Below, piece after piece: positions 1-42,697 of a DNA stretch of 42,697 nt. The position numbers and the translations under genes are program-made. The notes below the pieces were generated by a model. The model was given only the letters and a program-made list of their open reading frames with translations, had not been told where the DNA came from and ran no database searches. Source of the stretch: a virus; IMG/VR virus record IMGVR_UViG_3300047357_001545, positions 1 to 42,697 of that record; one strand, given 5' to 3'. The stretch's first letter is position 1. Each line of letters opens with the position of its first letter.

Positions 1-1
1 C

Positions 2-1138
2 TCTAACGTAATCAGGTTGAGCCTGTAGGGAACCCACTTCCTGAGCAAGAGCTTCCAGCTCCTTGTCTTTCTTAGCTCTGGAGACACGTTTGGTGATGTC
101 TTGGATCGCTACTCTTCGGAGTCTCTCCTCCTCTACTCTTCGGAGTCTCTCTTCTTCTTCTTTTCGGAGTCTCTCCTCCTCTACTCTTCGGAGTCTCTCT
201 TCTTCTTCTTTTCGGAGTCTCTTCTCTTCTTCTTTTCGGGCTTTCTCTTCTTCTCTGCGGAGTCTCTCCTCTACTGTCTCACCCTTGTGAGGGAACTTGT
301 CAGATATGGACAGAGGTATCCCTTCTGCATTCTTGAGATCCGCATTTCTGAGATCCGCATCTATAAGTTTCGCATTTCTGAGATCCGCACCAGTGAGATC
401 CGCATCTATAAGTTCCGCACCAGTGAGATCCGCATCTATAAGTTCCGCACCTATAAGTTCCGCACCTATAAGATTCGCACCAGTGAGATCCGCACCTATA
501 AGATTCGCACCCTGTAGCTTTGCGTCTTTGAGATTTGCACGTTCAAGATTCGCATCTTTGAGATCCGCATCTTGTAATCTCGCCTCTTCGAGATCTGCAT
601 TCCTGAGCTTCCCATTGAAAAGCTTCGCACCAATTAGCTTCGCACCAATAAGTTTCGCGTCACTGAGATCCGCTTTTGTGAGATTTGCACCCGTGAGATC
701 CGCATCTGTAAGATTAGCCCCTGTCAGATTAGTGTTGGTGAGCTTCGTATTTTTGAACTTAGCTCTTTCTATCCACGCACCTCTGAGATCCGCACCCGTG
801 AGATCCGCACCCGTGAGATTAGCTTCCAAAAGCCACGCACTTCTGAGATCCGCATCCTTGAGATTAGCTCTTTCTATCCACGCACGTATAAGCTGAGCAG
901 ACCTTAGGTCTGACTCTTCCATGTTCGCACCTTTGAGATTCGCATCAGTGAAATCCGCTTTTATACAATTCGATTTAAAGAGACTTGCACCCGTCAGATC
1001 CGCACCTTCAAAGTTTGCACCTTCAAAGTTTGCCAAATTCATCTGCGAATTTGATAGATCCGCCTCCGAGAGGTCCGCATCTCGCATATCATCTCTGAGA
1101 GAATAACGTACTGCTTCTACATCTTTTGGATTAGCCAT
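2..1138 (-). CDS. Pentapeptide-repeat protein with coiled-coil C-terminus (partial, runs off the left edge)
   Basis: The minus strand is open from ATG at 1138 to the window edge, 379 codons without a stop. The product starts MANPKDVEAVRYSLRDD and then has about 45 pentapeptide repeats of the A(D/N)LxG type (GADLTGADLRGA, NAKLIDADLRNA), the signature of a right-handed quadrilateral beta-helix. After residue ~280 it changes to a highly charged coiled coil (RLRKEEEERLRRVEEE repeats). AAGGAG lies a few bases before the ATG. Family members such as MfpA and Qnr mimic DNA and bind gyrase, but most are of unknown function. It is one of three such genes here. The C-terminus is outside the window. Confidence 0.9.
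   Translation of the reverse strand, partial: MANPKDVEAVRYSLRDDMRDADLSEADLSNSQMNLANFEGANFEGADLTGASLFKSNCIKADFTDANLKGANMEESDLRSAQLIRAWIERANLKDADLRSAWLLEANLTGADLTGADLRGAWIERAKFKNTKLTNTNLTGANLTDADLTGANLTKADLSDAKLIGAKLIGAKLFNGKLRNADLEEARLQDADLKDANLERANLKDAKLQGANLIGADLTGANLIGAELIGAELIDADLTGAELIDADLTGADLRNAKLIDADLRNADLKNAEGIPLSISDKFPHKGETVEERLRREEEKARKEEEKRLRKEEEERLRRVEEERLRKEEEERLRRVEEERLRRVAIQDITKRVSRAKKDKELEALAQEVGSLQAQPDYVR
110..270. repeat. Imperfect 24-bp tandem repeats inside the pentapeptide-repeat gene
   Basis: Units built around TCGGAGTCTCTC followed by pyrimidine-rich TTC/TCC triplets repeat about six times. On the minus strand they encode alternating RLRRVEEE and RLRKEEEE heptad-like units of a coiled coil. 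They are coding repeats, not a CRISPR array, because there are no unique spacers. Confidence 0.8.
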
Positions 1139-1215
1139 GATTATAGCTCCTTATGTTTGCCTTGGTTCTGTATATTGATGTTATAGAAAACCTATGAGAA
1201 AAAGGCTAAAAGACT
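1139..1215. promoter_or_regulatory. Divergent intergenic region between the pentapeptide-repeat gene and pyrD
   Basis: This 77-bp AT-rich gap separates two divergent genes, so promoters for both directions probably lie here. TATAAC-like and TATA-rich stretches occur on the minus strand around 1170-1186, and AAGGAG precedes the minus-strand ATG. No clear -35/-10 pair can be assigned by eye. Confidence 0.35.
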
Positions 1216-1929
1216 GTGCATGACATCATCCTATCTCCTCCCTTCAGTAACCTCAAACTCCTAAGCCTCTACCCAAACACAACAAGAATACTAGGTACAT
1301 ACACCCTCAAGAAGAGAAGAGGCCTCTGGAGAGTTCTCACCACCCTTAAAAAGACTGAGAGAGGGTGGGTCAATAATGTCGGCTTGAGAAACGGAGGTAT
1401 AGACTCCATACCTAACAAGCCCCACATCATATCTATCGCAGAACTAGAGGATGGAGATTGGGAAACTATGCTCCTCGCACTCTCGGAGAAGTACAAGATA
1501 CAAGGTGTGGAGCTTAATATTTCTTGCCCAAACGCCAACGTGAAGCACATCGACCATGAAGTCCTCACTCTAGCAAACACTCTCTTCAAACAAGTGATTG
1601 TTAAAGTCCCACACAGTACGTATCTCCCTCGGGTTTTTAGCCTAGTAGAGCAAGGTGCAACCACGATTCACATCTCGAATACAAAGCGAACACCCGAAGG
1701 GGCACTGTCTGGGTTAGACTTACAGAAAAACAACCTAGACGCTATTTCAGAGTTGAAGAAGTGGTATCCGTCTGTCAAAGTCATCGGTGGCGGAGGTATT
1801 TACTCTTTAGGGGATCTTGAGAGGTATAGGTCTGCTGGGGCAGATCACTTCTCTTTGAGTACAATCCTCTTAAATCCCATAAAGACAAATCGTATAGTGA
1901 GAGGTTACAATGCGTTACAAAGTTTTTAG
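1216..1929 (+). CDS. pyrD: Dihydroorotate dehydrogenase (class 1-like)
   Basis: This is probably the flavoenzyme that oxidises dihydroorotate to orotate, step four of de novo pyrimidine synthesis. Visible family motifs are NNVGLRNGG, NISCPN (Cys in the place of the class 1 catalytic base), VKVP with the FMN-contacting Lys, HISNT, and the C-terminal phosphate-binding VIGGGGIYS followed by AGADHFSLST. At 237 aa it is shorter than the usual ~300-340 aa, mainly at the N-terminus. The start is a GTG with only a weak ribosome site, so the true start could differ. Its 3' end overlaps the next gene by 20 bp, and the pathway partner PyrF-PyrE follows, which supports the assignment. Confidence 0.82.
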   Translation: MHDIILSPPFSNLKLLSLYPNTTRILGTYTLKKRRGLWRVLTTLKKTERGWVNNVGLRNGGIDSIPNKPHIISIAELEDGDWETMLLALSEKYKIQGVELNISCPNANVKHIDHEVLTLANTLFKQVIVKVPHSTYLPRVFSLVEQGATTIHISNTKRTPEGALSGLDLQKNNLDAISELKKWYPSVKVIGGGGIYSLGDLERYRSAGADHFSLSTILLNPIKTNRIVRGYNALQSF

Positions 1930-2293
1930 TCTTCTAATGGTCGGTCTTTTTGCCCTCTTCTCGGTGGGTTCTAGGACAAACGTAAAGACGAAGTATGTTT
2001 ACCCCCCACCTGAATCCAAAGGTTGTGTCTATCCAATCAAAGAAGTCAAAGAAGTAAAGACCGAGATGATGCACATCTTACCTTACACGCTCATCCATAA
2101 GTGTTATTACGAAGGGGGTGGGAGACTAACTAAAGTCAGTACATATAACCTTGAGGTCGGGTATCAACTAAAAAAGCCTACCCATGAAGTCCTGTTTCAT
2201 TGGGCAGGCGATATTTTACAGAGCTTCTCTAGACGAGAGGCAGTTCACGGAAACGGTGAGGTTGATGTGAGCGTAGTTTATCTCAAGAGGTGA
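1910..2293 (+). CDS. Small exported protein with N-terminal hydrophobic signal
   Basis: 127 aa. Residues 1-21 (MRYKVFSLLMVGLFALFSVGS) look like a signal peptide or membrane anchor. A proline-bearing stretch (VYPPPE) and two cysteines follow. No lipobox is evident, so it is not a clear outer-membrane lipoprotein. It lies between and overlaps both pyrimidine genes (20 bp with pyrD; its TGA overlaps the ribosome site of pyrFE), so it is co-transcribed with them. No family is recognised, and a role in pyrimidine synthesis is not implied by sequence. Confidence 0.6.
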   Translation: MRYKVFSLLMVGLFALFSVGSRTNVKTKYVYPPPESKGCVYPIKEVKEVKTEMMHILPYTLIHKCYYEGGGRLTKVSTYNLEVGYQLKKPTHEVLFHWAGDILQSFSRREAVHGNGEVDVSVVYLKR

Positions 2294-2298
2294 TTTAT

Positions 2299-3429
2299 AT
2301 GAAATTTAAAGTATCTGTAGGACTTGATTTCACATGTGGCGACCCGATAGAAAAGTACCTGTCTATCGTGGATAAAGTCCCCGCCGAGTATTTTAAACTC
2401 AACCCTGCTTTCATCAAACCGAGCGTCTTACTAGAGCTTTCTAGAGAGTTAAATAGGAGAGGTTTAAAATGGATCTATGACGGAAAGCTAGGGGATGTCC
2501 CACACACAAATGTACAGTATGCGAGATACGTCTTTGAAGATCTCGGTGCCTCTGCGGTCACTCTAAACCCGTATGTGGGACTAGAAGCACTCTCACCTTT
2601 CTTTGAGTATTTGGGTAAGACCTCTTTCATACTATGTAAGACCACGAATGGGGGGGGTAAGAGAGCTCAGGATGTCATGTGCGAAGAAATCTTAGACTAC
2701 GCGGAGAGCAAGCAGAATGTCGGAGTAGTGTATTCTTCTAAAGACAGGGTAGGCCTTGAGCTTGTCGCACAGAGGGGTTTTCCTATCCTCTCTCCTGGTA
2801 TAGGCCGTCAAGGAGGTGAGATCACAGTCGATAGAGAGAACGTCACTTACTCTGTGAGTCGGTCTTTGATTTACTCTGAAGACCCTTGTTCGACCTATTT
2901 CCAGATATTGGGTGTGGGTGGCTATTTCCTTGCAGAGTTTAAGAAAAGAGGCTTAGTGAAAAGTGGGTCTTTTGTTCTATCTAGTGGCGAGGAGAGCTCT
3001 TATTACGTAGACATCAAGGGGCTGTCCTCAGATATAAATCTTTTCCGTAAAGTCTGCTCACACTTAGGGGCAAAAATAAATACCTCCGCCCTACTTGGTG
3101 TAGAAAGCGGAGGTATTTCACTTGCCTCCGCAATAGCACTTATGGGGGGCAAGCCTTTTGGCTATGTGAGAAAGACCACAAGGGATTATGGCCTCAAGTC
3201 GGTTGTTGAAGGTGTTCCCTCTACCCTCGGCGAGTTCACACTTGTAGAGGATGTTTTGACAACAGGGCAGAGTGCATATCGTGCTGTTGTCGCGGCTTCT
3301 GGTGCGGGTTATAAAATCGCTCAGGTTGCTGTTGTTGTTGAGAGGGGCAAACTCGGCAGGGAACTTCTCGAAGGGTTGGGTGTCGAGGTCGTATCCTTAG
3401 TGGTGTGTGACGACGCCACTCTAACCTAG
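2299..3429 (+). CDS. pyrFE: Fused orotidine-5'-phosphate decarboxylase / orotate phosphoribosyltransferase
   Basis: This bifunctional enzyme covers the last two steps to UMP. The N-terminal half is type-2 OMP decarboxylase: GLDF near residue 10, the catalytic DxKxxD set as DGKLGD (~61-66), the TLNPYVG strand, and the phosphate-binding SPGIGRQGG. The C-terminal half is orotate phosphoribosyltransferase: FVLSSGEESSYYVDIKG, FGYVRKTTRDYG, and the PRPP motif FTLVEDVLTTGQSA (~residue 315). Domain order is decarboxylase first, opposite to animal UMP synthase. ATG at 2299 is preferred over the upstream GTG at 2290 because AAGAGG (2285-2290) is correctly spaced for it. All key catalytic residues look intact. 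Confidence 0.93.
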   Translation: MKFKVSVGLDFTCGDPIEKYLSIVDKVPAEYFKLNPAFIKPSVLLELSRELNRRGLKWIYDGKLGDVPHTNVQYARYVFEDLGASAVTLNPYVGLEALSPFFEYLGKTSFILCKTTNGGGKRAQDVMCEEILDYAESKQNVGVVYSSKDRVGLELVAQRGFPILSPGIGRQGGEITVDRENVTYSVSRSLIYSEDPCSTYFQILGVGGYFLAEFKKRGLVKSGSFVLSSGEESSYYVDIKGLSSDINLFRKVCSHLGAKINTSALLGVESGGISLASAIALMGGKPFGYVRKTTRDYGLKSVVEGVPSTLGEFTLVEDVLTTGQSAYRAVVAASGAGYKIAQVAVVVERGKLGRELLEGLGVEVVSLVVCDDATLT

Positions 3430-3554
3430 AGAATCGAGGCTTTAGAGATCTTGTGTACTTTGCCTAAGATTGTAGCTGAAAGTAGTAGGTGAAAGAGGGC
3501 GGTCGCGGTATATAGGAGAGACCACAACATCTGGTATAGTGATGTTGTCCACAT
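3426..3554 (-). CDS. 42-aa single-pass membrane peptide
   Basis: Too short for usual ORF thresholds but well supported: ATG at 3554 is preceded by GGGAGGTG at good spacing. The peptide begins MWTTSLYQMLWSLLYTATAL, giving a strong hydrophobic helix (residues ~5-30) followed by a short basic tail (GKVHKISKAS). Its TAG overlaps the TAG of pyrFE on the other strand, so the two genes converge with nothing between. Function is unknown; small holin-like or host-membrane-modifying peptides are possibilities only. Confidence 0.55.
   Translation of the reverse strand: MWTTSLYQMLWSLLYTATALFHLLLSATILGKVHKISKASIL
3524..3548. repeat. 8-bp inverted repeat inside the small membrane-peptide gene
   Basis: ACAACATC (3524-3531) and GATGTTGT (3541-3548) pair perfectly around a 9-base loop. 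It lies in the first codons of the minus-strand peptide and could fold in its mRNA near the start, or be an operator. No run of T follows, so it is not a terminator. Confidence 0.4.
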
Positions 3555-3620
3555 ATTATAAACACCTCCCTGTTCTCCTATGGTTGACAGTTAGGTTCTT
3601 AAAGAAGGTTTGAGGTTAAA

Positions 3621-4124
3621 ATGGCCGATATATTGGTTTTGATTCGGGGTCTTTCGGGTTCAGGGAAGACATCACTTATGGAGCTTATTGTAGGTAGCTC
3701 TGACTACTGCCCAGAAGACCGAGCATCTGTGTCGGTAGACGACTTTTTCGTGGATAGTGAGGGAGGGTATCAATTCGACCCCTCACGGCTCAAGGAGGCT
3801 CATGAGTGGTGTCTTGATACTGCAACTGACCTTGTGAGGGACGAGGATCTTGAGGTTGTCGTTGTACACAACGTGTTTTCAAGGAAATGGGAGGTAGACC
3901 CTTACATGGAGATGGGTCGAAAGCATGGTTGTACTATTCATGTAGTCAACTTGTATGACAGAGGTTTGAATGATGCTCAGCTCTCAAAACACAGTATGCA
4001 TGATGTCCACCCTGGCATAGTCCAGACACAAAGAAAGAGGTGGGATAAAGATGTTTACAGGGACAAGTCAAGATTTTATGACAGTCCCCGAACCTCTCTC
4101 CCACCTCGAAAGTTTAGATATTGA
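3621..4124 (+). CDS. P-loop kinase of the polynucleotide kinase / NEDD4BP2-AAA type
   Basis: 167 aa. Walker A is GLSGSGKTS at residues ~10-18, followed by SVDDFF (the acidic 'TDDY' position) and the spaced pattern YQFDPSRLKEAHEWC, VVVVHN, WEVDPYMEMGRKHG and HSMHDVHP. This order matches the ATP-dependent kinase domain of NEDD4-binding protein 2 and T4 polynucleotide-kinase-like proteins. The substrate cannot be read from sequence (nucleic acid 5'-OH or a small metabolite). AAGAAGG precedes the ATG loosely. The stop overlaps a TTG start of the next frame. Confidence 0.75.
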   Translation: MADILVLIRGLSGSGKTSLMELIVGSSDYCPEDRASVSVDDFFVDSEGGYQFDPSRLKEAHEWCLDTATDLVRDEDLEVVVVHNVFSRKWEVDPYMEMGRKHGCTIHVVNLYDRGLNDAQLSKHSMHDVHPGIVQTQRKRWDKDVYRDKSRFYDSPRTSLPPRKFRY

Positions 4125-4567
4125 TTAGAGTTGGTCACGTCATATTGGTTCTCCATAAGGGAGAAGTAACAGATCATCTTGTAATCAATGTCGTTGGAGA
4201 TGAGTACGGTGCTCTTGACTTTTTCAATGGGTCGTTCGCCTTCTTTAATCAGAGGAAGGTAGTCGGCCATTTTGAGCTGGGGGTAACATCTCCTGAAACA
4301 ACTGATGAGCAAGACGATATTACGCTTGCTCATCAGAGGGTAGAACCTATCTCAGCCCCTCAAGAGAGTTTCAAGAGGGGCTTTCTAGTTTCTTTTTCAA
4401 TGTTAGAGCAGGGTGCTGCTCTTGAGGTTAAAGGCTACTTCATGGATTACATTGATTACCCTGAAGGTTATTGCCTAATCAGCGAGCTGGGTTGTACCGC
4501 TTGCCGATTGTGGAGAGTGCCTTCTTCAAAGGTCACTCTCTTGAAGGTTCTCAGTCTTCGTTATTGA
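4121..4567 (+). CDS. Hypothetical protein, beta-rich, 148 aa
   Basis: It begins with TTG overlapping the TGA of the kinase, which suggests translational coupling; no good ribosome site is seen. The N-terminus (GHVILVLHKGEVTDHLVINVVGDEYGALDFF) reads as alternating beta strands. The protein has three cysteines near its end. The opposite-strand ORF covering part of it looks like an antisense shadow. No family is recognised. Its 3' end overlaps a small membrane-peptide gene on the minus strand by 17 bp. Confidence 0.5.
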   Translation: MIRVGHVILVLHKGEVTDHLVINVVGDEYGALDFFNGSFAFFNQRKVVGHFELGVTSPETTDEQDDITLAHQRVEPISAPQESFKRGFLVSFSMLEQGAALEVKGYFMDYIDYPEGYCLISELGCTACRLWRVPSSKVTLLKVLSLRY

Positions 4568-4679
4568 ACCAAGGATCTGACTTCTCGATTTCTCGACGGT
4601 TTTGCTCCGTTTGTGTTGGTCCGAGGGCGATGTATGCCCACGCTGCGGCAAAGCTCGCAATAGTAAAAGCGACTAGCAT
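4551..4679 (-). CDS. 42-aa single-pass membrane peptide at the end of the lysis-side operon
   Basis: ATG at 4679 overlaps the stop of the HTH gene and has AAGGAAG upstream. The product starts MLVAFTIASFAAAWAYIALG, a classic hydrophobic helix, followed by a polar tail (EQNRREIEKSDPWFNNED). It is the last gene of the overlapping minus-strand series endolysin, 104-aa protein, HTH protein, peptide. The position downstream of an endolysin makes a holin/antiholin-like role conceivable but unproven. Confidence 0.55.
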   Translation of the reverse strand: MLVAFTIASFAAAWAYIALGPTQTEQNRREIEKSDPWFNNED

Positions 4680-5104
4680 TGGTTTTCTTCCTTATATTTT
4701 TTTATCGCTCTAAAGCAATTTGACTTGTTGGCATATCCGACCATTCGAGCGATCTTTGCAAAACTGTAGTTGTGCTTGACTCTAAGTTCATAGGCGATAC
4801 GGGGTCTCTCGGTCTCGGTTGGCATCTCCACTCTGTTTTCTACACAGAACTTTTTGATCCTTACCAAAACCGCCCTCTCACCTATGTTGTAAAGTCTCGC
4901 AATGTCTCTTGTTGACATTCCGTTGTAGTACAGGTCATAAGTTTTTGAATGGTCTACTTGCTTTCTTGGGTAGGGTAAATTATTTCGAAGTGCGTGTCTT
5001 CGGACTAGCTTTCTGGAGTAGGGGGCATCAAAGCCAAGATAATTCCCTATATCCTTGTGTGGGAATCCTTGCATATACATTTCATAGGCTTCGTGCGACT
5101 TCAT
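4673..5104 (-). CDS. Protein with repeated helix-turn-helix segments
   Basis: 143 aa with three similar units: YEMYMQGFPHKDIGNYLGF, YDLYYNGMSTRDIARLYNIG and YELRVKHNYSFAKIARMVGY. Each reads as an HTH of the resolvase/MerR-like kind (x-S/F-x-x-D/K-I-A-x-x-x-G), followed by basic residues. This suggests DNA binding, perhaps as a transcription regulator or the DNA-binding part of a homing system, though no nuclease motif is present. Its ATG overlaps the stop of the preceding 104-aa gene (ATGA-type), so the two are coupled. Confidence 0.6.
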   Translation of the reverse strand: MKSHEAYEMYMQGFPHKDIGNYLGFDAPYSRKLVRRHALRNNLPYPRKQVDHSKTYDLYYNGMSTRDIARLYNIGERAVLVRIKKFCVENRVEMPTETERPRIAYELRVKHNYSFAKIARMVGYANKSNCFRAIKKYKEENQC

Positions 5105-5415
5105 TTCCTATTATCAATGATCTCTACGGTAGAGAGTTTTTTGTCGAGATTCTTCTGCATTTTCTTTATGATATCACACTCTTCAGAGGAGAGCTGTCCT
5201 TTAGAAACGTAAGGGTCAGAATAGGATATAACACAAGCTCCTTGAATTAAAGCCGCCTCTACGCCCCTAGTCAGAACTTCGATCCAAATCAAAGCAGATG
5301 TGAAAGGGTCGCAGTTCTCTTCTATAGAGAAGTGTATGTGAGGGAGTCCCTCATCTATCTTTAACTTGAGAGCTCTGCTGACTTTGTCCTCAATATAGAT
5401 GTGTTTCTTATTCAA
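5101..5415 (-). CDS. Hypothetical protein, 104 aa
   Basis: It lies between endolysin and HTH protein with 4-bp overlaps on both sides, so it is part of the same operon. The sequence is soluble and mildly acidic, with an alpha/beta look (GLPHIHFSIEENCDPFTSALIWIEVL) and no recognised motif. Confidence 0.6.
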   Translation of the reverse strand: MNKKHIYIEDKVSRALKLKIDEGLPHIHFSIEENCDPFTSALIWIEVLTRGVEAALIQGACVISYSDPYVSKGQLSSEECDIIKKMQKNLDKKLSTVEIIDNRK

Positions 5416-6359
5416 TTGAATAAGCTATCCCACCAGCAGGCACAGTCCCACTTCTTCTTTGTAATGTGATGATGTCCGATAACACCCGTGAAGTTGTTGG
5501 TCAAGTAACTCTTATCAACAACCCCATGATAGAAATCCCCAGACGTATCTTGCCCTCTCTCCCCTCTGGGGAATTCATAAGGGATGTCGAGAACCTCACA
5601 GAGAGATTTTACAGCCTCCCTTGTGGCCTTAGCGACGCGGGGGTCAAGAGAGAGAACCTTGGGGTCTCCTCGCCCTGTGGTGTTAGCCATCTCAGAGATG
5701 CTGTACCCTCTTTTAGTGTAGTGGTCTTTCCACTTCAAGCTAGGTTGTTGACAAATGTCAATGCCCACAGAGTAAGAGTTCGCCCACCCTGCATGCCAAG
5801 ACTTATGACTCAAGTCTAGGTATTGGTAGATGGTAGGGTTACCCTCAGGGTTCAAGCCAATCCCTGCGTGACTCGACACTTTACGGTCAGGGCTGGAGAA
5901 AACCCTGTGACAATGGTGTGGGTCAAGACCACCCCAATGCACCACAATTAAGTGAGGTTTTCTCCCGCCCCTGCTAGAGAAATGTCCGAACCTGTGGAGG
6001 TCAAGACCACCCGCTTGGTCAAAGTTTACAGTCTCAACACCCTCTTCAAGAGTGATGTTGACCCGCCTATCATTCGAAGTCCAAAAAGGTAGGCTCTCGT
6101 CAACAAAGTCGAACTCTTTTAACAAAGCCGACCATGTTCCTCTCCCAAGTTTACCGTCAACATGAGGGCCTGCCCCGAAGCATGATTCTTGAAATGCCTC
6201 AACCGCTAGGGCGAATTCACGGGAATCAACTTTTTCCGAGAGTCCTAAGTAAGACTCGATGGCGAGAGGTGGGATACACCCTCCCCACCCAATAGAGACA
6301 CTTGCTTTTAAGTTGTAAGACCGAGCTGACGATCTTGTTTGTATAATGACTGAAGACAT
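5412..6359 (-). CDS. Endolysin: N-acetylmuramoyl-L-alanine amidase (Amidase_2/PGRP fold)
   Basis: 315 aa. The C-terminal two thirds has the amidase signature: LIVVHWGG with the first zinc His, SSHAGIGLNPEG, SWHAGWANSYSVGIDI, and HHHITKKKWDC, where a His and a Cys are eight residues apart as in T7 lysozyme (H122/C130). The N-terminal ~110 residues (GWGGCIPPLAIESYLG ... AFQESCFGAGPHVDGKLGRGTWSALL) look like a peptidoglycan-binding_1-type domain. No signal peptide, so release through a holin is expected. AAAGGA precedes the ATG. It starts the minus-strand operon and is divergent from the chaperonin gene. Confidence 0.88.
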   Translation of the reverse strand: MSSVIIQTRSSARSYNLKASVSIGWGGCIPPLAIESYLGLSEKVDSREFALAVEAFQESCFGAGPHVDGKLGRGTWSALLKEFDFVDESLPFWTSNDRRVNITLEEGVETVNFDQAGGLDLHRFGHFSSRGGRKPHLIVVHWGGLDPHHCHRVFSSPDRKVSSHAGIGLNPEGNPTIYQYLDLSHKSWHAGWANSYSVGIDICQQPSLKWKDHYTKRGYSISEMANTTGRGDPKVLSLDPRVAKATREAVKSLCEVLDIPYEFPRGERGQDTSGDFYHGVVDKSYLTNNFTGVIGHHHITKKKWDCACWWDSLFN

Positions 6360-6385
6360 AGCCTATATCCTTTCAGAGAGTTAAG

Positions 6386-7765
6386 ATGTCGTTACCTTTA
6401 TTTATACCCTCGGTCGAAGAAGTTCTGTCCCTTTTGATGAAAAGCCATGCCTCCTATGGGGGTACTGTGCTCATTTCAAGATCAGGTACGGTTTGGAATA
6501 ACCCCTCTACAAAATCAATCCTTAATGCTTGGCACCCAAAAGACAGTGCTGGGAGACTACTGCAGACTTCTTTCTTAGATATTTGCGGAAATGGTGACGG
6601 TTGCAAGCTGGGGGTGTTCATAGCTTGCAGTTTGATTCGAGACTTTGTCAGGTTAGGGGAATCTGCTCACCCTGACCATACTGAGAAGGTGAAGAGGGCT
6701 TTGCCTTCAGTGCTTGACCGCATCCCCTCAGTACACGCCTCTGAAAATATTCTTCTAGATATCGGTGTGGGGGGAGGCTTGGATCTAGGTTCTGTGAGAT
6801 CAGTCGCTGAAGCTCTAACTCTCTCTGGGGCTTCCTCTTCTCATATTTCATTAGAAAGAGGGAAGGGGGTAGGGATCGAAGTAGAAGAGTCGGACTCATG
6901 GGTTTCAAACACTAGAGTCCATCACGAATCCGAGGTCTATTTAAGTGGGGCTATGTTTGCCCTATTTTCCCGCCCCGTGTTTAAAGTTGAGCAAATTCTC
7001 AAGGCGTTAGAGAATATGGGCTCTTTCGAAGGAAGACCTTTAGTGGTAGTTGCACCCATTATTGGGTCAAAAGCTTTGTCTACGATCAATCTGAACCGTT
7101 CTAAGGGTGTCTTAGATGTCTACGCCTGTGAAGTTCCGCGTGTGACATGGGGTCGAGGCTGGTTAGACGATCTCGCATCCTTCACAGGAGCTACCGTATT
7201 TGATGAGGGTGTCTATCCTGAATACCTTACAGAGTTCTTCGGTTCAGCCCTTGATGTTGTTTTGAACAGGCGTGAGATGGTGATCACCCCCTATGACGAC
7301 CATACAGAGAGTGCGTCTTTGAGGGCAGACGCTTTGTTGAGGGAAGCTCAGACAATACCTTTTGCACACACACAGGACTTGTGGAAGAAGAGAGCAAATG
7401 CGTTGACGGGTACCCTAGTTAAGATAAAAGTTGGCGGTGTAACTGAAGCGGAAGCACGCTGGAAAAGAGCATTAGTCGAGAAGTCTCTGACCTCTATGGG
7501 TGATGCCTCCATAAATGGTTGTGTCAAAGGAGTTATACCTATGCTACACCAGCTACCTGTTGAGAACCCACTTCTCAAAAAAGCCCTTTCTTTCCCTTAC
7601 GCAGTGGTTTGTGAAAACTATAATACCTCAATAGCAGATAAGAGTATGCTGACAAAACCTCACGCATACGACCACTTCCCTACGGGGAGGTTGAAAGAAC
7701 TATTAACAAAAGCAGTTTCTGTGGCAACTACCGTAGGCTCTGTTTGTCACATCACAAGGCGGTGA
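6386..7765 (+). CDS. groEL-like: Divergent GroEL-like chaperonin (Cpn60)
   Basis: 459 aa versus ~548 for GroEL. Landmarks align in order: GNGDGCKLGVFIA matches the ATP-binding GDGTTTA loop with its Asp kept; PLVVVAPIIGSKALSTINLNR and WLDDLASFTGATVFDEG match the apical domain; LTGTLVKIKVGGVTEAEA matches LAGGVAVIKVGAATEVE; a C-terminal FPTGRLKELLTKAVSVA segment matches the second equatorial half. The GroEL catalytic Asp398 (VEDAL) is Lys here (VEKSL), the GGG at 414-416 is GVI, and the GGM tail is absent. ATP hydrolysis may be altered or lost. No GroES gene is seen in the window. Confidence 0.85.
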   Translation: MSLPLFIPSVEEVLSLLMKSHASYGGTVLISRSGTVWNNPSTKSILNAWHPKDSAGRLLQTSFLDICGNGDGCKLGVFIACSLIRDFVRLGESAHPDHTEKVKRALPSVLDRIPSVHASENILLDIGVGGGLDLGSVRSVAEALTLSGASSSHISLERGKGVGIEVEESDSWVSNTRVHHESEVYLSGAMFALFSRPVFKVEQILKALENMGSFEGRPLVVVAPIIGSKALSTINLNRSKGVLDVYACEVPRVTWGRGWLDDLASFTGATVFDEGVYPEYLTEFFGSALDVVLNRREMVITPYDDHTESASLRADALLREAQTIPFAHTQDLWKKRANALTGTLVKIKVGGVTEAEARWKRALVEKSLTSMGDASINGCVKGVIPMLHQLPVENPLLKKALSFPYAVVCENYNTSIADKSMLTKPHAYDHFPTGRLKELLTKAVSVATTVGSVCHITRR

Positions 7766-7767
7766 CT

Positions 7768-8076
7768 ATGAACGTACCTTTGAGATACTCAATTCCCTTA
7801 GACGATATCAACGGCATCAATGTAAGTATCGAGGCGTACAGCAAGGCTATATCTTTTTATGAAGAATGGGTGATAGAGAATGGGGAGTGGGAGTATGTAG
7901 AGGAGAGAATCCTGTACCTGACAAACATCCTCTGTGAGTATATGATTGCAGCATCTTTCGCCCAAGAGGGTGCTGTGGCTTGTGGGGTGGGTTCAGGTCT
8001 CTATGAATCCGTAAAGAAAGACTTCCAGAAGAAACATCCTAACAGGGAGTTCCCGACACAGAGAGAGTTGCAATGA
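7768..8076 (+). CDS. Hypothetical protein, 102 aa
   Basis: ATG at 7768 is chosen because AAGGCGGTG sits just upstream, overlapping the chaperonin stop; a TTG at 7744 is possible but unneeded. The product is acidic and helical (ISFYEEWVIENGEWEYVEERILYLTNILCEYM). No family is recognised. It overlaps the following phosphoesterase by 4 bp. Confidence 0.6.
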   Translation: MNVPLRYSIPLDDINGINVSIEAYSKAISFYEEWVIENGEWEYVEERILYLTNILCEYMIAASFAQEGAVACGVGSGLYESVKKDFQKKHPNREFPTQRELQ

Positions 8077-8750
8077 GGGTTGTCTGTATCTCTGACACGC
8101 ACAATCAACATAACAAGATAGACCTCCCCGAAGGTGATGTTTTAGTTCACTCTGGAGACTTCTCTGGAACAGGCACTCTCAAACAAGTCACCGATTTCAT
8201 GGGGTGGTTTTCTTCACGTCCGCACCCACATAAGATCTTAGTTGCAGGTAACCATGACATTACTCTAGATCTACCTTTTTATGAAAACAATTGGCATAGA
8301 TTCCACAAAACCCGCTTATTTGCGAGTGGTATCAAGAACTTTGTTTTAAGGTCTGGTGTTCATTATTTAGAGAACAGCGGAGTCGAGATTCAAGGTGTCA
8401 AGTTTTATGGTAGTCCCTGCCAACCAACCTTCTGCAATTGGGCTTTCAATGTAGATAGGGGTCTTCCTATCCGCTCCGTTTGGTCTAAGATACCCGAAGA
8501 TACAGATGTTCTGATTACGCACGGGCCTCCACGGGGCGTGGGTGACGTGTTACACACAGGAGAACCCGTGGGCTGTGACGACCTATGGGAGGCTGTAAAA
8601 CGAGTAAGGCCTCAACATCATGTTTTTGGTCATATACACGAAGGTTACGGCTTATATATGATGGAGGGGATAAGCTTTGTTAACCCCTCCATCTGTGACC
8701 ACAAGTATGGGATTGCAAATAAACCACTAGTCTTTGAGGTGTCGAGATGA
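8073..8750 (+). CDS. Calcineurin-like metallophosphoesterase
   Basis: 225 aa with the full metal-binding set in order: DTH at ~8-10, GDF at ~28, GNHD at ~58-61, THGPP at ~148 and GHIHEGYG at ~188. This is the layout of the MPP239/YfcE-like family of phosphodiesterases/phosphatases that use two metal ions. Substrate unknown. It overlaps both neighbours by 4 bp in an operon with nucleotide-metabolism genes. Confidence 0.88.
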   Translation: MRVVCISDTHNQHNKIDLPEGDVLVHSGDFSGTGTLKQVTDFMGWFSSRPHPHKILVAGNHDITLDLPFYENNWHRFHKTRLFASGIKNFVLRSGVHYLENSGVEIQGVKFYGSPCQPTFCNWAFNVDRGLPIRSVWSKIPEDTDVLITHGPPRGVGDVLHTGEPVGCDDLWEAVKRVRPQHHVFGHIHEGYGLYMMEGISFVNPSICDHKYGIANKPLVFEVSR

Positions 8751-9214
8751 ACCGAAAGCATTTAAAGTCACGCATACTACAATGCGACTTGATATCGTCG
8801 AACTCCCCATGTCCTCGGAGGAAGGTAGGTGCTCTCATAGTAGACCCTGAGAGCAACGTAGTGGTCAGTGAGGGTTACAATGGGACTCCAAGAGGGTCGC
8901 GGGAGAGTCTCTGCGGGGGTGATGTGTGTTTACGAGAGTGTAACTCCGTACTGAGTGGTACGTCTAATGACATAGGTTGCCACCACGCGGAGATGAATGC
9001 AATCTTAAACGCCGCTCGGGTAGGTCAATCAACTATGGGGAAGTGGCTTATAGCCAACTGCGACCCTTGCCTCATGTGTGCAAAGGCAATACACCACTCT
9101 GGTATAAAGGCCGTTTACTGTCCTTCGGAAGTAAACGGGACTTTTGCACAAGGCCTAAGTTACCTAGAGAGGAACGGCGTTTCCACCTTTAAGATAAAGG
9201 AGGTAGGAGAATGA
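8747..9214 (+). CDS. dCMP deaminase
   Basis: 155 aa. The zinc catalytic motif is HHAEMNAI with CDPCLMCAK (HAE ... PCxxC). The CGGDVCLREC segment before it matches the second zinc site of T4-type dCMP deaminases, and GYNGTPRGS is the substrate loop. The enzyme converts dCMP to dUMP, feeding dTMP synthesis. This fits the phage thymidine kinase and UMP genes. 4-bp overlaps with neighbours. Confidence 0.92.
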   Translation: MNRKHLKSRILQCDLISSNSPCPRRKVGALIVDPESNVVVSEGYNGTPRGSRESLCGGDVCLRECNSVLSGTSNDIGCHHAEMNAILNAARVGQSTMGKWLIANCDPCLMCAKAIHHSGIKAVYCPSEVNGTFAQGLSYLERNGVSTFKIKEVGE

Positions 9215-9426
9215 GTGAATATGAGAAAGTAGAACACCCAGACCACTACCAAAGTGAGAAGATCGAAGCCATAGACGTTATCGAGGCTTTCGAGCTCAAC
9301 TTTTCTCTCGGGTCTGCGGTCAAATATATATTAAGAGCAGGTAAGAAGCCTACAGAGACCGCTGAAGAAGACCTAAGCAAAGCGGTTTGGTACATACAGC
9401 GAGAGATCCAGAGGAGGGGAGGATGA
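9211..9426 (+). CDS. DUF3310 protein (SaV-like)
   Basis: 71 aa. The pattern HPDHYQSEKIEAIDVIEAF ... GSAVKYILRAGKK ... EEDLSKAVWYIQREI is the common phage DUF3310 family, often found beside nucleotide-metabolism genes; biochemical function is not established. Its TGA overlaps the ATG of the next gene. Confidence 0.88.
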   Translation: MSEYEKVEHPDHYQSEKIEAIDVIEAFELNFSLGSAVKYILRAGKKPTETAEEDLSKAVWYIQREIQRRGG

Positions 9427-10031
9427 TCATCACAATACTTAGGAAACCCGTAGAGGGAACAGTAGCAGAAAACACTCTTAAGCATGGGTGTGGGGCTATA
9501 AATATAGATGCCACACGCATCGGTGGGGGGGTTCCCCGTCAAGCGACTGCTGGAAATCGGACTGTAGGATGGGGGGTTCAAAAGGGAGGGTGTTCCTATG
9601 AGAAAGGGACTGGAGTAACCTTTACAAATCAAGGTAGATGGCCTGCTAACTTCATTCTTACCCACAACCACAAAGAGGACTGTGAATTAAAAGGCACGAA
9701 GAAGATTAAAGAGGGTGAGGGTAAATCTGATAAAGGAGGCACTGAGCGAGAAGTAGGTCTTTACAAGGACGGGCTTAAGAAAAGAGCGAAAGACCACCAT
9801 CAAGGAGAAGAAACTATACCTGATTGGGCTTGTGTAGAGGGTTGTCCTGTTAAGAATCTTGATAAACAAACAGGTGTCTTAGTTAGTGGTAAAGATGTAA
9901 ACCCAACTAATTCAAACGTGAGTGGTTTCTTTGGTAAGACAGATAATTATTACTCCTCATCTGCGAACTGTGGAGATAGGGGGGGTGCTTCTAGGTTCTT
10001 CAAACAGTTTAAGAAAGAGAATGATCAATGA
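9423..10031 (+). CDS. DNA methyltransferase central/target-recognition segment as a separate ORF
   Basis: 202 aa. ATG at 9423 overlaps the DUF3310 stop and has GAGGAGGGG just upstream. It starts ILRKPVEGTVAENTLKHG and continues GAINIDATRIGGG, GRWPANFIL and GASRFFKQF. In common phage N6/N4 DNA methylases these elements come after the DPPY half and the WEPI(x)nARKP segment and before the HPTVKP/FGSGTT half. Here they form a protein on their own, placed before the DPPY half. No SAM or catalytic motif is present, so it should need a partner. Confidence 0.7.
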   Translation: MIITILRKPVEGTVAENTLKHGCGAINIDATRIGGGVPRQATAGNRTVGWGVQKGGCSYEKGTGVTFTNQGRWPANFILTHNHKEDCELKGTKKIKEGEGKSDKGGTEREVGLYKDGLKKRAKDHHQGEETIPDWACVEGCPVKNLDKQTGVLVSGKDVNPTNSNVSGFFGKTDNYYSSSANCGDRGGASRFFKQFKKENDQ

Positions 10032-10582
10032 TTGAGATTAAAATAGGTGATTGCACACAACGATTAAAAGACCTAGAGGGCAACTCTGTAGACGCAATCA
10101 TCTGCGACCCCCCTTATGGGCTAAAGTTTATGTCTAAAGGTTGGGACGACATAGGTAAAGGTTCTCAACAAAGGGAATGGCATAGAAAGTGGCTTACAGA
10201 GGCTCATCGAATCTTAAAACCTAATGGGTTGATTAAGGCATTTAGTGGAACTAGGACTTTTCATCACCTAATAGCGATGATGGAAGAAATAGGCTTCTCA
10301 GATTTACGGGTAGAGGCTTGGACTTATTCGTCAGGATTCCCGAAATCTCTTAACTTAAGTAAAGCACTAGAAAAAAATGGAACTCTGAAAATAGTAGGTC
10401 AAGGACGAGCTGGTAAAAATGCTCTAGGTCAAGACAGTGGGTATAATAAAACATATAACCCACACACTTATGACATAGTAGAAGCAAATTCTGAAGGGGC
10501 TAAAACTTGGGAGGGTTGGGGGACAGCTCTTAAGCCCGCTTGGGAGCCTATCTGTATTGGGGTTAAGCAAGGAAGTAACTGA
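10028..10582 (+). CDS. DNA methyltransferase DPPY half
   Basis: 184 aa. It begins with the beta-class motif IV: SVDAIICDPPYGLKFM, then AHRILKPNGLIKAFSGTRTFHHL, SSGFPKSLNLSKAL and WGTALKPAWEPICIGVK, where it stops. This is exactly the N-terminal part of phage N6/N4 methylases; the following central part is encoded upstream in the previous ORF. ATG overlaps the preceding TGA (ATGA). Confidence 0.78.
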   Translation: MIEIKIGDCTQRLKDLEGNSVDAIICDPPYGLKFMSKGWDDIGKGSQQREWHRKWLTEAHRILKPNGLIKAFSGTRTFHHLIAMMEEIGFSDLRVEAWTYSSGFPKSLNLSKALEKNGTLKIVGQGRAGKNALGQDSGYNKTYNPHTYDIVEANSEGAKTWEGWGTALKPAWEPICIGVKQGSN

Positions 10583-11271
10583 TGAAAGACATGATAGAAT
10601 ATTTCAAGACAATGATCACCCCCCCTGTAAAGGATGCTTGTGTCATTGTGAGTAAACCTAGCGAGATCAACTTTGAAAGCTACCTAGAAGAGGTTTTTGA
10701 AGAGGGGGCTATTGCCTCCTCTCTCCAACCAAAAGCTCACGGTGTCATCCTGCTAGGAGAGCCTACAAAAGAGGAGTCTCAGAAGATTCAAGACATACTC
10801 AAACCCGGAGGTCACGTAGTCCTAATCCCCGACTCAGATATTGGGTACAAGGGGGTAATCGCCCTTGAGGACACAGGCTTTGAGGTACGAGATGCGATCT
10901 TTGTGGCAGAAGAGGCAGATAGCTTCTATTACACGTCAAAGGCGAGTAGGTCAGAGAGAGAAGCGGGCTTGGTTGCGGAAGAAGGGAAGAGGGGTAACGT
11001 TCACCCTACGGTCAAGCCTATTGAGATTATGGAGTGGTGTGCTAGAGGCATAGAGGCAAGCTCTACTATAGTAGACCCTTTTATGGGGTCTGGTACTACA
11101 GGGATTGCAATGTCTCGAAAAGGTCACAACTTCATTGGTATAGAGTTGAACCCAGAGTATGCACAGATCTCAGAGCAGAGGATTCGTCATTGGAAGCCTA
11201 TTGACACTGAGATCAAGTCAGAGGCGAAGCCTGTTGACACTGAGTTCAAGGGTCAGGTTTCTCTTTTTTAG
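10582..11271 (+). CDS. DNA methyltransferase SAM-binding half (degenerate motif IV)
   Basis: 229 aa. The C-terminal half has VHPTVKPIEIMEWC, then motif I DPFMGSGTTGIA and GIELNPEYA, the SAM-binding end of beta-class methylases. The N-terminal ~110 residues resemble a worn Rossmann half (HGVILLGEP where DPPY is expected, LKPGGHVVLIPDSD, ALEDTGFEVRDAI, FYYTSKASRSEREAGL). It lacks a catalytic tetrapeptide. Start overlaps the previous stop by one base. It could pair with the DPPY ORF. Its stop overlaps the converging pentapeptide-repeat gene. Confidence 0.75.
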   Translation: MKDMIEYFKTMITPPVKDACVIVSKPSEINFESYLEEVFEEGAIASSLQPKAHGVILLGEPTKEESQKIQDILKPGGHVVLIPDSDIGYKGVIALEDTGFEVRDAIFVAEEADSFYYTSKASRSEREAGLVAEEGKRGNVHPTVKPIEIMEWCARGIEASSTIVDPFMGSGTTGIAMSRKGHNFIGIELNPEYAQISEQRIRHWKPIDTEIKSEAKPVDTEFKGQVSLF

Positions 11272-12647
11272 AACTCGTCGTCCATGTCATAACCCATGAG
11301 GTCTTCCTCATAACCCATGTGGTCGTCCATCATAGCCATGAGTTCCTGATCTTCACTCATGTGGTCATACATACCCATGTGTTCTTCCTCATTGCTCTCT
11401 ACCTCTTCACCGTAGAGACCCTCGACAAAACGAGATGCGACGCGACGACCCGCTGTTGGGTTATGGTATGCCCTCCGAGTTACGAACTTCCTTAACTTTC
11501 TTCCGAAGCTCATGTCCAGCTTTGTTCTCTTGTCAGTCTTGATGTTCTTAAGCGTGACGTTTGAGAGATCTACGCCAGAGAGATCTGCCCCTCTAAGATC
11601 TGCACCTGTAAGATCCGCACCGTCGATAGAAAGAACGCCTGTGAGATCCGCACCGTCAAGATTCGCACCCCTTAACTTCGCATCTGTCAGATCCGCACCT
11701 TCGAAATTGCTTCCGTCAGAGAGATCTGCTTCTATAAGGATTGTGTTTCTCATCTTAGCGTTTGTGAAATCTCCGCCCTTAAGTTTACAAGATTTCATGT
11801 TAGCACGATTAAAGTTAGTTCCTACAAAAGATCCGTTTTCTGCAGAAGACCCTTCAAGATTTGCACCCTCGAAAATGAGAGATTCTAAGTTCGCCAGATT
11901 TCCAAACGAGCCTGAATAGGTGATCCTGCTAAGATCTGTCCTCATTGAGAAGGTACACCCTTCGAGAGCCCCTTCGTCTTCAAATTCGATGCCCACAAGG
12001 TCGGTTTTTTTAAATGAAGTGCCATTGACGCTGTGGATCTTCTTAACTCCAATGAAACTGCATTCTTCAACCTCACCATTCATGATGACAACGTTTGTCA
12101 GATCCGCGTGGTTAAAGATGACTCTCTCAAGACCATCAGCGGTTGCCATGTTCGCGTTCGCCATAGTTGCTCTGGTAAAGTTAGCTCCCCTCAAAACAGT
12201 ATTGTTTATGTTTGTGAAGTTAAGGTTAGCCCCTACGAACTGTGCCATCGTAAGATCGGCATTTTCGAAATTAGCCATGCCTATCCTGAGGCCACTAAAA
12301 TTAGACCTCTCCAATTCACAGTCAGAAAAATTCGTATGGGACACAGTCACAAGCCCCTTAATCTTGGTGAAGTCCCTCTGGTTGAGGTTCATATCAGAGA
12401 GATCCGCACTAGGGATGTATTTACCTAGCTTTTCAATGATATCGGGATCTTCCTTTTTTTTGTAATTGATGTAATTTTTGAGTGCCTTATCATCCTTTTT
12501 ACTTTTTTTCAATGCTTCAAGGAGTACTTGCTCTTGCTCTTCATCCTCTAACCCAGCCTGGCGTGCGGCGGCTCTCCTCACCCTGTTAAGGTAAGCTCTT
12601 CTCTTCATTGCGAGTTGTTTCTGAACTCTTCGTGATGCTCGTCTCAT
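11268..12647 (-). CDS. Second pentapeptide-repeat protein, acidic tail
   Basis: ATG at 12647 is chosen because AAAGGAGA sits 6-7 bases upstream; upstream in-frame codons lack this. 459 aa: a basic N-terminus (MRRASRRVQKQLAMKRRAY), a charged helix, then pentapeptide repeats from ~80 to ~380 (ANFENADLTMAQFVGANLN ... GADLTGADLRGADLSGVDL), and a methionine-rich acidic tail (MGMYDHMSEDQELMAMMDDH). The repeats form a beta-helix; DNA mimicry or a scaffold role is possible. Convergent with the methyltransferase cluster. Confidence 0.9.
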   Translation of the reverse strand: MRRASRRVQKQLAMKRRAYLNRVRRAAARQAGLEDEEQEQVLLEALKKSKKDDKALKNYINYKKKEDPDIIEKLGKYIPSADLSDMNLNQRDFTKIKGLVTVSHTNFSDCELERSNFSGLRIGMANFENADLTMAQFVGANLNFTNINNTVLRGANFTRATMANANMATADGLERVIFNHADLTNVVIMNGEVEECSFIGVKKIHSVNGTSFKKTDLVGIEFEDEGALEGCTFSMRTDLSRITYSGSFGNLANLESLIFEGANLEGSSAENGSFVGTNFNRANMKSCKLKGGDFTNAKMRNTILIEADLSDGSNFEGADLTDAKLRGANLDGADLTGVLSIDGADLTGADLRGADLSGVDLSNVTLKNIKTDKRTKLDMSFGRKLRKFVTRRAYHNPTAGRRVASRFVEGLYGEEVESNEEEHMGMYDHMSEDQELMAMMDDHMGYEEDLMGYDMDDEF

Positions 12648-13120
12648 GTTGTTTCTCCTTTGAATGACATAGCCACTATTGTAAGCCATAAACAAGATAT
12701 AAAAGACATAGTGTTTTTTTGAACTTCCCTATCTAGGTTGAACCTATGACTCTATCCTACAACGTCACCCTCCCTACTTTATTATTTAAAGAGTTCTTTA
12801 GTCTCAGCGGACTTTTCAGTTGAGATATCCTTACTGCCTCTTCCCTGACATGGGCAGGGGGAAAAAGAATAAGCCCCTCCAATCTCCTTCTATAAGAGTA
12901 AAGGGGTACGAGGGTGAGTAGAGTAGGTGTTGAGACAACTAAAAAAATAGGATGGCTGTCTATGCTCATGCTGTAGGAGAGCCTGTAACCTAGTTTAGGG
13001 CTACTCGGAAGACCCTAATCCAGCCACAAAAACCAGAATGTTCTTCTAACACCAGAAGAACATTACTAGGATAACGCCAGACCTCCTTGATGTTGGGGGG
13101 TAATTTAGAAGAAAAGGAAT
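12648..13120. other. Intergenic region, ~470 bp, no convincing gene
   Basis: Holds the leader of the minus-strand pentapeptide gene on the left and of a small plus-strand gene on the right. A 70-codon minus ORF (12757-12969) has no ribosome site and unlikely composition. The only strong feature is the 11-bp hairpin at 13037-13064. Two weaker inverted repeats occur around 12900 and 13000. Confidence 0.5.
13037..13064. repeat. Perfect 11-bp inverted repeat
   Basis: AATGTTCTTCT and AGAAGAACATT flank the 6-base loop AACACC. No T-run follows on either strand, so a terminator is unlikely; an operator or an mRNA-stabilising hairpin ahead of the 13121 gene fits better. Confidence 0.6.
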
Positions 13121-13327
13121 ATGAAGATGAAGACCTTGTTTATTAAGAAGAGCGGCGAAGAGTTCTATAGGGAGCTTGATAGAGAAGAGAGGAGAAGATC
13201 AGTAATCACGATCCGTGAGAGACTCAGTCTCTCAAAGGTTACAAGTGACCCTCTGGAACTCCTTAAAGAGAAGAGGTACAAGAGGGTAGTTCTAGCAGGG
13301 GATCTCTCTTTTAAAGAGATTGGGTAA
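13121..13327 (+). CDS. Hypothetical protein, 68 aa
   Basis: AAAGGAAT precedes the ATG. The product is strongly charged (REERRRSVITIRERLSL) and has no recognised family. The next small gene follows after five bases, so the two are probably a transcription unit leading into the tRNA cluster. Confidence 0.55.
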   Translation: MKMKTLFIKKSGEEFYRELDREERRRSVITIRERLSLSKVTSDPLELLKEKRYKRVVLAGDLSFKEIG

Positions 13328-13332
13328 ATGTC

Positions 13333-13542
13333 ATGTATTACATTGTAGACAGAGCTACAGGCCAGAATTTGCACTATGTTAACAGGGGTATAGTCAAGAA
13401 GGCATACTCTTTTAGAGTCCTCGCGGCGAAGGATTTAGAGGAGTCTATTTTAGAGAATGCCCAAAGAAAAGATGTTGTAGAAATCTCTAGGTCTGCAAGG
13501 CTTTACTTGGAGAACCAAAAGAGGCTTCAAAAAAATAGTTGA
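13333..13542 (+). CDS. Hypothetical protein, 69 aa
   Basis: It starts five bases after the previous stop; no clear ribosome site of its own (coupled translation likely). Sequence MYYIVDRATGQNLHYVNRG followed by a charged helix. No family recognised. Confidence 0.5.
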   Translation: MYYIVDRATGQNLHYVNRGIVKKAYSFRVLAAKDLEESILENAQRKDVVEISRSARLYLENQKRLQKNS

Positions 13543-13571
13543 AAAAAATATCGGTAGCTCTGCTCCTATTG

Positions 13572-13577
13572 TATAAT
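13572..13577 (+). promoter_or_regulatory. Candidate -10 box ahead of the tRNA cluster
   Basis: A perfect TATAAT lies 54 bases before the first tRNA. A TTGAAA occurs 27 bases upstream, too far for a normal -35 spacing, so the assignment rests on the -10 alone. Confidence 0.35.
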
Positions 13578-13630
13578 AGTTACTGTTGGGTGACGATACC
13601 TGAACAATCTTTGAAAAAACAAAAAACAAA

Positions 13631-13703
13631 GGGCCTATAGCTCAGTGGTTAGAGCTCCCGACTCATAATCGGTAGGTCTCAGGTTCAAATCCTGATGGGC
13701 CCA
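13631..13703 (+). tRNA. tRNA with CAT anticodon, probably tRNA-Ile2 (AUA) rather than Met
   Basis: Acceptor GGGCCTA pairs with TGGGCCC plus discriminator A; D-arm AGCTCAGTGGTTAGAGC; anticodon loop CTCATAA; T-arm TCAGGTTCAAATCCTGA. The body resembles E. coli tRNA-Ile2, whose C34 is modified to lysidine to read AUA, more than elongator Met. CCA is not encoded. One terminal anticodon-stem pair is mismatched. Confidence 0.85.
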
Positions 13704-13931
13704 TTAGCACGCACCTCCTCACGGAGGGTCAAAAAAGAGATGACACTGCACGGAAGCATTCTTGTAGGGGGTTCGAATCCTCCGCCTCAGGGTGGCCAGA
13801 AGACTTCGGTTAGGTTTGGTCGCAGGTTTACTGAAGACTTTAAGCTCTCTCAGAGATAGTTGTATCTTAGGGTTCGATCCCCTTTCCATCATCGGTGGGT
13901 TTTGGTACGGTACAGTGAAGTGTGCTTTTAA
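13704..13931 (+). other. tRNA-cluster spacer with tRNA-derived fragments
   Basis: No complete cloverleaf can be drawn. Recognisable pieces are: a hairpin CCTCC-TCAC-GGAGG (13714-13727); a T-arm GGGGG-TTCGAAT-CCTCC (13767-13783); the string TTGGTCGCAGGTT, identical to part of the Arg(TCT) tRNA; a hairpin AGATA-GTTG-TATCT; and a T-arm-like AGGG-TTCGATC-CCCT (13869-13883). They could be decayed tRNAs or unusual processed RNAs. Confidence 0.45.
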
Positions 13932-14003
13932 GCACTCGTAGCTCAGCGGAAGAGCAGTGGCCTTCTAAGCCATTGGTCGCAGGTTCGAATCCTGCCGAGT
14001 GTA
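13932..14003 (+). tRNA. tRNA-Arg (TCT)
   Basis: Acceptor GCACTCG/CGAGTGT plus A (one terminal G-U), D-arm GCTCAGCGGAAGAGC, anticodon stem GTGGC/GCCAT with loop CTTCTAA, T-arm GCAGGTTCGAATCCTGC. Reads AGA (and AGG), codons used heavily in this window. CCA not encoded. Confidence 0.95.
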
Positions 14004-14054
14004 CTAGGTCGCATTGGGGAAACCTACCCCTACTCTATGAGTGGGGCAATAAAC

Positions 14055-14127
14055 GCATTCATAGCTCAGTCGGAAGAGCACCACTTTCCTAAAGTGGGGG
14101 TCACAGGTTCGAGCCCTGTTGAGTGCA
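14055..14127 (+). tRNA. tRNA-Arg (CCT)
   Basis: Acceptor GCATTCA/TGAGTGC plus A, D-arm GCTCAGTCGGAAGAGC, anticodon stem CCACT/AGTGG with loop TTCCTAA, T-arm ACAGGTTCGAGCCCTGT. Reads AGG. CCA not encoded. Confidence 0.95.
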
Positions 14128-14210
14128 TTAGGCTCACCCTTTTATCTTTTTACCTTTATATAGGGGGGGTAGATAGGTTGTTGGGCGAGGGTGGGTCTAA
14201 GGTAAAAAGG
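14128..14210 (+). promoter_or_regulatory. Attenuator-like leader with mutually exclusive hairpins
   Basis: Starting directly after tRNA-Arg(CCT), 14128-14139 can pair over 12 positions (two G-U) with 14189-14200. Alternatively CTTTTTACCTT (14146-14156) pairs perfectly with AAGGTAAAAAG (14199-14209). The second pairing destroys both the first helix and the 5' arm of the terminator that follows. This is the geometry of transcription attenuation; the signal sensed, if any, is unknown. Confidence 0.4.
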
Positions 14211-14246
14211 CTGGTTTTCTTATTGAGAGAGCCAGCCTTTTTTTTT
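14204..14246 (+). terminator. Rho-independent terminator
   Basis: AAAAAGGCTGG (14204-14214) pairs with CCAGCCTTTTT (14232-14242), followed by more T. It ends the first tRNA group or attenuates entry into the 14324 gene. Confidence 0.8.
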
Positions 14247-14323
14247 ATTTTTTCTCCTCCTTACTTGGTAGAGTGCTATTTGTGTAGGGCGTTCCTACAC
14301 ATTACACACACAGGAGAATGGTA

Positions 14324-14530
14324 ATGGGAGACAGCGTAAGAAACGGTTATGAGATTAGGGAATCTCTCTTGGAAATGGCGATCAACATTCTACAAGAGAG
14401 GGTGAGCCAAGAGCGTGAGAATGAGTACCTTAAGCCAGAAGGTACTCGTCAACCCGTTCAAGGCTTTGACGTTAATGATGTTATCAAGGTTGCTCACACG
14501 CTTGACTCTTTTGTCAGTCGAAAAAATTAA
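14324..14530 (+). CDS. Conserved-looking small phage protein, 68 aa
   Basis: ATG at 14324 fits AGGAGA (14312-14317) better than the ATG at 14318, which would touch it. The product contains RNGYEIRESLLEMAINILQERV and FDVNDVIKVAHTLDSFV, similar to a small uncharacterised protein widespread in T4-like myophages. Function unknown. A 7-bp hairpin (GTGTAGG/CCTACAC, 14282-14300) lies in the leader. Confidence 0.7.
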   Translation: MGDSVRNGYEIRESLLEMAINILQERVSQERENEYLKPEGTRQPVQGFDVNDVIKVAHTLDSFVSRKN

Positions 14531-14576
14531 GTGATAATAATTTGCGTGACCACTCTTCATATAGATAATAAGAGAT

Positions 14577-14729
14577 GGGCGTATAGCTTAGTTTGACAGG
14601 TGACTGTGATACAGTTTATCTGAGAGCACTGTTAAGTCGGTACTACCGATTAGGTTAAAGTCTGACCAATACTAGTCAGGGTCAGGTCACTTTCCGCAGG
14701 AGGGTCGGGTTTAAACCCCGATACGCTTT
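14577..14729 (+). ncRNA. Atypical ~153-nt tRNA-like RNA
   Basis: The ends look like a tRNA: GGGCGTA (14577-14583) can pair with TACGCTT (14722-14728; two G-U), and a T-arm TCGGG-TTTAAAC-CCCGA is at 14705-14721. TAGCTTAGTTT resembles a D-arm start. The interior is twice the normal length and contains hairpins AGTCG-GTACTAC-CGATT (14635-14651) and CTGAC/GTCAG (around 14662-14679). The anticodon is uncertain (candidates include GAT near 14608 and ACT at 14642-14644). It may be an inserted or decayed tRNA, or a distinct tRNA-like ncRNA. Confidence 0.5.
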
Positions 14730-14736
14730 CTAATAA

Positions 14737-14808
14737 GGTCCCATCGTCTAGGGGTTAGGACATCGGCCTTTCACGCCGAGAACGCGGGTTCAAATCCCGC
14801 TGGGATCA
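14737..14808 (+). tRNA. tRNA-Glu (TTC)
   Basis: Acceptor GGTCCCA/TGGGATC plus A, D-arm GTCTAGGGGTTAGGAC, anticodon stem TCGGC/GCCGA with loop CTTTCAC, T-arm GCGGGTTCAAATCCCGC. CCA not encoded. Confidence 0.96.
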
Positions 14809-14920
14809 CTATGTGTGCCTTCACGCAGGCTTGTTGCAACAGGTAAGTCAAGGTTTAGACCTTGACAGGGGCTGGTGGTTGATACACCTTTCCATTGAAA
14901 CAAAGAATTAAGGTGTCTTA
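14809..14920 (+). other. Structured spacer between tRNA-Glu and tRNA-Lys
   Basis: No gene or full tRNA. Two perfect 7-bp hairpins: GTCAAGG-TTTAGA-CCTTGAC (14847-14866) and ACACCTT/AAGGTGT (14884-14890 with 14910-14916). The first is T-arm sized, so a decayed tRNA is possible. Confidence 0.4.
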
Positions 14921-14993
14921 GGGTCGTTAGCTCAATTGGTAGAGCAGTAGACTTTTAATCTATTGGTTCTGGGTTCGAGTCCCAGACGACCCA
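14921..14993 (+). tRNA. tRNA-Lys (TTT)
   Basis: Acceptor GGGTCGT/ACGACCC plus A, D-arm GCTCAATTGGTAGAGC, anticodon stem GTAGA/TCTAT with loop CTTTTAA, T-arm CTGGGTTCGAGTCCCAG. CCA not encoded. Confidence 0.97.
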
Positions 14994-15000
14994 CTCTTAA

Positions 15001-15028
15001 AGAGTCTCTTCGGAGGCTCTTTTTTTTT
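15001..15028 (+). terminator. Rho-independent terminator ending the tRNA cluster
   Basis: AGAGTCTC and GAGGCTCT pair (one G-U) around a stable TTCG tetraloop, followed by a long T-run. Confidence 0.9.
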
Positions 15029-15032
15029 ATTT

Positions 15033-15158
15033 GTGGGCATCCTCACCTTGAAAGCTCTCGGGCTAAAGGAGCTTCGGGACATCTTTAAGGTCTCTACCGA
15101 TGAAGCAAAACAGGCTAACACTTCGAACCTTGAGAAAAGAGGCAAGAGTGCTTCGTAG
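15033..15158 (+). CDS. Possible 41-aa peptide
   Basis: GTG at 15033 opens a frame reading MGILTLKALGLKELRDIFKV and then a charged tail. The composition is protein-like, but the frame starts right after the terminator T-run and has no ribosome site. It could be a remnant. Confidence 0.25.
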   Translation: MGILTLKALGLKELRDIFKVSTDEAKQANTSNLEKRGKSAS

Positions 15159-15218
15159 GATGACCTGAAGTGGTTGGTATTATGGTATGTCTATTTTAAA
15201 CAAGAAGGAGTCAACGCC

Positions 15219-15401
15219 ATGAGTGAGAGCATCAACTTATACGCGATCTTGTCTGATAAAGGAGAGGTTATAAAGACCTCGCAAGGGTCTTACTATTTAA
15301 CGAGATCACAAGCTAGATCTGCCCGTAGAGAGGTGTCGAGCAAGGCTCGCATCGTAAAGCGTTCTTATAGTGCAGGGAGTACATGGGAGACCGCAAAATG
15401 A
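15219..15401 (+). CDS. Hypothetical protein, 60 aa
   Basis: ATG at 15219 is set by AAGGAG (15205-15210); the longer frame from 15174 lacks one. Sequence MSESINLYAILSDKGEVIKT then a basic segment (RSQARSARREVSSKARIVKR). No family recognised. The stop overlaps the next start (ATGA). Confidence 0.6.
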   Translation: MSESINLYAILSDKGEVIKTSQGSYYLTRSQARSARREVSSKARIVKRSYSAGSTWETAK

Positions 15402-15697
15402 GGAGTACCATGTGGGGCTTTGATAAAGAGTGTTTGGCTATGGGTCGGTTTTACGACTATCTCTCTCACTCTGAGAAGATTGAGCCTGAAAAAGTGGGTC
15501 GAGTCATGGCTTGGGCGGTTAAAGTTTTTGATAAAGATCTGCTTTATACTAAAGAGATGAAGATCACAGTCAATGTGCTTCTGACCTCTGGTTCTGATGA
15601 GGATAAAGAGTTTGCTCAATATGCTAAGGATGCCATTGAGCAAGTCAATTTCGGCATCCTTAGAACGCCTAAAGACTATAGAATGAGATACCGCTAA
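15398..15697 (+). CDS. Hypothetical protein, 99 aa
   Basis: ATG at 15398 overlaps the previous stop and has GGGAGA upstream. Helical, mixed-charge protein (MAWAVKVFDKDLLYTKEMKITVNVLL). No family recognised. The antisense ORF covering it is judged a shadow. Confidence 0.55.
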   Translation: MRSTMWGFDKECLAMGRFYDYLSHSEKIEPEKVGRVMAWAVKVFDKDLLYTKEMKITVNVLLTSGSDEDKEFAQYAKDAIEQVNFGILRTPKDYRMRYR

Positions 15698-15771
15698 GTT
15701 TTTTTGCTCGACCCTCAGGCTATCTCGATAAGTGCAGTGCCCATAATAACTAATCACGCAAGGAGATTGCT

Positions 15772-16011
15772 ATGAGCAGGCGAGAGGTTGCCATTCCTAT
15801 ATTAATCCTCGTTATCTGTTTGGCTTTGCTGGCGTTAGATCGCTCTTCAGAGACTACAGTTTACCGATGCATGAGTGGCAACGAAGTTGTTTACTTTTCA
15901 GACCGAGAGCCACACCCCGCTCTCAATTACAAGACATGTGCCGAGATTGAGATGCCGAAGGGTGATTACTTCGACGCCAAGCACTCGTTCCACTATGGTT
16001 CAAATAACTAA
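15772..16011 (+). CDS. Small protein with N-terminal membrane anchor, 79 aa
   Basis: AAGGAG precedes the ATG. Residues 6-22 (VAIPILILVICLALLAL) form a transmembrane helix or uncleaved signal, followed by a polar exported domain with two cysteines (YRCMSGNEVVYFSD, KTCAEIEM). Orientation N-in/C-out is likely. Unknown function; periplasmic or spanin-like roles are only a thought. Confidence 0.6.
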   Translation: MSRREVAIPILILVICLALLALDRSSETTVYRCMSGNEVVYFSDREPHPALNYKTCAEIEMPKGDYFDAKHSFHYGSNN

Positions 16012-16024
16012 GGAGTTAAAAAAA

Positions 16025-16252
16025 ATGAAACGGTTTAATTACACTATCCACAACGTGGTCGCTCATCCTTTAATGGAGATCCTCCACTTGGTAGGCTTTA
16101 CAGAACTTGGTAATCGCATCCATGATGCAACCCTGCCGAAATCACAGAAGCACCAAGAGAATCAAGACCAAGAGAATCAAGACCAAGAGAATCAAGACCA
16201 AGAGGATCAAGACCAAGATGTGGCACCTAGAGAAAATCAAGAAGATGAATGA
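16025..16252 (+). CDS. Small phage protein with NVVAHPLMEILHLVG motif and ENQDQ repeats, 75 aa
   Basis: AAGGAG (16010-16015) fixes ATG at 16025. The first 40 residues (FNYTIHNVVAHPLMEILHLVG ... NRIHDATLP) match a small uncharacterised protein seen in many tailed phages. The C-terminal half is a low-complexity ENQDQ repeat. Overlaps the next start. Confidence 0.65.
   Translation: MKRFNYTIHNVVAHPLMEILHLVGFTELGNRIHDATLPKSQKHQENQDQENQDQENQDQEDQDQDVAPRENQEDE
16152..16218 (+). repeat. 15-bp tandem repeat (about 4 copies)
   Basis: The unit is AGAGAATCAAGACCA, one copy with GGATC in place of GAATC. It encodes the ENQDQ repeat of the overlapping gene. Confidence 0.85.
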
Positions 16253-16382
16253 GGAGCAAGAAGCTCCATCTCAACAAGAGTCTTCCGACAAAGTCCTGCA
16301 AGAAATTCTAGAGGCAAAAAGAAAACTTGCATACCTTACAGAGAAGCTGGAGAAGATAGTCCAGCAAGAAAAAAAGAAATGA
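16245..16382 (+). CDS. Possible 45-aa charged helical peptide
   Basis: ATG at 16245 overlaps the end of the previous gene. Sequence begins MNEEQEAPSQQESSDKV and continues as a coiled coil (LEAKRKLAYLTEKLEKIV). AATCAAGAAG is a poor ribosome site, so it would rely on coupling. Confidence 0.45.
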   Translation: MNEEQEAPSQQESSDKVLQEILEAKRKLAYLTEKLEKIVQQEKKK

Positions 16383-16423
16383 TACTAGTTAAATCCGCAC
16401 GCGTTTAAAAAAGGAAGATTTAT

Positions 16424-17011
16424 ATGTACCGTCATTCAGGTTCAGGGTCTAGGTCGATTAATAGGCTATTTTCTGGTGTGGGAACTCGCGGTGCGAGCCA
16501 CCTCTTACACTCTCTTGCAGGCTTCATTTATGATAGCCCGCTAGAAGTCGCAAAAAGCAGTAAGAGAAGAGGGGATGTGGAGGTGTCTGACACGCCTCTT
16601 GTTCACCACTTAGATCCTCGAAGAGAAGACGACATGATAAAAGGTTATGTGGGTGGTAGTGTGGAAGGCCTCGTTAAAGTGAGTTTTCACTCTCTTGAGG
16701 AGGATCTAGGCTTCCCTATTAAATTCACACACAACCCTGCGAGTGAGAGGCAGTTCCTCAGAGCTCTAACTTTAAACATAGAACACAACATATTAGAGGC
16801 TCAACCGAAAACTTATTTGGAATCTGATTTCAACCTTATCTCAGACCTTATCTCCGTACCGCATCCTTATGAGATTAAAGGTCGAGAGATTGATGAAGAC
16901 AGTGTGTCTTTCAGGGTTGAAGGTCTATCTGTTAGGGGAGCAAGTTTTGTCTTCAAGGTTATCTTGGAAGCGGAATTCTTCATCTATGCAGAAAAGTCGA
17001 GAGCGAGATGA
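16424..17011 (+). CDS. Hypothetical protein, 195 aa
   Basis: AAAGGAAG precedes the ATG. Gly/Ser/Arg-rich start (HSGSGSRSINRLFSG), then a mixed alpha/beta domain (GYVGGSVEGLVKVSFHSLEED ... VSFRVEGLSVRGASFVFKVIL). No family recognised. Confidence 0.6.
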   Translation: MYRHSGSGSRSINRLFSGVGTRGASHLLHSLAGFIYDSPLEVAKSSKRRGDVEVSDTPLVHHLDPRREDDMIKGYVGGSVEGLVKVSFHSLEEDLGFPIKFTHNPASERQFLRALTLNIEHNILEAQPKTYLESDFNLISDLISVPHPYEIKGREIDEDSVSFRVEGLSVRGASFVFKVILEAEFFIYAEKSRAR

Positions 17012-17039
17012 TTACTTAGGGGGCATTTAGTACCCCCCC

Positions 17040-17087
17040 CTCCTTGATTGATAACTAAAGGAAATAATTAAACAATCAATCAAGGAG
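17040..17087 (+). promoter_or_regulatory. 13-bp hairpin that buries the ribosome-binding site of the 17096 gene
   Basis: CTCCTTGATTGAT (17040-17052) pairs perfectly with ATCAATCAAGGAG (17075-17087); the 3' arm holds the AAGGAG used by the ATG at 17096. In the mRNA this would hide the site unless the hairpin is opened or cleaved. Confidence 0.65.
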
Positions 17088-17095
17088 CATTGTTC

Positions 17096-17599
17096 ATGGA
17101 CAAAGTACTGAATATTCTAAAGGGTGTCTTCACAGCCCCTATCTTTTGGGTCCTACTCGCAGTAGCACCCTCCTACTACGGTATGGGTTTACAGGCCGTA
17201 GTAGGCGTGACCTCCCTCTGCTGGATACTAGGGCGTTCTTTCGCCTCTTGGGAGTTTTGTAGCGAAGAGATTAGAGCTCTTCGGAAACTTAAGAGACCAA
17301 TCCGAAAGGCGTTAACTCGCCAGACATTGAGCCTCCTAACTTGGGTCTCCGCATTCTCGGCTATTTGTTATAGTGTGTTCTTTATTGCAGGGAGCAATAC
17401 CGTGGTGGTAGATGGGGAGTTATTTTTGTTGCTCGGTTGGCTTCTAGTTATATTAATTAGTAAGAACTTCTTTGACGTAACTCAGGCTCGCTTCTCTCCA
17501 ACGAAGAGGTTTTCCTCTTTCTTCTTCCTAATCTTGTTCTTGTTTATTTTTGTTTTAAACTACAAGTTAAACTACTCCTCTTTCCATCTCCACTACTAA
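17096..17599 (+). CDS. Multi-pass membrane protein, 167 aa
   Basis: ATG at 17096, AAGGAG at 17082-17087 inside the hairpin above. Four to five hydrophobic segments: APIFWVLLAVAPSYYGMGL, VVGVTSLCWILG, LLTWVSAFSAICYSVFFIAG, ELFLLLGWLLVILI and SSFFFLILFLFIFVL. No family recognised. Followed by a strong terminator. Confidence 0.65.
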   Translation: MDKVLNILKGVFTAPIFWVLLAVAPSYYGMGLQAVVGVTSLCWILGRSFASWEFCSEEIRALRKLKRPIRKALTRQTLSLLTWVSAFSAICYSVFFIAGSNTVVVDGELFLLLGWLLVILISKNFFDVTQARFSPTKRFSSFFFLILFLFIFVLNYKLNYSSFHLHY

Positions 17600-17602
17600 T
17601 AG

Positions 17603-17650
17603 AAAGCGTCCTCTTAACTCCAGCTTCGGAAGTTAAGAGGACGCTTTTGT
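17603..17650 (+). terminator. Rho-independent terminator with a 17-bp stem
   Basis: AAAGCGTCCTCTTAACT pairs perfectly with AGTTAAGAGGACGCTTT around an 11-base loop, then TTTTG. The symmetric A/T flanks could let it act in both directions. Confidence 0.85.
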
Positions 17651-17667
17651 GTTTAGGGGGGTCTAAT

Positions 17668-18219
17668 ATGCATAACGAAGATGATTATGTCTGTTTCACC
17701 TGTGGTGGCCTATTCCCTTTTGCTTTTGAGCATCAAGTATTCAGCCCAAACCCATACCTCAGTGGTATCGTGATTTGTAAATCTTGCATGAGAGGAATCG
17801 CTATGAATAAGAAGCAACGTAGAGCAAACAAAAAGAAGGCGGTGATCCGCCAGCGAAGAAAAGACCGTAATCGCAGGAAGCAGTATGACCACCTCAAGAA
17901 TAAAGAGAAAGGACTCGACTTCATGGCTGAGTTCATGAAGTTGTTCCAAGGCATGGATTTGTCTTCTCTTGAGGGCGATGGCGAGGGCGAGGGCGAGATG
18001 TCGGAAGAAGACATGCAGAAGGTGATGGCTCAGTTCACGGACTTATTGGGCGGTGGTCTCGGAGACTTGCCTTTGGACTTAGGTGGGGTTGATTTTGACT
18101 TTTCAGAAGAGGACGAGTCACCTGACTCTGTGCCTGACTCTGTACCTGACTCTGTACCTGACGAGTCACCTGACTCTGCACTTGCTTCTGACTCTGCTCC
18201 TGACGAGTTGGGGGCTTAG
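17668..18219 (+). CDS. Zinc-knuckle-like protein with acidic PDSV repeats, 183 aa
   Basis: ATG at 17668 is preceded by AGGGGGG. Residues ~9-45 hold two CxxC pairs (CFTCGG, CKSCMRG), a treble-clef or zinc-ribbon pattern; then a very basic stretch (KKQRRANKKKAVIRQRRKDRNRRK) and an acidic C-terminus with DSVP repeats. The charge pattern suggests nucleic-acid binding at the front. No family recognised. Confidence 0.6.
   Translation: MHNEDDYVCFTCGGLFPFAFEHQVFSPNPYLSGIVICKSCMRGIAMNKKQRRANKKKAVIRQRRKDRNRRKQYDHLKNKEKGLDFMAEFMKLFQGMDLSSLEGDGEGEGEMSEEDMQKVMAQFTDLLGGGLGDLPLDLGGVDFDFSEEDESPDSVPDSVPDSVPDESPDSALASDSAPDELGA
18121..18190 (+). repeat. 12-bp tandem repeat coding for PDSV
   Basis: CCTGACTCTGTA units repeat about five times with small changes inside the acidic tail of the preceding gene. 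Confidence 0.8.
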
Positions 18220-18242
18220 GATAAAAAACGGTGCCCCTGATG

Positions 18243-18277
18243 CCTTTCGATAAAGAACTTAAATAACTATCGAAAGG
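18243..18277 (+). promoter_or_regulatory. 10-bp hairpin that includes the ribosome site of the 18286 gene
   Basis: CCTTTCGATA (18243-18252) pairs with TATCGAAAGG (18268-18277) over a 15-base loop. The 3' arm supplies the AAAGGG read by the ATG at 18286, the same arrangement as at 17040-17087. Confidence 0.6.
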
Positions 18278-18285
18278 GAAAAGAA

Positions 18286-18897
18286 ATGATGACCGTTGAA
18301 CTTGTTTTCTACATTATTCTGAGTATGTTGTCGTCAGACAACATCAAAAACGAGCACCTCGCAGATCCGAAGGTGCAAAGCCACCTGCGGGAAGTGGCAG
18401 AGGCAATCGTGGCTGAGCAGGGCCCCATAGACCCTCATCGGCTTATTGCTTTAGCTTACAAAGAGACCCGCTTTGGGTATAACCCCAAGTCGCTTAATAA
18501 CGGCACAGCTTGTGGCGTGTACCAGCAAGTACCAGCGACCGCCATTAAAAAGGTGACTTGCGGTCAGCTTGTCAAGGATGTGAGACTCGCCACAAAGATG
18601 GCAGTTCTCTACATTCAATACATAGACCGCCGTTGGGGTCAAGACGAGGAAGAGGACGTAGACCAGAGAATGTGTCACTACTACAGTGGCAACATCTGCG
18701 GAGATGTTGCATCTGCTATCTATGTCAAGAAGTACCGCGAGGCTCGGAGAAAATCTCGTGGGGAGTACTTCTCTTTCTACTGCGAGAGCGATGACGAGAT
18801 TTCAGACCGATACATTCGAGAGTTTTCAGATGAAATACTCTTAAATGCACTCTGGGCGACCGAGCGAGCTAAGAACCGAGCTAAGAACCGAGACTAA
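18286..18897 (+). CDS. Lytic-transglycosylase-like (lysozyme fold) exported protein
   Basis: 203 aa. Hydrophobic start (MMTVELVFYIILSMLSS), then the lysozyme-fold pattern IALAYKETRFGYNPKS (catalytic Glu), CGVYQQVPA and a later Tyr (MCHYYSGN). Similar in plan to the 21077 protein. It probably cleaves peptidoglycan, either in the virion or during exit. Glu-to-GVYQ spacing fits SLT/goose-lysozyme families. Confidence 0.6.
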   Translation: MMTVELVFYIILSMLSSDNIKNEHLADPKVQSHLREVAEAIVAEQGPIDPHRLIALAYKETRFGYNPKSLNNGTACGVYQQVPATAIKKVTCGQLVKDVRLATKMAVLYIQYIDRRWGQDEEEDVDQRMCHYYSGNICGDVASAIYVKKYREARRKSRGEYFSFYCESDDEISDRYIREFSDEILLNALWATERAKNRAKNRD

Positions 18898-19459
18898 AAG
18901 ACTTCCTAGATACAGGCTTATAGTCGAAACTAGGATTGATAGGGCGACCCGATTTTATTGGGTCGCCCTTTTCGTTTACCTTCATGTTGAAAGTGGCCTT
19001 TTTAGCGGTTCCTGTCTCAAAGGTGGAGATCTCTTCGATGTTATCCGCCCAAGCGAGGAGGTACTTACTGCCTTCAAAGAGTTCTCCTTTGAAGTCAGTT
19101 CTGAGTCCATATGCATATACAGGTATTTCGAGTTCGTCGCATATTTTCGTAAATTCGAGAACCTGCTTCTTGGTCAAGAACTGAGCCTCGTCCACGAAAA
19201 TGATTTGGCAAGGGTCTTTAGCCCCTGAGTGTAACATTGTATCTATGAGGATCTCGGTAGGATTAGTGTTTTCTTCTAGAGACCTCGCTTTAAGCTCAAA
19301 CCCAGCTCTTGACCTGACTTGAGACTTCCCATCTCTTTCTTGGGCTATGCTTGGCACGAAGATCAAGTGTTGGATGCCTCTTTCTTGGCAGGAATGTGCT
19401 CTCATAATGAGGTTTGCACTTTTCCCTGCGTTCACCGTACTATATAAAAAAGTTAACAT
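18881..19459 (-). CDS. tdk: Thymidine kinase (TK1 type)
   Basis: 192 aa from ATG at 19459, which has AGGAGATT upstream and overlaps the previous stop by 7 bp. Walker A STVNAGKS, Walker B IIFVDEAQFL and the lasso/active-site region YGLRTDFKGELFEGSKYLL are all present. The zinc-binding Cys pair usual before the lasso (C-x-x-C-GKKA) is replaced by FETGTAKKA, so the zinc ribbon is lost. Converts thymidine to dTMP. Confidence 0.93.
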   Translation of the reverse strand: MLTFLYSTVNAGKSANLIMRAHSCQERGIQHLIFVPSIAQERDGKSQVRSRAGFELKARSLEENTNPTEILIDTMLHSGAKDPCQIIFVDEAQFLTKKQVLEFTKICDELEIPVYAYGLRTDFKGELFEGSKYLLAWADNIEEISTFETGTAKKATFNMKVNEKGDPIKSGRPINPSFDYKPVSRKSFSLGS

Positions 19460-20067
19460 GTTAGTAAATCTCCTCTGTTCATCTTTGTAGCAACGATTTG
19501 CTGGATTTCTTTTTTTAACTTGGACACTTTGCGTGCCTCCCAACCTAGTGTTCTTGCAATATGTGCCATCTTGAATCCGTCCATGATGGCGTCGAAGACC
19601 GTGAGCTGGTCTTTTTTAAAGGACTTTCGAATCTCAACGAACATTAGGTTGTCGGTGTAATCTTTCTCAAACGAGGTATTACAAGAGGAAGCCACGTCAC
19701 TTTCAGACCCGTACTCAAATCTGCTTTTCTCTTTTCTGTGCTTGCTCACGATGTTCATGATGATACAATCCATGACGAGCACGATGTAAGTGGAGAGTGC
19801 CGATTTGCGGGGGTCGTAGGGGCATTTACCTCTATTCCTAATTAACACCCCTTTGTACACTTCTTGGAGTACTTCCTCTGGGTCGAGTCCTTCTTTAACC
19901 ATCCTGTGTGCTTGCCTCTTATAGAAGATGAGCTTGATGTCCTCTTTATATTTGGAGAGGTCAATACCTAGTTCGTATTCAGTCACTTGCTTGAAAGAGA
20001 AGCAAAAAATAGGAAGCATACCCTTGTGCCAAGTTTTTTCAGAGGTAAGATGGGTATAGTTAACCAT
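19453..20067 (-). CDS. Sigma-70-family-like transcription factor (ECF-like)
   Basis: About 204 aa from ATG at 20067 (weak ribosome site; other starts are possible). Residues ~40-120 look like region 2 (YKEDIKLIFYKRQAHRMVKEGL, PEEVLQEVYKGVL, DPRKSALSTYIVLVMDCIIMNIVSKHRKEKS). The end has a region-4-like HTH (DQLTVFDAIMDGFKMAHIARTLGWEARKVSKLKKEI). It would direct host RNA polymerase to phage promoters. Overlaps thymidine kinase; divergent from the 20094 gene. Confidence 0.7.
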   Translation of the reverse strand: MVNYTHLTSEKTWHKGMLPIFCFSFKQVTEYELGIDLSKYKEDIKLIFYKRQAHRMVKEGLDPEEVLQEVYKGVLIRNRGKCPYDPRKSALSTYIVLVMDCIIMNIVSKHRKEKSRFEYGSESDVASSCNTSFEKDYTDNLMFVEIRKSFKKDQLTVFDAIMDGFKMAHIARTLGWEARKVSKLKKEIQQIVATKMNRGDLLTC

Positions 20068-20093
20068 GAGTAGAATCTTTCGTCTTGAGAGAC

Positions 20094-21080
20094 ATGAAAA
20101 ACAGGAGAAAGTCATTGGATCTAACACAAAAAATAAGCATTCTTCGTTGGGTCAAGAGGAAATATAAAGTAAACGTTGCTTTTGTCAAGAGTAACCTAGA
20201 AGAAGAGGATTTTGAACGCCTTTTACAGAGCTTTGCTTATCTTCGGGAAATTGGAGGTGTCTATGATGCCAACAAGTTAGTCGATGAGTTTCTCAAAGAG
20301 AGAGGTCGAGACCGCAAGCCGAGAGCGGGGTCTGGTGAGAGGGTTGCGGTACAAACTTACTTTAATACACACCAACCTCAAGATGGCGGGGTTCGAGTCT
20401 ACTTAAAGCACTTACTACTTGGTGAGGGGCGAAGTGCTTCACGGGAGAACTTGAGGTTTGCGACCCGATCCTTGAAGTCTCAAGGATACGACTTGAAGTA
20501 TGATATTCCCATTGACACTAAAAACTCTCGCAAAGAAGCAGTGCTTATACTCAAAGAGGACAGCGAAGTGGTTCTACCGCAAGGCCTCAAATACTATTCT
20601 GGAAAAGAAGAGATAGTCGATGTGGCTTCGTGGATAGAGGGGTCTCTCCCTCGTTTCTACCATGAGGGTGTGGCTTTAGATTTAGATCTCAGTGAGCGGT
20701 GGTTATGTCATTACCGCAAACGCTTCATCGACTTATTTGAAATGAGTGAGTTCTCTTACCTCTACAAAGGAGATCGGAGGGGCTTCTATGTAAAATCTGC
20801 CCCTGTAGAGATGCTTTGCCACTTGTCTTTTCGAGACCTCTTTGCGTCCCACACTCTAGATGAATGGATACGGTTTGGCATATCTCATGAAACCACTTCA
20901 TACACAAGAGAGCAAGAAGAGTGTTTCTTTTCGATACTCAAAGAGTACGTTTTATATAATACCCACAAGGTTAATTTGAACAGTAAGCCCATTAATATCA
21001 ATGCAGAAAAAGTGTACGGCTGGGTTGCCGTACTAGTCCTCCACTATGTTAGGGAGGCGATTTTGAAAGGAAAAGAATGA
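20094..21080 (+). CDS. Hypothetical protein, ~328 aa
   Basis: ATG at 20094 is nominal; AGGAGA just downstream could serve a TTG at 20115 (MDLTQKISILRWVKRKYK). The protein is basic at the front, rich in K/R/E, with a mixed fold (PRFYHEGVALDLDLSERWLCHYRKRF). No motif or family recognised. It overlaps the lytic enzyme that follows by 4 bp. Confidence 0.6.
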   Translation: MKNRRKSLDLTQKISILRWVKRKYKVNVAFVKSNLEEEDFERLLQSFAYLREIGGVYDANKLVDEFLKERGRDRKPRAGSGERVAVQTYFNTHQPQDGGVRVYLKHLLLGEGRSASRENLRFATRSLKSQGYDLKYDIPIDTKNSRKEAVLILKEDSEVVLPQGLKYYSGKEEIVDVASWIEGSLPRFYHEGVALDLDLSERWLCHYRKRFIDLFEMSEFSYLYKGDRRGFYVKSAPVEMLCHLSFRDLFASHTLDEWIRFGISHETTSYTREQEECFFSILKEYVLYNTHKVNLNSKPININAEKVYGWVAVLVLHYVREAILKGKE

Positions 21081-21634
21081 CTATTTTAGTTCTAGCTCTC
21101 TCGCTGAGCTTCCAATGTATGCTTAATAGCTTAGAGGTCGCGTCGCGAGTTGAGATCAAGAGAGATTGGTCTCATGTTACAACTTCCTCTGCAAGCAAGA
21201 AACACTTGAGGAAGCTCTTAACTCATGCTTGGGGGGAGGAAGGCCCTGACAGTAGGGTCTTTGCCCTGTCTTGGTTAGAGTCTCGCCTGAGACCTGTTAG
21301 GACGGGGGATAGGGGGAAAGCCTGTGGTGTATTCCAGATACATGCTAGGTACAGTTACCCTTTGTTTAGGCGAAAGAGAGGGTTTAATGGCTGGGAAGAG
21401 AAGGCGGAAGAATCTAAACCTCTAATCCAGAGAGAGTGCCGCAAGCTTTTTAACCTTAAATATAGTGTGGACACAATGAGGAGGCTCTTGTCTATGATGG
21501 ACAAGAGAGACCTTCATGCGTGCCACCATAACTCAGGCTTTTATGGTAAATGCAATACATGGTATAAAGAGAGAGCGTCTTTCTGGATCTCTTTCTTCTC
21601 TATCTCAAAATGGATGTGTGAAAAAGGAGAGTAG
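21077..21634 (+). CDS. Lytic-transglycosylase-like exported protein
   Basis: 185 aa. Signal peptide MTILVLALSLSFQCMLNS, then FALSWLESRLRPV (catalytic Glu) followed by GDRGKACGVFQIHARYS, the SLT/lysozyme-fold GxFQI motif, and a C-terminal ACHHNSGFYGKCNTWY segment. It is the second such enzyme in the window and probably a peptidoglycan hydrolase. Confidence 0.7.
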   Translation: MTILVLALSLSFQCMLNSLEVASRVEIKRDWSHVTTSSASKKHLRKLLTHAWGEEGPDSRVFALSWLESRLRPVRTGDRGKACGVFQIHARYSYPLFRRKRGFNGWEEKAEESKPLIQRECRKLFNLKYSVDTMRRLLSMMDKRDLHACHHNSGFYGKCNTWYKERASFWISFFSISKWMCEKGE

Positions 21635-21636
21635 AC

Positions 21637-21822
21637 ATGGGAATGATCAAGACAGGTAATCCAACCCCCACCGCACCTACAGAGCTGATCCAAGGCTACA
21701 TTGATGGTATCGCAGGTAAGGATGCGACGAGCGATAACGCAGTTTATAAGAGTGGCTATGATCTCGCCATTCTAGTCAAAGAAGGCAAAGCAGACCCTCC
21801 TATGTGGGGTTTGAATGTCTGA
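21637..21822 (+). CDS. Hypothetical protein, 61 aa
   Basis: AAGGAG precedes the ATG. MIKTGNPTPTAPTELIQGYIDGIAGKD with a small alpha-helical tail. No family recognised. Overlaps the primase start by 8 bp. Confidence 0.55.
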   Translation: MGMIKTGNPTPTAPTELIQGYIDGIAGKDATSDNAVYKSGYDLAILVKEGKADPPMWGLNV

Positions 21823-22477
21823 TTGGGTTCAAGCGGGGTTAAGACCTCCTCTAGAGAAGTACTCTGGATATTTAGCCTCAAGGGGTGTAGACTCTAACTC
21901 TAAGGTTAGATTTCATTCGTGGAGTCCTGTCTCCTCTGGCTGTTCGAGGTTCAACAGTATGTATGGGGACACAGGCTACAAGATCAAAGATCACTTGGTC
22001 ATACCGATCACTTCACCTAGAGGGGCTATAATCGGTCTTGAGCTGAGACAAGTCCTACCTAATGGAGAGAAGAGAGTGTCTCAGTATCGGACACTCTCCG
22101 CTCAGTGGAACCCTTACTTCTTAGGGTCTCCTGAGGCCTTCTCTTCTTTACACGAAGGTGGTGATCTCTGGATCACAGAAGGTGTCTTTGATAAGATAGC
22201 TCTAGATCGAGTCGTACCTACGGGAGATGCCGTTGTTTGCACTTTGAGAGCAGGCATGGATCAGTTGTCCATTGACATGATCCACAGGTACTACAAACGG
22301 AGTTCTACTCTCTACATCTGTTACGACAATGACGAGACAGGTGTCAAGAAGTCAAAGTGGCTCAAGTATGAGTTTGAGAAGAGAGGGATGAAATCCGCCA
22401 TCTGGAAATATCGAGGGAAAGATCCTGGAGAGGTATTCAAAGAAGGCGGAGATCAACTCTTAAGGAGGCTTTTCTGA
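21815..22477 (+). CDS. DnaG-type primase (TOPRIM core)
   Basis: 220 aa. HLVIPITSPRGAIIGLELR is the DnaG N-terminal core strand; LWITEGVFDKIAL carries the TOPRIM Glu; TLYICYDNDETGVKKSK carries the DxD metal site; GKDPGEVF follows. The zinc-binding domain and helicase-binding C-terminus are absent, so it is a minimal primase. It would prime for the phage helicase and polymerase genes further on. A helicase-loader-like gene and DnaB-like gene are also present. Confidence 0.85.
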   Translation: MSDWVQAGLRPPLEKYSGYLASRGVDSNSKVRFHSWSPVSSGCSRFNSMYGDTGYKIKDHLVIPITSPRGAIIGLELRQVLPNGEKRVSQYRTLSAQWNPYFLGSPEAFSSLHEGGDLWITEGVFDKIALDRVVPTGDAVVCTLRAGMDQLSIDMIHRYYKRSSTLYICYDNDETGVKKSKWLKYEFEKRGMKSAIWKYRGKDPGEVFKEGGDQLLRRLF

Positions 22478-23069
22478 GCCTCTTTACGTCTTGAGGTCTT
22501 GCCTTTGAGGAGAAGAGCCTCTTCATCTTCTCCCAGCCTTTGAGGTCGAAGAGTACAATCACCAAGACCATCGCGACGATAAATATTTTGATCAGCATGA
22601 AGGCTAAGGCCGCGAGGCCGAATCCTGGTATGCTTTTAGCCACCGCGTACAGCAGTCCGTAAACAATAGCGGCACTGATTATATCCGCCGTATATACAAT
22701 ACCTGCTTGCTTGTCTAGGCTCTTCTCGAACCTAGACTCCCAAGTGTCGGAAAGGTACTCTACGCGGTCTTTAAAGGAGTTCTTCTTGTCGAGCTCGTTC
22801 TTAACCTCTTTTTCCATCAAGGTGCGAGGGGTTTTCGCTCTCTCTACCCACTTGCTGATCTCTTTAGGGTTTTTTACACCCTGATCAACAAAAGCCTCTC
22901 TGATATTGGAGAGGCTTTTTTTATTTTTTCTTCGAGTTCCGAGAACCCAACTTTCTAGCTCGTCAAACTTGTTCGCGAGCCAACTCTTGTCTGAAGCGGT
23001 TAAGGTCCTAGAAGCCTGTCTCTCTAGCTGGGCTATCCTTCTCTCTATTCTTAGAATTTGCTTTTCCAT
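22437..23069 (-). CDS. Coiled-coil protein with two membrane helices, 210 aa
   Basis: N-terminal coiled coil (QILRIERRIAQLERQAS), a charged middle, then two membrane helices (TADIISAAIVYGLLYAVAK and LAALAFMLIKIFIVAMVLVIVLF) and a basic tail. AAAGG precedes the ATG. Unknown function; overlaps the primase end by 41 bp on the other strand and the preceding pentapeptide gene by 19 bp. Confidence 0.65.
   Translation of the reverse strand: MEKQILRIERRIAQLERQASRTLTASDKSWLANKFDELESWVLGTRRKNKKSLSNIREAFVDQGVKNPKEISKWVERAKTPRTLMEKEVKNELDKKNSFKDRVEYLSDTWESRFEKSLDKQAGIVYTADIISAAIVYGLLYAVAKSIPGFGLAALAFMLIKIFIVAMVLVIVLFDLKGWEKMKRLFSSKARPQDVKRLRKASLRVDLRLL
22465..22486 (+). terminator. Short hairpin at the primase end
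   Basis: GAGGCT and AGCCTC pair around TTTCTG, followed by only TTT. A weak terminator candidate. Confidence 0.35.
22890..22929 (+). terminator. Strong terminator shape inside the opposite-strand coding region
   Basis: AAAGCCTCTC and GAGAGGCTTT pair perfectly around 8 bases and are followed on the plus strand by a long T-run and ATTTTTT. It sits within the minus-strand membrane-protein gene (around its KKNKKSLSNIREAF codons). It would stop plus-strand read-through from primase. Confidence 0.6.
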
Positions 23070-23971
23070 TTTCTGCGTACCTTTCTTACTGTATCTTTCA
23101 GGTTATATCTCAACTTTTGCTTTAGGTCACTTTTTTCTAGGGCTTTTTGGAGCATTCTTTCAATCTTCAGCCCATAGAACACCATATAGTCTTCTCTGTT
23201 CACGTACTTATCTAGGTTCTTGAACACTCTATCAAGGTCTTTTTTACTTGGGGTCTCAGCATTCACGACCCTCTCTATATAATTTAAACCCGTGCATATT
23301 TTTCTTATGTGTATAGGTGCTTTTGTGAAGTCGTCTACCTGAGCTCCCTTGAAAAAAGCACCCTGTGCCTTTGAGGAACTGAGATCAACGCCTCTGAGAT
23401 CAGCATCTGTAAAATTGGCCTCTTTTAATGAAGCTTCAAAGAAAGAACATTTTCTAAGGTCGCAGCCTTGAAAGTCTGCTATATTCAAGGTCGCTTTTGA
23501 GAAGTTGTTTTTCCCCTGAAAATTGACTCCTTTAAATATCGCACCTTTGAGATTCGCATCCTTGAAGGTGCATTCTCTTATAGTCGAGTTCTCAAAGCTT
23601 GCCCAATTAAGAGAAGACAGAGAGAAATTCACATCATCTAGAGTTTTCGACTCTACAAACGCTTGCTGGAAGGAGACACTTGACAAATCAAGACCTTTAT
23701 ACACGTCTGTCTCTGAGAAGTCCCCTGTGGTCTTAACATAACTCTCAAGGACTCTCTTGTTCCCTTTTGAGATGTTTTTCTTCTGGAGACTTCGCACATA
23801 CTCTTTCCTCTCTTCTCGGTACTTAGCTTTAGCGAGGTCTTTCCCTTTGGGGCAGAGGTCTCTATAGAGTTGAACCCTTCTATTGGTAGTGGGGTCAAAG
23901 AAGCCCCCTCCGTTTTCTTGGAGGTCTATCCAATCGCTGAAGTCTATCTTATAGGCGGATCTAAACATCAT
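23051..23971 (-). CDS. Third pentapeptide-repeat protein, 306 aa
   Basis: TAGGAGAG precedes ATGATG. The first ~90 residues are non-repetitive. Repeats run ~90-215 (ANLKGAIFKGVNFQG, ADFQGCDLRKCSFFEASLKEANFTDADLRGVDL). The C-terminus is a charged helical domain (RVFKNLDKYVNREDYMVFYGLKIERMLQKAL). The repeat block is shorter than in the other two copies. Role unknown. Confidence 0.88.
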   Translation of the reverse strand: MMFRSAYKIDFSDWIDLQENGGGFFDPTTNRRVQLYRDLCPKGKDLAKAKYREERKEYVRSLQKKNISKGNKRVLESYVKTTGDFSETDVYKGLDLSSVSFQQAFVESKTLDDVNFSLSSLNWASFENSTIRECTFKDANLKGAIFKGVNFQGKNNFSKATLNIADFQGCDLRKCSFFEASLKEANFTDADLRGVDLSSSKAQGAFFKGAQVDDFTKAPIHIRKICTGLNYIERVVNAETPSKKDLDRVFKNLDKYVNREDYMVFYGLKIERMLQKALEKSDLKQKLRYNLKDTVRKVRRKWKSKF

Positions 23972-24054
23972 TCTCTCCTAGTTTTTTTATAGTCGCTCAA
24001 TAAAAGCATTATAACATAACGACCTCACGGACTATATTATTAGGAGAAGAGCAT

Positions 24055-26025
24055 ATGTCTTCCAGCAAGAGTGCTTTGGAGAGAACAATCTCCACATACA
24101 ATAAAGGGAGTCGGGTGATCCGCTCCTCTGACTACGAGTTGACCTTGATCTCTGACGAGAACCCTAGTCTTCGACTAGAGTCCAACTCGGGTATTCTTGA
24201 AGGGGGGTTTATCACACTTGAGTCGGGAAGTTCATCTGGAGCGGGCGGTGGTGGGATTTCCCTTCTTACGGGAACTACAGACCAAACGCTAACCTATCGC
24301 TCAGGAGATTTGAGCCTAAAAACGGGAGACTCAAGTCTGTCAGGTTATGTTTGGATTCAATCGGGCGACTTTCCGAACGCCGATTATTCTGAACCCTCGT
24401 TTGGAGAGGTGCATGTAGTAAGTAAGCGAGGACTTAGTCTAAGATCAGGGGGTGATATTGTCTTGAGTCCTATGCCTTATAACACTTATTCTTCAACATC
24501 AGGAGGTAGTGTGACAATCGCGGGTCAGGGCGACACCCTCGGTTCAAACCCAGGCCTTGTCAGGGTACAGGGCGGAGATCAGGCGGTTAATGGAAGCAAC
24601 TCAAGCAGGGCAGGTGCTGTGTATATAGATGGGGGTAAGTCTAACTCAGGCGTTGAAGGCTCTGATACTTGGGGGGGAGACATCTTCTTGACCTCATACG
24701 GTTATGGGAGCATCGAGAGTGACGCTAACTCGTTGTATTTTCTGGCGAGAGGTGTTTACTCGGTAAGCACGACAACAAGAGACTCAAATGACGACTCGGC
24801 TTTCATTTACCTAAGTACGGGGGATGGTGCGGATGGTACTAGTACGTCAGGGGATATTTCGATCAAGACAGGGTCTGTCACAGGCACACCGACCTCTTCA
24901 GAGACTTCTGACAGCGGTGACGTTGTAGTTCAAACAAGTGGTTCTTACGACGGGGTTGTAGGCTCAATTACGCTGACAACAGGGTCTAGTGTGGAGGGCG
25001 TGGTAGGAGACATAGAGATCACAACAGGGGACTTAACCTCCAGCACAGGTACAGCGGGGTCTGTAAACCTACAGGGTGGCACAGGTAGTAATAATGCCCC
25101 TGCTGGCTCGGTTAATATAATTGGAGGGGGTGTCACCTCTGTGGATTGGGTTGAGGAAGCGGGTTCGGCGTTTTCGGCGGGTGACGTGACTCTTTCAGGG
25201 GGTGATGTTGACTCTGTAGATGGGCTTTTGGCTTTTCCTTCAAGGAGCTTCGGGGGGTCGATCTTTCTTAAGGGGGGTGATGGCGGTGTTGCGACAAACG
25301 GGGCTGTGTCTCGAAAGGGGAGTGTGCATGTTTCAGACGCACACACTTTTAATGTGACCACAGACGAAGGTAGTTACTTTAATGCGGGGTCTACTTTTTC
25401 GGTGGACTCTCCTCAGATCGTCCTTAAAGACATCTCTATTTCAGGTAATCAAATATCCGCTCTGAGCGGAGCTAACGTTCACTTAGATCCTGATGGGGAG
25501 GTGGAGATTAGCAGTGCCTCAGCACAAGCGGGGGCAGAGAACCTTCTCCTAGCTCTCGGTTCGGATTCTATCTTAAAGACACTAGGTATCAGTCTACTAG
25601 GCACGGGAACTGTTTCGTTCACGATCCCTTCTGGCTACCACGTTCATTATATACCTCTATTCTTCTTTTCCTCAATCACTTACAATGACTCCTTAAATGA
25701 CATACCGATAGGTGCTAGCACTAACGAACAAGACCTCCTTTATGCCACAGTGACTGAGACTTACACGGGGGTGTCGCCTCTTTCCTCAGGCGTTCTGAGC
25801 TACCCTAACCTCAAAGTCTTAGCGACAGTTAACTCGGACTCAAACCTTCTTGAGGTAGAGTCTTGCTCTCAATTGGTCACAACACCTCTTCAGTTTTCTC
25901 CTAATATCTACTACCTAGAACTTAGGTATGTAAAAGCGGGGGCACATTCGGCTACAGATGGCCTTTCGAACAAGAGCGTAGGCACCGATATCAATGTTAA
26001 AATACACTACCTTGTTTTTGCTTAG
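24055..26025 (+). CDS. Gly/Ser/Thr-rich repetitive fibre-like protein, 656 aa
   Basis: AGGAGAAG precedes the ATG. The body is built of beta-strand repeats with S/T-G-D turns (SGDLSLKTGD, GSVNIIGGGV, GDIEITTGDL), the look of a beta-helical adhesin or tail-fibre shaft. The last ~190 residues are a different, less repetitive domain (DPDGEVEISSASAQAG ... VHYIPLFFFSSITYND ... VKIHYLVFA), probably a receptor-binding or trimer end. Fibre assignment is by architecture only. Confidence 0.6.
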   Translation: MSSSKSALERTISTYNKGSRVIRSSDYELTLISDENPSLRLESNSGILEGGFITLESGSSSGAGGGGISLLTGTTDQTLTYRSGDLSLKTGDSSLSGYVWIQSGDFPNADYSEPSFGEVHVVSKRGLSLRSGGDIVLSPMPYNTYSSTSGGSVTIAGQGDTLGSNPGLVRVQGGDQAVNGSNSSRAGAVYIDGGKSNSGVEGSDTWGGDIFLTSYGYGSIESDANSLYFLARGVYSVSTTTRDSNDDSAFIYLSTGDGADGTSTSGDISIKTGSVTGTPTSSETSDSGDVVVQTSGSYDGVVGSITLTTGSSVEGVVGDIEITTGDLTSSTGTAGSVNLQGGTGSNNAPAGSVNIIGGGVTSVDWVEEAGSAFSAGDVTLSGGDVDSVDGLLAFPSRSFGGSIFLKGGDGGVATNGAVSRKGSVHVSDAHTFNVTTDEGSYFNAGSTFSVDSPQIVLKDISISGNQISALSGANVHLDPDGEVEISSASAQAGAENLLLALGSDSILKTLGISLLGTGTVSFTIPSGYHVHYIPLFFFSSITYNDSLNDIPIGASTNEQDLLYATVTETYTGVSPLSSGVLSYPNLKVLATVNSDSNLLEVESCSQLVTTPLQFSPNIYYLELRYVKAGAHSATDGLSNKSVGTDINVKIHYLVFA

Positions 26026-26066
26026 TCTGTTTATAGGCCCCCTATAGGAAAAAAAGGAGATTGGCC

Positions 26067-27359
26067 ATGATTCATCATGAAGTCAGACGTGTGGGTAAAC
26101 ATTCTTTCTTAGACCTCTATGCCTCCAGCACTGTACTAGGTTTCATAAACAGGCTTGCTGAAAAGTGTGGTGTTTACGGTGGGGAGTTTATCATTGACCG
26201 AAAAGGCTTGACCGTAGGTAGAACCTATTTCAAGTTCAAAAGTACTAGGTACGGAGGCCTCCTTAACGTAGCCCCTATGGGGTTCTTGAAGTTGGTCGAG
26301 GGCAAGAGATTCAACACTCGCTTAGCGGGCTTCCAGAGTCAATTCCCTAGCCTCCGCTATGAAGGCATACTTTCAAAGTATACTAAGGTAGACTTTAAAG
26401 TAAGGTCTCAGGGCGACGCGGAATATCTCGACATCTATGCTCATCCTCAAGTCATTGCCTATGTTGATAACGTAGCCAAATCTGACGACGTGAGCCAAGG
26501 TGATTATTTAAAGGATTCTCAAGGTTCTATAACAGGGAGATCTTACTACACGCTATCAAGACACAAGTGTGTTAAGTGGAGCAATCCCTTTGACGACAAT
26601 GATGAGAATGAGACTTGGGATCGCGGCGAATGTCTCGAATATGAGACCCGAGTGTATGCCCCTAAAAAATTCGCACGCAAGATGAAGTCTGTATTAGTCC
26701 CTGCTAACATTATGAAGCTACCTAAGATCAAGGGAGAGATTAAAGAACTCAAGAAGGTCAAAGACTCTGAAGGCAAGAGGTCTAACTCAATCCTTATATG
26801 TGTTCAGGACTTAGATGCTTTGGTCGAGAGGAATAATGACATCAACCCTCAATCTCTAAGGCCCAAAGACTACAATATTGCTTGGGTGTCTGTCGGCAGG
26901 CTTCTTGGAGCGGCTCACAGGCTGAAGGAGGACTTACTCGCAGAGGTAAAGAGACCTCTTCCTCCTTTTGCTCTTGAGGGGACAAAACTCTATGAGAGTT
27001 TTAAGGGTATTCCTTGGCTCGGCAAAAAACTTAAGATGCTCAAGGGTGTGAACCTTTTCCCCACTCTAGCTTTCGAGCTAGACAGTGTCATAAGGTCTTT
27101 GGAGAAGAAGAGGAACTTTCTTACCTCTATGTTGTATTTGACAGAGGCAGATAAAGCCCTCTTCGATGTTGTGCGAGACAAGAGACTGAGTAAGGAAGAC
27201 CGAGACAGAAAGGTAGTTAAAATCCAAAACGACCTAAAGAAGAACTTGAAGCACTTTTTCCAGAGAGACCCGAAAAAAAGCTTCGGTCTTACTATGAGCA
27301 GGGTTCTCTTTCAGAAGTACGACATACTCAGAGAAAAGTATTTTACAGAGGGTCGCTAA
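26067..27359 (+). CDS. Hypothetical protein, 430 aa
   Basis: AAGGAGA and ATG at 26067 decide the start. It has two similar N-terminal units (HSFLDLYASSTVLGFINRLAEK and EYLDIYAHPQVIAYVDNVAKS, each followed by G-R-T/S-Y-Y/F). The C-terminal ~200 residues are helical and basic. It follows the fibre-like gene, so it may be structural. No family recognised. Confidence 0.6.
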   Translation: MIHHEVRRVGKHSFLDLYASSTVLGFINRLAEKCGVYGGEFIIDRKGLTVGRTYFKFKSTRYGGLLNVAPMGFLKLVEGKRFNTRLAGFQSQFPSLRYEGILSKYTKVDFKVRSQGDAEYLDIYAHPQVIAYVDNVAKSDDVSQGDYLKDSQGSITGRSYYTLSRHKCVKWSNPFDDNDENETWDRGECLEYETRVYAPKKFARKMKSVLVPANIMKLPKIKGEIKELKKVKDSEGKRSNSILICVQDLDALVERNNDINPQSLRPKDYNIAWVSVGRLLGAAHRLKEDLLAEVKRPLPPFALEGTKLYESFKGIPWLGKKLKMLKGVNLFPTLAFELDSVIRSLEKKRNFLTSMLYLTEADKALFDVVRDKRLSKEDRDRKVVKIQNDLKKNLKHFFQRDPKKSFGLTMSRVLFQKYDILREKYFTEGR

Positions 27360-27401
27360 TTAGGAGAGAAATTGGAGCGTAAGCTTGAATGTTGGGTTTC
27401 T

Positions 27402-27698
27402 TTAGTGTTTGACCCACCACTCATCAAAAGCCCCCCACTCGATCTCTTCGTAATATTTGTTGGGGATACTGCCTACACAGTCATATGTGAACCACTCCCC
27501 GTTTTGTCTGACTCTGAATTGCCTGAGTCTTTCGTGGAGACCTCTCTCTTCTGACCCCTTATCTTTGAACACGGCGACCAACTTCAGCTTGTTCGGACTG
27601 CCTGTCTGGAGCTGTTTTAGTCTCTTTTCAGGGTTCTTCGATCTTCCGATCTTGATCATTCCCGTATTCGCAGACTGAATGAAGTAGAGGTCACTCAT
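27402..27698 (-). CDS. T5orf172 / GIY-YIG-superfamily protein, 98 aa
   Basis: LYFIQSANTGMIKIGRSKNPEKRLKQLQTGSP matches the T5orf172/MUG113 branch of the GIY-YIG fold (YfIQ... iKIGrS.np..RL..Lqtg). LHERL and GEWF follow. The catalytic pattern is the reduced one typical of this branch. GGGGAG precedes the ATG, which overlaps the helicase stop. Confidence 0.75.
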   Translation of the reverse strand: MSDLYFIQSANTGMIKIGRSKNPEKRLKQLQTGSPNKLKLVAVFKDKGSEERGLHERLRQFRVRQNGEWFTYDCVGSIPNKYYEEIEWGAFDEWWVKH

Positions 27699-29212
27699 TG
27701 TAACTCCCCATCTAAAATCTTATCTAGGGCATCTCCTTTCGGGGCTTGTTTTGGCCTAGCGGAAGATTGAAACTGCAACGGCATATCTAAAGTTCTTCCC
27801 GCAGGCCAATTGATCTGAGCTTCAAAGTTCTCGAAAGGAGCTTGATCTCTAGACTTCAGGCATTGGTAGAGAACCTGAGACTTCTCCCTCTGGTCATCAC
27901 CGAACCAAGAGCAGATAACTACGTCCGCAGACCTCTCCGCCTCATTTGCATAAGACAAGTGAGTTAGATTGTACTTCCCACCATTCTTTTCCGCCGCCTT
28001 AAATCCTTCACGACTGATTTGGAATAGGCAAAGAACGGGTATGCCTTCTCCTCGGTTGAAACCTAGAGACATCTTTTTTAAGTCTCGTATCACCTCATTC
28101 AGACGCTCTGTAGTAGAAGCAACCCACCTTCTTGAGGAGACGAGTAGGGCATGGTCTACCACAAGCATTTTGAAAGGTTCTGATTGTGCTATGGCCTCTG
28201 CTCTAGTTCTGATGTCTTCGACAGTGGTGTCCATTACATTAGGGTCAGCTACTTCAAACCGAAGTGACCCGTACTTTCCTTCTTTTACGCCATCGTGAAG
28301 GTCTTTGGTGACTTCTTTGAGGAACTCAACCTCATCTTCAGAAAGTGTCCCTTCCCTGATCTTTTTTGGGTCTATACAGGCATCTGTCTGACCTGCTTGG
28401 AGTCCTAATGCTATCCTCTTTGCTCTAAACTTAGGGTGCATAGAGTGATACACATAGATCATTCTCCGACATTGGGGGTAGTGCATCTCTAGGGAGAAGT
28501 AGAGCGTACTTGTCCCTCCATATATTGCTTGGTTGTATGCCCAATTAAGTGAGGTCGTAGACTTAAGGTGTCCTGTGTAAGCCGCGAGGATGTAGAGTTC
28601 TTTCTTTTTGAATCCTCCGAGAGCGTTGTCGATCACCGAGTGTCCTGTGATAGGTCTAACATCTAGCTCTCGGTGTTTAGCTTTCTCGAATTCCTCCCAG
28701 AAGTCCTCTTCGTCCACCATCGCGTCCCCTCCGATTCTTGAACCGAAGGTCGGGGTATTGATCTTTGAGATCTGAGTAAGGAGGTGATTGCTCGCATCTC
28801 TGGCACCCTTAAGGAGCTTCTTTATTCTCCCGTCTTTGACTTCAAGGCCAGACCTTGCGATGGTCTTAGCATCCGAGAGAGCTGAAGCAAGAGACATAAC
28901 CCGTGCCTCTTCTACGGTCTTCTCGATGAGTGAGATGAAGTCGCCTCTGTAAGACACACTCTTAGTGCTGATTTGTTGAATGCGATCAGCCTCATCAAAG
29001 TTTTGACCTTGCTCGAAATGGTCGTGGATGCTCTTCAGATTTGGGAGGTGTCCGTGTCTCTGGGTGAACTCGCGGATATACTCATAGATGTTTACCTCTG
29101 AAGGTATATCAAACTTGAAGATTGACTCTCTCAGAGCGAGGTAGTTCTGATACATCAAGTTAGTGTCGTCTCCGCTTGATGTAGATGGGATAATGCTTCT
29201 CAGTAGACTCAT
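27695..29212 (-). CDS. DnaB-like replicative helicase, 505 aa
   Basis: The RecA-fold helicase domain starts ~residue 180: ITGHSVIDNALGGFKKKELYILAAYTGHLKST (Walker A variant, TGHLKST), TLYFSLEMHYPQC (motif H1a), LVVDHALL (Walker B), LCLFQISREG and HLSYANEAERSADVVI (motifs H3/H4). The N-terminal ~170 residues are a helical domain that would contact primase/loader. It would unwind DNA at the phage fork. ATGA overlaps with genes on both sides. Confidence 0.88.
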   Translation of the reverse strand: MSLLRSIIPSTSSGDDTNLMYQNYLALRESIFKFDIPSEVNIYEYIREFTQRHGHLPNLKSIHDHFEQGQNFDEADRIQQISTKSVSYRGDFISLIEKTVEEARVMSLASALSDAKTIARSGLEVKDGRIKKLLKGARDASNHLLTQISKINTPTFGSRIGGDAMVDEEDFWEEFEKAKHRELDVRPITGHSVIDNALGGFKKKELYILAAYTGHLKSTTSLNWAYNQAIYGGTSTLYFSLEMHYPQCRRMIYVYHSMHPKFRAKRIALGLQAGQTDACIDPKKIREGTLSEDEVEFLKEVTKDLHDGVKEGKYGSLRFEVADPNVMDTTVEDIRTRAEAIAQSEPFKMLVVDHALLVSSRRWVASTTERLNEVIRDLKKMSLGFNRGEGIPVLCLFQISREGFKAAEKNGGKYNLTHLSYANEAERSADVVICSWFGDDQREKSQVLYQCLKSRDQAPFENFEAQINWPAGRTLDMPLQFQSSARPKQAPKGDALDKILDGELQ

Positions 29213-29907
29213 AATTTAATCCTCTTGTGTGATCCGATATTCGAGGTCACTTTTCCTGTTTCTGTGGCATTGCTTCTCCTCATGACTTTGGTCTCAATCC
29301 TGACTCTAGACCATCCTTGAATCATTTCCTGAAGGGTAGAACTCCAGCTTAAGTGACCCTCCTCAAGGGGCTTGGTCGGCTCTTCTACGAGCCATGTTGC
29401 CCTGTTGAGGTGTTCTCTCATCTCAATCGTCTCGACAAGCACCTCTGGCATCGCGGAGTTGCGAGCCATCTTAGTGCCGAGTCTCACAATAAGTAAATGG
29501 GGAGACTCAGCAAGATCCTCTAAGCTATATACTTTAAGGTGTCTTTGGAAGTCAGGGTCTGCCACCGCAAGGCCTTGAGCATGAAGACCGCCCAACCATG
29601 CACTCATGAGCGTGTGGTCTCCTACCACTTTCATAAAGAGGCTTGGGTTTTTGGTGTTAGCGAAGGCTGTTCTCAAGTGTACCCTTAACATATCTCGGTC
29701 TGAGGAGATGAGGAGATTCTGTCTGTCCTTTCCGTCTAGGAGAGAAGACTCCTTCACAGGAACAAGCCCTAAGTTTGACCAAGCCTTCTCCGCCTGCACT
29801 TTCAATGCTTTGTTCAGAACACACTCGCATTGGATTGCTCTCGGCATACCATTAAAGCCGTCGTCTACTTGTATATATCCGAACCCATTACATTTCTCAC
29901 ATATCAT
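29209..29907 (-). CDS. Zinc-binding helicase-loader-like protein, 232 aa
   Basis: AGGAGA fixes ATG at 29907. It begins MICEKCNGFGYIQ ... CEC, a CxxC...CxC zinc site; a DnaC-like plan follows (NLLISSDRDMLRVHLRTAF, FMKVVGDHTLMSAWLGG, LVEEP, ETVEMREHLNRATWLV). Walker A cannot be seen, so it may be a degenerate loader. The position directly before the helicase gene supports this. Confidence 0.5.
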   Translation of the reverse strand: MICEKCNGFGYIQVDDGFNGMPRAIQCECVLNKALKVQAEKAWSNLGLVPVKESSLLDGKDRQNLLISSDRDMLRVHLRTAFANTKNPSLFMKVVGDHTLMSAWLGGLHAQGLAVADPDFQRHLKVYSLEDLAESPHLLIVRLGTKMARNSAMPEVLVETIEMREHLNRATWLVEEPTKPLEEGHLSWSSTLQEMIQGWSRVRIETKVMRRSNATETGKVTSNIGSHKRIKL

Positions 29908-29972
29908 TAATTTTTCTCCTGTCTTGTATTCCTCTATATTATAATAAAGGGACGCGAGACAGAGGGAATAAA

Positions 29973-30047
29973 ATGACATATGCGAAACTTAGAGAGTGCG
30001 GGCTTTGCTTAGGTGTGCCTCCCTTCAACTGTAAACTATATATTTAA
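29973..30047 (+). CDS. 24-aa cysteine-containing peptide (possible)
   Basis: AGAGGG eight bases before ATG at 29973. Sequence contains ECGLC and FNCK. It is the leader of the RecD-like gene, starting between the divergent loader and that gene. It could be a small zinc peptide or leader peptide. Not supported by any homologue I know. Confidence 0.35.
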   Translation: MTYAKLRECGLCLGVPPFNCKLYI

Positions 30048-30079
30048 CGAGTTAAGAAAACACTACAAAGGGATAACTA

Positions 30080-32149
30080 ATGTATCACTCAGCAAAAGTA
30101 CTAGGGCAGATCTTTGCCAATCCACCATACTATATCCTCAGATGCCTTGTCGCATCTGAGGTAGGTTCAGAAACAATCGTGGTCAAAGGTAATGTGCCTG
30201 GTCCTGTTGACCGAGGCTCCGTATTCACCTTTCAAGGTAAAAGGAAGCAGGACAAGAATGGCAAGATGATCTTTAATGTGGTTAAGAGTCCTGTGAACCC
30301 AAAATGGCTGAAAGGTACAGCTCTGACAAGTTGGTCTGAGTGGACATCTGCATCTATGACTGAATCGGTCGCTTTGCTTGGTGACCTAATGGACTCAGGT
30401 GTATCTGTCCACGTACTGAATGAACTCTGGAAAGAGATCTCCCAGAACCCGAAGTTCTTACGGGAGAATCCTTGGATCTTAGTGGAGTCAGGCGTTTCTT
30501 TTAAGGATGTGGATGCTATAGCAAGATCTATCTTAGTCTCTGACTTCGACAGGAAGAACCCGCACAGAGTGGAGGCTTGTGTTTATTGGTCGCTATCTCA
30601 AGGTTTCTTGAATGGCCACTGCTTCCTTAATGCAGACACCGTTTTCCGAGATGTCTCTCTCTTGACAGGCATTACCGATCCTTCTGAGATCAAGTCGGCA
30701 ATCTCGAATATGATGTTAGCGAAGAGACCTAGACTAGTTATCGAGAAGATAAGAGGATCTAACGCGGTCTACTTGCCTCCTTATCATAGCATGGAGTCTG
30801 GGGTGGCCGAGAGGTTGAAAGAGAAGCTCTCTAGGGATTTGGCGGGGGATGTCTCAGAAGAGACCATTCGATCATACACAAGGTACGAGCTTACAGACAC
30901 CCAGATAAAGGCCATTCAACAAGGCATACGAGAGCCACTCTCAATCGTTACAGGGTTGCCAGGTACAGGTAAGACTACGATCCTGTCTACATTATGTAAG
31001 ATCCTTCAAGATGAAGGGGAGGACATCTTGCTGATTGCCCCAACAGGAATAGCGGCGAAGAGAGCCAACTCGCTCACAGGTGTAAAATCCTATACGATCC
31101 ACAGAGCGTTCGGTGCGGGTCAGCCGAGTGCGAAAGAAAAAGAACAGAAGTCCAGCTACGAGGGAGTTCAGCAAGAGGAGGAGAAGCGAGAGAAGAAGCT
31201 GAGTGATCCACGCCTAACTACTTGGAGTTACAATGCTAACAACCCTCGAACAGAATCCGTTGTTATTGTAGACGAGAGCTCAATGGTAGACCTTCACCTG
31301 ATGTGGCGAATAATGAATGGTATTTCAGAGTACTGTAGGGTCATTTTAGTGGGGGATATTGCTCAGCTCCCCCCTGTAGGGGCAGGTTTTATATTATTTG
31401 AGCTTATTAATAGTGGCGTTCCTCGCACGCACCTCACAGAGGTTTTCAGGCAAGGAGAGGGTTCGGGTGTTACAAAGGCGGCTCACGAAGTGCATCGCGG
31501 TATTGTCCCAGAGTCGAACACTGAATTTGAGGTAGTCTCTCTTGACCAAGAAGTTGATGTGCTCTCTACTCTGGTAGAGAAGTGTAAGAGTCTACAGATG
31601 GATGGGGTGGAATTCCATGTGATGAGTCCGACACATCATGGGACTCTTGGGGTGACTAACCTTAATAGGGAACTCCGCTCCGCCCTTAACCCCGACATCG
31701 GAGGGGTGTGTGTTAAGATAGGGAAGAACACTCTCAGAGAGGGAGATCGGGTAATGATCACTAAGAATGACTACGACCTTGAAGTCTTCAATGGAGATGT
31801 TGGCACGATCTCTCGCATTAGCAAGCATCATGTGGAAGTCTCTATAAAGGGCGTTCGGGACTCTCTCATCTCTATACCTAGAGACAGGATAAGTAAGCTC
31901 TTGAGGCTGGCATACGCTACCACTGTGCATAAGAGTCAAGGGCTGGAGTACGAAGTTATCTTCATGCCTTTGTCCTCCAGCCACAGCCCTAACCTTCTGA
32001 AGAGATCCCTGTTGTATACCGCGATCACAAGAGCCAAAGAGAAGGTTTACCTAATAGGTGAACCAGAGGCTCTTGAGGTCTTCGTACACAATAACAAACA
32101 GCATGAAGGATACTGTGGGTTATCTGATAGAGTCAGCCCTAAAATTTAG
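30080..32149 (+). CDS. RecD2-like SF1B DNA helicase, 689 aa
   Basis: AAAGGG precedes the ATG. Motif I VTGLPGTGKTT (~residue 292), motif II VIVDESSMVD, motif III LVGDIAQLPPVGAG, motif IV LTEVFRQ, then YATTVHKSQGLEYEVIFMP and LYTAITRAKEKV at the C-terminus. The ~280-residue front matches the RecD2-type N-terminal domain. 5'-3' DNA unwinding in repair or recombination is expected. Confidence 0.93.
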   Translation: MYHSAKVLGQIFANPPYYILRCLVASEVGSETIVVKGNVPGPVDRGSVFTFQGKRKQDKNGKMIFNVVKSPVNPKWLKGTALTSWSEWTSASMTESVALLGDLMDSGVSVHVLNELWKEISQNPKFLRENPWILVESGVSFKDVDAIARSILVSDFDRKNPHRVEACVYWSLSQGFLNGHCFLNADTVFRDVSLLTGITDPSEIKSAISNMMLAKRPRLVIEKIRGSNAVYLPPYHSMESGVAERLKEKLSRDLAGDVSEETIRSYTRYELTDTQIKAIQQGIREPLSIVTGLPGTGKTTILSTLCKILQDEGEDILLIAPTGIAAKRANSLTGVKSYTIHRAFGAGQPSAKEKEQKSSYEGVQQEEEKREKKLSDPRLTTWSYNANNPRTESVVIVDESSMVDLHLMWRIMNGISEYCRVILVGDIAQLPPVGAGFILFELINSGVPRTHLTEVFRQGEGSGVTKAAHEVHRGIVPESNTEFEVVSLDQEVDVLSTLVEKCKSLQMDGVEFHVMSPTHHGTLGVTNLNRELRSALNPDIGGVCVKIGKNTLREGDRVMITKNDYDLEVFNGDVGTISRISKHHVEVSIKGVRDSLISIPRDRISKLLRLAYATTVHKSQGLEYEVIFMPLSSSHSPNLLKRSLLYTAITRAKEKVYLIGEPEALEVFVHNNKQHEGYCGLSDRVSPKI

Positions 32150-32722
32150 CAGATCCTCTATATCGAAGTCATGTTTAAGCAGATCGAACCTGTAGAACGC
32201 TCTCTTATGTCGAATCGCACTTGATCTGACTAAAAAGGGCGTGAAGTTCTTGGGGTTATTAACTACGGAATAGCCCCCCAAGCCAGCCACATAATATTCA
32301 CTCTTACTGACCTTGACCACAAAGATCTGAGGTTGGTTTAGGTGACTCGGTGATGGGGGCTTCATCAGAGGGAAGTCTTTTACGTTACAAGTTTTAACTC
32401 CGACAGAGTATCCTGCTCTCAATAGATCTGGTTGGTTGTAGTCATATGACTCGCCTATTGTCAGATCCATGAACTTTAACCCCAAGTGTTTCTCTACTAC
32501 TCTCTCACCGCACCATCCTGTCACCCATCTTTTTAGCAAAGATGTTGTGTCCCCAATGTTTTGAGATTCGCCTCCTTTCTTCAGTACGATGCTCTTCGCC
32601 CTTTCCTTAATGGCCTCTAGGTCATTGTTGTCTAAAAGTATTTTCGCGAATTGCTCTTCGTAAGGTTGGACGTAGTAGTTGTAAGATGCCTCACACCCCT
32701 GCCCTATGAGTTCCATTTCCAT
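32120..32722 (-). CDS. PD-(D/E)XK-like nuclease candidate, 200 aa
   Basis: AAAGGG precedes ATG at 32722. The core LLKRWVTGWCGERVVEKHLG is the family's helix with the active-site Glu, followed by YDYNQPDLLRAGYSVGVKTC (PD...xVKT, the D-x-K pattern). The C-terminal half is beta-rich. A restriction-like or recombination nuclease is plausible. It overlaps the RecD gene end by 30 bp. Confidence 0.5.
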   Translation of the reverse strand: MEMELIGQGCEASYNYYVQPYEEQFAKILLDNNDLEAIKERAKSIVLKKGGESQNIGDTTSLLKRWVTGWCGERVVEKHLGLKFMDLTIGESYDYNQPDLLRAGYSVGVKTCNVKDFPLMKPPSPSHLNQPQIFVVKVSKSEYYVAGLGGYSVVNNPKNFTPFLVRSSAIRHKRAFYRFDLLKHDFDIEDLLNFRADSIR

Positions 32723-32765
32723 CTTGTATCCCTTTTATAGGCTCATCGTATATTGAGGAGCTTAT

Positions 32766-33188
32766 ATGATATTTAGACGAGATGGAATAATATTCCTGCA
32801 CCTTGAAGACCCTGTGTGGGGCGAGGTCAAGATAGGCAAGATTCTTCCAAGCTCTACGAGTTGGGGAGTCTTCGAGTCTGTTTCTTTGAGAGAGGAAGCT
32901 CTCCTCATCCCTCAAGTGGCAGACCCTATCCTCGATAGGGCTACGCGAGGTGACTGCACCCCTTTCATGAACTCTGGTGTTCGCGACCCTAAAGGTTGCC
33001 TAAAGAAGATTTCCTCGCCCAAAGAGTGTAGTGAGAGATATTTTTGCATCTCGTATGACTCCAAAAATTGCCAGATGGGGAATCGGAAGATGCCGAGTTG
33101 CTTCAGCCCCGTCTCCGACGAAAACTTCAGACCGATAGTCACAGCTTGGCTAGAGGGCTACTATGTAATTCGAGAGGAAGACTTGTAA
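32766..33188 (+). CDS. Hypothetical protein, 140 aa
   Basis: GAGGAG precedes the ATG. Seven cysteines or so in a short basic protein (TRGDCTPFMN, PKGCLKK, PKECSERYFC, SKNCQMG, PSCFSP). The spaced cysteines suggest a metal site or disulfides. No family recognised. Overlaps the protease start by one base. Confidence 0.55.
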   Translation: MIFRRDGIIFLHLEDPVWGEVKIGKILPSSTSWGVFESVSLREEALLIPQVADPILDRATRGDCTPFMNSGVRDPKGCLKKISSPKECSERYFCISYDSKNCQMGNRKMPSCFSPVSDENFRPIVTAWLEGYYVIREEDL

Positions 33189-33826
33189 TGAGAGCCAACA
33201 GAAGAATTTATGAGGGCGAGAACTCCCCTACTTCACGTCAGCCTATGGCCACAGACGGATCTCCTTATTATGGGGATATTACAGTTTGTGAGAACCATAT
33301 TTACCTTTATCAAGCGATCACACCTAAGTCTATCATGGACATGGGTATTGCTATTAGGTCAGTCGGCCAGCAGATCATTAATCTTATGACCGACCTCAGC
33401 CTCCCTAGTGTCCCAGCTATCCATCTTCACATCAACTCTCCTGGCGGGTGTGTCTTTAGTGGTCTCGCGGGAGCGAGTCATATACTAGAGTCTGAAGTAC
33501 CCGTTTTTACTTATGTGGAAGGTTCTGCCGCGTCCGCCGCGACTGTCTTGTCTTGCGTGGGGGCTCGAAGGCATATCACAGAACACAGCTTCATGCTTAT
33601 CCACCAAGTAAGCACGGGTGTCTGGGGTACTTACGAGAATCTCTCTGACGAAAAGGAGTCTATGGACTCTTTGATGGAGATGCTAGAGTCTATTTACCTC
33701 AAGCACACAAACATCAAAAAGAAAGAGCTTAAGTCACTCCTTAAGAGAGATCTATACATGAACCCTAAGAAGTGTCTTGATTTCGGCCTAGTTGATGAGG
33801 TCATCAAATATGAGAGGGGTGTGTAA
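33188..33826 (+). CDS. clpP-like: ClpP-like serine protease
   Basis: 212 aa. Start is the ATG overlapping the preceding stop, with GAGGAAG upstream. Landmarks: IHLHINSPGG (oxyanion Gly-Gly strand), GSAASAATVL (nucleophile Ser), FMLIHQVSTG (His) and RDLYMNP ... CLDFGLVDEVI (C-terminal helix pair). The catalytic Asp171 position is uncertain here. Phage ClpP-like proteins are prohead proteases or ATP-dependent proteases; no capsid gene is adjacent to decide. Confidence 0.85.
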   Translation: MRANRRIYEGENSPTSRQPMATDGSPYYGDITVCENHIYLYQAITPKSIMDMGIAIRSVGQQIINLMTDLSLPSVPAIHLHINSPGGCVFSGLAGASHILESEVPVFTYVEGSAASAATVLSCVGARRHITEHSFMLIHQVSTGVWGTYENLSDEKESMDSLMEMLESIYLKHTNIKKKELKSLLKRDLYMNPKKCLDFGLVDEVIKYERGV

Positions 33827-33853
33827 CTACGAGCCTCGAATAGCAGGGCATCA

Positions 33854-34459
33854 TCAAGGCTCGACTCGAATCATAGCCTTGTTATGCCAATAGGCTTCTG
33901 ATATCGTGAGGAGATCCAAAAAATCTTCTTCGGTGTAGTTTGTAGGTGTCCCGCCGTCGAGTCCATAGTAGTTCGCTTTTAAAGCGTATGGTTGGATTGG
34001 GGGGAATGCGTTGTTGGTATCGGGATACGCATTAATTGAGACGAGTTCCCAATTCGCGTCGTCTATAGGAAGCTCATTACTCCCTGTTAAGGCTAGTGCT
34101 TTTGAGTTGTAGAAGATAAGCTCTACTGCCTTCGCACTCGGCTTCTGGGTTCGGATTACCTCGCGGTAGGGTCGAGGCAATTCCCCCTCTACTCTCGACC
34201 TGAACCCCTCAAGTACTTCTTCTCCCTCTTCGACAATGGCGACTCCGCTGAAGAAGTGCTCATTGTATTCAGAAGGGAGTGTGGCAACAATGGCTCGACC
34301 TCCACTATCATAGTTATCTGGCTCATAACCATCTCGGATTGAGGTCGCGACCCGAAGTAGCTCAGCGACTTTTTCATGTTCGAGAGTTGAGTGGCTGAGA
34401 GGGGAATCTGGGGTGTGTCTCCGTGAGAAGACGTTAACTGCCGTTTCTTTAATATTCAT
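33854..34459 (-). CDS. DUF3228-like protein, 201 aa
   Basis: ATG at 34459 with AAGGAT upstream. AKAVELIFYNSKAL, WELVSINAYPD, PPIQPYALKANYYGLDGGTPTNYTEEDFLDLL resemble the uncharacterised DUF3228 family. Function unknown. Confidence 0.55.
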   Translation of the reverse strand: MNIKETAVNVFSRRHTPDSPLSHSTLEHEKVAELLRVATSIRDGYEPDNYDSGGRAIVATLPSEYNEHFFSGVAIVEEGEEVLEGFRSRVEGELPRPYREVIRTQKPSAKAVELIFYNSKALALTGSNELPIDDANWELVSINAYPDTNNAFPPIQPYALKANYYGLDGGTPTNYTEEDFLDLLTISEAYWHNKAMIRVEP

Positions 34460-34595
34460 GTTAATCCTTGTTCGTGTTTCACACTTTGTAAACAATCGTA
34501 TGCATGGTCCAATAGACCCAATAAGACCACTTACTTATAAGATCTGAGTTCCGTTTTCTTTTATTTTCTCATTCCTTTGATAACGATCTTCTTAT

Positions 34596-34611
34596 ACTGT
34601 TGTCCAACAGT
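34596..34611. promoter_or_regulatory. Palindrome ACTGTTG-TC-CAACAGT overlapping a TATACT box
   Basis: A 7-bp perfect palindrome lies 43-28 bases before the NUDIX start; TATACT begins at 34594 and overlaps it. The position suits a repressor operator. CTGT-N6-ACAG resembles but does not match the LexA spacing (N8). Confidence 0.4.
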
Positions 34612-34638
34612 GATGACTCGAACAAAGGAGAAAAAAGA

Positions 34639-35037
34639 ATGGAGACATACGATATGGGAGCTGGGATTATGGTTGTGTGCGGTAAGAAGACCCTTGTTTT
34701 AAAAAGGGCTCATTACAAGGAAGACCCTTTCTCTGGGTATTGGGACTTTCCAGGAGGTACTTCGGAGAAAGATGAAAGTGCTTATGAGACAGCAATTAGA
34801 GAGACAGAAGAGGAGATAGGGATATCAGTTCCCTTCATAAGAGTCTCAGACCACACTGAGAGCAGGTTCTACACTATGTTCATAGGCGAGGTTGGAATGG
34901 AGTTTAAGCCTCGCCTAGACCGTGAACACAGTGATTATATGTGGATTTCAATTCCAGAGGTGCTCGAACTAGAGCTTCACCCTAAAGACAGGAGGTGCTT
35001 TGAGAAATACTTGAAGAGGAAGGTTCACCACACTTGA
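34639..35037 (+). CDS. NUDIX hydrolase
   Basis: 132 aa. AAAGGAG fixes ATG at 34639. The NUDIX box is complete: GGTSEKDESAYETAIRETEEEIG (GX5EX7REUXEEXGU). It hydrolyses a nucleoside diphosphate linked to another moiety; substrate unknown. Could sanitise nucleotides or decap RNA. Converges with the next gene (13-bp overlap). Confidence 0.92.
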   Translation: METYDMGAGIMVVCGKKTLVLKRAHYKEDPFSGYWDFPGGTSEKDESAYETAIRETEEEIGISVPFIRVSDHTESRFYTMFIGEVGMEFKPRLDREHSDYMWISIPEVLELELHPKDRRCFEKYLKRKVHHT

Positions 35038-36113
35038 AAGTGGACTCCCAGAGACCAAGTGTTGCCCCCCTCTTTATCTATGACCCACCCTAGACTTGGT
35101 GCGATGTTGAGATTCTTACCCGCGATTCTAGGGTGCCATGTTACATTCGCCCCGAGATAGGGGGTGTCTTCAGTTAAAACAAGGTTTGCTCCTATTCTGT
35201 AGTCACCCTTATAGAAGTTCACAAAGCTCCCCCCCACAGACAGCCCAAAGCCCCCTCCTTGATATGTAGACCCGACCAAGAGACTCGGCTCGAATAAACT
35301 CAAGCCAAGTCGCTCTCTTCCAGCATCTACTTTCGGTACGTATTTCAATCTGGGGTCGAGGTTACTGTCGCCTCTGAGGAGTTTACTCTCTAATCCAGGT
35401 ATAGGGATAAAACCCCCTTTAGGGCTGATGTATCCTGCCATGACGTGAACGCCTTGATTTTGAACGGCTCCGTCTCCAAGGCGATCCCCTTCTCTGAAGG
35501 TCATCGCAACTACCTTGAAAGCTAGATTAAGAGAGACCTTGCCTCGCTTTTCCCATAGGTTCTCACTAGAGAACGTATAGATAGGTCTGCCGTTTATGGA
35601 GAATGGGGATTCCCATGTGAACTGAAATGGCTCACATCTCTCTGGGTGGTCTTCGCATTTGTGTTGGTCGTCACGGGTGACACCTTTCCAGCTTTCAGGA
35701 GGCTTAGGTTTAGGCTCTCTTGCCCTAGTTGTCCTACTCCCGATCCTTGCGGTACCTTTATCTAAATCCCCTTCCATCTTAACGAATCTCTCACTGATAT
35801 CATCTATACGAGCTCCTGTCTTACCCATATAACTTCTTATGGAGGATTGAGTTTTCTCGCTTAGACCCCCTATGATTTCGTCCGCAAAGCTGTCGAGTTC
35901 TGATCTTTTGACCATCTTAGACGTTATTGTCCCAACGCTCTCATTCAGAGATGCGATATCTTGAGCGGTCTTCGCGAGCTTCCCACTTAGTTGCTCCTGT
36001 ATAGTACTCTCCATCTTTGTGGTCTTGTACACAGTCCAAGCGTTGCCTCCTACGGACAACATGAAAAAGCTCAGAAGTCCGTATGTTACATAGTTAAAAC
36101 TTAATTCTGGCAT
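35025..36113 (-). CDS. Inner-membrane-anchored coiled-coil protein with beta-rich C-terminus, 362 aa
   Basis: AAGGAG precedes the ATG. N-terminal membrane helix (YVTYGLLSFFMLSVGGNAWTVY), long coiled coil (~35-125), a Pro/Lys linker (REPKPKPPES), then a C-terminal ~210-residue domain with amphipathic strands (GYISPKGGFIPIPG, YQGGGFGLSVGGSFVNFY, RIGANLVL, YLGANVTWHP, TWSLGVHFQVW) ending in an aromatic residue, as in outer-membrane barrels. It may span the envelope. Function is inferred only. Confidence 0.55.
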   Translation of the reverse strand: MPELSFNYVTYGLLSFFMLSVGGNAWTVYKTTKMESTIQEQLSGKLAKTAQDIASLNESVGTITSKMVKRSELDSFADEIIGGLSEKTQSSIRSYMGKTGARIDDISERFVKMEGDLDKGTARIGSRTTRAREPKPKPPESWKGVTRDDQHKCEDHPERCEPFQFTWESPFSINGRPIYTFSSENLWEKRGKVSLNLAFKVVAMTFREGDRLGDGAVQNQGVHVMAGYISPKGGFIPIPGLESKLLRGDSNLDPRLKYVPKVDAGRERLGLSLFEPSLLVGSTYQGGGFGLSVGGSFVNFYKGDYRIGANLVLTEDTPYLGANVTWHPRIAGKNLNIAPSLGWVIDKEGGNTWSLGVHFQVW

Positions 36114-36178
36114 TGTCGATCTCCTTAATAACTTTTTTATCGTACACTGCAGGTGACTATAACAGAAAGAGGTGTGAT

Positions 36179-36853
36179 ATGAATAGAAAGTTAGCCGTAC
36201 AAAGAGTTGTGAGGAGGCATAAAGTCGCCTCTTTCAATAGTTTGGTTGCGGGTGCTTTGAAGAAACACAAAAAAGAAGCGTCCGTTATCAAGAGTGCGAT
36301 CCGCGAAGTTGGTCTAGCTAATGTAGTCAAGCAGGCCAAGAACCGTAAGGTCATAAGGTCGAGAGACATCGTCTTAGATAAAATCTCTTCCAAGCCCCAT
36401 AAGAACCAATTCAATCAGCTCGTTGATATTTTTGAAAACAGAGAAGAGATTGCGAGAGGTCTCTTAAATGAGGATACACTAAGTAAAAAAGCCAGCTTTT
36501 TGACTTTCCTTGGGGCACCCGCTTGGCTGATTAAGACATTAGCTTGGCTCACGGCGTCCACCTTCGGCTTTGCTGTCCTAGTTATTGCTTGTATTTGTAT
36601 TTTTGGAATGGGCTACATTTTTTTCCTTATAATTGCGGATTCTTTGCCGTCAGTCTTTGCCTCCTTCTTAGGGTTTGTTTTCATCAAGTTCCCGCTATTT
36701 ATCTTCAAAGCGGTGCTCACACCTGTGAAGTTCTTGTATGAATTGACCTCCAAGCTTGAAGATAAGATTCAAGAAGAGCAAAGTGTTAACTTCGAGGATC
36801 TTGAAAGTCCTAGTGACCGAGAAGAGATAGAACGGTTTCGCAGATCAAGGTGA
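36179..36853 (+). CDS. Membrane protein, 224 aa
   Basis: ATG at 36179 with AAAGAGG upstream. Basic helical N-terminus (~1-100, MNRKLAVQRVVRRHKVASF), two to three membrane helices (FGFAVLVIACICIFGMGYIFFLII and PSVFASFLGFVFIKFPLFIF), an acidic tail. Same plan (helical front, membrane helices, short charged tail) as the 22437-23069 protein. Unknown function. Confidence 0.6.
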   Translation: MNRKLAVQRVVRRHKVASFNSLVAGALKKHKKEASVIKSAIREVGLANVVKQAKNRKVIRSRDIVLDKISSKPHKNQFNQLVDIFENREEIARGLLNEDTLSKKASFLTFLGAPAWLIKTLAWLTASTFGFAVLVIACICIFGMGYIFFLIIADSLPSVFASFLGFVFIKFPLFIFKAVLTPVKFLYELTSKLEDKIQEEQSVNFEDLESPSDREEIERFRRSR

Positions 36854-36921
36854 CAAGTTTATATTAATGTCTGGGCTGTAATCTATAAGAGAGGGATAAC
36901 AAACCGACATTAAGGAAACAC

Positions 36922-39519
36922 ATGTTTACAGATATGCTTGAAGGACTCCGCAGGCCAAAGATTGAGCCTAAAGAGTGGATGAGTGATTGCGAACTCATCT
37001 TGGGGACGACAGATAACCTTGAGGGGTGCATCGAGGAATGCATTAATTCAGACTTCTATGGTCTTGATGTGGAAACAACGGGCTTAGATCAGAGGGTCTT
37101 TGACGGGGTTACCAAAGATAAGATCGTAGGCATCTGCCTAGCTCCAAGCAAGGACAAGGGCTATTATTTCCCTTTAACTCACAGTGAGGGGTCAAGTCAC
37201 AATATTTCTTGGAGACTCATGGGTGGTGCATTAAAGAGGCTCTTTGATGTGTCTGTTAAAGCACAGCCTGTCTTACAGAATGCAGGTTTTGACATGGAGT
37301 TCCTTGAGTTTAACGGCTACGTTGACGCTCTTGGTGCGGAGAGGTGGAATACTCCTCGACTATGGCATGATACTAAGATCTTGAAGTACTTGCTAAACCC
37401 TAGAGAAAAGGGCGGACGTGGTCTGAAGCAGATGTCAAAAGGGATACTCAAGAGGGAGATGATTGAGTTAGAAGACCTCATCCCAAAGAGCAACGTGAAA
37501 GATTACTCTAAGTTAGATCCTAGTTGGTCAGCTTGTGTTTTATATGCCGCAGCTGACGCTATGAACACTGTGGGTATTTTTGAAATACTCAACAAAGAAT
37601 ACACGGAGGCGGTGCATCATTCTTCTTTCATCTATACACTTGAAAAGAAAGTCCTAGTAGCTACTCGATGGATGATGAGAAACAGAGTCTACGTCGATAG
37701 GAAGAGAGCCCTTACCTTCTGTCAGGAGGGGCAAAAGTTATGGTTTAATTCTCTTCTTGAGGTCTACGGCGGTGCAAATGATATCTTGGGTCGTGACATT
37801 ACACCGAACTACCTCCGTATTCTTAAGGGTGAGATCAAAGGTGTTAACTTGTTTGACCCTATGGAAGTAGAAGGCATGAGTTACAAGACTCGAGTAGATG
37901 AGGCGAGAAAGGAAGCTCTTCGCAACTACCCTGATTCTCAAGTGAAGATCCGTAAAGAAGTCCCTCGCTTGAGTTCAGACCCAAGAAGGAAAGCAGAAGG
38001 GCTAGAGGACATTGAATTCCCCTCAGTTTATGACATCTTAAGCCCCCAGCAACTAGGTCTTCTTTTCAGAGAGATGAGTGTTCCAGGTCTAACCGTTACG
38101 GAGAAATCTGGGCAGGTCGCAACAGCTAGGGACATTCTCGAATCTGTAGTAGAGAACGCATCCAAAGACTTCCCTTTCATGGGGAAGATAAAGTCCTTCC
38201 GAAATCTAGCTAAAGCTCTTGGTCAATACCTGATTCCTTTTGTCGAGGATGTAGGTATTGACGGGACTCTGAAGCCTAAGTTTGACCAGATGTCTGCTGA
38301 TACGGGCAGGTTTTCTTGTAAGACAAACAAACAGCCTTGGAAAGTGAGAGATGGCGGATGCCGAGTTCCTTTTCAGGGTATCCCAGCTACCTATGACAAG
38401 AGTAAGCCTGACTGCATTAGACTTATGAGGGACTGCATCACAGTACGCGATAAAGACTTCTGGCTCGCCGCCGTTGACTATGCGGGCGTGGAGCTTAGGC
38501 TTGTGACCAACTTGAGCAGAGAACCCAAATGGGTCAACGCATTCTACTCCTGTAGTGACTGTGGCAAGGCTTATGATATGACAGAGGGTGAAGATGGGTT
38601 TCCTCTGCCCCCTCCGTCAATCTGCACCTGCGGGTCAGATAAGATCGGGGATCTCCATACAGGTACGGCAGTCGCCTTCTATGGCGATAGTGCAAAGCAG
38701 AGAGAGGATTGGAAGGTTCTGCGAGGCAACGGTAAAGCGTGTAACTTCGCCCTTTGTTATGGAGGCACAGGGAAGGCAGTACAGCGATCTATCGGTTGTG
38801 GTGCGAAAGAGGGAGACGAGAAGTACCGAGTCTTCACAAAGACATATTCGGGTCTCATCAGATGGTGGAAGCGTCAACATGAGTTTGCGAGAGCTCATGG
38901 TTATGTGAAAACTGCAATGGGTAGAATACAGCCACTCCCTGATATCAAGTCTGACGAGTACCGCTTCAAGTCGAAAGATGAACGCAAGGCTCTCAACGGA
39001 CCTATTCAAGGAACATCTGCAGACGTAACTAAGCTGGCTATGGCACTAATCTATGACAAGGTTCTTGAGATGGGTTGGCAAAAGAAACTCCTTATGATCC
39101 TCACAGTGCATGACGAGATTGTTTTTGAGATCCACAAGGACATCCTCAAAGAAGCCATTGAAGTCATCTCTAACCTGATGACCAAGAACACAGTCATTCA
39201 AAAGATGAATTGGCCTATCCCTCTCCTCGTCGATGTGGAACTCGGTAAGACTTGGACTGTCCCTTATGATCTCAAAGACATCGAGCAGGGAGAGGGCGAC
39301 GATGAGTTGGTCAAAATCTTTGGGGGGCAGAAGCCTATTGAGGTAGAGAAACCGAAAGAGGAGGTCGCAGACCTACCCCCCATCGAAGTCTTCCAAGTGT
39401 CGGCTTTAGATCCAGAAACTGTGGAGAGGCTGGCACAGTGGATCAAGTCTAGGAAAGTATTGAGGGAAGAATGGGATGTACAGCATGAGGGTCGGTCTAT
39501 TAAAGCCCTTTTGGTTTAA
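36922..39519 (+). CDS. polA-like: Family A DNA polymerase with 3'-5' exonuclease domain
   Basis: 865 aa. Exonuclease DVETTGLD near residue 52; polymerase motif A DYAGVELR (~519), motif B RGNGKACNFALCYGG (Lys605, Phe609), motif C TVHDEIV (His730-Asp731-Glu732). Inserted after motif A is CSDCGK ... ICTCG (Cys 544, 547, 568, 570), a zinc-ribbon-like insertion of ~30 residues before DLHTGTA. The last ~80 residues form a charged tail after the catalytic core. A diverged second copy of this tail occurs at 41093-41318. Confidence 0.95.
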   Translation: MFTDMLEGLRRPKIEPKEWMSDCELILGTTDNLEGCIEECINSDFYGLDVETTGLDQRVFDGVTKDKIVGICLAPSKDKGYYFPLTHSEGSSHNISWRLMGGALKRLFDVSVKAQPVLQNAGFDMEFLEFNGYVDALGAERWNTPRLWHDTKILKYLLNPREKGGRGLKQMSKGILKREMIELEDLIPKSNVKDYSKLDPSWSACVLYAAADAMNTVGIFEILNKEYTEAVHHSSFIYTLEKKVLVATRWMMRNRVYVDRKRALTFCQEGQKLWFNSLLEVYGGANDILGRDITPNYLRILKGEIKGVNLFDPMEVEGMSYKTRVDEARKEALRNYPDSQVKIRKEVPRLSSDPRRKAEGLEDIEFPSVYDILSPQQLGLLFREMSVPGLTVTEKSGQVATARDILESVVENASKDFPFMGKIKSFRNLAKALGQYLIPFVEDVGIDGTLKPKFDQMSADTGRFSCKTNKQPWKVRDGGCRVPFQGIPATYDKSKPDCIRLMRDCITVRDKDFWLAAVDYAGVELRLVTNLSREPKWVNAFYSCSDCGKAYDMTEGEDGFPLPPPSICTCGSDKIGDLHTGTAVAFYGDSAKQREDWKVLRGNGKACNFALCYGGTGKAVQRSIGCGAKEGDEKYRVFTKTYSGLIRWWKRQHEFARAHGYVKTAMGRIQPLPDIKSDEYRFKSKDERKALNGPIQGTSADVTKLAMALIYDKVLEMGWQKKLLMILTVHDEIVFEIHKDILKEAIEVISNLMTKNTVIQKMNWPIPLLVDVELGKTWTVPYDLKDIEQGEGDDELVKIFGGQKPIEVEKPKEEVADLPPIEVFQVSALDPETVERLAQWIKSRKVLREEWDVQHEGRSIKALLV

Positions 39520-39544
39520 TCACCATTAAAGAATCAGGGCTCTC

Positions 39545-39634
39545 TTAGAAACGCGGTTCCCACAAAAAGGGTCTGCCTTCCTTCAGATCTCTCACGGCCT
39601 TCTTCTTGGGTTTATTAGTGTTGAACGCCGACAA
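39545..39634 (-). CDS. Possible 29-aa basic peptide overlapping the topoisomerase end
   Basis: In a different frame from the topoisomerase 3' end a reading (SAFNTNKPKKKAVRDLKEGR then PFLWEPRF) looks protein-like. It starts from TTG at 39634 with only AAAAGG 12+ bases upstream. It could be a short gene or the relic of a longer topoisomerase C-terminus after a frameshift. Confidence 0.25.
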   Translation of the reverse strand: MSAFNTNKPKKKAVRDLKEGRPFLWEPRF

Positions 39635-41027
39635 GGTGACTAGGAAAGTGCCTTTTCCTGAGACGCTTAGGTTTCATCCAAGCACTAGCCTTTTTGGAAG
39701 GCCTCATCTTTTCGGCCTCTCTGACGAACATGAGTGGGTCGAACTCTAGCTTTGTCTTTCCTTTAAGGACGTAATCTCTGAAGGGACTCTCTACCTTCGC
39801 TGTACTCAAGAACCTAAGTAGGACTTGAGGGTTGATGTAAGCGTCTTGTGTAGTAGAGGAGTCCATATGGCTGAGGGCGGCCTGAGCTTTCTCATGGGCG
39901 AGGTTAATCGTCTCCACAACTTCTTGAATGACAAGTTGCTTGAGTTTCTCAACTTCGGGTTCTGCGATCTCTCTTATTCTTGCGTAGAGGGCGTCTTTCT
40001 CTTCTTGCAAGGAGTCGAACACCGCTCGGGTTGCCTTGAGCTTTCTGAGATCCGTGACCTTGAAGCCTTTGAAGTTCTTATTGAAGTATGCTGATAGATG
40101 TTTGTAATCAAACTGCTCACCGCTCGACGTGGTGAATATGTACTTAGACCCTCTGGTGAAGGCGTTATCTATATACCCTTGCAAGATAGATAGGACGTGC
40201 CTGTCTCTAATGTTAGCGATGTTTGTCCCGCCTTTCTTGCCCACAAAGTTGAGCACCGCGAAGTCTTCTCTTATGAAGCGGACGTGTTCAGAGTTGAGGG
40301 ACACTGCACCGAAGGTTTCTACTTCAACTTCTTTATCTTCCATGACACGTATTGTATGGTTGCCTATCTTGCCAGGTCGTATACCTGTCTCCATGATTAT
40401 CGAGGTGATAAGGGCGGCCAGCTTCGTAATCTCATCTGGAGACTTCAGGTCTTTCTTTATTTTTTTAACAATGGTGTTGTATTTGAGAATCAGCTTTCTT
40501 TGAACCTTTATCTTCTCTGACAGGTCGTACTTCTCATTCACGAACAGGTCATTTATATTAGTGATGTACTTGTTTTTGTCCGTGTCAATCACAATAGACT
40601 TAGGGAGGAAAGCTTGGATCTCGGCTGGGAATGTGCTTTTGACTTTGTTTTGTCTCTTGCTGAGCTCCACTACACTGAAAGACTCTTGAGCTATAGGGTA
40701 AAACAGAGTTGAGGCATCTTTCAGGGTGACTCTGTTAAGCAAGTAAGAGGCGAAGATCTTCACGGTCTCTCGCCTCCTTTTTTTCGACTTAGGATTTGCT
40801 TCTTTATCTCCGATGAACTGATCCATAAATTGGGCAACCTGAGGATCAGAGTCTAGGAGTCGAACAAGGAATTTGTATCTCTTATCCAAAGAAGCCCTAT
40901 CTCTTCGAGGGTACTCCTCCTTCGCCTTAAGTCTGTGCTTAAAGACCTTGCGTGCGACCGCCCTAAAAGACGCGGTGGCTTTTCTCTCAAAGGCGAGTAG
41001 CTTCTTCTCTTTTATGTCTTTTTTCAT
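39615..41027 (-). CDS. Type IB DNA topoisomerase
   Basis: 470 aa from ATG at 41027, which has AGAGAGG seven bases upstream (a TTG at 41060 is rejected). The catalytic core reads METGIRPG (active Arg), FGAVSLNSEHV, LNFVGKKG (active Lys), LSAYFNKNFKGFKVTDLRKLKATRAV (Arg/Lys strand) and, 74 residues from the end, SSTTQDAYINPQVL with the nucleophile Tyr (~397). This matches eukaryote/poxvirus/bacterial TopIB, not integrases. N-terminal ~110 residues are basic and helical. It would relax supercoils ahead of the fork. Confidence 0.85.
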   Translation of the reverse strand: MKKDIKEKKLLAFERKATASFRAVARKVFKHRLKAKEEYPRRDRASLDKRYKFLVRLLDSDPQVAQFMDQFIGDKEANPKSKKRRRETVKIFASYLLNRVTLKDASTLFYPIAQESFSVVELSKRQNKVKSTFPAEIQAFLPKSIVIDTDKNKYITNINDLFVNEKYDLSEKIKVQRKLILKYNTIVKKIKKDLKSPDEITKLAALITSIIMETGIRPGKIGNHTIRVMEDKEVEVETFGAVSLNSEHVRFIREDFAVLNFVGKKGGTNIANIRDRHVLSILQGYIDNAFTRGSKYIFTTSSGEQFDYKHLSAYFNKNFKGFKVTDLRKLKATRAVFDSLQEEKDALYARIREIAEPEVEKLKQLVIQEVVETINLAHEKAQAALSHMDSSTTQDAYINPQVLLRFLSTAKVESPFRDYVLKGKTKLEFDPLMFVREAEKMRPSKKASAWMKPKRLRKRHFPSHLVGVQH

Positions 41028-41028
41028 A

Positions 41029-41060
41029 TTGAAACCTCTCTGTTTTGAGAAAGGTTTCAA
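41029..41060 (-). promoter_or_regulatory. Hairpin overlapping the topoisomerase ribosome site
   Basis: TTGAAACCT (41029-41037) pairs with AGGTTTCAA (41052-41060), extended by CTC/GAG inside. On the minus-strand RNA it contains the AGAGAGG of the topoisomerase gene. Same theme as the hairpins at 17040 and 18243. Confidence 0.55.
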
Positions 41061-41064
41061 TATA

Positions 41065-41099
41065 TCAACTATGAACGATCAGGGCGGCGATTGCGACGA
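41065..41099 (-). pseudogene. Fragment of the 42553 membrane-protein gene 3' end
   Basis: On the minus strand it reads LIVAIAALIVHS then TGA, matching LVAIAAAIVHS-TGA at 42553-42587 with several base differences. It ends abruptly at the shared GCGACGA (41093-41099), beyond which the sequence is polymerase tail. Confidence 0.75.
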
Positions 41100-41318
41100 T
41101 GAGTTGGTCAAAATCTTTGGGGGGGGGAGAAGCCTATTGAGGTAGAGAAACCGAAAGAGGAAGTTGTAGAACAGCCTCACATCGAAGTCTATCAAGTATC
41201 GGTTTTAGACCCTAACACTGTGGAGGAGTTGGTGCAATGGATCAAGTCTAGGAAAGTATTGAGAGAAGAATGGAATGTACAGCATGAGGGTCGGTCTATC
41301 AAATCCCTTTTGGTTTAG
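41093..41318 (+). pseudogene. Diverged second copy of the DNA polymerase 3' end, frameshifted
   Basis: Matches 39296-39519 at most bases (EVEKPKEEV, WIKSRKVLREEW and VQHEGRSIK are kept). A G-run of 9 (6 in polymerase, with a C lost) breaks the frame near the start; downstream the old frame is open to TAG. Amino-acid changes are scattered (VADLPPIEV vs VEQPHIEVY-type). It has no start and is not part of a gene. Looks like an imported allele rather than a fresh copy. Confidence 0.85.
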
Positions 41319-41346
41319 CAATTGTCCATAGCTAAACCAAAAGGGA
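41304..41346. terminator. 16-bp inverted repeat at the end of the polymerase-tail copy
   Basis: TCCCTTTTGGTTTAGC (41304-41319) pairs perfectly with GCTAAACCAAAAGGGA (41331-41346) over an 11-base loop. It lies between the tail copy and the converging methyltransferase, where it may end minus-strand transcripts or mark a recombination junction. There is no clear T-run. Confidence 0.6.
41318..41331 (+). repeat. Left 14-bp inverted repeat of the methyltransferase interval
   Basis: GCAATTGTCCATAG here is the exact reverse complement of 42557-42570 (CTATGGACAATTGC), inside the tail of the membrane-protein gene. Together they bracket the methyltransferase gene (1253 bp). Confidence 0.7.
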
Positions 41347-41348
41347 GA

Positions 41349-42551
41349 CTAATAGAGTATAGGTGAGGGGCTAATTCTCAATGACTTTTCATAAGCTGTA
41401 AGGAGATCCTCTCGAACTTGTTTGTCTGCTAAAGGTATAGCTTTGCGAAGGGCTTTTCTGCCAACCTCTCTAGCTGCATTGATGTAGTCGGAGATATGTA
41501 TTTTTTTTATACTGAAGCGGAGGATCTCTTCATAAATTTTATCTCCAAATTTGTTTTGAAAAACCCTGTGCTGTTGACCGACTAATTCAAAGCCACATAT
41601 AGTTGCTACTTCTGAGATCAACTCCGCGTTCTTGAAAGCAGTCTTTCTAACATTAGACTCACGCCCAACAATGAATATTAACTTCGCATCAGGTTTGCAG
41701 ACTCGCCTGAGCTCAATAAAAACTTGGGAAATATCCATGCAGTATTGAACAACTGTTAAAAACCTGTTTTGACGAAATTTTCTATTGGCTCCAATCTCAG
41801 ACTTGGCTACTTTCAATATGTCAGCACCGATAAGCTCAACTGCTTTTCTGTAGTTTTGATGGTAATTAAAGACATTTATATAAGGGGGGGATGTTACGAC
41901 AAAGTCAATGGTTCCACCCTTTAATGGGACGCAGCGAGAGTCTCGGTTGTAGCACTTTAGTTTCTTATTAGACAAGGGGAGCTTTTGAATATTGGAGCGT
42001 AGTGTACCCCAAACATTGTTAATTCTCTTTATGTTTAACTTTTTTGCTTTAAAGTCCATTCCTGTGATTAGTGCTGTTAGGATGGTACTTCGTACTTTGC
42101 TATCTGATTTCTCAAGAGCTTCAATCAATACAACTTGAAAGGCAGACAGATCGCCATGATCCAAGAGAGAAGGGTCGTTAGTATAATCAGATACTAAGTG
42201 CTCTACATAGGCAATCGCCTGAGCAACTTCTTCCTTGGGGTGGTTGATCAGTTCGTATACGCTTGCAAAAGATACGGCGGCAGGGTTAATCTCACATCCG
42301 TAGGCTTCTAATCCCAGCATCGCGGCTTCCATGAGGACGGTTCCGCTTCCTAAGAAGGGGTCGAACACTACGTCATTTTCGGACGAGTAGCAGGTCAATA
42401 GCAACTCGATGAGTTGAGGTGAGAATTGACCTCGCCAACTGAACAAATTGCTGCGGGTTTTGTTGTTAAGATTGACACTTGCTTGAGTTAATGAATCCTC
42501 AAGGCTTTTGTTTTTAAACTTCATCGACATACGTTTCAAGCCTGTATTCAT
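41349..42551 (-). CDS. DNA methyltransferase (TSPPY type, orphan)
   Basis: About 400 aa. ATG at 42551 is nominal; a TTG at 42566 is also open, and neither has a good ribosome site. Motif I is FDPFLGSGTVLMEA with CEIN after it; motif IV is VVTSPPYINVFNYHQNY; the front FSWRGQFSPQLIELLL is typical of restriction-type N4-cytosine/N6-adenine methylases. Motif order (I before IV) differs from the 9.4-11.3 kb enzyme. No restriction nuclease is adjacent, so host-restriction evasion is likely. The interval looks AT-richer than the flanks. Confidence 0.85.
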   Translation of the reverse strand: MNTGLKRMSMKFKNKSLEDSLTQASVNLNNKTRSNLFSWRGQFSPQLIELLLTCYSSENDVVFDPFLGSGTVLMEAAMLGLEAYGCEINPAAVSFASVYELINHPKEEVAQAIAYVEHLVSDYTNDPSLLDHGDLSAFQVVLIEALEKSDSKVRSTILTALITGMDFKAKKLNIKRINNVWGTLRSNIQKLPLSNKKLKCYNRDSRCVPLKGGTIDFVVTSPPYINVFNYHQNYRKAVELIGADILKVAKSEIGANRKFRQNRFLTVVQYCMDISQVFIELRRVCKPDAKLIFIVGRESNVRKTAFKNAELISEVATICGFELVGQQHRVFQNKFGDKIYEEILRFSIKKIHISDYINAAREVGRKALRKAIPLADKQVREDLLTAYEKSLRISPSPILY

Positions 42552-42552
42552 T

Positions 42553-42696
42553 TCAACTATGGACAATTGCGGCGGCGATTGCGACGAGACAGAGAGCGAG
42601 TATGCCCTTCCAATTGAACCCGTAATACCAAGTATTCAGTGCGAGATCAATGGTGATGCTACACATGCCCCAGATGACTCCTGCTTTCCATACGTC
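42553..42696 (-). CDS. Membrane protein C-terminus (partial, runs off the right edge)
   Basis: Open from the right edge to TGA at 42553. It reads DVWKAGVIWGMCSITIDL then ALNTWYYGFNWKGILALCLVA and ends IAAAIVHS, two likely membrane helices. It overlaps the methyltransferase start. The last 12 codons are repeated in diverged form at 41065-41099. Confidence 0.65.
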   Translation of the reverse strand, partial: DVWKAGVIWGMCSITIDLALNTWYYGFNWKGILALCLVAIAAAIVHS

Positions 42697-42697
42697 A

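Follow-up and report, generated by a model that had tools for sequence, protein, structure and literature searches.

Probable insertion of a methyltransferase-carrying segment from a diverged relative behind the DNA polymerase gene of a jumbo phage

The stretch of DNA analysed here (the window) is a 42,697-bp linear IMG/VR record. Compared with a close relative, IMGVR_UViG_3300009079_002893 (L003), which is 99.0% identical to positions 28911-41099, it carries an additional 1,488 bp (41100-42587). The comparison points to the insertion of this segment from a diverged relative into an L003-like jumbo phage, a reading that is probable and that accounts for two sets of duplicated gene tails, their divergence and the return of L003-type sequence behind the insert. 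The event would have kept three resident genes intact, namely a polymerase gene (pol), a TopIB-like gene and a membrane gene (mem), and would have added a DNA methyltransferase gene, with a scrap of a second polymerase gene as a passenger. The window itself very probably represents part of a jumbo phage genome, because relatives of its mem and pol genes sit in contigs of up to 312, 376 and 619 kb. The features of the locus are as follows.

36922-39519, plus strand: family A DNA polymerase gene (pol), 865 aa (PF00476, E 1.5e-63; PF01612, E 5.5e-8), 99.5% identical to that of L003
39296-39518, plus strand: intact 3′ end of pol, inside 36922-39519 (pol tail copy 1)
39615-41027, minus strand: TopIB-like gene, 470 aa, with a Topoisom_I catalytic core (PF01028, E 9e-12)
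41062-41099: 3′ tail of mem, recipient (L003-type) allele, ending at GCGACGA; identical to L003 12150-12187
41093-41099: novel joint GCGACGA, 7 nt common to mem (42581) and pol (39296)
41093-41317, plus strand: pol tail copy 2, the frameshifted 3′ remnant of a diverged pol allele; 87% identical to copy 1, dN/dS 0.23, P(neutral) 0.018
41100-42587: insert relative to L003, 1,488 bp, made of pol tail copy 2, the methyltransferase gene and a replacement mem tail; L003 and the window agree as far as 41099 and once more from 42571/42581 onward
41304-41346: hairpin with a 16-bp perfect stem and an 11-nt loop (fold z -7.6/-8.0)
41349-42551, minus strand: orphan N6/N4-type DNA methyltransferase gene (PF01555, E 4e-21), assigned by homology to a Bpu10I-type restriction-modification family
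42550-42570, minus strand: replacement mem 3′ end, diverged allele, with 6 mismatches against 41062-41082
42571-42697, minus strand: body of mem as far as the contig end (127 nt), with no difference from L003

Elsewhere in the window, a five-tRNA cluster (Met, Arg, Arg, Glu, Lys) occupies 13631-14994, and positions 109-885, which lie in an ORF at 2-1138 (minus strand), are internally repetitive with many direct repeats of 75-95% identity.

The insert, its borders and the relative that lacks it

In L003, the gene order is pol-TopIB-mem: TopIB passes straight into an intact 110-aa mem gene, and the mem tail that matches window positions 41062-41099 runs on into that gene. A first-pass annotation of the window had proposed that two phages with different cargo between the same genes were joined in tandem, and it had predicted the forms pol-TopIB-mem and pol-methyltransferase-mem among relatives. 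L003 supplies the first of these. The second, the donor form, was not found in IMG/VR by searches with pol and with the methyltransferase, each also in the form of an alignment, and with the joint, though collections may lack it; a pattern search for the donor form with the pol end likewise gave no match, and its pattern would miss L003 too, where the codons differ.

Sequence comparison recovered both duplicated tails that had been described. The pol tails (39296-39518 and 41093-41317) are 87% identical over 225 columns (E 6e-68) and exact over their first 32 nt (39296-39327 and 41093-41124). The mem-tail copy is short, about 38 nt, with 32 of 38 positions identical between 41062-41099 and 42550-42587 and the final 17 nt exact. 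As claimed, GCGACGA stands at 39296, 41093 and 42581, and the copies meet there. This 7-mer is not rare in the window (six occurrences on the plus strand, one on the minus strand); the pair of adjoining gene-tail copies, unlike GCGACGA itself, is far beyond chance. At 41093-41099, ancestry changes abruptly from mem on the left to pol on the right with only 7 nt common to both, and a relative without this joint exists (L003). The membrane gene described as intact is in fact cut by the contig end, leaving only its last ~47 codons in the window, and mem has no family match in Pfam, NCBIfam or PHROGs.

The joint is known from this one contig, with no second copy in IMG/VR, as it would be if coexisting TopIB and methyltransferase phages had been artificially joined during library preparation or assembly. 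The contig also ends exactly 127 nt into the mem sequence common to L003, and 127 is the largest k at which metaSPAdes is run for JGI assemblies (PMC11584781). If the window's own sample was assembled by JGI with that setting, the assembly graph probably branched at the contig end, and an L003-like form probably coexisted in the same sample, because the end falls one largest k into common sequence. However, the 7 nt at the joint are far below any k, which makes a repeat-driven misjoin impossible and requires reads that carry the joint; an artefact could arise here only from chimeric fragments. Similarly, the 32-nt repeat at the start of the pol tails could swap the tail that follows it but not create a mem-to-pol joint. 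We consider an artificial chimera quite unlikely.

Origin of the segment and its route of entry

The second pol tail carries the evidence for a foreign origin. Between the two tails, 26 of 177 compared sites differ (13 synonymous and 13 nonsynonymous), corresponding to a dN/dS of about 0.23, and neutral simulation reaches that many synonymous changes in 1.8% of runs. The divergence of copy 2 from copy 1 is about 13%, against about 1% between the window and L003, a contig without the insert; together with the selected appearance of the differences, this argues that copy 2 came from a diverged relative. Judging by its substitution pattern, copy 2 most likely diverged under purifying selection as part of a working pol in another lineage, which argues against neutral self-duplication. 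Because copy 2 is frameshifted (G9 in place of G6-C), it cannot form a working pol end. The idea of two related phages is therefore upheld for copy 2, by the 13% against 1% and the dN/dS of 0.23; it fails for TopIB as one of two cargoes, TopIB being by the distribution of its homologues a core clade gene of variable position. The description of gene exchange caught in the act is too strong as well, copy 2 already being out of frame, and the insertion seems no older than roughly the split between the window and L003.

These values bear on an intragenomic tandem duplication of the block from pol tail through cargo to mem tail, after which the repeat would have decayed and one cargo been replaced. 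The geometry equals that of an unequal exchange at GCGACGA, and the frameshift in copy 2 agrees with decay. Yet a 99%-identical relative has no repeat, the copies would need to diverge by ~13% while the genomes gained ~1%, the substitutions look constrained and not neutral, and the second cargo is unrelated to the first. A tandem duplication is thus exceedingly improbable. It is also very improbable, if slightly less so, that the tandem form is ancestral and that recombination between the mem-tail repeats, with their 17 exact nt, removed the insert from L003. A deletion across these repeats gives exactly the L003 sequence; but in the more distant 312-kb relative G008, too, TopIB comes directly after mem and no insert is present, so that the TopIB-mem adjacency of L003 is ancestral, and at the other pol/mem loci examined neither a pol tail nor a mem tail recurs, the only matches being short and weak.

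The route of entry distinguishes one junction from two. The first-pass annotation had invoked a single illegitimate crossover; in the corresponding scenario, two co-infecting phages recombine unequally once and everything right of 41099 is donor sequence. One event would then explain the joint and would fit a contig that ends 127 nt into mem. Against it, the donor-like alleles differ from their recipient counterparts by 13% in the pol tail and at 6 of 21 positions in the mem tail, yet the next 127 nt of mem are 100% L003, which calls for a second exchange, or else for a donor whose mem body was the same as that of the recipient. The microhomology joint stands, while a single crossover is unlikely; an insertion with two junctions fits better, because mem resumes with recipient-like (L003) sequence.

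In the favoured two-junction insertion, the recipient would have had pol, TopIB and mem in the L003 order, with pol pointing toward TopIB and mem, both of which run the opposite way. The donor, presumably in co-infection, would have been a diverged relative with the methyltransferase gene between pol and mem, an order deduced only from the insert. Its segment would have gone into mem at the 3′ end. At the left border, recipient mem would have joined donor pol at the 7-nt GCGACGA by illegitimate or short-homology annealing; on the right side, where donor and recipient mem have at least 17 nt in common, ordinary homology would have restored the mem reading frame.

Apart from the insert, 8 of the 26 pol differences between the window and L003 lie within 49 nt (39417-39465), and at six consecutive ones (39447-39459) the window agrees with copy 2. 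Gene conversion of copy 1 by copy 2 could have produced this agreement, but L003, rather than the window, is more likely the changed copy there, because the residue K is also found in G008. In the 485-kb phage LR745208.1 (L019 7962-13238), the pol frame spans 1,758 aa and its homologous region is broken into three pieces, which suggests that this pol carries inteins or insertions.

An inverted pol/mem junction in the hairpin

Directly after pol tail copy 2, at the border of pol and the methyltransferase gene, the hairpin at 41304-41346 preserves a second junction. Reverse-complemented, its right part (41318-41346) reads TCCCTTTTGGTTTAG and, with nothing in between, CTATGGACAATTGC, so that a pol end borders directly on a mem end. 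The plus strand of this inverted copy encodes, in frame, AIVHS*, which is the C-terminus of mem in the window. A 14-mer of the hairpin is present only there and in mem, with 0.0003 chance matches expected in the window. The arrangement suggests that the hairpin is the inverted remnant of a cargo-free donor junction at which the stop codons of pol and mem overlapped. Convergent overlapping stops right behind pol occur in the relative G009 (L022), where pol ends at 4098 and the next gene occupies 4095-4481. The pol and mem genes of the donor would accordingly once have lain end to end, their stop codons overlapping, and the inverted remnant would stem from a snap-back template switch that went with the arrival of the methyltransferase gene.

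Today the hairpin may act as a two-way terminator; a terminator consensus scan does not list 41304-41346. That the hairpin arose through TopIB cleavage at CCCTT-like sites was also considered, but no evidence supports it. A second long hairpin in the window (17603-17647) lies between same-strand genes, has a strong stem followed by a T-run and looks like an ordinary terminator.

The methyltransferase and the 3′ flank of pol in relatives

The acquired gene, whose ATG lies just past the mem stop, has its best relatives in bacteria (63% identity in an uncultured Alteromonadaceae genome and 52% in Allomuricauda), and each of these two homologues is directly trailed by a PF09549 RE_Bpu10I gene. Across homologue loci, 71 of 83 have a protein related to the L075 endonuclease (RE_Bpu10I-like) immediately downstream on the same strand; membership in the RE_Bpu10I family was tested for three of the downstream proteins and was positive for all three. 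By this gene neighbourhood, the methyltransferase is assigned to Bpu10I-type restriction-modification pairs. The L075 endonuclease has no match in the window, leaving the phage methyltransferase an orphan. Enzymes of the RE_Bpu10I family cut CTNAG-centred sites (PMC6326814), and the methyltransferase likely protects the phage genome from Bpu10I-family restriction. The window gives no clear signal of CTNAG avoidance (211 sites against 238 expected; 8 against 16 for CCTNAGG). Like orphan phage methyltransferases from Type II restriction-modification systems, it lacks the endonuclease, as expected for restriction evasion; unlike them, it belongs to the family paired with RE_Bpu10I. At 10028-11271 of the window, two further ORFs, of 184 and 229 aa, lie side by side, the start of the second falling on the stop of its neighbour; they match the N- and C-terminal halves of N6_N4_Mtase and appear to be a split or broken second methyltransferase.

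TopIB behaves differently from the cargo. Its relatives (33-61% identity) occur in six jumbo-phage contigs; in G008 it adjoins mem, and in G015 and G018 it lies far from pol. The idea that TopIB serves as the recombinase of a mobile element located at the 3′ end of pol was rejected, TopIB being present in L003 without the insert and core elsewhere in the clade. Nor does the insert, whose only gene is the methyltransferase, contain an integrase or transposase as an integrating or transposable element would; TopIB lies outside it.

The proposal that this is a site of gene exchange is borne out in that relatives differ in the genes they carry in the interval 3′ of pol. Pol and mem are convergent across 2.5-5 kb in L034, L036-L038, L040 and L044, and the intervening genes differ. 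Directly behind pol lies a CcrM-like methyltransferase gene in L031-L033/G008 and an unrelated 412-aa methyltransferase gene in L034, while most other relatives have a conserved cysteine-rich gene there, for which tblastn finds no match in the window or L003. Because both the gene content behind pol and the placement of TopIB differ among relatives, the flank is regarded as variable and TopIB as a core gene that changes its position. Together with that of the window, three unrelated methyltransferases thus occur close behind pol. It is tempting, if doubtful, to extend this to a preferred methyltransferase swap site across the clade, from the 3′ flank of pol to the convergent mem, with the hairpin as the record of a cargo-installing snap-back template switch between convergent genes. 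Among other relatives, several proteins in L050 (8595-8981 and 10314-11204) and L012 (2415-2900 and 11879-12322) that otherwise differ begin with short leaders resembling one another (e.g. MRHLTASQKIAHLESRIARLEKKA), which may be a signal for targeting or processing.

Overall, the locus is ordinary phage mosaicism that is unusually legible. It shares with the mosaicism of tailed phages (PMC2327257) a joint that lacks long homology on one of its sides but has homology on the second, related phages as partners and the preservation of gene function; that work concerns temperate lambdoid phages, whereas here an uncultured jumbo phage holds remnants of both parental alleles in one contig. Both illegitimate and homeologous routes are discussed there, as is RecET recombination at 5-13 bp. 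The stem-loop bordering an exchanged gene also resembles the promoter/stem-loop cassettes (PeSLs) of T4-type modular shuffling, as far as the titles cited in PMC4503421 describe them; the hairpin of the window is unlike these in being built from pol and mem ends, with no shared mobile cassette. Methylases and a tyrosine-type topoisomerase I (TopIB-like) have already been reported in some jumbo phages (PMC7824862), and what is added here is the fossil pol/mem junction in the hairpin and the restriction-modification origin of the methyltransferase cargo. Most mosaic joints of phages are visible just as a border between two ancestries. Here, one place unites the recipient form, the segment from the donor, leftovers of the donor's pol and mem and what appears to be the trace of an earlier stage without cargo, which makes the order of events inferable. 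The gene gained is an orphan member of a Bpu10I-type family, and the locus points to the 3′ flank of pol as a spot at which large phages exchange genes for DNA modification.
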